Source of the DNA: Okeania sp. SIO2B3 | GTDB taxonomy: Bacteria; Cyanobacteriota; Cyanobacteriia; Cyanobacteriales; Microcoleaceae | Reading direction: 5' to 3' | NCBI RefSeq assembly: GCF_010672525.1 | Contig: NZ_JAAHGH010000048.1 | Span: forward strand, 1-49,861 | DNA length: 49,861 bases | In this document: piece by piece, positions 1 through 49,861 of the stretch | Layout of the letters: each line of letters opens with the position of its first letter | Numbering within the stretch: the first letter of the stretch is position 1 | Program-made: the position numbers and the translations under genes | Notes under the pieces: model-generated | The model's input: only the letters and a program-made list of their open reading frames with translations | Database searches by the model: none | Told to the model about the DNA's origin: nothing

Positions 1-424
1 ACTGACTAACTAATACATATTCTTGTAAACTTGTAGCCGTTTGATAATCGGTAAATTTGCCTCCTCTATCAAATTTAGCTGTGCTTGGAGACAAAATTTC
101 TATGATTAAAAAAGGATAAAGAATAAAGTCTTCATTTGAACTTAAATCCCATTCATCATAAGTTACTACCAGATCGGGATAATAATAACAATTAGCTTCT
201 TCTAGTCGAATTTTAATATCGGAATTAAGTACAAGACAGTCATTATCCAGAAGATAATTCCCTAATAATGCGCCTAAATTACTAGCAATAATAACATGGG
301 GTAAAGAAACCCCTACTCTTGCATAAATTTTGCCTCGTCTATACTCATGTTTAATCGGACTTTGTCGCTCTCCAGCTAAATAGTCTTCTGGAGAAACATA
401 GAATTAATTTTGGTTAGCTATCAT
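1..424 (-). pseudogene. Uma2-family endonuclease, nonsense-disrupted and cut by window edge
   Basis: This is a paralogue of the two Uma2 genes at 1745-2332 and 2601-3188. The start codon would be at 424-422 and the reading begins M-I-A-N-Q-N. Codon 7 is then TAA (plus-strand bases 404-406), where both paralogues have a Gln codon, a single-base change. After the stop the frame stays open to the window edge and keeps the family signatures: YYYPD, LIIEILSPSTAKFDRGGKF and the LQEYVLVSQS segment. I saw no in-frame ATG to restart, though an alternative start codon is possible. Uma2 proteins have a PD-(D/E)XK nuclease-like fold and are greatly expanded in cyanobacteria; their cellular role is not settled. 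Confidence 0.8.
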
Positions 425-491
425 TGGGTTTTAGTTTGCTATTTAGACTGTTATATTATATGATTTTAGCTATGTTTAATAAACAAAATTG

Positions 492-698
492 GGCGTTGCT
501 GAATTGAAGTATGAATGCGCGATTTTTTGGTTATGGTCAAGCCCCCGCGCATCCCCCATCGTTCAAAAGCGCAGCAACATCTGGCTTCCCCCTTTCCAAG
601 GGGGACGGGAGGGGGATAAAAAGGGGGATTTTAGACTTTTATTCCCCCCCAAAATTGGGGGGCTAGGGGGGCAAAATCATACCCAGAATCACAACGCC
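492..698. mobile_element. MITE family A, copy 1, with 7-bp target duplication
   Basis: The ends are imperfect inverted repeats. The left begins GGCGTTGCTGAATTGAAGTA and the complement of the right begins GGCGTTGTGATTCTGGGTAT. The element is flanked by the direct repeat AAAATTG at 485-491 and 699-705, as expected for a target-site duplication. The inside is G-rich low-complexity sequence with no credible gene. Related copies lie at 25473-25602 and 34513-34633. The mobilising transposase is not in the window. Confidence 0.8.
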
Positions 699-705
699 AA
701 AATTG

Positions 706-877
706 ATAATTAGAGATAGTTTTCATTATCCATTAATTATGATTGCAATTAAAAATTATCAATATATTACCGAAAAATTGTGCTCTAAAGCCTCGCCCTT
801 TTAAGGGGAGAAAAAGAGAGAATACTCCTTATGCCAAGCCTCCTTATTCCACGAGGTACTGATAACTGATAACTGAA
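706..877. other. Intergenic sequence with degenerate family D repeat
   Basis: AT-rich spacer. The stretch at about 768-812 (TTACCGAAAAATTG, then a CTTTTAAGGGG hairpin) looks like a diverged end of the family D repeat. The sequence just before the gene at 878 is the short tandem CTGATAACTGATAACTGA. No other gene is seen. Confidence 0.5.
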
Positions 878-1420
878 ATGACTCCCCAAGAATATTTGGA
901 ATGGGAAGAAAAACAACCGATTAAATATGAATATATTGACGGTGAAATTATAGCCATGACTGGGGGTACTATTCCTCACAGTGAGATTATTGCTAATCTG
1001 ACAACAGCATTAAAAAATCATTTGCGCGGGAAAGGTTGTAAAGTCTTAGTGGCAGATGCAAAAGTGGAAATATCTGAACAAGGACCATTTTTTTATCCTG
1101 ATGTAATGGTCAGTTGTGATGAACGAGATAAAAAGGCAACAAAAGTGATTAAATATCCTTGTTTAATTATTGAGGTTTTATCTCCAGGAACAGAATCTTT
1201 TGACAGAGGAAAAAAGTTTCAAAATTATCGTCGCATTTCTACTTTGAAAGAATATGTTTTGGTGAGTGCTAATGAAATGATGGTTGAATGTTTTCGGTTG
1301 AATGAAAAGGGAGTTTGGGAGTTTTATTCTTATTTGGAAGGGGATAATATTGAGTTGAAAAGTGTTAATTTGAGTTTTCCTATAGATTTAATTTATGAGG
1401 ATGTGTTTTTAGGGGAATAA
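878..1420 (+). CDS. Uma2-family putative restriction endonuclease
   Basis: An intact 180-residue member of the Uma2 (formerly DUF820) family, which has a PD-(D/E)XK nuclease-like fold. Visible signatures are the N-terminal MTPQEYLEWEE...KYEYIDGEI segment, the acidic FFYPDVMVSCDERD stretch near residues 70-83, CLIIEVLSPGTESFDRG around 94-110, and the C-terminal LKEYVLV. Length is normal for the family. It lies on the opposite strand from the neighbouring paralogues and is clearly diverged from them, so it is not part of their recent tandem duplication. The function of these cyanobacterial proteins is uncertain; nuclease activity is inferred from fold only. Confidence 0.9.
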   Translation: MTPQEYLEWEEKQPIKYEYIDGEIIAMTGGTIPHSEIIANLTTALKNHLRGKGCKVLVADAKVEISEQGPFFYPDVMVSCDERDKKATKVIKYPCLIIEVLSPGTESFDRGKKFQNYRRISTLKEYVLVSANEMMVECFRLNEKGVWEFYSYLEGDNIELKSVNLSFPIDLIYEDVFLGE

Positions 1421-1744
1421 TTGTCAGAAAAGTTAGCGATCGCCAATTTGAGTTATCAGTTAATCAAGCGTAGGTTGGGTTGAGGAACGTTAGCGCCAGC
1501 TTATCCGTTAGGATAAACCCAACAATAGGGTTTACTGAAAAAAGCAGAGTGTGGGAAGAGGAGAAAGCCAAAGTGATCCCCTATTTCCCTTAGAGAAAAT
1601 TGATTTTAAATTACCATTATTCAACTATTCTCTAAAGATGATTTCTCCATCTCTGATATTATTTGCAAACTTATTTCATCAGATAAATATTCTTAATAAA
1701 TAATACAGTCATATTGAGATGACTTTAGCTATTAGCTTAGGATT
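1421..1744. other. Intergenic: dispersed repeat and decayed 3' end of an NB-ARC/TPR gene
   Basis: Two parts. About 1468-1530 is the dispersed GTAGGTTGGGTTGAGGAACG repeat found several times in the window. About 1581-1700 is closely similar to 3290-3410, which is the 3' end of the large NB-ARC/TPR gene. Translated in that frame it begins YLMK and then meets stops, so it is a remnant. The same remnant recurs at 2437-2560. Confidence 0.7.
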
Positions 1745-2332
1745 TTAATCCTTGTCTATCTTGGCTATACCAGGAACTTTTTGATAGATTAATTCAATCT
1801 GACAATTAAAATTTACACTAGCAAAATTAACTTTTTCTCCCCTGCTATAAGTTTGAGAAATCCAAATTCCTTGTTCATTTTTCCGAAAACATTCTACTCT
1901 CATCTCAGACTGACTAACTAATACATATTCTTGTAAACTTGTAGCCGTTTGATAATCGGTAAATTTGCCTCCTCTATCAAATTTAGCTGTGCTTGGAGAC
2001 AAAATTTCTATGATTAAAAAAGGATAAAGAATAAAATCTTCAGGTGAACTTAAATCTCTTTCATCACAAGTTACTGCTATATCAGGATAATAATAACAGT
2101 TAGCTTCTTCTAGTCGAACTTTAATATCCAAAGGAAGTACAAAACAGTCATTATCGCGCAGATGAATATTTAGTTCTGTTACTAAATTACTAGCAATAAG
2201 AATGTGGGGTTTCTTTGCCCCTACCATTGCATAAATTTGGCCTTGTCTATACTCATGTTTAATCGGACTTTGTTGTTCTCCTGCTAAATAGTCTTCTGGA
2301 GAAACATAGAATTGATTTTGGTTAGCTATCAT
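1745..2332 (-). CDS. Uma2-family putative restriction endonuclease, tandem copy
   Basis: A 195-residue Uma2 protein with a PD-(D/E)XK nuclease-like fold. Motifs seen: SPEDYLAGEQQSPIKHEY at the N-terminus, YYYPDIAVTCDERD near residues 75-88, LIIEILSPSTAKFDRGGKF around 103-121, and LQEYVLVSQS. It starts at an ATG shared with its twin at 2601-3188, and the sequence upstream of both starts is nearly identical. The two copies differ mainly near residues 45-65, so this stretch is diverging faster than the rest. The gene is part of a duplicated unit of about 856 bp that also carries a decayed end of the TPR gene. Confidence 0.92.
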   Translation of the reverse strand: MIANQNQFYVSPEDYLAGEQQSPIKHEYRQGQIYAMVGAKKPHILIASNLVTELNIHLRDNDCFVLPLDIKVRLEEANCYYYPDIAVTCDERDLSSPEDFILYPFLIIEILSPSTAKFDRGGKFTDYQTATSLQEYVLVSQSEMRVECFRKNEQGIWISQTYSRGEKVNFASVNFNCQIELIYQKVPGIAKIDKD

Positions 2333-2436
2333 TGGGTTTTTCTCTGCTATTTTTACTGTTATATTATATCATAACTATAGTTGGAAAGAGCGATCACCTC
2401 TGAATAAGGAGTCAGGAGGGAAGAGTTGGCGATCGC

Positions 2437-2600
2437 CTATTTCCCTCAGAGAAAATTGATTTTAAATTACCATTATTCAACTATTCTCTAAAGATGATTT
2501 CTCCATCTCTGATATTATTTGCAAACTTATTTCATCAGATAAATATTCTTAATAAATAATACAGTCATATTGAGATGACTTTAGCTATTAGCTTAGGATT
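2437..2600 (-). pseudogene. Decayed 3' end of NB-ARC/TPR gene between the Uma2 copies
   Basis: This stretch and 1581-1744 are near-identical to each other, and both resemble the last ~100 bp of the NB-ARC/TPR gene (3300-3400). The TPR gene's final codons (YLMKEICRLYQKW...) can be followed in the remnant, but with TAA and TAG codons in the frame. The likely history is that Uma2 plus the tail of the TPR gene was copied, after which the tail decayed. Confidence 0.7.
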
Positions 2601-3188
2601 TTAATCCTTATCTATCTTGGCTATACCAGGAACTTTTTGATAGATTAATTCAATCTGGCAATTAAAATCTACACTGGCAAAATTGACTTTTTCTCCCCTG
2701 CTATAAGTTTGAGAAATCCAAATTCCTTGTTCGTTTTTACGAAAACATTCTATAGTCATCTCAGACTGACTAACTAATACATATTCTTGTAAACTTGTAG
2801 CTGTTTGATAATCGGTAAATTTGCCTCCTCTATCAAATTTAGCTGTGCTTGGAGATAAAATTTCTATGATTAAAGACGGATAACGAATAAAGTCTTCAGT
2901 TGAACTTAAATCCCGTTCATCACAAGTTACTGCTACATCAGGATAATAATAACAATTAGCTTCTTCTAGTCGAACTTTAATATCCAAAGGAAGTACAAGA
3001 CAGTCATTATCAAGAAGATGATTGCCTAATAATCTGTCTAAATTATGAGTAATAACAATGTGGGGTTTCTTTGCCCCTACCATTGCATAAATTTTGCCTC
3101 GTCTATACTCATGTTTAATCGGACTTTGTCGCTCTCCTGCTAAATAGTCTTCTGGAGAAACATAGAATTGATTTTGGTTAGCTATCAT
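2601..3188 (-). CDS. Uma2-family putative restriction endonuclease, tandem copy
   Basis: A 195-residue Uma2 protein, twin of 1745-2332, with the same start context and the same motifs (YYYPDVAVTCDERD, LIIEILSPSTAKFDRGGKF, LQEYVLVSQS). It lies 134 bp downstream of the stop of the large NB-ARC/TPR gene on the same strand, probably the ancestral arrangement, because remnants of that gene's end follow the other copy too. DNA-level similarity shows the duplication is recent. Enzymatic activity is inferred from fold only. Confidence 0.92.
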   Translation of the reverse strand: MIANQNQFYVSPEDYLAGERQSPIKHEYRRGKIYAMVGAKKPHIVITHNLDRLLGNHLLDNDCLVLPLDIKVRLEEANCYYYPDVAVTCDERDLSSTEDFIRYPSLIIEILSPSTAKFDRGGKFTDYQTATSLQEYVLVSQSEMTIECFRKNEQGIWISQTYSRGEKVNFASVDFNCQIELIYQKVPGIAKIDKD

Positions 3189-3322
3189 TGGGTTTGACTC
3201 TGCTATTTTTACTGTTATATTATATCATAACTATAGTTGAAAAGAGCGATCATCTCTTCATCAGGAGTCAGGAGGGAAGGGTTGAAAATCGCCTATTTAC
3301 CTCAGAGAAAATTGATTTGAAA

Positions 3323-6300
3323 TCACCTAATTCCAATAATCTTCTCAAGATGATTTCTCCATTTCTGATATAGTCTGCAAATTTCTTTCATCAGATAATT
3401 CCTCTTGTCAGTTTTCCCTGAGAACTTGCTTAAAAAATATTGATAGTTTCTCTGAACAGTTTGAGTATTGGGATGCTCTTCTCCTAGCAGTTGCTTTGTA
3501 ATTTCTAAAGCTTCCAAGAACAAAAATTCTGCTTCTGTGTATCGCCTTTGGTTAGAGTAGAGTAGTGCCAGATTATTGAGACTTCTGGCAACATCAGGAT
3601 GTGAAGAGCCTAGCAGTTGCTTTGTTATCTCCAATGCTTCTAGAAACAAAGGTTCTGCTTCTGTGTATCGCCCTTGGGAGTTGTATAGTTGTGCCAGATT
3701 GTTGAGACTTGTAGCAACATCAGGATGTGAAGAGCCTAGCAGTTGCTTATACATCCCCAGTGCTTCTAAATACAAAGGTTCTGTCTCTGTGTATCGCCTT
3801 TGGTTAAAGTAGAGTAGTGCCAGATTGTTGAGAATGGTGGCAATAAGAGGATGTGAAGAGCCTGGCAGTTGCTTTGTTATCTCCAATGCTTCTAGAAACA
3901 AAGGTTCTGCTTCTGTGTATCGCCTTTGGTTAAAGTAGAGTAGTGCCAGATTGTTGAGACTTGTAGCAACATCAGGATGTGAAGAGCCTAGCAGTTGCTT
4001 TGTTATCTCCAATGCTTCTAAATACAAAGGTTCTGCTTCTGTGTATCGCCCTTGGGAGTTGTATAGTTGTGCCAGATTGTTGAGACTTGTAGCAACAGAT
4101 GGATGTGAAGAGCCTAGCAGTTGCTTATACATCCCCAGTGCTTCTAAATACAAAGGTTCTGTCTCTGTGTATCGCCCTTGGGAGTTGTATAGTTGTGCCA
4201 GATTGTTGAGAATGGTGGCAATAAGAGGATGTGAAGAGCCTGGCAGTTGCTTATACATCCCCAGTGCTTCTAAATACAAAGGTTCTGCTTCTGTGTATCG
4301 CCTTTGGTTAAAGTAGAGTAGTGCCAGATTATTGAGACTTCTGGCAATATCAGGATGTGAAGAGCCTAGCAGTTGCTTTGTTATCTCCAATGCTTCTAGA
4401 AACAAAGGTTCTGCTTCTGTGTATCGCCCTTGAGAGTTGTATAGTTGTGCCAGATTATTGAGACTTGTAGCAACATCAGGATGTGAAGAGCCTAGCAATT
4501 TCTTATACATCTCCAATGCTTCTAAGTACAAAGGTTCTGCTTCTGTGTATCGCCCTTGGTTAGAGTAGAGACTTGCCAGATTGTTGAGACTCATGGCAAC
4601 ATCAGGATGTGAAGAGCCTAGCAATTGCTTTCTCATCTCCAATGCTTCTAAATACAAAGGTTCTGCTTCTGTGTATTGCCCTTGGTTAGAGTAGAGACTT
4701 GCCAGATTGTTGAGACTCATGGCAACATCAGGATGTGAAGAGCCTAGCAATTGCTTATACATCTCCAGTGCTTCTAAATACAAAGGTTCTGCTTCTGTGT
4801 ATTGCCCTTGAAAGTAATATAATTGTGCCAGATTGTTGAGACTCATGGCAACATCAGGATGTGAAGAGCCTAGCAATTGCTTTCTCATCTCCAATGCTTC
4901 TAAGTACAAAGGTTCTGCTTCTGTGTATCGCCCTTGGGAATTGTAGAGATTTGCCAGATTGTTGAGACTTGTAGCAACAGATGGATGTGAAGAGCCTAGC
5001 AATTGCTTATACATCTCCAATGCTTCTAGGAACAAAGGTTCTGCTTCTGTGTATCGCCCTTGGGAGTTGTAGAGATTTGCCAGATTGTTGAGACTTGTAG
5101 CAACAGATGGATGTGAAGAGCCTAGCAATTGCTTATACATCTCCAATGCTTCTAGGAACAAAGGTTCTGCTTCTGTGTATCGCCCTTGGGAGTTGTAGAG
5201 TTGTGCCAGATTGTTGATACTGGTGGCAACAGATGGGTGTGAAGAGCCTAGCAATTGCTTTCTCATCTCCAGTGCTTCTAAATACAAAGGTTCTGCTTCT
5301 GTATATCGCCCTTGGAAGTTGTAGAGATTTGCCAGATTGTTGATACTGGTGGCAACATCAGTATGCTCAACTCCCAAACGACTGCGAGTAATATCCAAGC
5401 ATTGCTTATGCCAAGATTCGGCTAGTCCATATAACCCTTGACCTGCATAAAATCTGCCAAGGCGGGCGAACAGCCAGACCAAATCTTCATCCCCAACCGA
5501 CTGTTGCATCTCAGTTGCTGTCTCAGCCAAGTGAGGAATAGACAAGGTTAGTTCTTCTATCTCTGCTTTTACTGGAGTCTCAGGAATTTTTTCTGCTTCC
5601 ACCAGAATACCCCAACAAAACTGATACCTCAACTCATCCACTTCTTCCATCTTCTCCAACTTGTCTAGGAAATATCGACGTACCAATTGATGTAATTGAT
5701 AAGTTTCCTCCGCAGTCTGTTGAATCAAGTTTAAATCTAACAAACTATCTTCCCTAACATCCTCCCAAGCACTTATAATTTCCTCCTCCTGACTTTCACC
5801 TCCAGACAAACACTGTTCCACTAAACTCCAAGGTATAGGAGCTAAAGCAAACATACTCAAGAAACAACCCAAATACCTAGCTCTCTCATCCAACTCCCGC
5901 CAACTTAATTCCAAAGCAGCTTTCACTCCTCTTTCCGCCGTCATTTCTCCCGATCGCTTCTGTAGCGCAGGCAAATCTAAAGCTTGTTTCTCCAACTCCC
6001 GTATCATTCTTTCCAACTTCCACCCAGATCGCCTCTTGAGAAAACGTCCCACCAATTCCAACCCCAAAGGTAAATATCCCAACCACTCACAGAGTTGTTT
6101 TGCCTCTTCTCTTTGCTCTGCCACGCGAGACTCACCAATTAACGTCGCCAACAACTCCAAGGCAGCACCCTCATCCAATACTTCCAAACGCAAATTTTCA
6201 AATGATTCTGACAACCAATATCTGCGGGTAGTAATTAGCAATTTGAAACGTTTTTCCTGTGGGGGTAAATAACCTTCAATTTCCTCATACTTATCCACAT

Positions 6301-6853
6301 CATCCAAAATAATAAGAACATCTCCCGCAGGTTGCCAGTTTGACCAACAGTAGTCAAGATACTGTTTCAAAGTCCAATCTTCTGCCGGAAATAGCCCTAG
6401 TTGAGTCTCGGCAAAATCTAATAACTGTTCTACAACACTCCTTTCCCGAACCCCTACCCAGCAAATGCCACCAGGATAAGTCAACTCCTTTTTAGATAAG
6501 AGAGCGTACTGGAGTGCCAATTCTGTCTTGCCTACTCCTGCCATCCCCGTGACTACTGCGGTGATAGAAACTCGCTCTTTTTCCTGAAGTTGGTCATGTA
6601 AAGTTTTGAGGTCTCCATCTCTACCGACAAATTTGACAGCACCAGTGCGTAGTTTATTCAGATTATTAGGAAAATTTGCTGGCTTCCCCTTCCTTGGCAG
6701 TCCTTTTGTTTTTGTGTCAAAATAATTAGTTTCATTTATTGTATGAGCAGACTTGAAGTGTTCAATTTTTCCCTTATTGACACCTACACCAATACCTACA
6801 CCATAATTTTTATTGATATCAACAACCTTTTTATCTCCAGTATTTTCTGACAT
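3323..6853 (-). CDS. NLR-like STAND protein: short N-terminal motif, NB-ARC ATPase, about 16 TPRs
   Basis: A 1176-residue STAND ATPase laid out like a bacterial NOD-like receptor. Residues 1-41 are a Gly/Asn-rich leader ending FKSAHTINE, also found at the start of the next gene upstream. NB-ARC spans about 75-400: FVGR box, Walker A GMAGVGKT (103-110), Walker B LIILDDVD (180-187), LLITTRR (205-211), GYLPLGLELVG (259-269) and a winged-helix part ending YQLHQLVRRYFLDKL. From about 460 to 1130 there are about 16 kinesin-light-chain-type TPRs of 42 residues, 15 of them near-identical (NNLA.LY..Q.RYTEAEPL). STAND proteins oligomerise after the repeat domain senses a ligand; in bacteria many act in defence or programmed death. 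No enzymatic effector domain is present here, so output probably goes through a partner, most obviously the 131-residue neighbour. Confidence 0.93.
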   Translation of the reverse strand: MSENTGDKKVVDINKNYGVGIGVGVNKGKIEHFKSAHTINETNYFDTKTKGLPRKGKPANFPNNLNKLRTGAVKFVGRDGDLKTLHDQLQEKERVSITAVVTGMAGVGKTELALQYALLSKKELTYPGGICWVGVRERSVVEQLLDFAETQLGLFPAEDWTLKQYLDYCWSNWQPAGDVLIILDDVDKYEEIEGYLPPQEKRFKLLITTRRYWLSESFENLRLEVLDEGAALELLATLIGESRVAEQREEAKQLCEWLGYLPLGLELVGRFLKRRSGWKLERMIRELEKQALDLPALQKRSGEMTAERGVKAALELSWRELDERARYLGCFLSMFALAPIPWSLVEQCLSGGESQEEEIISAWEDVREDSLLDLNLIQQTAEETYQLHQLVRRYFLDKLEKMEEVDELRYQFCWGILVEAEKIPETPVKAEIEELTLSIPHLAETATEMQQSVGDEDLVWLFARLGRFYAGQGLYGLAESWHKQCLDITRSRLGVEHTDVATSINNLANLYNFQGRYTEAEPLYLEALEMRKQLLGSSHPSVATSINNLAQLYNSQGRYTEAEPLFLEALEMYKQLLGSSHPSVATSLNNLANLYNSQGRYTEAEPLFLEALEMYKQLLGSSHPSVATSLNNLANLYNSQGRYTEAEPLYLEALEMRKQLLGSSHPDVAMSLNNLAQLYYFQGQYTEAEPLYLEALEMYKQLLGSSHPDVAMSLNNLASLYSNQGQYTEAEPLYLEALEMRKQLLGSSHPDVAMSLNNLASLYSNQGRYTEAEPLYLEALEMYKKLLGSSHPDVATSLNNLAQLYNSQGRYTEAEPLFLEALEITKQLLGSSHPDIARSLNNLALLYFNQRRYTEAEPLYLEALGMYKQLPGSSHPLIATILNNLAQLYNSQGRYTETEPLYLEALGMYKQLLGSSHPSVATSLNNLAQLYNSQGRYTEAEPLYLEALEITKQLLGSSHPDVATSLNNLALLYFNQRRYTEAEPLFLEALEITKQLPGSSHPLIATILNNLALLYFNQRRYTETEPLYLEALGMYKQLLGSSHPDVATSLNNLAQLYNSQGRYTEAEPLFLEALEITKQLLGSSHPDVARSLNNLALLYSNQRRYTEAEFLFLEALEITKQLLGEEHPNTQTVQRNYQYFLSKFSGKTDKRNYLMKEICRLYQKWRNHLEKIIGIR

Positions 6854-6888
6854 ATTTGTATCTGTTTTAATTTAGAATTTGGCATTTT

Positions 6889-6985
6889 TAGGACTTACGC
6901 ATAACCACCAAAGATAGTAAGAGTTAACGGCCGTTAACCCCTACAAATGATCTATAATTTCATCTCATCTTTTGAGTAAGTCCTG
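6889..6985. mobile_element. MITE family C, copy 1, with ATTTT target duplication
   Basis: The ends are inverted: AGGACTTACGCA on the left and GAGTAAGTCCT on the right. The direct repeat ATTTT flanks it (6884-6888 and 6986-6990). The right duplication touches the stop codon of the gene at 6989-7384. The element has inserted between the NLR-like gene and its small neighbour and makes up nearly all of the spacer. A second clear copy is at 36541-36631. Confidence 0.75.
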
Positions 6986-6988
6986 ATT

Positions 6989-7384
6989 TTATTTAATTTG
7001 TTTATTCTTTTGCCAATCTTCCAACGCTCCAATAATAAAACTACTAGCAGGGTGATTAAGTAATTGTTCAACAGCAGCAACTCCACCAGCTTTTATAGCA
7101 TTAAATATTCTTTCTGCCTTAGTTGGATTATTATCAATTTGTGTAATTACTTCCGTAGCAATTTTCATTCTACCCGCCGTTGTATCCGATTGATAAGTTT
7201 CATCTAGTTGCTCTAGTATTTCTTGAATATCTTTTGCTGCTTCTGCTAAATTTTGCTGCTGAAATTCATTAATGGTATGAGCAGACTTGAAGTTGTCAAT
7301 TTTTCCAATGTTGGTACCTACACCAATACCTACACCATGATTTTCATTGATATCAACAACTTTATCTCCAGTATTTTCTGACAT
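6989..7384 (-). CDS. Small protein sharing the NLR N-terminal motif
   Basis: A 131-residue protein whose first 40 residues (MSENTGDKVVDINENHGVGI through FKSAHTINE) nearly match the start of the NLR-like protein just downstream. The DNA is nearly identical over the same stretch and over about 10 bp before the start codon. After TINE the two diverge. The remaining 90 residues are helical and, from memory of the family, belong to a widespread cyanobacterial type (QNLAEAA.DIQ..L.QL, then NNP, then I.ALKAGG...HP.....ALEDWQK) of unknown function. It is upstream of the NLR gene on the same strand and separated by a MITE. A shared homotypic motif suggests that the two proteins interact; this is inference. 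Confidence 0.85.
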   Translation of the reverse strand: MSENTGDKVVDINENHGVGIGVGTNIGKIDNFKSAHTINEFQQQNLAEAAKDIQEILEQLDETYQSDTTAGRMKIATEVITQIDNNPTKAERIFNAIKAGGVAAVEQLLNHPASSFIIGALEDWQKNKQIK

Positions 7385-7682
7385 ATTTGTATCTCCTGAA
7401 TTAGTATTTTAATTATTTCCAAAAAATATATTGTGATTTAAGTTTAACGCAACAAAAAGTTAAAAATAAAAAGAAAGATTTTAGAGGTTTCAAACCTCAA
7501 CTGAGACGTTCAAAACCTCAACAGCGCAACAACAACTAAATTAATAATGCGTTACCGAATAATTAAGGTTTAAAACCTCTCCTTTAAAGCAGAAAAAAGA
7601 CAAAATTTCCCTTAAGCGTCAATCCTCTTTTTTTCAAGGAGAAGTAATTATTAATTATTAATTATTAATTATTAATTGTTGC
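7385..7682. repeat. Family D repeat copy (7552-7679) and AT-rich spacer
   Basis: The repeat begins TTACCGAATAATTAAGGTTT and ends in reiterated TAATTATTAATT. The same ends bound copies near 9882, 11167 (inverted), 22292, 36311 (inverted) and 47585 (inverted). It contains a CTCTCCTTTAAAG hairpin arm and no gene. The DNA before it (7385-7551) holds nothing I recognise. Confidence 0.7.
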
Positions 7683-8864
7683 TCAACCTACCTTTCTCAA
7701 ATTCTGTTCATTGTAAACCATACCTAAATTATTGAAAATTATTTCCCAGTAGAGAGGATAACTTTCCTTAGTATAAACCTCTTGCGCTCTAACAAAACAA
7801 GCGATCGCCTGTTCGAGATTATCTTGTCTATCTCCTGTTATCCTGTCGAGATAAGCATTTCCCAGATTATTTTGAGTAGTTGCCCAGTCTGTAGGAAACT
7901 GTTCGCGAGTACGTACTTTGAGAGCTAAATTATAACAAGCGATCGCCTGTTCAATATTTTCCTGTTGCTCTCCTGCCATACGATCGTGGTAAGCGCTACC
8001 CAAATTATTTTGAATACTCGCCCATTCTTGAGGTAGCTGTTCTAGAGTTCTGACTTTTAAAGCTTTCTGATAACAATTAATCGCATTCTCTAAGTTTTCT
8101 ATTCTTTTCCCCATGCTACGTTGTTGATAGGCATTACCAAGATTATTCTGAGTGCTTGCCCATGCTTCAGGTAATGTAGAGTAAGTCCTAACTTGAAGTG
8201 CTTGATAATAGCAAGCGATCGCCAATTCTATATTTTCTTCTGGGTTTCCGACAGTGCGTTTGTGGTAGCTAGTACCCAAATTATTTTGGATAGTTGACCA
8301 AGTTATGGGAAATTGTTGACGGGGTAAAACTTGTAGAGCATTTTCATAGCCTGCAATTGCTATTTCTACATTATTACTTTGATTACCAAAAGGAAACTGT
8401 AAAATCAGATTACTGAAATTAACAATATCTAGAGCAATACTTTGTGCTAATTGAGGTTCCATTTTTTGGAGATTTTCTCCAGGCCAAGTTCGTAGAACTG
8501 TGACGAAATTTTGATTCAGCTTATCTTGATTATATTCTAGTACAGAATACACCATCTCAGGTTTTTCTTCATTCTCTGAGATTACTTGTAAAATTTGCAT
8601 GAGGAAATTTCGATATATTTCCTTATTTACAGGTTGAGAAGCATATTCTAAGTTAGTCTCTAACATTATCGCCAAATTTTGCAACCATTGAGCATTCAAA
8701 TTACCCATTTTGTTGTTCATTTGTGCTATTTGTTTCATTACTTGAACTAATTTATGGTCTATCAAGTTTTGATTAGCTTGCAAAATTTTATTTTCATCAC
8801 CATTAGGGCAAACTAATAAAGATTGAACGAGACCAACATAACTAGAAATATTTTGTTGATTCAT
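7683..8864 (-). CDS. TPR-repeat protein, CHAT-associated type without CHAT domain
   Basis: A 393-residue protein. Residues 1-170 are helical without a recognised domain. From about 175 on there are five TPR-like units of about 50 residues with the pattern TQNNLG.AY..R..G...EN.E.AI.CY..AL.VRT. This repeat type usually precedes a C-terminal CHAT protease domain in cyanobacterial proteins. Here the protein ends after the last repeat (NNLGMVYNEQNLRKVG) with no CHAT, so it is either a truncated relative or a stand-alone adaptor. It lies on the same strand as the small protein and NLR-like gene, about 300 bp upstream. The decayed gene at 28786-29638 is a relative that keeps a piece of CHAT. Confidence 0.88.
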   Translation of the reverse strand: MNQQNISSYVGLVQSLLVCPNGDENKILQANQNLIDHKLVQVMKQIAQMNNKMGNLNAQWLQNLAIMLETNLEYASQPVNKEIYRNFLMQILQVISENEEKPEMVYSVLEYNQDKLNQNFVTVLRTWPGENLQKMEPQLAQSIALDIVNFSNLILQFPFGNQSNNVEIAIAGYENALQVLPRQQFPITWSTIQNNLGTSYHKRTVGNPEENIELAIACYYQALQVRTYSTLPEAWASTQNNLGNAYQQRSMGKRIENLENAINCYQKALKVRTLEQLPQEWASIQNNLGSAYHDRMAGEQQENIEQAIACYNLALKVRTREQFPTDWATTQNNLGNAYLDRITGDRQDNLEQAIACFVRAQEVYTKESYPLYWEIIFNNLGMVYNEQNLRKVG

Positions 8865-10203
8865 GATTTTTTCCTCAGAGTTTTTTTATAGACACAATTA
8901 CCTTGGTCTAGTAGACATATTGTTTCTCTATTTGAAATAAATGCTTACCCTGATGAAAAATTTTTAACTAATTGAAATATTAATCATTATTGTAGCATCC
9001 TAATTTTATTTGTAAACATAATATTTAAAGAAAAAATGCCACAAAGAATATAAAGATTTGCTGTAGAGAAAAAACTACATTTTTATTTGCTCATTTCTAG
9101 AGGAATTTGAGAACTCAAAATTTTGCCCTTACCATTTTTTGATTAAGCTGTGTTTAATATTTTATTAAACATTATTGTAGGGTAAGTTAAGTAGAAATAT
9201 TTTTCCACAATACAATTATGAGTTCAAAATTAGCCAATTTTTAGGAAAATTTCATACCTCAATATTTAACCTTATTTATGTATACTTCTTTTGAAGGCAC
9301 ATTGTTTCCGTAAAATTTTCAATTTAGAACCAAAAAATTTGAATCAAGTTGATTAATTTTTGTTTTAGGCAGCAGGGAACAGGGAAAAGTCAGGACTGTT
9401 TCATTCTCGATAGACACGGGGACGCGGGGACGCAGAGACACGGGGACGCAGAGACACGGGGACAGAGGCTTTTAATTTGTGATTAAAAATGGACTTTTGA
9501 CCCAAAGAAATAGAACTGCCCATATCTGATTTTTTTTCTCCTTGCTGATGAGAGGCTTTAAACCTTTGGGAATTAATTATCAATTATCAATTGTTAATTA
9601 TCCATTGTAATTGTACCTGTATCTTTCTGTGTTTGTCTGCCCAAAGTCCTAACTTTTTGGTCACTCAACCTGAAAAGTAGGCACTTTTTTTCGCTCCAAA
9701 AAGGCACTTGCTTTTATATATCAGTACTTTTAGATTAGATTCGGTAAACCCTAATCTATATTCAACTTGGCCAATATTATCAAAGTTATTGCTATTGCCA
9801 CAGTAATTCATACTTTAGAGACAAAGTGATGATAATCTATTGCAAAACGCTATATTTGATGGCCAGTTGCTCTTAACAACCTTTTACCGAATAATTAAGG
9901 TTTAAAGCCTCTCGTTTAAAGGAGAAACAGTAGTCGTGAGCAGAGTTTCCCGTAGGGTGGGATGCTGAGGAAACCTAGTGCAGAATGGCGGAAATAACTG
10001 ACCAGTTACAAAACCCTAAAATCCTTACCAATCAATACTTCTGACTTCTGACTTCTGACTTCTGACTTCCGCGTAGCGGCACTAGCCATATCCAATAGAC
10101 CAAGAGAAGAAAAAACTTTCCTTTGAGTCAATTCTCTGTTTGAAAAGAAGAGGTAATTGTAAATTATTAATTATTAATTATTAATTATTGAAATATCCAT
10201 CTA
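8865..10203. other. Long intergenic region with repeats, no gene recognised
   Basis: About 1.3 kb with no convincing gene. 8880-9360 is AT-rich and featureless. 9412-9465 is a tandem G-rich repeat (units of GACACGGGGACGC type). 9882-10190 is a family D repeat (TTTTACCGAATAATTAAGG to TTATTAATTATT), enlarged by an internal GTCGTGAGCAG-type segment and a heptamer tandem (TTCTGAC repeats at about 10041-10070). Promoters for the genes on either side presumably lie here, but none is distinctive. Confidence 0.6.
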
Positions 10204-11169
10204 ATGACAAAATTAATTATTCAAATTCCTTGTTACAACGAAGAAGAGTCTTTAGGAGTAACTCTTGCTGCTTTGCCCAGACAGTTAGTAGGAGTAGACA
10301 TTATCGAATGGTTAATCATCAATGATGGTAGTCAAGATCGAACAGTTGAAGTTGCTAAAGAATATGGGGTAGACCATATTGTGAATTTCCCCACTAACCA
10401 AGGTTTAGCAAAAGCATTTATGGCAGGTCTAGAAGCTAGTCTAAAAGCAGGGGCAGATATTATTGTAAATACTGATGCTGATAATCAATATTGTGCCGAT
10501 GATATCCCTTACTTAATTCAACCTATTATTTGGGATCAGGCAGAAATTGTAGTTGGAGAGAGACCAATTTGGCAAACTAAACACTTTTCTCGTAGTAAAA
10601 AACTACTACAAAAATTAGGCAGTTGGGTAGTAAGAATAGCTAGTAATACAAATATTCCTGATGCACCTAGTGGGTTTCGTGCTTTTAGTCGAGAAGCTGC
10701 TATACAACTTAATGTTTTTAATGCTTATACTTACACCCTAGAAACAATTATTCAAGCAGGGCAAAAAGGTATGGCAATAACATCTGTTCCCATCAGAACA
10801 AATAATGTATTACGACCTTCCCGACTGGTAAGAAGTACCCCTACTTATGTGTTGCGATCGCTCTTTACTATCCTCAGAATTTTTCTGCTTTACAAACCCC
10901 TACGTTTTTTTCTAATGTTAGGAAGTATACCATTTAGTTTTGGGGTAATTTCTGGTATCCGTTGGTTATTTTTCTTTTTTAGTGGATATGAAAAAACTAG
11001 GGTTCCAACTTTGATTTTAGCAACAATTTTAATCTTAGTCGGATTTCAATTATGGTTATTAGGTTTAATAGCAGATTTAATGGCAGCAAATCGCAGAATT
11101 ATGGAAGAAATTCAGGTAAGAATGCGAAAGCAAGATTTTCAAAAGAAGGAAGAGTTTCACAATGAATAA
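10204..11169 (+). CDS. Family 2 glycosyltransferase with two C-terminal membrane helices
   Basis: A 321-residue GT-A-fold glycosyltransferase of the dolichol-phosphate-mannose-synthase-like group. Seen: IIQIPCYNEEESL at residues 5-17, IINDGSQDRT with the nucleotide-binding Asp near 41, and the DAD metal motif at 91-93 (NTDADNQY). After about residue 235 come two hydrophobic helices (FFLMLGSIPFSFGVISG and TLILATILILVGFQLWLLGL). Such enzymes move a sugar from a nucleotide sugar to a lipid carrier or glycan at the inner membrane face. The next gene on this strand, 398 bp downstream, may act on the same glycan, but the spacer holds a repeat and co-transcription is uncertain. The family D repeat starts right at the stop codon. 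Confidence 0.92.
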   Translation: MTKLIIQIPCYNEEESLGVTLAALPRQLVGVDIIEWLIINDGSQDRTVEVAKEYGVDHIVNFPTNQGLAKAFMAGLEASLKAGADIIVNTDADNQYCADDIPYLIQPIIWDQAEIVVGERPIWQTKHFSRSKKLLQKLGSWVVRIASNTNIPDAPSGFRAFSREAAIQLNVFNAYTYTLETIIQAGQKGMAITSVPIRTNNVLRPSRLVRSTPTYVLRSLFTILRIFLLYKPLRFFLMLGSIPFSFGVISGIRWLFFFFSGYEKTRVPTLILATILILVGFQLWLLGLIADLMAANRRIMEEIQVRMRKQDFQKKEEFHNE

Positions 11170-11567
11170 TGAATAATTAATAATTAATAATTAACAGTTA
11201 CTTTTTCTTTAAAACAAGAGGATTGATTCAAATGTTTTTTTCTTGTTTTCTCATTTTAAGGGAGAGAGTTTAAAGCTTAATTCTTCGGTAAAAATAATAA
11301 ATACTCGCTAAGTATAGCTCTTATTAGGTTGGTGAAATATAGTAAAACATGATAATAAATTAAATTTTATTTTTAATCCCGCTCAAATTAACTTTTATTC
11401 AAACAAATAACTTAGACATATACATAAAATAAACTTTCCCTTTTTTTACTATAAACTAGAGTTGTAAAAGTCATTCAAAAAATAATTTTTCATGTTTTTC
11501 CCCTAAAAACATATTCCCTATTCCCTGTTCCCTATTCCCTACTTTATAAAGTAGTAAAAATATAACT
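11167..11567. repeat. Inverted family D repeat and AT-rich spacer
   Basis: From about 11167 to 11293 the family D repeat is inverted (AATAATTAATAATTAATAA through to GCTTAATTCTTCGGTAAAA). It directly abuts the glycosyltransferase stop codon. The rest is AT-rich with a short TATTCCCTGTTCCC tandem at about 11513-11540. No gene is seen. Confidence 0.65.
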
Positions 11568-13262
11568 ATGCAAGATTATCACTCATCTACAACTAGTCAA
11601 ACCGATCTATTAAAGAAAGAATCTAATTTATCCTCTAATAAAAATACTATAACTGACACTGAAAAAGAACAGATGAGAGATTTATTTGCTAGAGAAGCAC
11701 TCGCTCAAATCCCAAAAATATTGACCTTACTAGACCGCAATTATCATAGTCCTACCTATGGTTGTTTCGACCGCAATTTTTGGCATTACAAAATTATAGA
11801 TTTTCCTAGTGGCATGGCTCAAGAATTCGTCTTACCTTTAGCCTTAGCCTATAGCTTAGATATTCCTAATAATCAATTTTATTTGCAAGAAATGATATAT
11901 AAATGGGCAGAAGCAGGCATCTTATATGCTGCCCACACTGCTCACCCTGATGGTTCTTGTGATGATTATTTCCCTTTTGAAAGAGCTAGTGGAGCAACAG
12001 CTTTTTCCTTATTAGCTAGTATTGAAAGTTATCAAATATTAGGATTAAATAACTATGAAGTACTCAGTTTTTTTGAAAAACGAACAGATTGGTTAGTAAA
12101 TCATTATGAAAGTGGCAATTTAGCTAACCATGAAGCATTAATTGTATTGTCTTTAGAGTTGTTGAGTAAACTATTAGAAACCTCAAAATGGGAGAAAACT
12201 AAAGCAGCTCGTCTGGAAAGATTATTAAGTTGGCAGAGTCAGGAAGGATGGTTTACAGAATACTCTGGTTTTGACCCTGGTTATCATACTTTAACTATAT
12301 CTTGTTTAGCCAGAATTTATGAATTAAACCCCAGTGAAAAACTCAAAAATTCTATTACTACAGCAGTAGAATTAGCCGCTCAATTTATTCATCCTGATGG
12401 TTCCTTCGGAGGAGAATATGCTAGTCGCAATACCTATAACTTTTTTCCCCACGGATTTGAATTAATAGGTAAATGGTTGCCTGCTGCTTTGTCTATTAAC
12501 GACCAATTTTTAGTAGGCTTAAAAAATGGTCTAGCTCCTTGTTATGCTGACGATCATATTATTGGTCATCATACCTGGAATTATTTCTTAGCATGGCGAG
12601 ATTTTATTACAGAAAGACCTACTGATGTGAATCGTGATATTGCTAGTCTTTGGTTAAAAGAAGCTCAAATTTTGATCAAACGCAGACCAGGAACAGAATT
12701 ATATGTAAGTACGAAAAAAGGTGGTGTTTTTAAGCTATTTCGCGACCAAAAATTAGTTGTTTCTGATACTCATTTATCACTCCAAGTTAAAAAAAGGAAT
12801 AAAATTTTAAATGCAGTTAGTCATTTAAGTGGTGATTATGATGTAAAAATATCTCAGGATGAATTGGTTATTTCTGGTAATATGGGTTGGGCGAAACAAA
12901 CTCAAATGTCACCTTTTAAGTTAATCATTCTCAGGTTTGTTATGTTAACTTTTGGGCGTTTTTTCCCCAATTTGATTCGGAAAACATTACAAAAAATTCT
13001 GATTACTGGCAAACAAAATGCACCTTTCCACTTCACTCGCCACTTTAAGTATGAAGATGGAATTTGGTACATTACAGACGAACTTTTTGCTAAGTCTTGG
13101 TGGGATGTAATTAGTGCAGCTATTGCTTCTGACCAGACCTCTATTTATGTTGTAATGAGCCGCACTTTTCAAATTAATCAATTACAACCTTGGCATGATT
13201 TAACAACTGAGATTAAAAAACTTTCTCCCGGTCAACCTTTGAAAATTGAGCGCAAGTTTTAA
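11568..13262 (+). CDS. Conserved protein, probable alpha/alpha-toroid fold, glycan-related by context
   Basis: A 564-residue protein. I do not recognise a named family with certainty. Residues 40-370 alternate long helices with short loops rich in aromatics and Gly/Asp (YGCFDRNFWHYK, FPSGMAQEF, HPDGSCDDYFPFERASG, HPDGSFGGEYASRNTYNFFP, GHHTWNYFLAWRDF), as in alpha/alpha-toroid enzymes such as heparinase-like lyases or terpenoid-cyclase-like proteins. Residues 375-560 look beta-rich, as in the C-terminal sheet domain of polysaccharide lyases. No signal peptide is apparent. The preceding glycosyltransferase on the same strand suggests a role in polysaccharide assembly or turnover. The coding assignment is strong; the function is inference. 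Confidence 0.8.
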   Translation: MQDYHSSTTSQTDLLKKESNLSSNKNTITDTEKEQMRDLFAREALAQIPKILTLLDRNYHSPTYGCFDRNFWHYKIIDFPSGMAQEFVLPLALAYSLDIPNNQFYLQEMIYKWAEAGILYAAHTAHPDGSCDDYFPFERASGATAFSLLASIESYQILGLNNYEVLSFFEKRTDWLVNHYESGNLANHEALIVLSLELLSKLLETSKWEKTKAARLERLLSWQSQEGWFTEYSGFDPGYHTLTISCLARIYELNPSEKLKNSITTAVELAAQFIHPDGSFGGEYASRNTYNFFPHGFELIGKWLPAALSINDQFLVGLKNGLAPCYADDHIIGHHTWNYFLAWRDFITERPTDVNRDIASLWLKEAQILIKRRPGTELYVSTKKGGVFKLFRDQKLVVSDTHLSLQVKKRNKILNAVSHLSGDYDVKISQDELVISGNMGWAKQTQMSPFKLIILRFVMLTFGRFFPNLIRKTLQKILITGKQNAPFHFTRHFKYEDGIWYITDELFAKSWWDVISAAIASDQTSIYVVMSRTFQINQLQPWHDLTTEIKKLSPGQPLKIERKF

Positions 13263-14023
13263 CTTGATTTATTCTTACTTATATAAATCTCATAAAATCT
13301 TGCTACAATGAATAAATAAGAAATAGAGAGGGGTAAAAAATCCATAATAATATGGCACAGGTAACAGAGAAGAAAAAGTTTTTTGATAGCTAATTAAATG
13401 ACCATAAAATGACATATTTAAAGTGAAATAGTATTAGTGAGAGAAAAAAATGTTTTTAACTTTTAACATTTGTGATATTATATGTGAGTAATTTAGCATT
13501 TTGAGCGGTAGTACCCAATTAATATTATGTTTGCTTAAATACCTAATAAGTATAAATTCAAGATAGGTACTTATAAGGATAAGGAGAATTGTCTCCGTTT
13601 CATATAAGTCAAAACTCAAAAATCTTATATTTGATCGCTCATGCGTTGATTAGGAGATAATATGATACTAATTATCAATCTTGCTCATAATATGAGAAAG
13701 TAAATTAACTAGCTATCAGCTTGGACGTTCCTGAATGCTCCGCAAACAGCATTTAGCTGGAGCGCTGAAAATTCAAGGGTTTAAGTCCTCCACTATATTT
13801 GAAAAATTAGTGGTGCGCTTTTTTGGGAGTTTGTAGACGCGGAGCGGCTTCTCTTGAGTATCCCCCATTATACACCTTGAGAAGCTGATTGCTGATTGAT
13901 GATTGCTGAGTACTACTTCAATAACTTCTTTCACTCTATTTGTTTCCCATTCTCCACTCTTATTGAATATCTCTCAATAATTCAGAAAAATGGTATTATC
14001 TATTAGCAAAAAATCAAAGGCCA
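13263..14023. other. Intergenic, no gene recognised
   Basis: 761 bp of AT-rich DNA. About 13720-13800 holds a short imperfect palindromic segment (GAATGCTCCGCAAACAGCATT, then GGAGCGC), and 13835-13855 holds the dispersed GACGCGGAGCGGCTTCTC motif. No open frame or RNA gene could be supported. Confidence 0.5.
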
Positions 14024-14584
14024 ATGACAGAACAGTCATCAATATCTGCTTTAGCAGAGGCTCTATTAAACAAGTATGATTTTGACCTCGCCGATGAGAC
14101 TTCTAAGCAACTTATTACTCGTTGGCACAATAAGTATAAAATAGAGTGGCTTTCCTTAGCAGTGGTTGAGGCACTATATCTTGGACGTTACAAAGCTGTC
14201 TGTGTTGAGCAAATATTGACACAATGGGAACGTCGTGGTCAACCTGTCTATCATTTCAATTCTGAATTTCAAAATATTATTACTAAAAATATTCTCACAA
14301 ATTTAACATCTCAGATAGATATTCAATATTTACCACCAGAGACACCTCCTAGTTTATCTGAACCCAAACCTCCTGAGTATTCTACATCTACATCAGTCCA
14401 TCCATCCTCAAACCCCTTCAAGGCAAGCTCAAAAAATACAGCTCAAGACTTAGTAGAGCATATCCCAGTACAAACAAATCAGTCTAAGATTAAACACACT
14501 GATTTTTATACTAAACTAAAAGCATTTATCAAAAATAGTCAAGCATCGCGATCGAATCAGAGCAAACCCGATCAAGTTAAATAG
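14024..14584 (+). CDS. Conserved cyanobacterial protein of unknown function
   Basis: A 186-residue protein. The first ~95 residues look like a folded helical domain (ALLNKYDFDLADETSKQLI, WLSLAVVEALYLGRYKAVCV, QILTQWERRGQPVYHFNSEF), a pattern I associate with conserved cyanobacterial proteins without assigned function. From about residue 105 on it is a Pro/Ser/Thr/Lys-rich, probably disordered tail. It begins with a clear ATG and stands alone between repeat-rich spacers. Nothing nearby suggests a function. Confidence 0.75.
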   Translation: MTEQSSISALAEALLNKYDFDLADETSKQLITRWHNKYKIEWLSLAVVEALYLGRYKAVCVEQILTQWERRGQPVYHFNSEFQNIITKNILTNLTSQIDIQYLPPETPPSLSEPKPPEYSTSTSVHPSSNPFKASSKNTAQDLVEHIPVQTNQSKIKHTDFYTKLKAFIKNSQASRSNQSKPDQVK

Positions 14585-15025
14585 ACAGAAGCATCGCAGA
14601 AAATAGAAAGTACAGAAGAGTAATTGGAAATAGGTTAATACTTGCTACAGATGATTGATGAGAAGATGGAGATGACGAAGATGGGGAGATGGGGAGATGG
14701 GGAGATGGGGAGATTGGTATATTTGCACAATTTTTTGTATTTCATATAACTAATTAAACGGACATGATATAACATTTAGGGTGAGTTTATCAAGTAATAT
14801 CATGTCCGGTAGCATCGGAGCGTGTATAGAATTAAGTCACAATTGGAAAAAACCCTTTCCTAGGTCATGCTACGCAAACAACATAGCTGCCCTCTGCCCT
14901 CTGCCTTCCTTCGACCAAAGTATAAGTATTCAAGCGGACATGATATAAGATACAGCAATAACTCACCCCTGCAGATTCTTCTTTGCAGATGTTTTCTGGC
15001 GATCGAGCAACCAATGCGATGCAGT
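14585..15025. mobile_element. MITE family B: copy 1 (14797-14946) and a solo end
   Basis: Copy 1 begins TATCATGTCCGGTAGCAT after the first A and ends in GCGGACATGATA, with TA at both outer edges, as expected for IS630/Tc1-like insertion at TA. A solo end (ACGGACATGATAT) lies at 14758-14770, just after a GGGGAGAT tandem repeat at about 14680-14712. The other clear copies are at 39496-39615, 39797-39923 and, diverged, 49483-49622. No gene is seen in this spacer. Confidence 0.7.
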
Positions 15026-15550
15026 TTATTTTTTTACACGGCGAATTTCTGAGCAAAAAGAAGCCAAAGTAAAACCTAATGGTCTTTTAACTACACTGGT
15101 GCGTAACCGTAAATTAGGCATCAGATACCAGAAACGTTCCTCTGCATATAAATCTTCCGACTCAGTAACCAATGTTAAAACATCATCACTTCCCATAATA
15201 TATCGACCACTGATATTTGCATTCTCACCATTTCCTTTACTTTGTAATAATCTTCCTTGCTGGGGGTCGTCAGAATTAGGAATAACTATCAACATTGTTG
15301 CACCTACATCTTTCACTTGCTCTCGGTTGATAGTACCATTCCAGTTAATCTGCACCCCTAGTAATTGAGCTACACTTGGGTCAGTTTGATGTTGTTCGCA
15401 CAACTTGATTACTGTGGGGTTTGTCTTTTCTAGTATCTCAACATTTACTTCTGATTTGCCTGCTTGCAACTCCCCGGAAACTAAATTGTGAATTGTGCGT
15501 TGGGAAAACCATTCACCTGCACTCAATTGCAAAAATTCGATAATGTCCAT
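15026..15550 (-). CDS. cpcS: Phycobiliprotein lyase, CpcS/CpeS family
   Basis: A 174-residue protein with the CpcS/CpeS lipocalin-like bilin lyase pattern: MDIIEFLQLSAGEWFSQRT at the start, ISGRYIMGSDDVLTL near residues 113-127, EERFWYLMPNLRLRTSV near 136-152, and the closing SFCSEIRR. These lyases attach phycocyanobilin or phycoerythrobilin to a conserved cysteine of phycobiliprotein subunits during phycobilisome assembly. Length fits the family. The gene stands alone, with no phycobiliprotein operon nearby, as is common for this family. Whether it is the S, U or another paralogue cannot be told from this sequence alone, so the symbol is provisional. Confidence 0.88.
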   Translation of the reverse strand: MDIIEFLQLSAGEWFSQRTIHNLVSGELQAGKSEVNVEILEKTNPTVIKLCEQHQTDPSVAQLLGVQINWNGTINREQVKDVGATMLIVIPNSDDPQQGRLLQSKGNGENANISGRYIMGSDDVLTLVTESEDLYAEERFWYLMPNLRLRTSVVKRPLGFTLASFCSEIRRVKK

Positions 15551-16646
15551 TAACTTGCTAATAGTATTAATTCTGAATCAATACTATTGTTGCACTGATT
15601 GGCACATAAGGCACTTATAGCAGAAGGAAGAAGGAAGAAGGAAGAAGGAAGAAGGAAGAAAGAAGAAGGAAGAAGGAAGAAAGAAGAAGGAAAAATCTTG
15701 TGTTGTCTGAGTTTTACGCTTTTGATCTGTCCGCGTCCTTTCCTTCGACTGCTATATTTAGCCTCTAGTAGCTTTTCTCTATTGAATGATTTATAATACA
15801 AAAATCAAAAATAAAATCAATTATTATCCAGAAATTATCAATTACTTCTAAATGAGGTATTAGGCTATTAGAGTTAGAAAGTAATATTTTAATTATTAAC
15901 GTGAACATTGTACTACTCATAAAATTAAATAATCATGTATAATAGAGTTGATTTATATTTTTTTTTATGTTACTAATTTTCATCTAAAAGTTGATTTTCA
16001 GAAATAAAGATAATAGCGATCGCATATCTTCAGAAGAACCATATAATCGTAAAAAAATTATTTCGCTAGCTAAATTAGCCACAATAGACATAGGGATTAA
16101 AAATAATGTAGAGGTATTCCATAAAATATCCCTACAAAGATTAAATCGAAGGTTAATTGATTGGCTTGCGGTGTCTAATTACAAAAACTTGAATCTAGAG
16201 CAAATATAGCAGATTATACCATTTATGAATAGTAATGCTATGTTTGATTACCATCTCACTACTCCCTATCTCCTCATTAAAAAGATATATAGCAAACTTT
16301 TTGAGATTTGGTATTAGGTAGTATATAAGGTACAAATATTAACGATAAAGTGTGGGTATCTTGCCCACCCACAGATGTAACTCACTGAGATGAAACATCC
16401 TGTAATTTTTATTATCGTAAATATATCTGTTTTTTTGAGGAGGTAAAAAAAATAAAAAATCAAACTATAGCTCGATCCCAGCAACAATAGATGAATTAAA
16501 AAAGAGAATTTAATTGGACTAAAAAACCATAATTGTGACGATAACTATTTTCAAAAATATCAAATTGTGGTAAGTATAGAGGTTAAGCTATGCTATTAAA
16601 ATTATTACATATCACTAAATATGGTATAAGTCAAGGGTACTAAACT
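15551..16646. other. Intergenic region with purine tandem repeat
   Basis: 15621-15692 is a tandem of GAAGGAA/AGAAGGA units (short tandem repeat type). The remainder is AT-rich. 15991-16209 could encode 72 residues from a TTG start and is listed separately with low confidence. At 16351-16372 there is a small GTGGGTATCTTGCCCAC hairpin. The last 200 bp before the NACHT gene must hold its promoter, but no clear elements stand out. Confidence 0.5.
15991..16209 (+). CDS. Possible small ORF or gene remnant, 72 codons
   Basis: Opens with TTG and encodes 72 residues, fairly charged and helical (RKKIISLAKLATIDIGIKNN, then LQRLNRRLIDWLAVSNYKNL). I see no homology I can name and no strong ribosome-binding site. 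It sits alone in AT-rich DNA. It may be chance or the tail of a decayed gene. Confidence 0.2.
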   Translation: MIFRNKDNSDRISSEEPYNRKKIISLAKLATIDIGIKNNVEVFHKISLQRLNRRLIDWLAVSNYKNLNLEQI

Positions 16647-18467
16647 ATGCTCATAGAGATATTAACCCTTTTTGCGGGTGCAGGACTTGAACAAGCAACC
16701 AGTGTCACATGGCATTGGGTAAGTAAGTGGGCAGCAAAAAAAGCTGATGAAAAGAATCAGGTAATACAGACAGCATTAGTAACTTCATATTGTAAGGCTT
16801 TACAGGTAATTCGTAAAGAATCTCAACAACTACCCCAATGGAAGCAAGATAAAGCTGAAATTGAAAGTAGACTAACAGAAATGGAGAAAGATGCACTAAT
16901 GATACTAGATTTAGTGCAAACACACAAGCAAAGAATAACTCATCTACCTCAAGGTAGAGAAGAAGAAGCAATAGTAAAAGTCGTGATGTCTAGACTGCAA
17001 AGCAAAGATAAGTGGCTCAAACACGCTCCAAAAGAATTATTTGTGCTAGTGGAAACTAAATTAGTATCAATTACAGTCCATCAATTTCGCCACGAGCTGA
17101 GAACAGAAAGCACAGTGTTTCAAGCCTTAGTACACGATATGCTAGCAACAGCAGGTGAAGATATCAGTTGTCTTGTTGATGTCACCAACAAAATAGAGAA
17201 AAGAGTAGATAAATTTGTTGGTGACTACCGTCAAGATATAGACAAAATTATTTCTGGTATTGGTGGAGCTAATACTCACTTAGAACAGTTAATATTACTG
17301 TTGCGTAAACAGATGCAACAATGCCAGGTAATACCTGCTGACTTTGCTGCATTAATAGCAGATAAAACGGAAGGCTTTCTCGGACGAGGTTTTGTCTTCG
17401 ATGCCATTGAAGATTTCATCCATAACCAATCTAAAGGATATTTTATCATCGAAGCAGACCCAGGAGTAGGCAAAAGTACAATCATTGCCGAATATGTACG
17501 TCGCACTGGTTGTGTTGCTTATTTCAACTTATTATCAGAAGGTAGAACTAGGGCTGAAGATTTTCTTAAAAGTATCTGTACCCAGTTAATTGAAGGCTAT
17601 AATTTGCCTTATGAACTACCATTACATCCGGATAACACTAGCAATGGTAACTTTCTATCAAAACTACTAAACGAAATTAGTGCCCAACTAACACCAAGAG
17701 AAAAACTCATAATAGCAGTTGATGCTTTAGATGAAGTCGATTTAAGTAGTCAAAGTGGGGCAGCTAATGTGCTTTACTTACCAGCTAACTTACCCAATGG
17801 AGTTTATTTTCTGCTGACTAAGAGGTCTGACCCACTACCATTAGTCATTTCGGCACCGCAGAAAATTTTTGACTTAATGATTTATCCCAATGAAAGTCTA
17901 GAAGATATCAAACTATTTATTCGTCTGCGTACAAAGCGATCGGCAGTGAAGGAATGGATTAAACAAAGAGGCTTAACATTAGAAGAATTTGTCGAATCTA
18001 TAGCCAACAATAGTGAAAATAATTTCATGTACTTAAAATATGTACTTGATGATATTGAGCAAGGCAACTATAGAGATATTAACTTAGAAAGTTTACCTCA
18101 AGGTTTAGAGAAATATTACGATCAACACTGGCATCGAATGAAAATGAATGTCAAACCATTGCCTGTTACTAAGTTAAAAGTCATATATTTCTTAACAAAA
18201 ACTCGTAAACCAGTATCCTGCAGAATGTTAGCCAAATTTAGTGGAGAAATTTCCTTAATAGTTCAAGAAATCCTGGATGAGTGGGCACAATTTCTGCGAA
18301 TTTATCAAACAGAAGGAAAACCAGTTTATAGCATATATCATGCTGCATTTCAAGACTTCCTCTACCGAAAAGATATTGTCCAAGAAGTAGAATCATTAAT
18401 TGAAATCGAAAGTATGGAAAAACAAATCAAAAATAATTTGTTAGGAATGGTTTACAAAAATGCCTAA
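16647..18467 (+). CDS. NACHT-type STAND ATPase without a C-terminal repeat sensor
   Basis: A 606-residue protein. Residues 1-230 are helical, with a coiled-coil-like stretch near 55-100. The FLGRGFVFDAIEDFI box at 244-258 opens a NACHT/AAA-type domain: Walker A DPGVGKST (271-278), Walker B LIIAVDALDEVD (354-365), and FLLTKRSDPL as sensor. The C-terminal part has the winged-helix end usual in this group (YSIYHAAFQDFLYRKDIV). In many cyanobacterial relatives that motif is followed by WD40 or TPR repeats; here only about 30 residues remain. It is either a naturally short STAND protein or has lost its sensor. STAND ATPases act as ligand-gated switches, often in defence. No obvious partner gene is adjacent. 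Confidence 0.88.
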   Translation: MLIEILTLFAGAGLEQATSVTWHWVSKWAAKKADEKNQVIQTALVTSYCKALQVIRKESQQLPQWKQDKAEIESRLTEMEKDALMILDLVQTHKQRITHLPQGREEEAIVKVVMSRLQSKDKWLKHAPKELFVLVETKLVSITVHQFRHELRTESTVFQALVHDMLATAGEDISCLVDVTNKIEKRVDKFVGDYRQDIDKIISGIGGANTHLEQLILLLRKQMQQCQVIPADFAALIADKTEGFLGRGFVFDAIEDFIHNQSKGYFIIEADPGVGKSTIIAEYVRRTGCVAYFNLLSEGRTRAEDFLKSICTQLIEGYNLPYELPLHPDNTSNGNFLSKLLNEISAQLTPREKLIIAVDALDEVDLSSQSGAANVLYLPANLPNGVYFLLTKRSDPLPLVISAPQKIFDLMIYPNESLEDIKLFIRLRTKRSAVKEWIKQRGLTLEEFVESIANNSENNFMYLKYVLDDIEQGNYRDINLESLPQGLEKYYDQHWHRMKMNVKPLPVTKLKVIYFLTKTRKPVSCRMLAKFSGEISLIVQEILDEWAQFLRIYQTEGKPVYSIYHAAFQDFLYRKDIVQEVESLIEIESMEKQIKNNLLGMVYKNA

Positions 18468-19189
18468 AAATTATGATTTGGAGCTGGAAGTCAGGATACA
18501 CAAAAAGTGTAAATATTTTAGATTATTTTGTAGGGTTGGCAAGTTTTGATCTATTGCTCAATGTTTGCTTACCCTATGGGGTAGTCCTGCATAGTAATGG
18601 TATACAGGAACAAAGAATCTAGCACGGGAGCAAGATGCTCCCACTGGAATCACATACTGCAAAGCGTGGCGATCACTTTTATGCTATTATGGCAAATAGT
18701 TGCTGGGTTTTGTTCAAATTTAGGCAAGGAGTAACAAATGCAATTAGAAGATTATTTTGAGTTTCTGATCTCACGGGGTGACAAGCTAGTTGAAAGCTAT
18801 ATGTAGAGAAAATTTTGCGTTTTGAAACTGAAGAATACTTCCACATCAAGGGAACGCTGGCTTGAGAATAGATGGGGGGTGTGGTGCGTTCGCGGAGCGT
18901 TGCGTTACTCTGTAGCGCACCACACCCCCCATCCGTATTGAATAAAAGTTCAAGTAAAATCGCCAACAATATTAGAAAAAAAGTCACTCTTATTAATTTT
19001 AATTAATCATAAAAAATCAAAGATTGTACAGCGTATTAATCTTTAACATCGCTTTAATTACTTTTCGATAATAGGGTGATTTATGAGATTTTCACCTCAT
19101 TAAGTTTTCTACCCATTCTTGGATGAAATCATCAGATAATGTCCAAGGAATGCCAGATAATCCAAGCCAAAAGCTACTGTTTCTTCTCT
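18468..19189. other. Intergenic with strong inverted repeat and dispersed repeat
   Basis: About 18588-18650 is a dispersed repeat (GCACGGGAGCAAGATGCTCC) found again at 46036-46098. An 18-bp perfect stem lies at 18871-18888 and 18916-18933 with a 27-nt loop. No gene is supported in this stretch. Confidence 0.6.
18871..18933. repeat. 18-bp perfect inverted repeat hairpin
   Basis: The arm GATGGGGGGTGTGGTGCG at 18871-18888 is exactly complementary to 18916-18933. The 27-nt loop carries the common GCGGAGCG motif. It is not followed by a T-run, so it is not a canonical terminator. It may be a transcript-stabilising hairpin or a small repeat element. Confidence 0.7.
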
Positions 19190-19825
19190 CTATCCTGCCT
19201 CTTTCATTCCTTCTTTATATATATTTTTGAATACCTTTATTTTTGATTTTCCCCCTTTAAATGAACTAATTGTGTAAGAAATAGCTATCAGTAAAATTAA
19301 ATTATTTAATCTAGTTTCATTTGCTTTTGCACCTTCAAGATTGTAACCTCCACTTTGACAATCTTTGAACATGGCCTCAATTCCCATTCTTTGACTATAT
19401 ACTTTATTAATTTTCTGTATCGGAAGATAAATTACTAATAATGTACCAGGTTTCTAATATATTTTTCTGGTTTCTTTGGCGCTTTTTATATATCAATAAA
19501 TTTCGGAGGCAAACTTGCTTGATTTGAGTTATTTTTTGATTTAATAATAATTTTTTTGAGCCGACATTTACTTTTAATTGTTGTACTTGATAATACTTAG
19601 TACCACCCTTGATTTGAGTTGTTTTTCTTTGTCTAAATGCAAAATATAGATGTTTTTGACGATAATTTTTCAACCAATATGATCAATGAATATTATGTTA
19701 GCGGAGCTTTGCGGAGCGCAAAACTCTCTATCTCCTACTAAAATTCGTTGATATTTCTTCAACAATCTTAACATAGGGCGAATTACTGCTTGTTGTTCTG
19801 TTTTGCTGGTAAATGTCGCGATCGC
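19190..19825 (-). pseudogene. IS4-family transposase remnant, frameshifted
   Basis: Three pieces in different frames follow the order of an IS4-type transposase. Upstream (about 19825-19680) reads AVIRPMLRLLKKYQRILVGDREF, with the GDREF catalytic Asp motif. The middle (19673-19407) reads FAFRQRKT...KYYQV and ends WYIISNL. The 3' part (19387-19190) reads MGIEAMFKDCQSGGYNLEGA, the conserved region with the catalytic Glu. The middle and last pieces are joined by a frameshift near 19400. A short palindromic insertion (GCGGAGCTTTGCGGAGCGC) lies within the first piece. The gene cannot make active enzyme. Confidence 0.85.
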
Positions 19826-19980
19826 ACATAAGATTATACTAGACTGTACGGTGTGATTTTGGGGGTACAGCGCTGCTCGCTCTGGTATTTACAGCTTCCA
19901 GCTCAAAGTGCCGTAAGCCAAAAGGTTTACAAAAAATAATGTCTAAATCTGCCAGAATACACTGCTATAGTTAGTCTAAA

Positions 19981-20217
19981 CTCCAGTGATAAGGAACGAG
20001 AAACAATTACTTGACCTGCAAGTTATAATTCTTTTTGAATATGGAGTAATAATGTTGTTTTTCCACTGCCTACAATTCCTGATACTACAATTAATCCTCC
20101 TTGACTCAAATCTTGTTTAAGATTTTCAATCAGTTGAGTATTTTCTGGTGTTTCAAAGTAACCCAAATAATCAAATGTCTGTTTCAATTTAAAGAAGTTC
20201 ATTACTTCACTGCGCAT
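19981..20217 (-). pseudogene. ExeA/TnsC-like AAA ATPase fragment
   Basis: From an ATG preceded by AGGAG, 64 codons read MRSEVMNFFKLKQTFDYLGY..., with YFETPENTQLIENLK and a P-loop GIVGSGKTT. These are the N-terminus and Walker A of the transposition-type ATPases found beside Mu/Tn7-like transposases in cyanobacteria. A TAA (20023-20025) then interrupts. Past it the same frame still reads LAGQVIVSRSLSLE, which fits the family's continuation, before similarity is lost. It is therefore a truncated, nonsense-carrying remnant. Family assignment is from pattern memory. Confidence 0.65.
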
Positions 20218-20283
20218 TTTGATGCTCCTGTGAAGTCTGAAAATATTCTCTAATTTTACCCATGACTTCTTTTCTCTGAAGAG

Positions 20284-20565
20284 TTTAAGCTAAAATTTCA
20301 TCTATATCTGCCATCTGTTCTGAGGATATCCGAGAAAATCAGCAATAGCTCGTTTGGCTGCTATGATATTTGGAAATGTCAGCTCCTGAAAGGGGTCTGG
20401 ATCAACAAATGGCTGCACTGGTAGTTCAAGAATCTCTGTGGAATTGGGAAAATTGATGATACCATTGACGTTATTGGAATTGGAAAGAGATAATTGCTTG
20501 GCTAAGGCTTCAATTCGGTCTGCCCTTTTTTGAGTGCGTGTTTTTTTGAGGTTACGGTAGCGATG
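20284..20565 (-). pseudogene. C-terminal fragment of an unrecognised protein, possibly a transposase
   Basis: The frame reads YRNLKKTRTQKRADRIEALA, then a Pro/Asp-rich linker (PVQPFVDPDPFQELTFP), then IIAAKRAIADFLGYPQNR. A frameshift near 20310 would restore SSEQMADIDEILA before a stop at 20284. Its 5' end is fused to a carotenoid-oxygenase piece. It lies directly upstream of the transposition-type ATPase fragment, the place where the matching transposase would be. That identity is inferred from position only. Confidence 0.45.
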
Positions 20566-20797
20566 CAAAGGTAGTCTCCCCACAAAACCTTCCTCTACCC
20601 AGTTCATGGGTTTGAGTGGTATCATTTTCTAAATCGTGCTTGATGACCCCATCAAAGAGTGGCTTTGGCTTCATGTATCCTGCCACCCGTGAAGCATAAA
20701 CGTAACGCATTTTTCGACCAATCAAGCCATCATTGATCCGAGGAAACTCACTAGCAACACCATCAATCACCTCTTCTGTGACTGAACCTGTCTTTTT
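20552..20797 (-). pseudogene. Internal fragment of a carotenoid oxygenase
   Basis: About 80 codons read KKTGSVTEEVIDGVASEFPR, then INDGLIGRKMRYVYA, YMKPKPLFDGVIKHDLE, and GRGRFCGETTFA. This matches the segment of carotenoid cleavage dioxygenases (RPE65 family) with EFPRIN and the G.GR.GGE.VF motif. The enzyme is normally about 480 residues, so both ends are missing. The fragment is sandwiched between a Uma2 5' part and an unrelated C-terminal piece. It does not carry the full set of iron-binding histidines. Confidence 0.75.
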
Positions 20798-21137
20798 GAG
20801 TATTGCTAGGAGATAAAATGTCAAATACTACCTGGGGAGCAATATTATTTTCCTCCCATTGTTTATAGGAACCTCGATCGCCTTTTGGCACTCCAAAAAT
20901 CACCATCACATCAGGAGCTTGAGTAATTTTGGGATTTCCTTCTACCGGATACCAAAGTAAATCTCCTGCCACAAACACCATTTCATCATTGGCAAATAAC
21001 CAGCTTAAATTACCATGAATAAGAGTTATCCAACGAAATTGTTTAGTATGATCTGCCATGGGTTTACCATCACTTTCTGGGTAAATAATAGTTGATTTAT
21101 TTTCAGATTCTAGTTGAGAAACCATCTTACCTCCCAT
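20790..21137 (-). pseudogene. Uma2-family gene truncated at its 3' part
   Basis: The first ~115 residues have Uma2 signatures: YPESDGKPMADHTKQFRW near the start, AGDLLWYPVEG, QAPDVMVIFG, and QVVFDILSPSNT. At that point, where the family continues with about 80 more residues, the sequence switches to the carotenoid-oxygenase piece, and the frame ends at 20763 with a junk tail. The gene may start at 21137 or at the next ATG (21125). It has lost part of the nuclease core and is probably inactive. It belongs to a different Uma2 subgroup from the copies at 0-3 kb. Confidence 0.75.
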
Positions 21138-21231
21138 GAAAATTTAAACTTTTATCTCACGTCTGGATAATCAGTTCTAAAAAAACTTTCTCTCTTCTTT
21201 TCTTTCCTTCCTTACTCCAAAATGTTAGTAT

Positions 21232-21247
21232 TCAATCGGACATGATA
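21232..21247. repeat. Solo end of MITE family B
   Basis: TATTCAATCGGACATGATAT matches the B-type end of the TATCATGTCCGG elements. No partner end was found nearby, so this is a leftover or a recombined copy. Confidence 0.5.
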
Positions 21248-21293
21248 TTAATCATAGTTCGATCGTTCCCAGAATTATCTGGGAAAAAATAAT

Positions 21294-22055
21294 CTAAACT
21301 AAAGCAGCAGAAATAAGTTCATTTGCTATATCAAAATTAGCTGTCACATTCTGTACATCATCAAGATCGTCAAGAGCATCCATTAACTTCAGGAGCGATC
21401 GCGCCTGTTCTGGATCTGTCACCTCAACAGTATTACTAGCAATCCACCGAAACTCAACCTCACTCACATCAAAGCCTTTACCTCGTAGCATCTGACTAAG
21501 ATTTTCCAAATTAGTAGTTTCAGTAAATACCTCTGCACCTTGAAAATCTTCTTCAGAAATCATTTCATAATATTCCGCTTCTCCTTCAACAGATGCTTCC
21601 AATAATTCATCCTCATCAACAGAACCTGTAATAGCTACCACACCCTTGTGATCAAACATCCAACTGACGCAACCAGTCTCACCAAGATTACCTCCATTTT
21701 TCGTAAACGCACTTCTGAGGTCTGCTGCTGTACGGTTACGATTATCTGTAAGTCCCTCAATCAGAATCGCTACACCACCTGGCCCATAGCCTTCATAACG
21801 AATCTCTTCAAGTTCATTACCATCATTAAACTGACCAGAACCTTTAGCGATCGCCCGCTCGATATTATCATTAGGAATACCTGCCACCTTTGCCTTATCT
21901 ATTGCTGTACGCAACTGAAAATTACCCGCCGGATCTGCCCCACTACGAGCAGCAACAATGATCTGACGAGAAATTTTAGCGAAAACCTTGCCTTTAACGG
22001 CATCAACTCTAGCTTTTTGGCGTTTAATATTCGCCCATTTACTGTGTCCTGCCAT
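21294..22055 (-). CDS. YebC/PmpR-family regulator or translation factor
   Basis: A 253-residue member of the YebC/PmpR (TACO1) family. The N-terminus MAGHSKWANIKRQKARVDA is the family hallmark and fixes the start at 22055; an upstream in-frame ATG at 22073 would add six unlikely residues. Other signatures: KVFAKISRQIIVAARSGA, GGVAILIEGLTDNRNRT, and GNLGETGCVSWMFDHKG. Members have been described as DNA-binding regulators and, more recently, as factors that relieve ribosome stalling at proline-rich stretches. Length is normal. No operon partner is evident. Confidence 0.95.
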   Translation of the reverse strand: MAGHSKWANIKRQKARVDAVKGKVFAKISRQIIVAARSGADPAGNFQLRTAIDKAKVAGIPNDNIERAIAKGSGQFNDGNELEEIRYEGYGPGGVAILIEGLTDNRNRTAADLRSAFTKNGGNLGETGCVSWMFDHKGVVAITGSVDEDELLEASVEGEAEYYEMISEEDFQGAEVFTETTNLENLSQMLRGKGFDVSEVEFRWIASNTVEVTDPEQARSLLKLMDALDDLDDVQNVTANFDIANELISAALV

Positions 22056-22761
22056 AAAATCAAATAGCGTCAAAAAAATACATTCTCATCAATAATGTTG
22101 ATAACTATTTACAGACAGAAAAATCCTGGCCATTTCAGTTATCAGTTATCAGTTATCAGTACCGACCACTAAAGCCGGAGGCTTGAAATACTGAACTGAA
22201 TATTTTTTCATCCCCTTAAAAGGGGAGGCTTTAGACGTCATTTTTTGGTAAAATAGTTATCAAACTTCTATCTAAATTGTATTTTAACGCTTTTTACCGA
22301 ATAATTAAGGTTTAAAACCTCTCCTTTAAAGGAGAAACAAGCGGTCGAGGGATGGATGGGTTTCCTAACCATATCCAATCGACCAAGAGAGAAAAATTTT
22401 TTCTTTGAGTCAATTCTATCCGTTTTCAAGAAGAGGTAATTGTTAATTATTAATTAGGGCTTGCTGATTAAATACCAAAGCATTGACTTATATTGGTTTT
22501 GGCCTTTTTGAGTAGTGAAAAAGTACCAGGTTTTTGCCCTATAAAGCTCAAAAAGTGAGTATTGGCGTAAGTATATAGGCAGAACAATTTTGGGATAATT
22601 TTTCCTTTGTACGTCCTCTACAACTCCTGATTCTTCTTGAGTATTCACTACTCCCTACTCCCTACTCCCTACTCCCTGCCAAGGGCAAAAAGACTTTTTC
22701 AGCAAACCCTAATTATTAATTATTAATTGTTGAAGGCTTTCCTCAAAACTCACCTATAAGG
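22056..22761. other. Repeat-filled intergenic region
   Basis: 22132-22160 is a TCAGTTATCAGTTATCAG tandem. 22204-22256 is a degenerate family D end. A full family D repeat starts at 22292 and its TAATTATTAATT tail is split by a family G element (22456-22710). No gene is supported. Confidence 0.7.
22292..22731. mobile_element. Family D repeat interrupted by family G MITE
   Basis: The family D copy runs TTTTACCGAATAATTAAGG... to its AT-rich tail. The tail stops at 22455 and resumes at 22711 as AATTATTAATTATTAATT. The DNA between has inverted ends, AGGGCTTGCTGATTAAA and TTTTTCAGCAAACCCT, with AATT at both borders. This is a young insertion inside an older repeat. Confidence 0.75.
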
Positions 22762-23433
22762 TTAAACAAATCTGATATTAGTTTCTATATTCTCTAGATG
22801 AGAAGTATCGCCACTTAATTCCATAACCCATTGTTGTTGTTCACGAACAATTTTAACTAAACAACAAAGAGAGGCTTTGATTTCCACCTTAGCAATTTCA
22901 CCTACTAACCCTGCAGCAATGCCAATAACTGAAGCTCCATGCCCCAGTAATAAAATATTTTCTGTGGGAAACTGTGCCACTATACTTTGAGTAGTTTCTC
23001 CGGCGCGCTTCATACAAGCTTCCCAAGTTTCAGGATATTGGGGAGTCCCTGCATTGTAAGAAAGATCGATTCTGTTGTAAGTTTTGGCCATTATTTCTAG
23101 GGATAGAGTTTCTGGCATAGCAGGCATCCATTCTGGATTTAACCATTCACACAGGCCCCAATCTAATTTAATAGGTAAATCAAGAATGGATGCTACTTCA
23201 TTGGCAGTTTGTACGGTTCGCAGAAAGGGAGAGGAAAAAATTTGAGTGATATTTTCCCCAACTAAACGGTTTGCCAGTTGTTTGGCTTGAATGACACCAT
23301 CATCCGACAGATGAGGATCGTATGGTCTTTCAGCAGTGTTAAACCATTCGGGGTTTACGAAGTCGATGCGGTTTCCGTGCCTTGCTATCCAGACTGTTTG
23401 TTGAAACATAGGTTCATCTGTTGCAGATTGCAA
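22762..23433 (-). CDS. Histidine phosphatase family protein
   Basis: A 223-residue protein of the phosphoglycerate-mutase-like clan. The phospho-acceptor motif ARHGNR is at residues 17-22, SSPFLRTVQTA with the phosphate-binding Arg follows near 67-77, and LLLGHGAS carries the second catalytic His. The start may be the ATG at 23433 or the one at 23409 (MFQQTVWIARHG), which is closer to the usual length before RHG. Substrate is unknown; members act on sugar phosphates, nucleotides or phosphoproteins. It is a single gene. Confidence 0.92.
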   Translation of the reverse strand: MQSATDEPMFQQTVWIARHGNRIDFVNPEWFNTAERPYDPHLSDDGVIQAKQLANRLVGENITQIFSSPFLRTVQTANEVASILDLPIKLDWGLCEWLNPEWMPAMPETLSLEIMAKTYNRIDLSYNAGTPQYPETWEACMKRAGETTQSIVAQFPTENILLLGHGASVIGIAAGLVGEIAKVEIKASLCCLVKIVREQQQWVMELSGDTSHLENIETNIRFV

Positions 23434-24093
23434 TTTTAAATATATAGTAATTAAGAAGTCTCGGAAACCTGAGACTAATTATCAAAAATAATTTAGCAAA
23501 AAGAAAATTAAAAAATAATATAGCACTACAAATTTTGGTTGTAAGGTAACAGGGAACGGAGGAATGTCCTAAAGTATTATCTTTGTTTTCCTTTGTTTCT
23601 TTTCCCTTATATCAAATCCCCTTTAAATCTTGACTCTTTATTGCGTTTGGCATTACTTCCAAGACAAAAGTTATAAATATGCTGTGTCTTTACAAAATCT
23701 TCATAAAACTTTTCAGTATCTTTACCGTATCTTTATGTAAAAATACTGAAATAGCTGTTAGTATATATATAAATAAATTAAGTATTAACTGAATTCGTTA
23801 ATTATTATTTTATTGGTTTGTGTGTTGTAATTAGTTTAAGCTTCCTCAAGGAGAGGGGGCTATTTTTTTTTTACCCTGAAATTCTTTTTGAGATGAAGTC
23901 CTATCGCAGAAGGAAGAAGGAAGAATAAATAAGGAAAAATCTGGCACCCTTCTGAATTTTAATCTTTTGATATGTCTGCGCTCTTTCCTGATTTTGTTAG
24001 TGAGTATAGAACAGAAATTGCAGTTCATTTCAAACAATAAGATTATAGTATTTGTACAGTTTCACCTACCTCTTCAAAACTACTAAATCTTGA
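23434..24093. other. Intergenic, no gene recognised
   Basis: 660 bp, AT-rich. It contains a GAAGGAAGAAGGAAGAA-type short tandem near 23908-23926 and otherwise nothing I can name. Confidence 0.5.
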
Positions 24094-25167
24094 CTACATC
24101 CGCCGACATAATATCCACCTCAACTCTACAGGTGGTCTACCATTAGCTAGAGGAAATATATCTCTACCAGTAGCCCAACTTTCAAACCAACTTGTAGGAG
24201 GCCAAGCTGTTTGAGGCAGATGTTGACGTTCATATTCTATAACTAACTCATTAGAAACGATCGCCAAGGGTAAACCCTGCATCGCTGTGGCAAACTCCTT
24301 AGCAGTGAACAAACTCGACCAAGATAACTGCCCCATCTCTCGGACTAACTCATCCGGTACATATCCATCTACGGTTAAAAATATATTGAACAGAAGCATA
24401 CCACCAGGACAAATAAAATCAGACATTTTTGCCAGAAATAACCGCAGTTGCTCTACATCGCGAAAATGAGAGACTACTTCTGTAGCGATCGCCAACTGAT
24501 AAAAAGCTGGCTGCATTCGTGTCAGTGGGTCAAGAATATCTCCCTTAACCACATTCATAGATAAATTTTCTGTAGCGATCGCCGTTTGCAACTGTTCAAT
24601 AAAAGCAGGCGTTAACTCTAAAACATCTACATCATGACCTTTTCGCGCCAAAGGTAAAGCATTCCTACCCGTTCCCCCACCCACATCTAAGATTTTTAAT
24701 GAAATATTTTCACCAAATTCTGCCACAGTTGCTAATACTCTAGCATCAGGGTAAGAACCAAACAAGGGAGGCTTTCTCTTCTCTACCCAAGACTCATACT
24801 GTTCCTCTAAAGTTGGACTACGAACAGTTACTTGGCAAGCCATGCCTTTTTTGGGAGGCTTCACTAATTCATACTGAATAACTAATATTGAAGTTGTGGA
24901 AACATTAAACCCCTCTGCCAACTTCCTTTCTATCATTTGACGCAATTGTAGTTGTCTTTCCTTGGGCATTGGTCTACCCAGGTGAGAAAACAAGCTTTCT
25001 ACAATATTTATGTAATGTTCAAGCATACCAGGCAGACATGGAAATGCCAACTCACCACGTCCTGAAATATGGCTATCAAGCTTATATATAACAGCTTTTT
25101 TCAGAATATCTGGAGAAGTTACAAGTGGCAGTTGGTCATTTATGGATAATGTCTGTTCCTGGTTCAT
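24094..25167 (-). CDS. Class I SAM-dependent methyltransferase
   Basis: A 357-residue protein. Residues 1-140 form an N-terminal extension rich in helices (LPGMLEHYINIVESLFSHLG). From about 155 there is a Rossmann-type methyltransferase domain: motif I ILDVGGGTGRNALPLARKG, acidic residue in DVLELTP, VKGDILDP, and ATEVVSHFRDVEQLRLFL. The substrate is unknown; neither the extension nor neighbours give a clue. The start is an ATG followed by NQEQTLSINDQ. It is monocistronic by spacing. Confidence 0.88.
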   Translation of the reverse strand: MNQEQTLSINDQLPLVTSPDILKKAVIYKLDSHISGRGELAFPCLPGMLEHYINIVESLFSHLGRPMPKERQLQLRQMIERKLAEGFNVSTTSILVIQYELVKPPKKGMACQVTVRSPTLEEQYESWVEKRKPPLFGSYPDARVLATVAEFGENISLKILDVGGGTGRNALPLARKGHDVDVLELTPAFIEQLQTAIATENLSMNVVKGDILDPLTRMQPAFYQLAIATEVVSHFRDVEQLRLFLAKMSDFICPGGMLLFNIFLTVDGYVPDELVREMGQLSWSSLFTAKEFATAMQGLPLAIVSNELVIEYERQHLPQTAWPPTSWFESWATGRDIFPLANGRPPVELRWILCRRM

Positions 25168-25604
25168 CAGCAGATTCTGCTTTAGTTAATTTTTTGATAG
25201 TCTAGTACAATTAGAAGTCAGGGAATAGGGAATAGGGAGATGAAATTCTTTATTTCATAGTTTTGAATTGATTTAATTAACACTTTTGCAAGAAGTCTAA
25301 AGTAATAAGTATAAAGTAAAGTAATAAGTATAAAGGATCGAGAGTATTGACATACTCCCGACGTTGCGCTTACGCAACAACGCGGGATTCTTCTAGAAAT
25401 CAAAAATGATTGACTTTTAACTTTATGACTTTTAACTTCCGCGTGGCGACACTACTCCCTACTTAAATTAATGGCATTGCATAATTGCGGGATGATTTTG
25501 TCAGAGAGCAGAAACCATAATCTCCGTGTCCCCGTGTCCCCGTGTCCCCGTGTCCCCGTGTCCCCGTGGAGCGCCGAAATCATTCCAGTATTCAGCAACG
25601 CCAA
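25168..25604. other. Intergenic with family A MITE at its end
   Basis: 25168-25460 holds AT-rich DNA with an AAGTAATAAGTATAAAG tandem. 25473-25602 is a family A element, listed separately. No gene is seen. Confidence 0.6.
25473..25602. mobile_element. MITE family A, copy 2, abutting the PSRP-3 stop codon
   Basis: The ends are GGCATTGCATAATTGCGGGA and, as complement of the right end, GGCGTTGCTGAATACTGGAA. The direct repeat AATTAAT occurs at 25466-25472 and 25603-25609; the right copy contains the TAA of the ribosomal protein gene (25605-25607). The inside holds a CCCCGTGT tandem repeat. Confidence 0.8.
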
Positions 25605-25904
25605 TTAATTAGTGCCTCCAAGAACTATTTCTGGAAATTTTGATTGAACTTCTGTAAATGGCCGTCTTCTTCCCTCTTCTTGCCAGTAGTTAATTATCTC
25701 AGTCGCTTTATTCAGAAGATCGATCCGGTCTGATTCATTAATCCAATGTTTGCCTTCTATTTCTTTTCTTAATTCTTCCCAAGCATCATTACGAGGCCAG
25801 AAAAAGTAACAAGTTAAGGGGCTAGTACCATTTCCTACCACTTGATCTACTGCAAGTGCTACATTATCATCTAACCAAACTACTTTCAGTATAAATTTGG
25901 ACAA
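25605..25904 (-). CDS. Ribosomal protein PSRP-3 (Ycf65)
   Basis: A 99-residue protein matching the cyanobacterial and plastid 30S-associated protein PSRP-3/Ycf65: [71 protein letters not shown]. It binds the small ribosomal subunit in cyanobacteria and chloroplasts. Length is as expected. A MITE lies immediately after the stop codon and its target duplication includes the stop, so the native 3' flank has been replaced. Confidence 0.93.
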
Positions 25905-25978
25905 TTTACCTCCAGAGCCAATATTAGGCTAATTTTAAAACTTTGCACAATATTTAATCGTACCATGGAAATTAAGTG

Positions 25979-26770
25979 ATGGACAAAGCAATTTTAGTTT
26001 TTGATATTGATGGTGTAATTCGGAATGTGGGAGGGTCTTATCGACAGGCGATCGTGGATACGGTAGAGCATTTTACATCCGGCGCTTTTTGCCCCACTTT
26101 GACAGATATTGACCAACTCAAATCCGAGGGTGTTTGGAATAATGACTGGGAGGCTTCGCAAGAGTTAATTTATCGGTATTTTGAAGGCCAAGGTCAAAAA
26201 AGGGAGGATGTTGGTTTAGATTATCAAAAGTTAGTGGCTTTTTTTCAGTCTCGTTATCGGGGTCCCAATGAAGATAATTGGACTGGTTATATTTGTGCGG
26301 AACCGTTGTTGGTAAGTTCTGGTTATTTTCAGAGACTGACCGCAGCAGGATTTTCTTGGGGATTTTTTAGTGGGGCAATGCGGGCTGAAGTTGCTTATGT
26401 TTTGGAGGGTAAGTTAGGGTTGAGTTCCCCTGTAGTTGTGGCAATGGAGGATGCACCGGGAAAACCTGACCCCACGGGGTTGTTTGCGGTATTGGAGACA
26501 TTGGAAAAACAGCATGGTTTAGCTGAAAATCTACCTGTGATTTATGCTGGCGATACAGTGGGAGATATGTATACAGTGGAGAATGCTCGTCTAGCAATGC
26601 CGTCGAGAAATTGGACAGGGGTGGGTGTGTTGCCTCCCCATGTACAGGAAAGTCAGATAAGGCGAGAGACTTATAGTAGAAAACTTTTGGAGGCAGGAGC
26701 AAAGGTGGTTTTGAGTAATATTGAAGAATTGTCTGAAGAAGCGATCGCTCGCGCTTTGAGTGGAGGTTAA
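25979..26770 (+). CDS. HAD-superfamily hydrolase, TIGR01548-like
   Basis: A 263-residue HAD hydrolase. Motif I FDIDGVIRN places the nucleophile Asp at residue 9 and the acid/base Asp at 11. The cap includes GVWNNDWEASQELI. Motif III lies in EDAPGKPDP and motif IV is YAGDTVGDM. The pattern resembles the cyanobacterial TIGR01548 group of unknown substrate. The start is taken at the ATG at 25979; a GTG directly before it adds one residue. It is divergent from PSRP-3 with a 74-bp spacer, so the two promoters share that interval. Confidence 0.9.
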   Translation: MDKAILVFDIDGVIRNVGGSYRQAIVDTVEHFTSGAFCPTLTDIDQLKSEGVWNNDWEASQELIYRYFEGQGQKREDVGLDYQKLVAFFQSRYRGPNEDNWTGYICAEPLLVSSGYFQRLTAAGFSWGFFSGAMRAEVAYVLEGKLGLSSPVVVAMEDAPGKPDPTGLFAVLETLEKQHGLAENLPVIYAGDTVGDMYTVENARLAMPSRNWTGVGVLPPHVQESQIRRETYSRKLLEAGAKVVLSNIEELSEEAIARALSGG

Positions 26771-27076
26771 TTTAACGAAGTCAGAAGTCAGAAGTCAGAA
26801 GTCAGAAGTTAACCCACCCCTAACCCCTCCCAGGAGGGGAAGTAGGGTATTTAAGCAAGTCTCCAAAAATATTGCGCCTTAAAAGGCGGGGTCGCGCGAC
26901 CCATATTATTTTGATAATTTCAGCTTATAGCGGTTTTCACTCATATTGACTACAAAACTTATGCCCTCAGCATAAGTGCCTTTAAACCAAAATTTTTGTA
27001 TTCTATGAAATATGAAAACTGCTATAAATACAGATATTGAATCAGTTAACTGATACAGTATATTTCATAATATAAA
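26771..27076. repeat. Family E repeat (26771-26921) and spacer
   Basis: It begins TTTAACGAAGTCAGAAGTCA and ends AAAAGGCGGGGTCGCGCGAC then CCATATTATTTTGA. A copy runs off the right edge of the window (49676-49861), and a third, inverted and interrupted, lies at 39746-39963. It starts 2 bp after the HAD gene stop. A weak imperfect palindrome (TATAGCGGTTTTCA ... GAAAACTGCTATA) at 26926-27026 follows. Confidence 0.7.
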
Positions 27077-28243
27077 TTAAGCTAACAAATCGTCGATAAA
27101 TAAGTCAATTTTTATTTTAGAAAGATGTTGCATTACAACAATATGAGCTAAAGAACCCTGAGTAGCTAATTGCCACTTCTGACAAATCTTGATTGATGGC
27201 TTATCAAATACAACCGTAGTTGAAAAATCATTTAAAAAAGGTTTGTATCCAATCTCTTCTAGACGTTTATACAAATACCGAGCATTTTCTAAACAAGTCG
27301 AAACTTCTCCAGCAAACTGTTGACCTCTGGTCATAATAGCATACCAAAGAAATAAGCAAGCAAGTCCACTACGAGAACCTGTAATAGTTGTATCATTACA
27401 GCCAATATATTCAATTTGATGTTTAATTTGGTCAGTATAAATTTTACGAGTTAAAACAATTCCATAAGGAATAGGAGAACCAAAAAATTTATGACCACTA
27501 ACAGCAATACTACCAATGGGATAATCCTGAAAACTAATTTTTGGTGCTGTTTCTATGAAAGGCAATAACATTCCTCCTAATGCACCATCGCAATGAATAT
27601 AAAAAGGAATTTTTAGCTTTTCTAAAATATCAACTGTTGGCTCTATTCGATCCACTGCTCCTTTCATGGTAGTGCCTAAATTAAGATTAAGAATAACGCT
27701 ATGATTTGTTCGTTTTGATATTTCTTGTTTGAGATGTTCGTAATCTATTTCCCCATTAGGTTGAGAGTTAATAACTACATGAGGTATTTTCAACATACAG
27801 GCAGCTTTGGCAATGGAATAATGAGTATCTTTAGAAGAGTAGAGAATAGCATCCGGGAGTAACTCTCGACCTAAAAATATACCATAGATATTTCCTTCCG
27901 TACCACAACTGGTAACGTATCCCCACTCTGCTTCTAAATGATAAAGTTCAGCTAACCAAGAAATACATTGTTGCTCAATATCTTTGTTTTGAATATACCA
28001 GTATCCAGACTCCCACGGATCGCCTAAATTATTGATTAGATATTGAAAGAAAGGTATCAGAGGGGTGTAATCAAAATTAAGATTGAGTGGATAGCCAATG
28101 AAAAATTCTGTAGACTCAGCAATACGCTTTTCTAAAGCCTTCAAAAATTCTTGGTGTTCTGGGAGAGGAGGTGAAAATCTTGTCGCCTGACTGTTGTTAT
28201 TGATAGGATTTAATTTTTCCCTGATATTACTTAAATTTTTCAT
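27077..28243 (-). CDS. hdc: PLP-dependent histidine decarboxylase
   Basis: A 388-residue group II PLP decarboxylase that closely follows bacterial histidine decarboxylase (about 378 residues) along its whole length: FFIGYPLNLNFDY, WGYVTSCGTEGNIYG, LYSSKDTHYSIAKAA, SQPNGEIDYEHL, the cofactor Asp in HCDGALGGM (Asp219), the Schiff-base Lys in SGHKFFGSPIPYG (Lys252), and TITGSRSG. It would convert histidine to histamine with release of CO2. No amine transporter or biosynthetic cluster is adjacent, so the product's use (acid tolerance, signalling, or a natural-product building block) is unknown. The N-terminal ~25 residues are extra compared with the family. Confidence 0.88.
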   Translation of the reverse strand: MKNLSNIREKLNPINNNSQATRFSPPLPEHQEFLKALEKRIAESTEFFIGYPLNLNFDYTPLIPFFQYLINNLGDPWESGYWYIQNKDIEQQCISWLAELYHLEAEWGYVTSCGTEGNIYGIFLGRELLPDAILYSSKDTHYSIAKAACMLKIPHVVINSQPNGEIDYEHLKQEISKRTNHSVILNLNLGTTMKGAVDRIEPTVDILEKLKIPFYIHCDGALGGMLLPFIETAPKISFQDYPIGSIAVSGHKFFGSPIPYGIVLTRKIYTDQIKHQIEYIGCNDTTITGSRSGLACLFLWYAIMTRGQQFAGEVSTCLENARYLYKRLEEIGYKPFLNDFSTTVVFDKPSIKICQKWQLATQGSLAHIVVMQHLSKIKIDLFIDDLLA

Positions 28244-28785
28244 AGCGCTTAAATACTGATTTTGAATTGCTTGTTGTTGAGCAGTTAAATCTTGACTTTT
28301 AGTTTTGGCAGAGCTTTGTTATTTTCATTCAGTTTGGATTGTGGCTTATGTAAATAGTTGCCTAAACCAAAAGCCTGCGATGACTACTATATGAATTTAT
28401 ATGAAATCATAATTACCTATATTTGTCAAGACAAAAAATTATGATGACTACGCAAATAAAGTTTTAACAGTAGTTGTACATCAAAACCAGAGAAAAACTT
28501 AAGATTTGGAGATGGATCGAAAACTTGAAAAAATGGAGTTACACAACTAAGGAGGAAATACCTGTGGGGCAAGTACCCTATGGATTTTCTTACACTCAGG
28601 GATTGCGATCGCATGGGTATACCCCTCAAAGACTATCATCCTAATAGGGAGTGTGCGGACCCACCCCTCGCCCCTCCCCCTCCCAGGAGGGGAATGTGGG
28701 GAGCCACCCCTCCTGAGAGCAGTAGGGGAATGTGGGGAGATAGTGAATCTGGAGGCAAATTTCCACCTTTTTTGCTGCAAACAGC
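28244..28785. other. Intergenic, repeats only
   Basis: 28244-28430 would be the upstream region of hdc. 28660-28740 holds direct repeats of GAGGGGAATGTGGGGA type with CCACCCCTC. No credible gene. Confidence 0.5.
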
Positions 28786-29638
28786 TTACTGTAAACCACC
28801 GGAAACAAAACCAGCCCAATAATAAGGGTTAATAAAGGGATACTCTTCGTCACATAACAACGCCAGGTTAAATTTCATTTGCCCAACCCGTTTTTTATTC
28901 TCCTCTGTCTCAATATTCTGCAAATGCGCCTCTAGTTGCTGCCGATACATATCATTAAGTTGTTTTCCTGTCAAGTTGCGCCAATCAGTTTGAGCTTTGT
29001 GTAATGCCTGCGGGCGGGTGTATTCGGGGTTTTGCCGATGTTGATAATAAAACAAACAAAATAGTGCTGTCGCGAAATCATCCACTGCCCATTCTGTTAA
29101 AGTAGACAATACCTAGATTATTTTGAGTCGTTGCCCAGTCTGTCGGTAAATCTTTTTTGGTGATAACTTCCAAAGCCAGATGATATGCAGCGATAGAATT
29201 TTCCAGATTCTCTGCCCGGTCGCCTCTAATTCTATTATTGTAGACAATGCCCAGATTGTTTTGAGTTTTTTCCCAGTCTGTCGGTAAATCTTTTTTGGTA
29301 TGAACTTCCAAAGCCAAATGATATGTAGCAATAGCATTTTCCAGATTTTCTGCCCGGTCGCCTCTAATTCTATTATTGTAGACAATGCCCAGATTGTTTT
29401 GAGTTTTTGCCCAATTTTTCCGGTTACTCTCACGGGTAAAGACTTTTAGCACTATTTCATAACCTGCAATTACGATTTCCATGTTATTTGCTTTGTTGCC
29501 GAGTGGAAAGTCCTTAAGGCAGGTGCTGAAATTACCAATAGCGTTGGCGATGAACATACTGACAATGGATTTTGCTGCGTTTGTTTCTACTTCTGAGAAG
29601 TTAGCTGTTGCCTAGGTTTGTAGGATGTGAACAAATTT
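28786..29638 (-). pseudogene. Decayed TPR-CHAT protease gene
   Basis: Reading downstream from 29638: KFVHILQT, then TAG (29612-29614) where the relative at 7683-8864 has Trp, then ATANFSEVETNAAKS and about three 50-residue TPR units (TQNNLGIVYNNRIRGDRAEN). At about 29095 the frame shifts and jumps to the C-terminal end of a CHAT domain (WAVDDFATALFCLFYY, ending PFINPYYWAGF). The CHAT core with its catalytic His and Cys is deleted. The 5' end is cut by the 194-bp tandem repeat. It is a clear pseudogene of a TPR-CHAT protein. Confidence 0.85.
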
Positions 29639-30121
29639 TCTGAGGTAGGGCGATCGCCCTTCTAAATATCAAAGTATGATTTTGGTTGATGTTGGGTTGC
29701 GCTCGGACGCTTCACCAAACCTACTGACTACTGTGAAAAAATAAGTTGCTCCTGATATTTTTGCCCGACGATATTCCATAAAGTTTTGTAGGTTGGGTTG
29801 AGCGCAGAGAAACCCAAGATGATGTCAGTTTTTCTGAGGTAGGGCGATCGCCATTCTAAATATCAAAGTATGATTTTGGTTGATGTTGGGTTGCGCTCGG
29901 ACGCTTCACCAAACCTACTGACTACTGTGAAAAAATAAGTTGCTCCTGGTGTTTTTACCCGACGATATTCCATAAAGTTTTGTAGGTTGGGTTGAGCGCA
30001 GAGAAACCCAAGATGATGTCAGTTTTTCTGAGGTAGGGCGATCGCCCTTCTAAATATCAAAGTATGATCTTGGTTGATGCTTGGTTGCGCTCGGACGCTT
30101 AACCCAACCTACTGACTACTA
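29636..30121. repeat. 194-bp tandem repeat, about 2.5 copies
   Basis: The landmark TGAGGTAGGGCGATCGCC begins at 29641, 29835 and 30029, exactly 194 bp apart. Each unit contains a HIP1 octamer, GATGTTGGGTTGCGCTCGGA, and GTAGGTTGGGTTGAGCGCAG. The copies are almost identical, so the expansion is recent. The array joins the broken TPR-CHAT gene to the M16 peptidase gene and encodes nothing evident. Confidence 0.9.
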
Positions 30122-30127
30122 CTTCAA

Positions 30128-31615
30128 TTAACTAGGTTCTGGAATTGTGATATCTATTGAAGTAATTTTAAGATCGTTTCCGAGACTACTCAGAGGTGGT
30201 TGAATTGCTTCTTTGTTGCCCACAACTAAAGTTACAATTTTATCTGGTTGCAAATATTTTTGAGCTACTCTTTGCACATCCTCAACAGTAATATTTTCTA
30301 TTTCCTGACGATAACGGAAAATGAAATCTTGGGGATAATCATAATATTCATATCTCATCAAACGGGATAAAGTTTGAGCTGGATCTTGAAAGTTGAAAAT
30401 AAATGAATTGAGAGTTGAATCTTTGGCATGGGTGAGTTCCTCTTTTGTAATAGGTTGAGTACGAATACGTTCAATTTCTTCATTCACAGATGTGATAAAT
30501 GGCACAGTCGCATCCGAACGAGTTTCACCTCCAGCGATGAATACTCCTGGATAATCATAGTTAGGACTCCAATAAGCAGAAACTGAATAAGCTAAACCTT
30601 GACGCGATCGAATATTATTAAACAAGCGTCCCCCCAAACCATTAAGTACCGCATTCATCACGCTCAAAGCTGTATAATCAGGATTATCTAATTTTCCGCC
30701 TAAGTGACCCATTTGTACATAACTTTGAGTTAGCTGAGGTTGGTCAATAAAAAACAGATCACCGACTTGAGCTTGACTAACATTTGGTAGAGGAGGTTTT
30801 ACTGCTTTAATGCTTGGTTGCCAGTTGCCAAATTGCTCTTTGATGAGCGATCGCATCTGTTTGGTCTGAAAATCTCCTACTACTCCCAAAATCATATTCT
30901 CAGGATGGAAATATTTAGCATAGAAATCAATTAAATCTTCCTGGGAAATGTTGTTGAGGGTTTCATATTCAACAGTTCGAGCATAAGGACTTTCTGTCCC
31001 ATAAATCAATTTTTGGAACTCACGACCAACAATAGATTCAGGATCGTCATTCCGACGAGCAATTGCACCTTGCCATTGTTGTTTGGCAAACTCTAGTTTT
31101 GCTGGAGCAAATACGGGTTCGCGAATTACTTCGGTAAATAATCCAAATACTTCTGTCAAGTCTTCAGTCAGGCAACTGAACCTGGCAATACCAGCAGTAC
31201 CACCGATGCCTGTTTCTACTACTGCTGCTTTTTGTTCGAGTATTTGATTGATTTTTTCAGGGGAATGTTGAGTTGTTCCACCTGTACGCATGACAGTCCC
31301 AGTTAAGTCTGCTAACCCTGCTTTATCTTCGGGTTCAAATCTTGAACCTGTTCGGAATATTGCTCTGCCACCTATTAGGGGTAATTCATGGTCTTCCATA
31401 AGATAGACAACGATGCCATTGTCAAGTTGAAAGCGAGTGTACTCTGGTAGTTCTAATTCTGGTAGTGGGGGAAATTCCAGTTCGGTATAATGTTTGGCTG
31501 GAGTTAGAGCTATGGCTGGTATTTGCCCTAAAATAGCTAACAGCATTACTACGGCTAAAAATGCTGTGATGAAAATTTTGGATCTAGTAATTTTTCTTTT
31601 GTATTTAGAAAGCAT
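30128..31615 (-). CDS. M16-family peptidase, inactive-subunit type
   Basis: A 495-residue M16 (pitrilysin/PqqL-like) protein. The start is set at 31615 (MLSKYKRKITRSKIFITAFL), giving a signal peptide or membrane anchor. The open frame extends upstream through a heptamer repeat, but that part would only encode YSLFPIP repeats and is not credible. The M16 fold is clear (YTRFQLDNGIVVYLMEDHEL, GVVGDF, QGLAYSVSAYW), but the zinc motif HxxEH is replaced by a segment reading ADLTGTV, so the subunit should be non-catalytic. It follows the active M16 gene on the same strand, as in known active/inactive pairs, and probably forms a heterodimer in the periplasm or at the membrane. Confidence 0.9.
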   Translation of the reverse strand: MLSKYKRKITRSKIFITAFLAVVMLLAILGQIPAIALTPAKHYTELEFPPLPELELPEYTRFQLDNGIVVYLMEDHELPLIGGRAIFRTGSRFEPEDKAGLADLTGTVMRTGGTTQHSPEKINQILEQKAAVVETGIGGTAGIARFSCLTEDLTEVFGLFTEVIREPVFAPAKLEFAKQQWQGAIARRNDDPESIVGREFQKLIYGTESPYARTVEYETLNNISQEDLIDFYAKYFHPENMILGVVGDFQTKQMRSLIKEQFGNWQPSIKAVKPPLPNVSQAQVGDLFFIDQPQLTQSYVQMGHLGGKLDNPDYTALSVMNAVLNGLGGRLFNNIRSRQGLAYSVSAYWSPNYDYPGVFIAGGETRSDATVPFITSVNEEIERIRTQPITKEELTHAKDSTLNSFIFNFQDPAQTLSRLMRYEYYDYPQDFIFRYRQEIENITVEDVQRVAQKYLQPDKIVTLVVGNKEAIQPPLSSLGNDLKITSIDITIPEPS

Positions 31616-31634
31616 TGTTTGTTTTGGTATGAAA

Positions 31635-31718
31635 GGGAATAGGGAATAGGGAATAGGGAATAGGGAATAGGGAATAGGGAATAGGGAATAGGGAATAGGG
31701 AATAGGGAATAGGGAATA
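31635..31718. repeat. Heptanucleotide tandem repeat, 12 copies of GGGAATA
   Basis: Twelve exact, contiguous copies of GGGAATA. It lies in the leader of the downstream M16 gene. Heptamer tandem repeats (STRR type) are known from filamentous cyanobacteria. Directly after it (31719-31770) is a half copy of MITE family C, with a GGGCGAATGCCATTCGCCC palindrome and TGCGTAAGTCCTG. Confidence 0.95.
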
Positions 31719-31804
31719 GGGGGCGAATGCCATTCGCCCCTACATATGGCGGTTATGCGTAAGTCCTGTATTTGTAGAGAGACTGCATACAATTTCTCTA
31801 CTCT

Positions 31805-33406
31805 TTACTGGGGAAGCAGTCTGCCAATAGTACGGTTTTCGGCAACGAAAGTTTTTTGAGCTACACGCAGAATATCTTCTGTAGTTACTGCATTAATGGC
31901 ATCTAATTCTTTAAACAGATTTTGCCACGAACCAGTTTTAACTTCGTAGCTCAAGAGAGCAGAAGCCATTCCTGTATTAGAGTCAAGAGAGCGCAATAAA
32001 CCTGCCCGTGCTTGAGTTTTCACCCTTTCTAACTCTTGCTGAGAAACTGGCTCTGTTTTCAATTTTTCAATTTCTGTCTGCAAAGCTGCTCCAACTTCAT
32101 CTACATTACTATTGGGAGCAGTCATAGCATAAAATAGCATCAGATGTGGATATTTATCTCCTGGATAACCACCTGCTCCTCTTGCTACGAGAGCTATTCG
32201 CTGTTTCTCAACTAATGACTGATAGAGGCGAGAAGTACGACCATCGCTCAAGATGCTAGTCATCATTTGATAAATTGCATTGTCGGGATGATTGGTTGCA
32301 GGTCGGTGATAACCTTCTATATACCAAGGTTGAGATTGCAACTTCATCGTTACTTCCCCTAATTCAGTTTGGGGAGGTTCGACAATATTAATTTGTGGTG
32401 GTTTTTCTTTAGTTTCGTAGCGACCGAAATAAATTTTTGCTAATTTTTTCACCTCTTTGGGTTCGACATCTCCAACTATTGCTACTGTTAAGTTACTGGG
32501 AACATAATGAGTATCAAAAAAGTCGCGCACATTTTCTCTGGTTAAATTTTCGATATCTTCTTGATAACCAATAACAGGGCGACGGTAAGGATGAACTTGG
32601 AAAGCTTTACTTAAAAATTTTTCCAACAATTGGGCAACGGGTGAATTTTCTGTGCGCGATCGCCTTTCTTCTAGAATTACCTGTTTTTCTTTATAAAATT
32701 CTCTAAATACTGGTTCCAAAAATCTTTCTGACTCTAAGGACATCCATAATTCTAGTTTATTGGCAGGTAAACTGTAGAAGTATTGGGTGTAGTCTGCTGA
32801 GGTACCAGCATTCATTCCTACTCCTCCTGCTTGTTGGACTATTTTGGAGAATTCATTTTGATTTACATATTGAGATGCTTGCTTTTGAGCTGCTTCAAAT
32901 TCTGCTAAAAGTTGGGTGAGTTGTTCGGTTTTTTGATTAGCACTAGCTGTTTGAATTTCTGCAAATATCTTATCTAGTTTTTCTAGAGCTTGTTTTTCGG
33001 CTTGATAATCTTTTGTACCGATTTTTTTTGTACCTTTAAAAGCTAAATGTTCTAGGTAATGGGCCACACCTGTTTGACCGTCTGGTTCGTTTGCCCCACC
33101 AACATCAGCATAAATAGAAAAAGATATAACTGGGGCATTATGTCTTTCCAATACGATGAATTTCATGCCATTGTCGAGGCGAAATTCTGTGACTTTTTTG
33201 ATTACTCGGTCTAGGTAAGGCTTAATTGATATTTTTTGGTCCGGAGTAGATTCCCGTGCTAAGGCCATATTTGCGGGAAGCCCAAACCAAAACAAACTTA
33301 TGGTAATTAAGCAAAGACATAATTTGAGCGATCGCTTTTTTAGTTGGGCCAATTCAAAGCTGGCAGTAATTATTTTTTTACACCAAGTTGGTAAGAAAGT
33401 TTGCAT
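31805..33406 (-). CDS. M16-family zinc peptidase, active subunit
   Basis: A 533-residue M16 metallopeptidase. A hydrophobic segment (LCLCLITISLFWFGLPANMALA) at about 29-50 is a signal peptide or anchor. The inverted zinc motif HYLEH is at 116-120 (GVAHYLEHLAFKGT), and the downstream Glu ligand probably lies in ELWMSLESERFLEP. A Gln/Lys-rich helical insert (about 130-185) separates the motif from the rest of the domain. The C-terminal M16 domain is also present (LARGAGGYPGDKYPHL). It is followed after 189 bp by an inactive M16 gene on the same strand; together they look like a two-subunit envelope protease. Substrates are unknown. Confidence 0.93.
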   Translation of the reverse strand: MQTFLPTWCKKIITASFELAQLKKRSLKLCLCLITISLFWFGLPANMALARESTPDQKISIKPYLDRVIKKVTEFRLDNGMKFIVLERHNAPVISFSIYADVGGANEPDGQTGVAHYLEHLAFKGTKKIGTKDYQAEKQALEKLDKIFAEIQTASANQKTEQLTQLLAEFEAAQKQASQYVNQNEFSKIVQQAGGVGMNAGTSADYTQYFYSLPANKLELWMSLESERFLEPVFREFYKEKQVILEERRSRTENSPVAQLLEKFLSKAFQVHPYRRPVIGYQEDIENLTRENVRDFFDTHYVPSNLTVAIVGDVEPKEVKKLAKIYFGRYETKEKPPQINIVEPPQTELGEVTMKLQSQPWYIEGYHRPATNHPDNAIYQMMTSILSDGRTSRLYQSLVEKQRIALVARGAGGYPGDKYPHLMLFYAMTAPNSNVDEVGAALQTEIEKLKTEPVSQQELERVKTQARAGLLRSLDSNTGMASALLSYEVKTGSWQNLFKELDAINAVTTEDILRVAQKTFVAENRTIGRLLPQ

Positions 33407-33757
33407 AAATATTTGGAAATAAAAATTTAATCCTTATTAAATAGTAGCAAAGACAAGGATATCAGCTACTCAATCCAGCATTTTCTGAAAAAAGACCTTA
33501 ATCTATAGAAGTACAAGAATGGTTAAGACATTTTTCAATCCTGTTTCCTGACAGATTCCGCAGGAAAAAACCCGCTATTCCCTATTTCCTAGGGCGTAGC
33601 ACTATAGATTTACATCTCAAATAAAAACTACTATACCTCTTAAACCTATTCTTTGTTCCCAACAACTAAATATACATAAAATCTTTGTTAATTAATGCTT
33701 AAATTGCCAAATCATTAAGCTACAACTGGTTAAAATAACATAAAAGTTTTAACTATT
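33407..33757. other. Divergent intergenic region between M16 and TetR genes
   Basis: 351 bp with no gene. It should hold the promoters of both divergent genes. A TetR regulator often controls its divergent neighbour, but I could not find a convincing operator palindrome here. Confidence 0.5.
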
Positions 33758-34387
33758 ATGAAAGTTTTAACTCAGTTGCCAACTTCGGAAATACAGACAC
33801 GAACTAAGATATTACAAGCAGCTCAAAAATTGTTTGCTAAATCTGGATATGATGGTACTACGATTCGAGATTTGGCGAAAAAGGCAGGAGTTGCAGAGGG
33901 TACTTTGTTTCGTCATTTTACTAATAAAAAAGCGATTTTGATTGAGTTAGCTACGCAGGGTTGGGTGGAAATTCTCACAGATTTATTAACAGAATTGAGT
34001 GAGATGTCTAGTTACAAAGCTGTAGCACAAGTGATGCGTCGCCGGATGTTAAATATGAGTCGCAATGCAGATATGATGAAAGTCTGTTTTTTGGAAGCAC
34101 AGTTTCATCCAGAATTGAGAGATAAAATTCAATCGGAAGTTATTGAAAAAATGACGGACGTGGCGGAGGCTTTTTTTGCAACAGCAATGGAGCGGGGTGT
34201 ATATCGTCAGATGAATCCGAAACTTGTGGCACGGGTATTTTTAGGAATGTTTGCGATCGCAGGTTTTAGCCAAAAAACATTATTAGAACCTGATGCTTCT
34301 CCCCAAGCAATGCAGGAAATGGCAGAGGGGTTAGCTGATATTTTCCTGAATGGTGTTTTGGTCTCTGAAAAAGGTGGTTATAGCTGA
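33758..34387 (+). CDS. TetR/AcrR-family transcriptional regulator
   Basis: A 209-residue regulator. Residues 17-63 form the TetR DNA-binding domain (TKILQAAQKLFAKSGYDGTT, IRDLAKKAGVAEGTLFRHFT, NKKAIL). The rest is the helical ligand-binding and dimer domain. Effector is unknown. It is divergent from the M16 peptidase pair and may control it; this is inferred from position only. Nine bases after its stop is a 28-bp perfect palindrome that could act as a transcript end. Confidence 0.92.
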   Translation: MKVLTQLPTSEIQTRTKILQAAQKLFAKSGYDGTTIRDLAKKAGVAEGTLFRHFTNKKAILIELATQGWVEILTDLLTELSEMSSYKAVAQVMRRRMLNMSRNADMMKVCFLEAQFHPELRDKIQSEVIEKMTDVAEAFFATAMERGVYRQMNPKLVARVFLGMFAIAGFSQKTLLEPDASPQAMQEMAEGLADIFLNGVLVSEKGGYS

Positions 34388-34395
34388 AGTCAGAA

Positions 34396-34423
34396 GTAGG
34401 GGCGAATGGCCATTCGCCCCTAC
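34396..34423. repeat. 28-bp perfect palindrome after the TetR gene
   Basis: GTAGGGGCGAATGG followed directly by its exact complement CCATTCGCCCCTAC. Near-identical palindromes lie inside the family C elements at about 31719-31745 and 36577-36602. No T-run follows, so terminator function is uncertain. Confidence 0.75.
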
Positions 34424-34512
34424 ATTCGTAACACGAACTAAATTTGAGAAGTGGGGTTGCACATTAAAGAATGATAGTAGATTTTCAACTGTACATATAT
34501 TATTGAGGAAAG

Positions 34513-34633
34513 GGCATTGCATAATTGCGGGATGATTTTGTCAGAGAGGATCAACCATAATCCCCGTGCCTCCATGTCCCCGCGTCCCCGCGTCCCCGTG
34601 GAGCGCCGAAATCATTCCTGATTGTGCAACGCC
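34513..34633. mobile_element. MITE family A, copy 3
   Basis: The ends are GGCATTGCATAATTGCGGGA on the left and, complemented, GGCGTTGCACAATCAGGAAT on the right. The interior is nearly the same as copy 2 (TGATTTTGTCAGAGAG, GTGGAGCGCCGAAATCATTC). Unlike copies 1 and 2, no flanking direct repeat is visible, so its flanks have changed since insertion. Confidence 0.75.
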
Positions 34634-34827
34634 GCAGATTTAGTATTAGTGGGGGGCGGTAGTTATGGCCATCTTGAGAATAGCTAAGTAGCGAGGTGGG
34701 AAAACTTACAACTACGTCATTGCGACTGGAATGGAGTGGAAGGAAGCAATCTCAAGGTTGTGAGGTGCATCAACATTTCGTTATATAGTAAGGTTAATGG
34801 GTAGTAGTCCTAATGGTTAAACTGATA

Positions 34828-35841
34828 CTATTCACCACCACCACCACCACCACCGTCACCGCCACCACCGTCACCGCCACCATAGCCACCACCGTCACCG
34901 CCACCGTAGCCACCACCACCATAGCCGCCACCGTAGCCACCATAGTCACCGCCACCGTAGCCACCACTACCCCTACTGTAGCTGCCACTACCCCTACGAC
35001 TCCTCCGATTACTAGGAAAACAAATAGCGATGATTAAAATTATTAGAAATATCCCAAAATATACCTTATACATATTAAGTATTGAGCCTAATAATGCTAA
35101 TCCTGAAAAAATAGAACTAATTGCTTGAGTACGCTGCCAATTGGGTTTTGAAACATCAAGAATATTATGAGGAAATAGCACCATAACTTCTATTTCTTGT
35201 TGTGGTGGAATCGCTTTTTTAGCTACAAATTCCACAGTTGTTGAATTAATTTTTCGAGCTTTTGCAGGAAATCCAAAACTTTTATATGTTTGAATTTTTT
35301 CTGATAAAACTTCTGGCAGTCGGACTATTATTTTGGCATTCTTAATAACAGCACTCCGGTTAGCAAATATTGCTTTCCAGTAAACTTTCTCTCCACTATC
35401 ATTAATATGTAAACCACCAATAACCCGATATTTTAAGACAAAAGTATGAGCTTCAGGAGCATTGAGTTTATGTTGCCATTTAATCCATATCTGGTTATTT
35501 TTGATTCCAGTTTGACTAGGAATCTGTTCCTGATTTTCCCAAACTGTAACATCGGTAATTTTATCTACTTTATCTAGTGGAATATATCGATATCTTTGGT
35601 TTGTATGGGGTTGGGTGAAGACATATTTATGGGTTTCACTGACCAGCATATCTCCATTTTTTTGCACATCTATTTCAACATTGATAAAATCCCAGTAAAA
35701 AGGAGTAGTTCCCTGAGCAATGGTTTGTAATGCTGGAGATAAACCAATCAATATTGCTACTAAAAAAGTTAATATTTTCCGTAGTTTAAATCGGGATTTT
35801 TTCTGAGAGTATGGTTCTATCAAAACTGGTAGTTCATTCAT
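34828..35841 (-). CDS. DUF2207-type membrane protein with glycine-rich tail
   Basis: A 337-residue protein. A hydrophobic stretch at about 27-46 is a signal peptide or anchor. Residues 48-235 resemble the extracytoplasmic part of DUF2207 proteins (FINVEIDVQKNGDMLVSETH, YRYIPLDKVDKI, VLKYRVIGGLH). One or two membrane segments follow near 240-280, then RRSRRG and a tail of about 55 residues made almost only of Gly with Tyr, Asp and Ser. DUF2207 proteins usually run to about 600 residues with a longer membrane domain, so this is a short version. The Gly tail is encoded by GGT/GGC trinucleotide tandems that probably vary in length. Function is unknown. Confidence 0.82.
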   Translation of the reverse strand: MNELPVLIEPYSQKKSRFKLRKILTFLVAILIGLSPALQTIAQGTTPFYWDFINVEIDVQKNGDMLVSETHKYVFTQPHTNQRYRYIPLDKVDKITDVTVWENQEQIPSQTGIKNNQIWIKWQHKLNAPEAHTFVLKYRVIGGLHINDSGEKVYWKAIFANRSAVIKNAKIIVRLPEVLSEKIQTYKSFGFPAKARKINSTTVEFVAKKAIPPQQEIEVMVLFPHNILDVSKPNWQRTQAISSIFSGLALLGSILNMYKVYFGIFLIILIIAICFPSNRRSRRGSGSYSRGSGGYGGGDYGGYGGGYGGGGYGGGDGGGYGGGDGGGGDGGGGGGGE

Positions 35842-36017
35842 TTTTTCTTTTCCTTAGTCGAAGTGAAAACTTTGGTTGCAAATCAAGACAAAATAAAATT
35901 CAGTGTATTTATCTCCGCAATCTTTGTATAAATACAATATTTATAGAGATAAATAAGTCTGGAAAAATCAGAATTATTTCTTGATAAGTAGAGAGATTAT
36001 TAATCTGAAATTGATGC

Positions 36018-36218
36018 TTAGTCAATTATCCAATAACCATTTTGTCGCCAATATTGTTCCTTTAAAGCTTCTTCTAAATTTTGTGGTTGAATCAAACCTT
36101 GGAACATTAAAAGTTCTCCTAGTTTCATATGCAATGAAGTATGAAGGTCTATTGCTTGGTTTAGTTGAACTTGCGAAATTAATTGTCTTCGGATTAAAAT
36201 TTCACCTATTTTCATCAT
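36018..36218 (-). CDS. Small MshEN/GspE N-terminal-like protein
   Basis: 66 residues: MMKIGEILIRRQLISQVQLN, QAIDLHTSLHMKLGELLMFQ, GLIQPQNLEEALKEQYWRQ. The two repeated IGEIL/LGELL ... GLI...L..AL units are the pattern of the GspE/PilB N-terminal (MshEN) domain, which in some proteins binds cyclic di-GMP. Here the domain stands alone with no ATPase. Such single-domain proteins occur in cyanobacteria; their role is unknown. I prefer this frame to the overlapping plus-strand frame because of the domain match. Confidence 0.7.
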   Translation of the reverse strand: MMKIGEILIRRQLISQVQLNQAIDLHTSLHMKLGELLMFQGLIQPQNLEEALKEQYWRQNGYWIID

Positions 36219-36660
36219 CGTGTTTCACCTTAATTGATGTGGTCTGTTCATTAACTACTAGCTTCCATCAAGGTGAACTTATGCAGGTTATTTCAATAAT
36301 TGATAGTGGATAATTGATAATTACCTCTCCCTAAAACGGATAGGATTGAATAAAAGGAAAATTAATTCATTGTTTCTCCTTTAAAGGAAAGGATTTTTAC
36401 CTTAATTATTCGGTAAAATATTCCTAAAAGGTGCATAAGTTCAAATCATCAGAGACTAGAGTAAAATAGAACCTTTAGGAAAACGTATTGTGAGTGCTGA
36501 TAAGCATTAATACTAATTGAATAAGGTTGAATAATAGTGTCAGGACTTACGCAAATTAACCTTGAAAACGCGATATGTAGGGGCGAATGGCATTCGCCCT
36601 CACTGGATTTAGTGTTCGTGCGTAAGTCCTGAGTGTGTGAGGAATATAGGAGGATGAAAA
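36219..36660. other. Intergenic with family D and family C repeats
   Basis: 36311-36417 is an inverted family D repeat. 36541-36631 is a family C MITE. The remaining ~30 bp before the next gene contain a GGAGGATGAAAA ribosome-binding region. The promoter of the sigma-like gene must be within or upstream of the MITE. Confidence 0.65.
36541..36631. mobile_element. MITE family C, copy 2, with AGTGT target duplication
   Basis: Perfect 13-bp ends CAGGACTTACGCA and TGCGTAAGTCCTG. AGTGT flanks it at 36536-36540 and 36632-36636. The inside has the GGCGAATGGCATTCGCC palindrome. It lies 30 bp before the start of the sigma-like gene. Confidence 0.8.
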
Positions 36661-38022
36661 ATGGTTCTCACCAATAACTACTGGACATTATGCAAAATTG
36701 ATTTAGCTAGTTATGATGTGTCTGGTTCTCACAGAGGATATCGAGAGGAGGTACTATTGTCTGTTCAGCAACAATTTCAAATCTGGTTTCCGTCTATTGC
36801 TGAACTCAAAGAACTCTCCTCCCAAGATGACCGAAAAATTCAAGCTACTTTGCTATCTCACTTTCTATCTCAAAATTCGGCCTCTTCTAAGGAATGCAGC
36901 ATAACAGCAGGACTTTCTTTGCGCTGCTATATTTCTCATGGCATTGTTGATGCTTGTCAAAAATTGGCTCAACAATTTGGCGATCGCTATGGTTTTTCTC
37001 ACTTAGACTTGTTGTACCTGGTACTCACTGATGATGGTAAAATCAAGAGTTTTCAGGAAGTTAGGGAAAACTCTCAGTCTTCTTACCCCTATTTTTGGGC
37101 GCACATTTTAAGAAAGTTCAATCCTGATAAAGCTGGACTCTGGAATTGGACTAATTTACTCACCCGTCGCCACCCAGAACTAACTCGAACGTTATGGGTG
37201 GAATTTGGTTTATCTTTAACTACTCCTTGGGGAAAACTAAATGATATTAAGCGTTACCAAATGGAAGCTCTTTCACCTCAAGAACAAGATGTGGTAGAGG
37301 TGTTTCATGGAGTATATCGGCGCGACAGACGAGAACAGGGTGCAAGGGGCAAATGTCCTGAACCTTCTGAGTCTCAACTTCAGGAAATGCGCGATCGCCT
37401 TTTTCCCAGGGGAGTTGTATATAATTCTTCAGATGAACTACTTGAGCAATTGAAAACTATTGCTCAGTTTATACAGGAACAAATATTAAATCCAACTGAG
37501 ATTTCACCACCCTCTAATGCTTCAGCAATGGAACTTGAATTTCTAGACGAACATCGCGATCAAGCTATTATGGATGCTATTGAGGGGGTGCTTTCTCAAC
37601 GTTTGCAGAAACTACAAAAAAGTGCTTGGTATAGTGAATTTGCTCCTCATTTTTTGCCTAGTTTACGACTAATTTATTGTGAAAATAAATCTCAAAGTGA
37701 AGTAGCTAAACAATTAAATATGAATAATCAATGTCAAGTTAGTCGCATCTTAAAACTTAAGCAAATGCTGAAGCAAATTAGAGAAGAGGTAATGGAGAAA
37801 ATGCTGCAAATTTTGTTGAATCAAGCAGAGTTAAATTCAAGTCAAGGGGTTTTAGATCCAAATGTTTTTGATTCTTTAATTGAACTATTAAGCCGTTATT
37901 TAGATGAAACCGTTTTTATAGAGGCAGCCAAGGAAATTTCTACAGCAAGGAAATACCAAAGAATGACAAGTTTATTCGCTGAAAAAATGCGCTATTATCT
38001 TAAATATAGTCAGTCTATTTAA
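36661..38022 (+). CDS. Sigma-like HTH protein, cyanobacterial type
   Basis: A 453-residue protein preceded by GGAGGATG. Residues 80-200 (LSLRCYISHGIVDACQKLAQ, FSHLDLLYLVLTDDG, LWNWTNLLTRRHPELTRTLW) are typical of a cyanobacterial family often annotated as sigma-factor-like. Residues 331-372 (FLPSLRLIYCENKSQSEVAK, QLNMNNQCQVSRILKLKQ) form a helix-turn-helix like sigma region 4. It lacks a recognisable region 2, so it may not be a true sigma factor. From memory, this family is often next to DUF1822 genes, as here (91 bp downstream), and near CHAT or caspase genes. I infer that it regulates this locus. Confidence 0.85.
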   Translation: MVLTNNYWTLCKIDLASYDVSGSHRGYREEVLLSVQQQFQIWFPSIAELKELSSQDDRKIQATLLSHFLSQNSASSKECSITAGLSLRCYISHGIVDACQKLAQQFGDRYGFSHLDLLYLVLTDDGKIKSFQEVRENSQSSYPYFWAHILRKFNPDKAGLWNWTNLLTRRHPELTRTLWVEFGLSLTTPWGKLNDIKRYQMEALSPQEQDVVEVFHGVYRRDRREQGARGKCPEPSESQLQEMRDRLFPRGVVYNSSDELLEQLKTIAQFIQEQILNPTEISPPSNASAMELEFLDEHRDQAIMDAIEGVLSQRLQKLQKSAWYSEFAPHFLPSLRLIYCENKSQSEVAKQLNMNNQCQVSRILKLKQMLKQIREEVMEKMLQILLNQAELNSSQGVLDPNVFDSLIELLSRYLDETVFIEAAKEISTARKYQRMTSLFAEKMRYYLKYSQSI

Positions 38023-38113
38023 CAGAATAATAAATAGTCAAAAAACTACATTTATTGTCCCAATTATCGCAAAAATCAAATTTTAAATTATAACAATAAC
38101 CTGGAGAATAAAT

Positions 38114-39370
38114 ATGAATATTCATTCTGATTCTAAGCAAATAAACAGACTGTATTACCGACAATTGCACTTAGAAACTATTGATTTAGAACCTGAAGAT
38201 TTTCAGGAAGCAACTCTTTTGAGCGATCGCTTTAATAACGAAGCCCAACAATGGCAAGCTTATGTGAACATATTGGGTTTATTAGCACTAAAAAAATGGT
38301 TGAGCGATCGCCATTTAACATTAGATAATCCAATTGAATCTTTGCCACCTCATCAAATTATCAGTTCGGAACCAATTTGCCCTCTGCAAGTCAATGGATT
38401 TACAGTTTGCTTACTGACAAATGAAAATATAGTAAATGAAGGAATTGAAATTCCGGAGAAAATGATTTATTCTCCAGATTTTGCTGCCCATTTTTATGTA
38501 TTAATACAGGTATTAGTAGAGGAAGAAGAAGCTATTTTAATTGGATTTATACGGCACGATCAATTCAAAAATCGGTCTTTACAAAAAAATGAAATAGGAA
38601 ATTATCAACTTTCTTTGACTCAACTAAATTATGACTCCAGCCACTTAATTTTGAATTTGAAATATTTGAGTCCGGCAGCTATTAAACTTCCAAAAAATAC
38701 CTTAGCTGAATCAAAAACTTGGGAAAAATTAACAAGTTGGTTAGAAGGTATTTTAACAGAAGCTTGGCAACCAGTAGAAGAACTTCTAGGAAATCGTAAA
38801 CCGACTATACAAATGGCTTTCAGTTTAGATCAAACAACAAAAAAATTATCTCCCAAAGTAGTTCAAAATTTTCTTCAACAATTCCAAATCACTCAAAGAC
38901 CAAGAGAAAAAATACAGGCAGATTTATCTCAATTTGAACTATCAGACACAGAAGTAAATAAAGCTCTCGTACAGATTTTACAAACAACAGAAGACGAAGA
39001 AACACGCTGGCAAATTGCCGAATTGTTGTGGGAAATTGACCCTAGTCATCCAGCAGCAGGTGTACGTCGCGCCATCGATCTAGGAATGCAACTAGCAGGA
39101 GTTCCGGTGGCACTAATGATAGCCATTTTACCCAAACCAAACCAAAGATTTGCTGTTCTTTCGAGAGTTTATCCTCTTCAAGACCAACGTTTTCTACCAG
39201 CAAATTTAAAACTCATTGGTTTAGATGAAATGGGGCAATCTTTATTTGAAATTCGTGCAAGAGAACGAGATGATTATATTCAGTTCAAATTTACCGCCGA
39301 TCCAGGCGATCGCTTTAGTCTTCAAGTTAACCTTAATTCTGCGACTGTGACAAAGCACTTTATGATTTGA
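38114..39370 (+). CDS. DUF1822 family protein
   Basis: A 418-residue protein with DUF1822 features: QWQAYVNILGLLALKKWLSD, VNGFTVCLLTNENI, FYVLIQVLVEEEEAILIGFI then RHDQFKN, a middle helical part with TWEKLTSWLEGILTEAWQPV, and a C-terminal sheet part (GVPVALMIAILPK, VLSRVYPL). It is a soluble cyanobacterial family of unknown function. GGAGAATAA precedes the ATG. It forms a likely operon with the sigma-like gene 91 bp upstream and lies before two CHAT receptor genes on the same strand. It may be an adaptor or regulator of CHAT; that is inference. Confidence 0.88.
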   Translation: MNIHSDSKQINRLYYRQLHLETIDLEPEDFQEATLLSDRFNNEAQQWQAYVNILGLLALKKWLSDRHLTLDNPIESLPPHQIISSEPICPLQVNGFTVCLLTNENIVNEGIEIPEKMIYSPDFAAHFYVLIQVLVEEEEAILIGFIRHDQFKNRSLQKNEIGNYQLSLTQLNYDSSHLILNLKYLSPAAIKLPKNTLAESKTWEKLTSWLEGILTEAWQPVEELLGNRKPTIQMAFSLDQTTKKLSPKVVQNFLQQFQITQRPREKIQADLSQFELSDTEVNKALVQILQTTEDEETRWQIAELLWEIDPSHPAAGVRRAIDLGMQLAGVPVALMIAILPKPNQRFAVLSRVYPLQDQRFLPANLKLIGLDEMGQSLFEIRARERDDYIQFKFTADPGDRFSLQVNLNSATVTKHFMI

Positions 39371-39495
39371 ATAAAAAAGTGATGGTAAGCATTCAGCTAT
39401 TAGCATTCAGCTATCAACTTTTGAACGTAATAAATTACTAAGGCGATCGGAAAACCTTTTTCTTTCAGTGCGGAATGCGGAAGCAAACATATTTC

Positions 39496-39615
39496 ATATC
39501 ATGTCCGGCTGAATACTTACACTTTGGAGGAGGTAAGGCAGGAGGCAGGAGGCAGAAGGGTTTCCCGCAATTTTCACCTAATTCTATACACAAACGATGC
39601 TACCAGACATGATAT
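39496..39615. mobile_element. MITE family B, copy 2
   Basis: Starts ATATCATGTCCGGCTGAATA and ends TGCTACCAGACATGATAT. It is inverted relative to copies 1 and 3. The edges read TA on both sides. The inside contains a GCAGGAGGCAG tandem. Confidence 0.75.
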
Positions 39616-39796
39616 CACTCCTTGGAGACTAATTCCTCCTTCGGTGCGATAATGAGCTAATAACTCATAGCTGATAGCTGATAGCTGACCGCTGAATGCT
39701 TACTTGTGATATTTTGTGGAATGGGCATCTTGCCCATTTTTTATCAAAATAATACGGGTCTAAAACCCCACCTTATTAAGGCGAAATATTTTTGTC

Positions 39797-39923
39797 ATAT
39801 CATGTCCGGTAGCATAGTTTGTGTATAAAATTCAGGTGACAATAGGAAAAAACCTTCTGCCTCCTGCCTCCTACTTTCTGCTTTCGTTCCACCAAAATCT
39901 AATTATTCAACCGGACATGATAT
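39797..39923. mobile_element. MITE family B, copy 3, inside a family E repeat
   Basis: Starts ATATCATGTCCGGTAGCATA and ends CAACCGGACATGATAT. The flanking DNA (GGCGAAATATTTTTG before, and AAATTCCCG...TTCTGACTTCGTTAAA after) matches the inverted family E repeat at 26771-26921, so this copy landed inside one. Confidence 0.75.
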
Positions 39924-40172
39924 CAAATTCCCGTTACAAAAATAACTTCTGACTTCGTTAAATTTTCGGATGTGCAGGATACCCACCCCACTTATATTCA
40001 TTCCTTAATTCAGCAACACCATCTTAAAAGTTTTACAATTATGATATTTTTGTGGAACTAAGATTAGGTGTTGGGTTTCCTGTCCTCAACCCAACCTACA
40101 AAGAGCCAATTTTTGGTTATTAACTATTGAAAACAAATATAATATTAAAACTAAAACAATGAATTAAGAATA

Positions 40173-42911
40173 ATGGTTAAACAAGTTGTTATCACAATAG
40201 AAGAAGGCAGTTTTGAATCAGGTTTTCCTGTTTCCCTAGAGTTTTGGGAAAATGATAGAGTCATTGCCAGAAACCGCAAATGTCATCCATTGCCCCGTAA
40301 CCCAGATTTTCCTAGAATTTATGATGAATGGAGAAGCATTTATACTAGGTTGGGATTGGGAGAACGGGTGATAGAGATAAACGAAGGCCAAGTTACCAAC
40401 GTCGCCAGTTTAGAAGAGTGTGAAAATGCTACTCGAAACCTAGAATCTAACGAAAGAAATTGGTTGGGAGCAGCTGCATTTGGAGATATTCGAGGGCGCA
40501 TTGTTGGAAAGTTTCAGAATCTTACTCCTAGTGAATCGGTACGAGTTATCATTGATACATCAAATCCTTATCTGCATAGGTTATCATGGGATTATTGGGA
40601 CTTATTTGAGAAACCATATTTACCCCAGGCAGAATTTACCCTCTTATCTCAGCATAATCCACCAATAACAACGTGGCAAAAACCTATTCGTATTCTGGCA
40701 ATTTTTGGGAGCGATCGAGGGGGTTTACAACTGGAGCAAGACCGGAAACTGATTGAAAATTTAGAAAGAGATGGGGCAAAAATTACCTCTATTCCAGCCA
40801 GAGGAGATTCTCTGACTTATCAAGAACTATATAAAACTATTCGACGAGGAAATTGGGATACTATTTTTTATGCCGGGCACAGTTCTGATCGGACTGTGAA
40901 TGTTAATCCTACCTTAAATGTACCAATTGATGCTTTAAGAGGAGCTTTCAGGAAAGCAGCCCCAACAGTAAAGCTGGCAATTTTTAATTCCTGTGATGGA
41001 CTGGATATTGGTGAATATTTAGCTGATTTTGATATTCCCAATATGATTGTGATGCGAGAACCTGTTCCCGATCTAGTAGCACGGAGTTTTTTACAATTTT
41101 TCCTGAAAGAATTTACCCAAGGGCAACCTCTTCACGCTGCTGTTAGAGAAGCACGGGAATGTTTGGAAGAACTGGAATTTTCTAATTCAGATGGAGTGTA
41201 TCATCCAAGAGCATCTAAACTGCCTGTACTAATTCAAAACCCTACTGCACCTGAACTCTATTGGCCTGAACCTGAAGCGGAACCTCTAGCGCAACCTGAA
41301 GCTGAACCTCCACCGCAACCTGAAGCGGAACTTCTACGGCAGTTGCGAAGAAGACGCAGGCGGATAATGCAGATAATAGTTCTGTTTTCTTGTATGCTTA
41401 TCGGTTTGATGGTTTTTTTGGTAATTGGTAAAACAATCAATCCTAAACCACCTAGTACACCTGAACCAACCATTACACTTGAACCAAGTAAAGACAACAT
41501 CGGTAAAAAAGATAACATCAGTGAAGGTGAGGAAATTCTGGTAAAACTATCTCAACAAACATACAAAAAAAATGGTGTAGAAAAATTCAAGAACAAAAGT
41601 TATTTGGTAGCAGCTCAAGATTTTCAGAAAAGCTGGAATGACGAACGAAGAGATCCAGAAACTTTAATATATCTCAATAATGCAATTTTAGAAGCGACGG
41701 GTGTTGGGTACGATACTATTGCAGTTGCGGTTCCAGTTTTGGCTCGTAATGCAGACATTGCTCAAGAGATGTTGCGGGGAGTAGCTCAAGCGCAAACAGA
41801 AGTTAACTTGAGTTTATCGGAAGAATTATCTAATTTCACCTTACCAGGTAAAGGTTTTCTAACGCCAAAGAGGTTGAATGGAAAAGGTTTAAAAGTAATT
41901 ATTGCTAATGATGCTAACAATAAAGAGCAAGCCAAGAAAGTTGCTAATACAATAGCGAAACGATCAGAGATTCTTGGGGTTGTTGGTCATTGGACCAGTG
42001 AGACAACGACGGCAACTGTAGATATCTATAACCAACATGAATTAGTAATGGTTTCCCCTGGTGCAAGTACTTCTATACTCACAGAAAAACCTCGAAAATT
42101 TTTCTTCCGAACTAACATCACCAACAGACGGCAATCAGAAAAAATGGTTGATGTCTTGATGGATAAGTTTAATCAAAACAGAGTAGCAGTTTTTTATAAT
42201 CCTGATAGTGAGTACTCCGGTGATTACAAAAAACGATTTGAAGAAGAATTTGTAAAAAAAGGAGGAAAACAAAAAAACATCATTGATGACCCTGATATTT
42301 CTCATATTAATCAGCTTGATTTTAATGCTGAAAATGCTATCAAAAGACTTAGTAACTATGGAGAATTAGTAATTGCTTTAATTCCTGATGGTCAAGTGAC
42401 TGATGCTCTCGGTAATGCTCTGGAAATTATTAAAGAAAATCGCGGTCAAAACTTGATGGTAGGTAATTGGTCGGTTTATAGCCCTAAAACCCTGAATATT
42501 GCTCAACTTCAACTCGTAGAAAAACTGATTGTAATTGTTCCTTGGCATTCTTTAAGCAATCCAGATTCTTATTTTTCTCAAACCACCAAGAAGCTTTGGG
42601 AAGGGTCTGTCAGTGGTCGCACAGCTTTGAGTTATGATGCTGCTCAGGTGCTAATCAAAGGGATTGAGGAAAATGGGGAAAAACATCGTCGGGAAATTAA
42701 GAAGACGTTGGCAGACAAAAATTTCCGTGTTGAGGGGGTAACAGGAGAAATTACATTTGAAGAGGGGAAAGGCGATCGCAAAATACAACCCCTGGAGTTA
42801 GTTAAGATTGTTTCTTGTCCAACGGTTCAGGATAAGGAACGCGTCATATTTATTCCTGAGAAGTATTCAAAATCTGAAGATGCAGGGTTGGACTGTGGGA
42901 ATTATAACTAA
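40173..42911 (+). CDS. CHAT protease - TM - periplasmic-binding receptor fusion, copy 1
   Basis: A 912-residue protein. Residues 1-150 are an N-terminal region with a DTSNPYLHRLSWDYWDL segment. The CHAT (caspase-like) domain spans about 170-360, with catalytic His236 in IFYAGHSS and Cys274 in AIFNSCDGL, both intact. An acidic Pro/Glu linker (EPEAEPLAQPEAEPPPQPEA) and RQLRRRRRR precede one membrane helix at 400-420. The basic run implies that the N-terminus is cytoplasmic. Outside, residues 450-505 are TPR-like (AAQDFQKSWNDERRDPETLI). Residues 514-880 form a type I periplasmic-binding domain (TIAVAVPVL, LRGVAQAQTEVN, LKVIIANDAN, LGVVGHWTSE, MVSPGAS), close to branched-chain amino-acid-binding receptors. 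Cys882 and Cys908 are shared with copy 2 and may form a disulfide. Predicted role: ligand-sensing transmembrane protease. Confidence 0.9.
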   Translation: MVKQVVITIEEGSFESGFPVSLEFWENDRVIARNRKCHPLPRNPDFPRIYDEWRSIYTRLGLGERVIEINEGQVTNVASLEECENATRNLESNERNWLGAAAFGDIRGRIVGKFQNLTPSESVRVIIDTSNPYLHRLSWDYWDLFEKPYLPQAEFTLLSQHNPPITTWQKPIRILAIFGSDRGGLQLEQDRKLIENLERDGAKITSIPARGDSLTYQELYKTIRRGNWDTIFYAGHSSDRTVNVNPTLNVPIDALRGAFRKAAPTVKLAIFNSCDGLDIGEYLADFDIPNMIVMREPVPDLVARSFLQFFLKEFTQGQPLHAAVREARECLEELEFSNSDGVYHPRASKLPVLIQNPTAPELYWPEPEAEPLAQPEAEPPPQPEAELLRQLRRRRRRIMQIIVLFSCMLIGLMVFLVIGKTINPKPPSTPEPTITLEPSKDNIGKKDNISEGEEILVKLSQQTYKKNGVEKFKNKSYLVAAQDFQKSWNDERRDPETLIYLNNAILEATGVGYDTIAVAVPVLARNADIAQEMLRGVAQAQTEVNLSLSEELSNFTLPGKGFLTPKRLNGKGLKVIIANDANNKEQAKKVANTIAKRSEILGVVGHWTSETTTATVDIYNQHELVMVSPGASTSILTEKPRKFFFRTNITNRRQSEKMVDVLMDKFNQNRVAVFYNPDSEYSGDYKKRFEEEFVKKGGKQKNIIDDPDISHINQLDFNAENAIKRLSNYGELVIALIPDGQVTDALGNALEIIKENRGQNLMVGNWSVYSPKTLNIAQLQLVEKLIVIVPWHSLSNPDSYFSQTTKKLWEGSVSGRTALSYDAAQVLIKGIEENGEKHRREIKKTLADKNFRVEGVTGEITFEEGKGDRKIQPLELVKIVSCPTVQDKERVIFIPEKYSKSEDAGLDCGNYN

Positions 42912-43262
42912 TGTTTTTTTTGATAAGTGCATTATATTTAATCAGGTAGCATCAGTATTATTTACAGGACTCCGGGTACCGACAGTACCAAAGAAATACT
43001 GAAATTATCAATACTTTTCTCCAATATTTTCTATGTATTCCTCCTTTCTTCCCCTCCCAGGAGGGGAGGGGTTAGAGGTGGGTTCTCTACTCCCCTACTC
43101 CCCTACTCCCCCGCTCCCCTACTATCTTAATAATAAGTATTCAACCGGACATGATATAAGCTGGCGCTAACGTGTCCTCAACCCAACCTACAAAGAGCAA
43201 ATTTTTGGAGATATCTATTTAACCGAATATAATATTAAAACTAAAGCAATGAATTAATCATA
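42912..43262. other. Intergenic: MITE remnant and duplicated CHAT leader
   Basis: 43036-43125 holds CTCCCAGGAGGGGA and CCCCTACTCC tandems. 43137-43156 is a solo family B end (CAACCGGACATGATATAA). 43168-43262 repeats the leader of the first CHAT gene: GTCCTCAACCCAACCTACAA, then TATAATATTAAAACTAAA and AATGAATTAA just before the ATG. Confidence 0.7.
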
Positions 43263-45962
43263 ATGGCTAGACAAGTTGTTATCAAAATAGAAGAAGGGAG
43301 TTTTGAATTAGGTTTTCCTGTTATCCTGGAGTTTTGGCAAGATGGTAGAATCATTGCCACAGAACGCAAGTGTCCTCAATTGCCCCCTAACCCAGATTTT
43401 CCTATAGTTTATGATGAATGGAGAAACATTTATACTGAGTTGGGGGGAGACCGAGCGATAGAAATGCAAGAGGGGCAAACTACCAACATCTCCAGTTTAG
43501 AAGGCTGTCAAAATGCCACTCGCGCCCTAGAATCTAATGTAAGAAATTGGTTAGGACAACCTATCTTTGGAGCTATAACAGCGCGAATTATAGGACAACT
43601 CAAAGATGGAACTCCAAATGAATCAGTTCGAGTGATCATCGATACATCAAATCCTTATCTGCGTAAGTTATCCTGGGATTATTGGGATTTATTTGAGAAA
43701 TCATATTTTTTACCCCAAGCAGAATTTGCCCTTTTATCTAAATATAATCGACCAACAGAAACCTTGGAGAAACCGATTCATCTTCTGGCAATTTTTGGTA
43801 GCAATGAGGGGGAATTACAACTGCAACAAGATCGGGAACTCATTGAAAACTTACAACAACACGGGGCAAAAATTACCTCTATTCCAGCGAGAGGAAATTC
43901 TCTGACTCCTCAAGAACTATTTGATACTCTTTGGCTGGGAAATTGGGATATTATTTTTTATGCAGGACATAGTTCCGCTCGGAATATTCATGTCGATCGT
44001 GGTCAAGATTTACCAATCAATCTTTTAAAAGAAGCTCTGAGGAAAGCCGCTTCAAAAGTCAAGCTGGCAATTTTTAATTCCTGTGATGGACTGGGTCTTG
44101 CTGAATATTTAGCTGATTTTGATATTCCCCATATAATTGTGATGCGAGAACCTGTTCCCGATTTAGTAGCACGGCGTTTTTTACAATATTTCCTGGAAGA
44201 ATTTACCCAAGGTAGACCTCTCCACGCCTCTGTTCGAGAAGCACGGAGGCATTTAAAACAACTGGAAATTCCTATTCCCAATGAATTGTTTTATCCAAGA
44301 GCATCTAGACTACCTGTACTCATCCAAAATCCTGCTACACCTGAACTATATTGGCCTCAACCTAAAAAACATCCAGGCAAATCTCCAATAAAACCTAAGT
44401 ACATAATTCTGTTTTTCTTGGCGATCGCTGGTGTTTTGGGAATTTGTCGTTGGTTTTATCCTCAACCTGAAATGCTTGGAGATAACATTAGTAAAGGTGA
44501 GGAAATTCTGGTCAAACTATTTCAACCACGAGACAAACAAAGGGGTGTGGATGCAGTTGCCCAATGCCAAAAACCCTGGAATTATTTTCTACCTATTTGG
44601 AACGGTCATATTCGAGAACAATGGAGGGGTTGTTTGATCACCAAAAATATTTATCAAGAGGCAGTTCAAAATCTTCAGCAAAGTTGGAAGACAGATCGAA
44701 GAGACCCAGAAACTTTAATTTATCTCAATAATGCTCTTTTAGAAGCGACAGAAGCTAATTTCTATACTATTGCAGTTGTAGTTCCAGTTTTACAGGATGA
44801 AACAGGACAGGTGAGTAATGCAGAAGTCGCTGAAGAACTCTTGCGGGGAGTAGCTCAAGCGCAAATGGAAGTTAACTTGAGTTTATTCAATGAGAATAAA
44901 TACTCTAATTTGACTTTACCGGGTGCAAATTTTCTAGACTCGAAAAGCTTGAATGGAAAAGGTTTAAAAATTATCATTGCTAATGATGCTAACTTAGAGA
45001 CTCAGGCAAATAAGGTTGCCAATACAATAGTCAAACGGTCAGAGATTCGAGGTGTTATTGCTTCTTGGACCAGTGAGATGACGATGGCAACTGTAGATAT
45101 ATATAACCAAAATCAATTCGTATCAGTTTCTCCTGGTGCGGCCACTTCTGAACTCACACAAAAACTTAGACCATTTTTCTTCCGAATTACCGCAACTAAC
45201 AATCTCCGAGCAGAAGCAATGGTTGATGTCTTGATGAATAAAATTAATCAAAACAAAGCTACGATTTTTTATAACCCTGCTAGTGCCTATTCTAGTGATT
45301 ATAAAAAACATTTTAAACGAAAACTCTCGGAAAAAGGAGGATATGTCATTGATTCATTTGATATTTCTCGGTCTGATTTTAATGCTAAAAATGCTATCCA
45401 AAAAGTCAGAAAATATGGTAATTCAGCTATTGTTCTCATCCCAGATGGGCAAGTGACTGATTCTTTTGCTAATGCTCTGGAAATCATCAAAGAAAATGGT
45501 GGTCAAAACTGGATAGTTGGTGATTCCTCAATTTACAGTCCGAAAACCCTGAAGATAGCTCAACCCCAACTCATGGAAAAACTTATTGTCACTATTAATT
45601 GGCATCCTCTAAGTAATCCAAAATCTGATTTTTCTCAGACCACTGAGCAGCTTTGGGGAGGTCCTGTTAGCGGTCGTACAGCTTTGAGCTATGACGCAGC
45701 TCGGGTTCTCCTTGAAGGAATTCGGCAACAACCTACTCGTTGGGGAATTCAGAAAACGTTAGCAGATAAAACTTTCCATGTTGAGGGGGTAACAGGAAAA
45801 ATTGAATTTAAACCAGGAACTGGCGATCGCCAAAAACTACCCTTGGAATTAGTTCGAGTTGTTTCTTGTCCAACGAAGACGAATAGCGATCGCTTCGTAT
45901 TTATTCCTTATAAGTATTCAAAACCTGAAGATGCAGGGTTGAAATGCTTGAGTTCTAAGTAA
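43263..45962 (+). CDS. CHAT protease - TM - periplasmic-binding receptor fusion, copy 2
   Basis: An 899-residue paralogue with the same architecture: CHAT with His236 (IFYAGHSS) and Cys274 (AIFNSCDGL), one membrane helix at about 379-397 (KYIILFFLAIAGVLGICRWF), and a type I periplasmic-binding domain from about 501 to 870. The N-terminal and CHAT parts are the most alike in the pair. The linker before the membrane helix is shorter and lacks the Pro/Glu repeat. The segment after the helix contains an insertion (AVAQCQKPWNYFLPIWNGH to GCLITKNI) not in copy 1. The binding domain has diverged at many surface positions, so ligand specificity may differ. Conserved Cys869 and Cys895 correspond to the pair in copy 1. 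It arose by tandem duplication including the leader. Confidence 0.9.
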   Translation: MARQVVIKIEEGSFELGFPVILEFWQDGRIIATERKCPQLPPNPDFPIVYDEWRNIYTELGGDRAIEMQEGQTTNISSLEGCQNATRALESNVRNWLGQPIFGAITARIIGQLKDGTPNESVRVIIDTSNPYLRKLSWDYWDLFEKSYFLPQAEFALLSKYNRPTETLEKPIHLLAIFGSNEGELQLQQDRELIENLQQHGAKITSIPARGNSLTPQELFDTLWLGNWDIIFYAGHSSARNIHVDRGQDLPINLLKEALRKAASKVKLAIFNSCDGLGLAEYLADFDIPHIIVMREPVPDLVARRFLQYFLEEFTQGRPLHASVREARRHLKQLEIPIPNELFYPRASRLPVLIQNPATPELYWPQPKKHPGKSPIKPKYIILFFLAIAGVLGICRWFYPQPEMLGDNISKGEEILVKLFQPRDKQRGVDAVAQCQKPWNYFLPIWNGHIREQWRGCLITKNIYQEAVQNLQQSWKTDRRDPETLIYLNNALLEATEANFYTIAVVVPVLQDETGQVSNAEVAEELLRGVAQAQMEVNLSLFNENKYSNLTLPGANFLDSKSLNGKGLKIIIANDANLETQANKVANTIVKRSEIRGVIASWTSEMTMATVDIYNQNQFVSVSPGAATSELTQKLRPFFFRITATNNLRAEAMVDVLMNKINQNKATIFYNPASAYSSDYKKHFKRKLSEKGGYVIDSFDISRSDFNAKNAIQKVRKYGNSAIVLIPDGQVTDSFANALEIIKENGGQNWIVGDSSIYSPKTLKIAQPQLMEKLIVTINWHPLSNPKSDFSQTTEQLWGGPVSGRTALSYDAARVLLEGIRQQPTRWGIQKTLADKTFHVEGVTGKIEFKPGTGDRQKLPLELVRVVSCPTKTNSDRFVFIPYKYSKPEDAGLKCLSSK

Positions 45963-46217
45963 TGTTCTTTTCTAATAAGCTTCCTGTAGGTTGGGTTGAG
46001 GAACGAAACCCAACCATAAAAAGGTTGGTAATTCTGCATAGTAATGGTATACAGGAAAAAGGAATGCTTGGCACGGGAGCAAGATGCTCCCACTGTTCTC
46101 GCAACAAACATTGCCGGACAATGCAGCACCAAAAGGTTTTGTTGGGTTTATCCGTAGGATAAGCGACCCTAACACTTCGTTCTACCCGACCTACTGGACT
46201 AATAACTGATAACTAGA
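45963..46217. other. Intergenic with dispersed repeats
   Basis: GTAGGTTGGGTTGAGGAACG repeat at 45987-46006, the GCACGGGAGCAAGATGCTCC repeat at about 46072-46093 (also at 18588-18650), and a CTAATAACTGATAACTAGA stretch before the next ATG. No gene. Confidence 0.6.
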
Positions 46218-47582
46218 ATGACTGATACTAAAATTCTACACCTAATTAATCGCCTCAGTTTCGGACCGACTCCAGGACAAGTTGAACAGATTAAAAATAT
46301 TAGTATTGAGGTCTATATTCAATCTCAACTCAAACCTAATTCTATTCCCTATCCAAAAGTATTAACTCAAAAACTAGAATATCTCGATACATTGCCTTTC
46401 AAACCTGGTGAAATAATCACAGAATTACAAAAACTTCAACAAACAGGAAAAGAATTAAAATTAGACCAAAGAGGATTAAATAGAATCAAAAGACGCTTTG
46501 AACAAAAGATTTTTTTACAAGCTAGTAAAGGACGTTTTCTCCGCACTCTAGAAAGTCCGCGTCACTTAGAAGAAGTTATGGTAGATTTTTGGTACAATCA
46601 CTTTAATATTTTTGGTCGTCAAGGATTAAATCGTTTATATTTCAGCTCCTATGAACAACAGGCAATTAGACCTCATGTTTTGGGAAAATTTAGAGAATTA
46701 TTAGGTGCTACTGCTCATCATCCAGCCATGTTAATTTATTTGGATAATTGGCGGAGTCATCGGGGAAAAATAAATGAAAATTATGCTAGAGAATTATTAG
46801 AATTACATACTTTAGGTGTGGATGGAGGCTATAGTCAAGATGATATTATTGCTTTAGCAAAAATTTTTACTGGTTGGGGTTTACCTCCTAATGTTAAAAG
46901 AGCTGAAGATTTAGATGGATTTTATTTTGATGAAAAACGTCACGAACCGGAAGATAAACTTTTTCTCGGACAAACAATTAAAGAAAATGGTATGGCTGAA
47001 GGTGAAATTGCTTTAGATATTTTGGCTAACCATCCTGCCACAGCTAAACATATTAGTTATAAATTAGCTCAAACTTTTGTGTTAGACCAACCGCCAGAAT
47101 CTTTAGTTCAAAATTTAGCTCAGATTTTTTTAGAGAGTGAAGGAGATATTTCTGAAGTATTAAAAACTCTCTTCAACAGTTCAGAATTTTGGCAAGTAGA
47201 AACACATAATAGTAAGTTTAAAAATCCTTATCATTTTGTAGCTTCTGCCATGAGAGCTATTGGTAATGAAGTTGATAATTTTCGACCTATTAATGGCATT
47301 TTAGACCAGTTAGGAATGCCTCTTTATGGTTGTGTTACTCCCGACGGTTATAAAAATACAAAAGAAGCATGGTTAAGCTCAGATACAATGATTCGACGTA
47401 GTAGTTTAGCCGTACCTTTATCTGGTGGTTTATTGGGTAGAGGTAAACCTATTAGTGCGGAAAAATTAATGGCTACTTTGGGTAATAACTTTTCTGCTCA
47501 AACTCGTACAGTAATTGAAAATAGTTCTCCTGAATTGAGGGCAGCATTAATTTTTGGTAGTCCTGAATTTATGAGGTATTAA
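46218..47582 (+). CDS. DUF1800 family protein
   Basis: A 454-residue protein. DUF1800 signatures: HLINRLSFGPTPGQVEQIKN at the start, EEVMVDFWYNHFNIF around residues 116-130, GKINENYARELLELHTLGVD around 182-201, GGYSQDDIIALAKIFTGWGL, and GFYFDEKRHE. No signal peptide is apparent. Members often occur beside DUF1501 proteins, but none is present here. Function is unknown. It is on the same strand as the CHAT genes 255 bp upstream, but intervening repeats make an operon unlikely. Confidence 0.92.
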   Translation: MTDTKILHLINRLSFGPTPGQVEQIKNISIEVYIQSQLKPNSIPYPKVLTQKLEYLDTLPFKPGEIITELQKLQQTGKELKLDQRGLNRIKRRFEQKIFLQASKGRFLRTLESPRHLEEVMVDFWYNHFNIFGRQGLNRLYFSSYEQQAIRPHVLGKFRELLGATAHHPAMLIYLDNWRSHRGKINENYARELLELHTLGVDGGYSQDDIIALAKIFTGWGLPPNVKRAEDLDGFYFDEKRHEPEDKLFLGQTIKENGMAEGEIALDILANHPATAKHISYKLAQTFVLDQPPESLVQNLAQIFLESEGDISEVLKTLFNSSEFWQVETHNSKFKNPYHFVASAMRAIGNEVDNFRPINGILDQLGMPLYGCVTPDGYKNTKEAWLSSDTMIRRSSLAVPLSGGLLGRGKPISAEKLMATLGNNFSAQTRTVIENSSPELRAALIFGSPEFMRY

Positions 47583-47768
47583 ACAATTAATAATTAATAA
47601 TTAATAATTAATAATTACGTCTCCTTGAAAACAGATAGGATTGAATAAAAAGAGGCTTTAAAGCTTAATTATTTGGTAAGAAGGAAGAAGATTTGATTTT
47701 GGTCAAAGTCTAAAGTTATGAAAAAAACCATATTTTCCCTACTCCCTACCCACTTATTTATAACTATT
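47583..47768. repeat. Inverted family D repeat (47585-47680) between convergent genes
   Basis: AATTAATAATTAATAATTAA through to AGCTTAATTATTTGGTAAG, adjacent to the DUF1800 stop codon. The rest, to 47768, contains a CCCTACTCCC stretch and leads into the family B end at the nadB terminus. Confidence 0.65.
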
Positions 47769-47787
47769 CTAACCGGACATGATATAA
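47769..47787. mobile_element. Family B MITE end supplying the nadB stop codon
   Basis: CTAACCGGACATGATATAAT is the B-type end. On the minus strand it reads AAT TAT ATC ATG TCC GGT TAG, giving the last residues and stop of NadB. The other end of the element was not identified, so it may be partial. Confidence 0.7.
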
Positions 47788-49448
47788 TTAGAAATCTTAG
47801 CGGACTTACCCCAATAATCTCCCTGAATCAAAGTATGCAATTGCCAATCATCAGAGGTTTGAGAATAATCGCTGCGGTAATGTCCGCCTCTACTTTCGGT
47901 GCGCCAAGCAGCACTTTTCAAGATTAAATAAGCAACATCAGTCAAATTGAGAGTTTCCGCAGCCAACCTCAGGTTTTGTTCAGCCCGATCGGAATTTAAT
48001 TGCACTGTTTGGTTGGGTGTCGCCTTGAGTAAATATCCCATAATATTCAAATCAGTTAGTTGAGAACGCCAAATATTCAGTTGTGATATTCCATCTCCAA
48101 GTATTGCTTGAGAGCGAGAAATACCAGCACTTTCCCACATAAGTTTGGGTAAATTTTCTCTGATAGAGTTAACTTTCTCCATCTCGTTATCCCAATCCTG
48201 TTGTTCCCTCTTCACAGGGAGAGACGAATATCCAGGATCGTCATCACCATTAATCTTCGAGTTAACCGTTAACTGAGACAATTGACCAGCAAAAACAATA
48301 CATTCTAGTAGAGAATTACTTGCTAAACGATTAGCACCATGCACCCCTGTACTCGCAGTCTCACCGATAGCATATAGGCCGTCGATCGAGGTACAACTCT
48401 CCAAATTCGTAGCAATTCCCCCCATAAAATAATGAGCCACAGGAGCGATAGGAATAGGTTGTGTAAATAAATCAATCCCCCACTGTTGACACGCTTGAAT
48501 AATACTAGGAAAACGCTCTCGCATCCTTTCGGCTTTTATCGGTCGCAAATCCAGGTAAACACAATAAGGATCGGGTTTCGTTTTCTGTAAGTGACTGAAA
48601 ATAGCCCTACTGACTACATCCCTTGGTGCCAATTCTCCACTAGGATGATAATCAAAAGCAAAACGCTTTCCTTGGGAATCGACTAAATGCGCTCCTTCCC
48701 CTCGCACAATCTCAGTAACTAAGAACCGGGGAATTCCGCTTACTGTTAACGCTGTCGGATGAAATTGGAAAAACTCCGGGTCTCGAATTAAAGCTCCTGC
48801 ACGCCAAGCCAGAGCAATACCATCTCCAGTAATGACTGTAGGGTTTGTGGTATGGCAAAAAACTTGACCGCAGCCACCAGTAGCTAAGACCACTGCAGCA
48901 GATCTAATCCAGCGTATACACCCCTGATTGAGGATACTTAACCCCTGACAACTCCCTGTCACTTCATTCAACCACAAACTCAAGGTAAACGCCTGGGAAA
49001 ACACCTGGATGTTTTCGCGTTCCAAAACTTGAGACGTAAGTGTATCAATCAACACCTTTCCGGTAGTTTCACCAGAATGGAGGACACGGGGGCGTGAGTG
49101 TGCAGCTTCTAGCTCTTGGGCAAGTTTCTCACCATTGCGGTCAAAAGTTACTCCCATCTCTAGAAGAGACTCGATCGCTGCAGGAGCATTATCAGTTAAA
49201 AGTTTAACTGCTTCTGGTTCGCAAAGACCTGCACCAGCTTTGAGAGTATCTTCCCAATGGGACAGGGGTGCATCAGCAGGATCGATCGCTGCAGCAATGC
49301 CTCGTGCCCAGCTACTTGCTCCTGTTTTCAGAGTATCTTTGGTTATTAAGCCCACTTGGAGGTGGTTAGGCAAACACAAAGCAGCATAAAGTCCTGCTGC
49401 ACCAGAGCCAATAATTAGGACATCAAACTTAGAGGGAATAGTTGGCAT
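47769..49448 (-). CDS. nadB: L-aspartate oxidase
   Basis: A 559-residue flavoprotein. FAD-binding GSGAAGLYAA at about 14-23, SSWARGIAAAIDPADAP, HSRPRVLHSGETTGKVLIDT with the active-site His/Arg region, EFFQFHPTAL, FLVTEIVRGEGA, PVAHYFMGGI, and GLYAIGETASTGVHGANRLA are typical of NadB. The enzyme oxidises L-aspartate to iminoaspartate, the first step of NAD synthesis, and works with quinolinate synthase (not in this window). The last residues (NYIMSG) and the stop codon are encoded by the end of a family B MITE, so the native C-terminus was replaced. This is beyond the catalytic domain and probably harmless. Confidence 0.93.
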   Translation of the reverse strand: MPTIPSKFDVLIIGSGAAGLYAALCLPNHLQVGLITKDTLKTGASSWARGIAAAIDPADAPLSHWEDTLKAGAGLCEPEAVKLLTDNAPAAIESLLEMGVTFDRNGEKLAQELEAAHSRPRVLHSGETTGKVLIDTLTSQVLERENIQVFSQAFTLSLWLNEVTGSCQGLSILNQGCIRWIRSAAVVLATGGCGQVFCHTTNPTVITGDGIALAWRAGALIRDPEFFQFHPTALTVSGIPRFLVTEIVRGEGAHLVDSQGKRFAFDYHPSGELAPRDVVSRAIFSHLQKTKPDPYCVYLDLRPIKAERMRERFPSIIQACQQWGIDLFTQPIPIAPVAHYFMGGIATNLESCTSIDGLYAIGETASTGVHGANRLASNSLLECIVFAGQLSQLTVNSKINGDDDPGYSSLPVKREQQDWDNEMEKVNSIRENLPKLMWESAGISRSQAILGDGISQLNIWRSQLTDLNIMGYLLKATPNQTVQLNSDRAEQNLRLAAETLNLTDVAYLILKSAAWRTESRGGHYRSDYSQTSDDWQLHTLIQGDYWGKSAKISNYIMSG

Positions 49449-49861
49449 TGTAAGAAATTATATACAGAAATTTTAGGGTATTATATCAAATCCGGTTGAA
49501 TACTTATTATATGAGATGGGGGGATGGGGAGATAGGGAGATGGGGAGATGGGGGGATAGGGAAATTTAATATTGAAGTGTGGATAGAATTATAAACATAT
49601 ACTGTATAACCGGATTCTATATTACACGATTGTGCCATAATTGTTTGAGCAGTGGAGACAAGACCTAATAGTGAGGCTTTAACGAAGTCAAAAGTCAGAA
49701 GTTAACCCACCCCTAACCCCTCCCAACCCACCCCTAACCCCTACCAACCCACCCCTAACCCCTCCCAGGAGGGGAGCCAGGAGGGGAAGTCGGGGATTTG
49801 ACCAAACCTCCAAAAATATTTCGCCTTAAAAGGCGGGGTTGCGCGACCCATATTATTTTGA
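49449..49861. other. Upstream of nadB: diverged family B and truncated family E repeat
   Basis: 49483-49622 has ends ATATCAAATCCGGTTGAATA and AACCGGATTCTATAT, a diverged family B element with a GGGGAGATGGGG tandem inside. 49676-49861 is a family E repeat that runs to the window edge, enlarged by a triplicated ACCCACCCCTAACCCCT unit. No gene. Confidence 0.7.

Follow-up and report, generated by a model that had tools for sequence, protein, structure and literature searches.

The closest described relatives of the locus reported here are the EACC2 systems, predicted computationally in 2021, in which a caspase with a variable C-terminus is encoded beside an ECF sigma factor and a DUF1822 protein; the C-terminal domains are extracellular or small-molecule-binding and have been ascribed a part in sensing (PMC8195603). 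In the EACC1 systems, described in 2020, instances of the order caspase, membrane helix and PBP were noted, and their variable domains were read by Kaur et al. as effectors deployed by autoproteolysis (PMC7159879). Orthocaspases carrying an ANF-receptor or Peripla_BP_6 domain have also been reported, together with a model of ligand-triggered autocatalysis (PMC7475262, PMC8283722). As for CHAT proteases, the cyanobacterial CHAT protein HetF is located in the membrane (PMC8406250) and can cleave PatU3, which limits HetZ (PMC12288457), while the sigma-factor inhibitor Csx30 is cleaved by Csx29 (PMC10028731).

The window that we analysed is a stretch of 49,861 nucleotides from Okeania sp. SIO2B3 and contains two tandem receptor-protease genes. 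Like the EACC2 systems, they combine an alpha+beta domain, a caspase-type domain and a variable C-terminus that can be extracellular, and they have a DUF1822 neighbour, an ECF sigma factor plus DUF1822 being reported for most TRADD-N-independent EACC2 cases (PMC8195603). For the C-terminus, the EACC2 passages of that paper mention CHASE2 as well as "several small-molecule-binding domains" but name no type I PBP. We refer to the locus as EACC2 type by its layout and context, not by homology to the published EACC2 domain; no EACC2 model was found among the Pfam results for the copies and the aligned members. EACC1 systems share the caspase-superfamily domain, the membrane helix and, in some cases, an extracellular PBP downstream, but, according to the sections that describe them, they include a separate EACC1 membrane protein and occur mainly in actinobacteria (PMC7159879). 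Membrane orthocaspases have the same receptor-protease layout (PMC7475262, PMC8283722), with a Peptidase_C14 p20 domain in place of EACC2-CHAT. HetF is likewise a cyanobacterial membrane CHAT protein able to cut the inhibitor of a transcription regulator; however, it consists of CHAT, one membrane helix and TPR, without a PBP, and the passages on it make no mention of DUF1822 (PMC8406250, PMC12288457). The Craspase locus (Csx29, Csx30 and CASP-sigma) unites a CHAT protease, a sigma inhibitor and an ECF-type sigma factor, but its trigger is RNA, sensed via Cas7-11 (PMC10028731).

An earlier note, made on this DNA from the sequence alone, considered the architecture undescribed. This candidate novelty had to be rejected, since the published accounts of EACC2, EACC1 and PBP/ANF orthocaspases already predict it (PMC8195603, PMC7159879, PMC7475262, PMC8283722), and the accompanying premise that CHAT proteins are usually soluble does not fit HetF (PMC8406250). 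The same note knew of no experiment on such a protein, and our searches of the open-licence literature did not contradict it: we found there no bench test of the CHAT-TM-PBP form, which is no proof of absence. What is new here are the several changes of effector undergone by the sensor and the counts of DUF1822 adjacency and of sigma-like genes preceding DUF1822.

Domains, fold and topology of the two copies

Copy 1 lies at positions 40173 to 42911 of the plus strand (912 aa) and is composed of an EACC2-like region (residues 1-165), a CHAT domain (about 166-366, with His236 and Cys274), a linker, a membrane helix (401-419), a TPR-like region (448-515) and a type I PBP (about 516-912), all limits being approximate. 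The name of the TPR-like region comes from a Planktothrix relative, which shows a weak TPR match at the corresponding position. Copy 2, at 43263 to 45962 of the same strand (899 aa), repeats this layout with its helix at 380-398. By local alignment, the leader upstream of copy 1 (40081 to 40167, plus strand) and that upstream of copy 2 (43173 to 43257, plus strand) have a sequence in common. Pfam searches recognized Peripla_BP_6 clearly (E 1.1e-21 in copy 1, 1.6e-25 in copy 2), with both Peripla_BP_6 and ANF_receptor above cut-off in the two copies. CHAT (PF12770) is clear in copy 2 (36.7 bits) and weak in copy 1, where the whole protein scores 23.1 bits against a cut-off of 24 and residues 1-368 alone score 25.9 bits, just above it. 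Both frames lie at the coordinates given in the earlier note, and its observation that each encodes a CHAT-type protease and a C-terminal type I PBP domain with a single membrane helix between them is confirmed.

Other models did not recognize the two copies: neither matched Peptidase_C14 (PF00656), the HetF equivalog NF045509 or the PADLOC anti-phage defence models at E <= 0.1. PF00656 was matched weakly by 2 of 28 aligned EACC2-CHAT members (best E 0.0039), and a third copy from the window genome scored 29.8 bits with NF045509, for which the cut-off is 1200.

The N-terminal part of copy 1 (residues 1-375) was modelled with AlphaFold2 from eight close sequences, giving a model of moderate quality (pLDDT 65.2, pTM 0.56) in which alpha+beta elements (3-128) are followed by a CHAT-like fold. 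A Foldseek comparison of this model with the PDB returned 1163 matches, 15 of them at E <= 0.001. SAVED-CHAT chains stand at the top (first E 2.6e-9), and the same set comprises separases, 8eey_B (3.5e-7), two ciliary central-pair chains and the gingipain RgpB; the matches to legumain and caspases rank below these, with weaker E-values. The chain 8eey_B belongs to a Cas7-11/Csx29/Csx30 complex, and we take it to be Csx29. TM-scores are low (0.37-0.44 by query length). CHAT structures were reached through this fold comparison only, as PDB searches by sequence gave nothing significant either with a single CHAT protein (best E 1.1) or with the profile of 28 (0.84). The model thus supports a CHAT fold in copy 1.

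Concerning catalysis, His236 lies in a GHS motif and Cys274 in an NSCDG motif in both copies, so the intact pair described in the earlier note is present. Loss of the dyad among orthologues, which would have refuted that proposal, was looked for and did not emerge: the pair is kept in all 44 readable unique EACC2-CHAT frames (45 were collected, one having gaps at both positions) and is invariant in the 28 aligned members, 27 of which match PF12770 at E <= 0.01; the window copies, together with near relatives, are counted in both. A clan CD fold with its His/Cys dyad, that of a predicted protease, is supported by model and alignment together.

Each protein shows one hydropathy peak of membrane-helix length, preceded in both copies by a stretch rich in K and R, just as the earlier note had it. 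To read the orientation we compared K/R content in the 15 residues before the helix with that in the 15 after it. An excess before the helix was found in 13 of 16 CHAT receptors (the other three being two ties and one reversed case), in 9 of 10 receptors in which the same sensor is fused to a kinase and in an nSTAND protein; a metallophosphoesterase receptor gave a tie. Among stand-alone sensors the excess appears in just 1 of 8, most of them having only about 7 residues before the helix. Kinases and NTPases require cytoplasmic ATP, and a sensor which they have in common should therefore point outward. From hydropathy, charge bias and the kinase-fused sensors, the PBP sensor is most likely outside and the CHAT protease inside. 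As far as hydropathy and charge bias can tell, the two domains lie on opposite sides of the membrane, as had been suggested, and we found no sign of their sharing one side.

DUF1822 and sigma-like genes beside the receptor-proteases

Upstream of copy 1, on the plus strand, the window contains a sigma-like gene (36661 to 38022, 453 aa) and a DUF1822 gene (38114 to 39370, 418 aa; PF08852, E 9.1e-79), whose product is a candidate substrate or sigma inhibitor. The distance between DUF1822 and copy 1 is 802 bp, which makes their co-transcription unsure. In the sigma-like protein only a region-4-like helix-turn-helix is detectable, and its matches to the NCBIfam models SigBFG (E 9.1e-5) and sigma70-ECF (0.0047) are both far under the curated cut-offs; a search of the PDB by sequence gave nothing significant. 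The order sigma-like gene, DUF1822 and receptor-protease is repeated in five Okeania loci.

To evaluate whether this arrangement extends to relatives, we counted neighbouring genes on the same strand within 1.5 kb in 15 genomes hand-picked from 59 relatives. Of 103 EACC2-CHAT matches, 15 weaker ones were left out; among the other 88, the 87 that reach E <= 1e-15 form the set counted here, in which at least two rows are pieces of one frame. DUF1822 lies directly 5' of 53 of these 87 matches, against 0.10 expected by random placement, and is absent from this position in the remaining 34. Reciprocally, 54 of 95 DUF1822 matches in the 15 genomes have an EACC2-CHAT match directly downstream.

Twenty loci were then picked by hand, not at random, from the 53 adjacent pairs, and the gene before DUF1822 belongs to one sigma-like family in 13 of them, is a different gene of 403-554 aa in 6 and was not seen in 1. 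Of the 16 members of this family that were aligned, 6 reach E <= 0.1 with the ECF superfamily model (best 1.3e-5), and the best PDB match of the family is SigK (E 0.045). The longer window protein seems to stand apart: its profile found no relative among 70 frames from the 20 loci, and comparison of the profiles of the window family and the shorter sigma-like family indicated no relation (probability 0.3%). A compact arrangement is found on plasmid p1 of Planktothrix pseudagardhii, where gaps of 53 and 26 bp separate three genes; their annotations read sigma-70 factor, DUF1822 protein and "ABC transporter substrate-binding protein". The last is CHAT plus Peripla_BP_6 by Pfam, and the first has no Pfam match at E <= 0.01. 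The EACC2-CHAT proteins are thus associated with DUF1822 and, in many relatives, with a sigma-like gene.

DUF1822 itself gave nothing significant in a sequence search and no link to Csx30. A fold search had no match at E <= 0.001, and Csx30 does not figure in the 50 matches listed, but this search tests little, because the model is poor (pLDDT 51.7); the comparison with Csx30 therefore stays an analogy. Elsewhere in the window genome, a TRADD-like_N domain (E 2.4e-7) is fused to DUF1822 beside an EACC2-nSTAND1-WD40 gene; among the window neighbours no TRADD-N match was found.

The sensor module and the divergence of the copies

The same N-terminal unit is found with different C-termini, related units in the window genome carrying PBP, PBP_like_2, CHASE2 or nSTAND1-WD40. 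When the third copy was compared with 194 genomes of the phylum, matches at E <= 1e-40 were obtained in at least 63 genomes, many of those listed covering just one half of the protein. Single matches spanning both protease and sensor come from at least eight families, and all of them, among the matches listed, from the order of the window.

The sensor, in turn, has several partners. In the window genome the PBP has CHAT as its partner three times; a protein kinase and an nSTAND-TPR protein are further partners there, and the domain is found unfused as well. Relatives add fusions with other kinases and with a metallophosphoesterase, and on a Nostoc plasmid a PBP of the same family forms the C-terminal end of a protein containing Peptidase_C14 and nSTAND1. 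In a tree built from 36 sensors, after 4 truncated rows of the 40 aligned had been left out, the CHAT label must change 6 times, and starred branches force at least 4 of these changes; the grouping of all CHAT sensors in one clade is rejected (p-AU 5.7e-4). Both window sensors fall in one supported set (97/100) together comprising 8 CHAT, 7 kinase and 1 phosphoesterase sensors. On this phylogenetic evidence, the sensor is a module that has moved between effectors several times.

The pocket motifs of the two copies differ (GHWTSETT, SPGAST and VGNW in copy 1; ASWTSEMT, SPGAAT and VGDS in copy 2), in agreement with the idea that their ligands differ, and those of the copy 2 type recur in other species near letter for letter, those of copy 1 in similar form. 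The equivalent of LIVBP Ser79, a position matched by alignment, is kept in 39 of 40 sensor rows, and the Thr102 position is T or S in 33 of 40; both are positions with a role in ligand binding. Both copies depart from the GGD motif that most stand-alone sensors carry; in copy 2 an Asp stands one column off that position, where the alignment is unsure. Relatives of the sensors in the PDB are mostly branched-chain amino-acid binding proteins (LIVBP-type), and the third-copy sensor also matches mGluR1/5 (E 4e-4 and weaker); an amino-acid ligand is possible.

The earlier note also held that linker and sensor had diverged more than the protease. This holds for the linker, with 34.1% identity over 41 aligned residues and 40 gap positions, but hardly for the sensor: identity is 64.8% in the PBP against 67.7% in CHAT, so the whole sensor is not clearly more diverged than the protease. 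The EACC2-like region shows 69.5% and the region before the PBP 57.4%. Between the copies the sensor half has a somewhat higher dN than the protease half (0.243 against 0.180), with dN/dS 0.50 in both. For copy 2, dN/dS in sensor and protease is 0.53 and 0.32 against O. hirsuta, and 0.32 and 0.35 against Okeania SIO1I7; values thus range from 0.32 to 0.53, below 1 in every region compared. A greater divergence of the sensor appears at best slight from these comparisons. The two copies probably have the same output and different ligands.

A possible mechanism and its rivals

From these data it is possible to hypothesize that the locus encodes tandem EACC2-type receptor-proteases, in which a ligand-gated CHAT domain would cut itself or a partner and lead to the release of a sigma-like protein; we give this reading a probability of roughly 50%. 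A small ligand would bind the PBP outside, the receptors would rearrange or pair, and this would activate the CHAT protease inside, which would then cleave either itself or a partner encoded nearby. The most economical candidate for the partner is DUF1822 as a sigma inhibitor, plausibly cut as Csx29 cuts Csx30, and its cleavage would free the sigma-like protein and change transcription. We infer ligand gating, protease activation and substrate alike. The transcriptional part of the reading is proposed because of the neighbouring genes and of two published CHAT cases, Csx29 acting on Csx30 and HetF on PatU3. The complete chain, in which a modular small-molecule sensor controls transcription through ligand outside, CHAT inside, cut DUF1822 and released sigma-like factor, is put forward tentatively and is more doubtful than the general reading.

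Alternatively, the receptor-protease could act as a direct trigger of cell death or of a protease cascade, with the sigma-like gene and DUF1822 involved in another step. This is the published model for membrane orthocaspases with ANF, CHASE2 or WD40 domains (PMC7475262), and a caspase homologue, MaOC1, was reported to cleave an antitoxin (PMC7935541); moreover, a PBP also occurs on the Peptidase_C14 protein with nSTAND1, and the Planktothrix plasmid has a gene for a VapC-type toxin about 1.6 kb past its CHAT-PBP gene. However, the recurring order of sigma-like gene, DUF1822 and EACC2-CHAT points to a transcriptional output, and we regard the death reading as unlikely, slightly more so than the complete chain above. 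A further step down in probability is the idea that the C-terminus is not a sensor but an effector released by autoproteolysis, as Kaur et al. proposed for the variable domains of EACC1 (PMC7159879): for EACC2 the same authors assign the C-terminal domains a part in sensing (PMC8195603), the PBP lies beyond the membrane helix, it occurs in other proteins as a fusion with kinases and an NTPase or on a membrane anchor by itself, and its nearly invariant Ser79-type residue suits binding.

It is equally improbable, in our view, that the EACC2-CHAT part is a transmembrane anti-sigma factor that binds the sigma-like protein and lets it go once the sensor is triggered, with proteolysis secondary. The sigma-like neighbours would fit such a role, and rank 23 of the Foldseek matches is the transmembrane anti-sigma factor DdvA (8rot, E 4.1e-3, probability 0.98), for whose structure our literature search found no paper; this match is, however, weaker than those to SAVED-CHAT, separases and 8eey_B, and the catalytic dyad is kept in every readable relative. 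Finally, the altered GGD motif in copies 1 and 2 could mean that the PBP has lost ligand binding and become a scaffold or docking domain, but similar pocket-type motifs recur per copy type in other species and the sensor dN/dS of 0.32 to 0.53 also speaks against it, so we give this idea just as little weight.

If the transcriptional mechanism is true, the CRISPR Csx29-Csx30-sigma switch would have a membrane-bound, ligand-gated counterpart in this locus, one that occurs in several copies per genome and whose sensors are interchangeable. The signals and the role of a large cyanobacterial family of caspase-like proteins would become clear, DUF1822 would gain a function, and a caspase-fold protease would be seen to work in signalling, as a receptor, instead of in killing. 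With the recurring three-gene set, this mechanism can be tested directly in E. coli.

Protease model and upstream DNA of the tandem copies

Besides its other matches, the AlphaFold2 model of the N-terminal part of copy 1 (the EACC2-CHAT region, window 40173-41297) also matched the transmembrane anti-sigma factor DdvA (8rot) with an E-value of 4.1e-3; a literature search found no paper on the DdvA structure 8rot. Concerning the DNA, inspection by eye showed that the stretches preceding both copies, at about 39490-39930 and 43140-43160 of the window, have a motif in common around ATATCATGTCCGG, read either directly or as the reverse complement.

Other genes of the window

On the minus strand at 28801-29557, a 107-aa ORF encoding a CHAT fragment overlaps a short TPR ORF, and the two are perhaps the remnant of a TPR-CHAT gene. 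The minus strand of the window also carries the gene of an NB-ARC ATPase of 1176 aa with numerous TPRs (3326-6853) and, elsewhere, two ordinary M16 peptidase genes that adjoin each other (30131-33406).

DUF1822 and the PBP sensor in other contexts

DUF1822 was found fused to a TRADD-like_N domain (L064:10009-11076) and to a dynamin-type GTPase (L066:10553-13345), each time with an EACC2-nSTAND1-WD40 gene close by. The PBP sensor, in turn, is carried by other effectors: the same sensor as in the window copies is linked by a membrane helix to a metallophosphoesterase in a relative (L079:1495-4437, minus strand), and on the Nostoc plasmid pNLP1, which was typed as conjugative, a 3057-aa protein joins Peptidase_C14, a hydrolase-like domain and nSTAND1 to a C-terminal PBP (L160:1120-10290). 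The window's own genome also holds a receptor island (L058, C195:240000-259500, span 3110-18128), where an HTH/sigma-like gene, a DUF1822 gene, the third CHAT-TM-PBP of the genome, a stand-alone PBP, a CHAT-TM-PBP_like_2 and an SBP-VWA protein all lie on a single strand.
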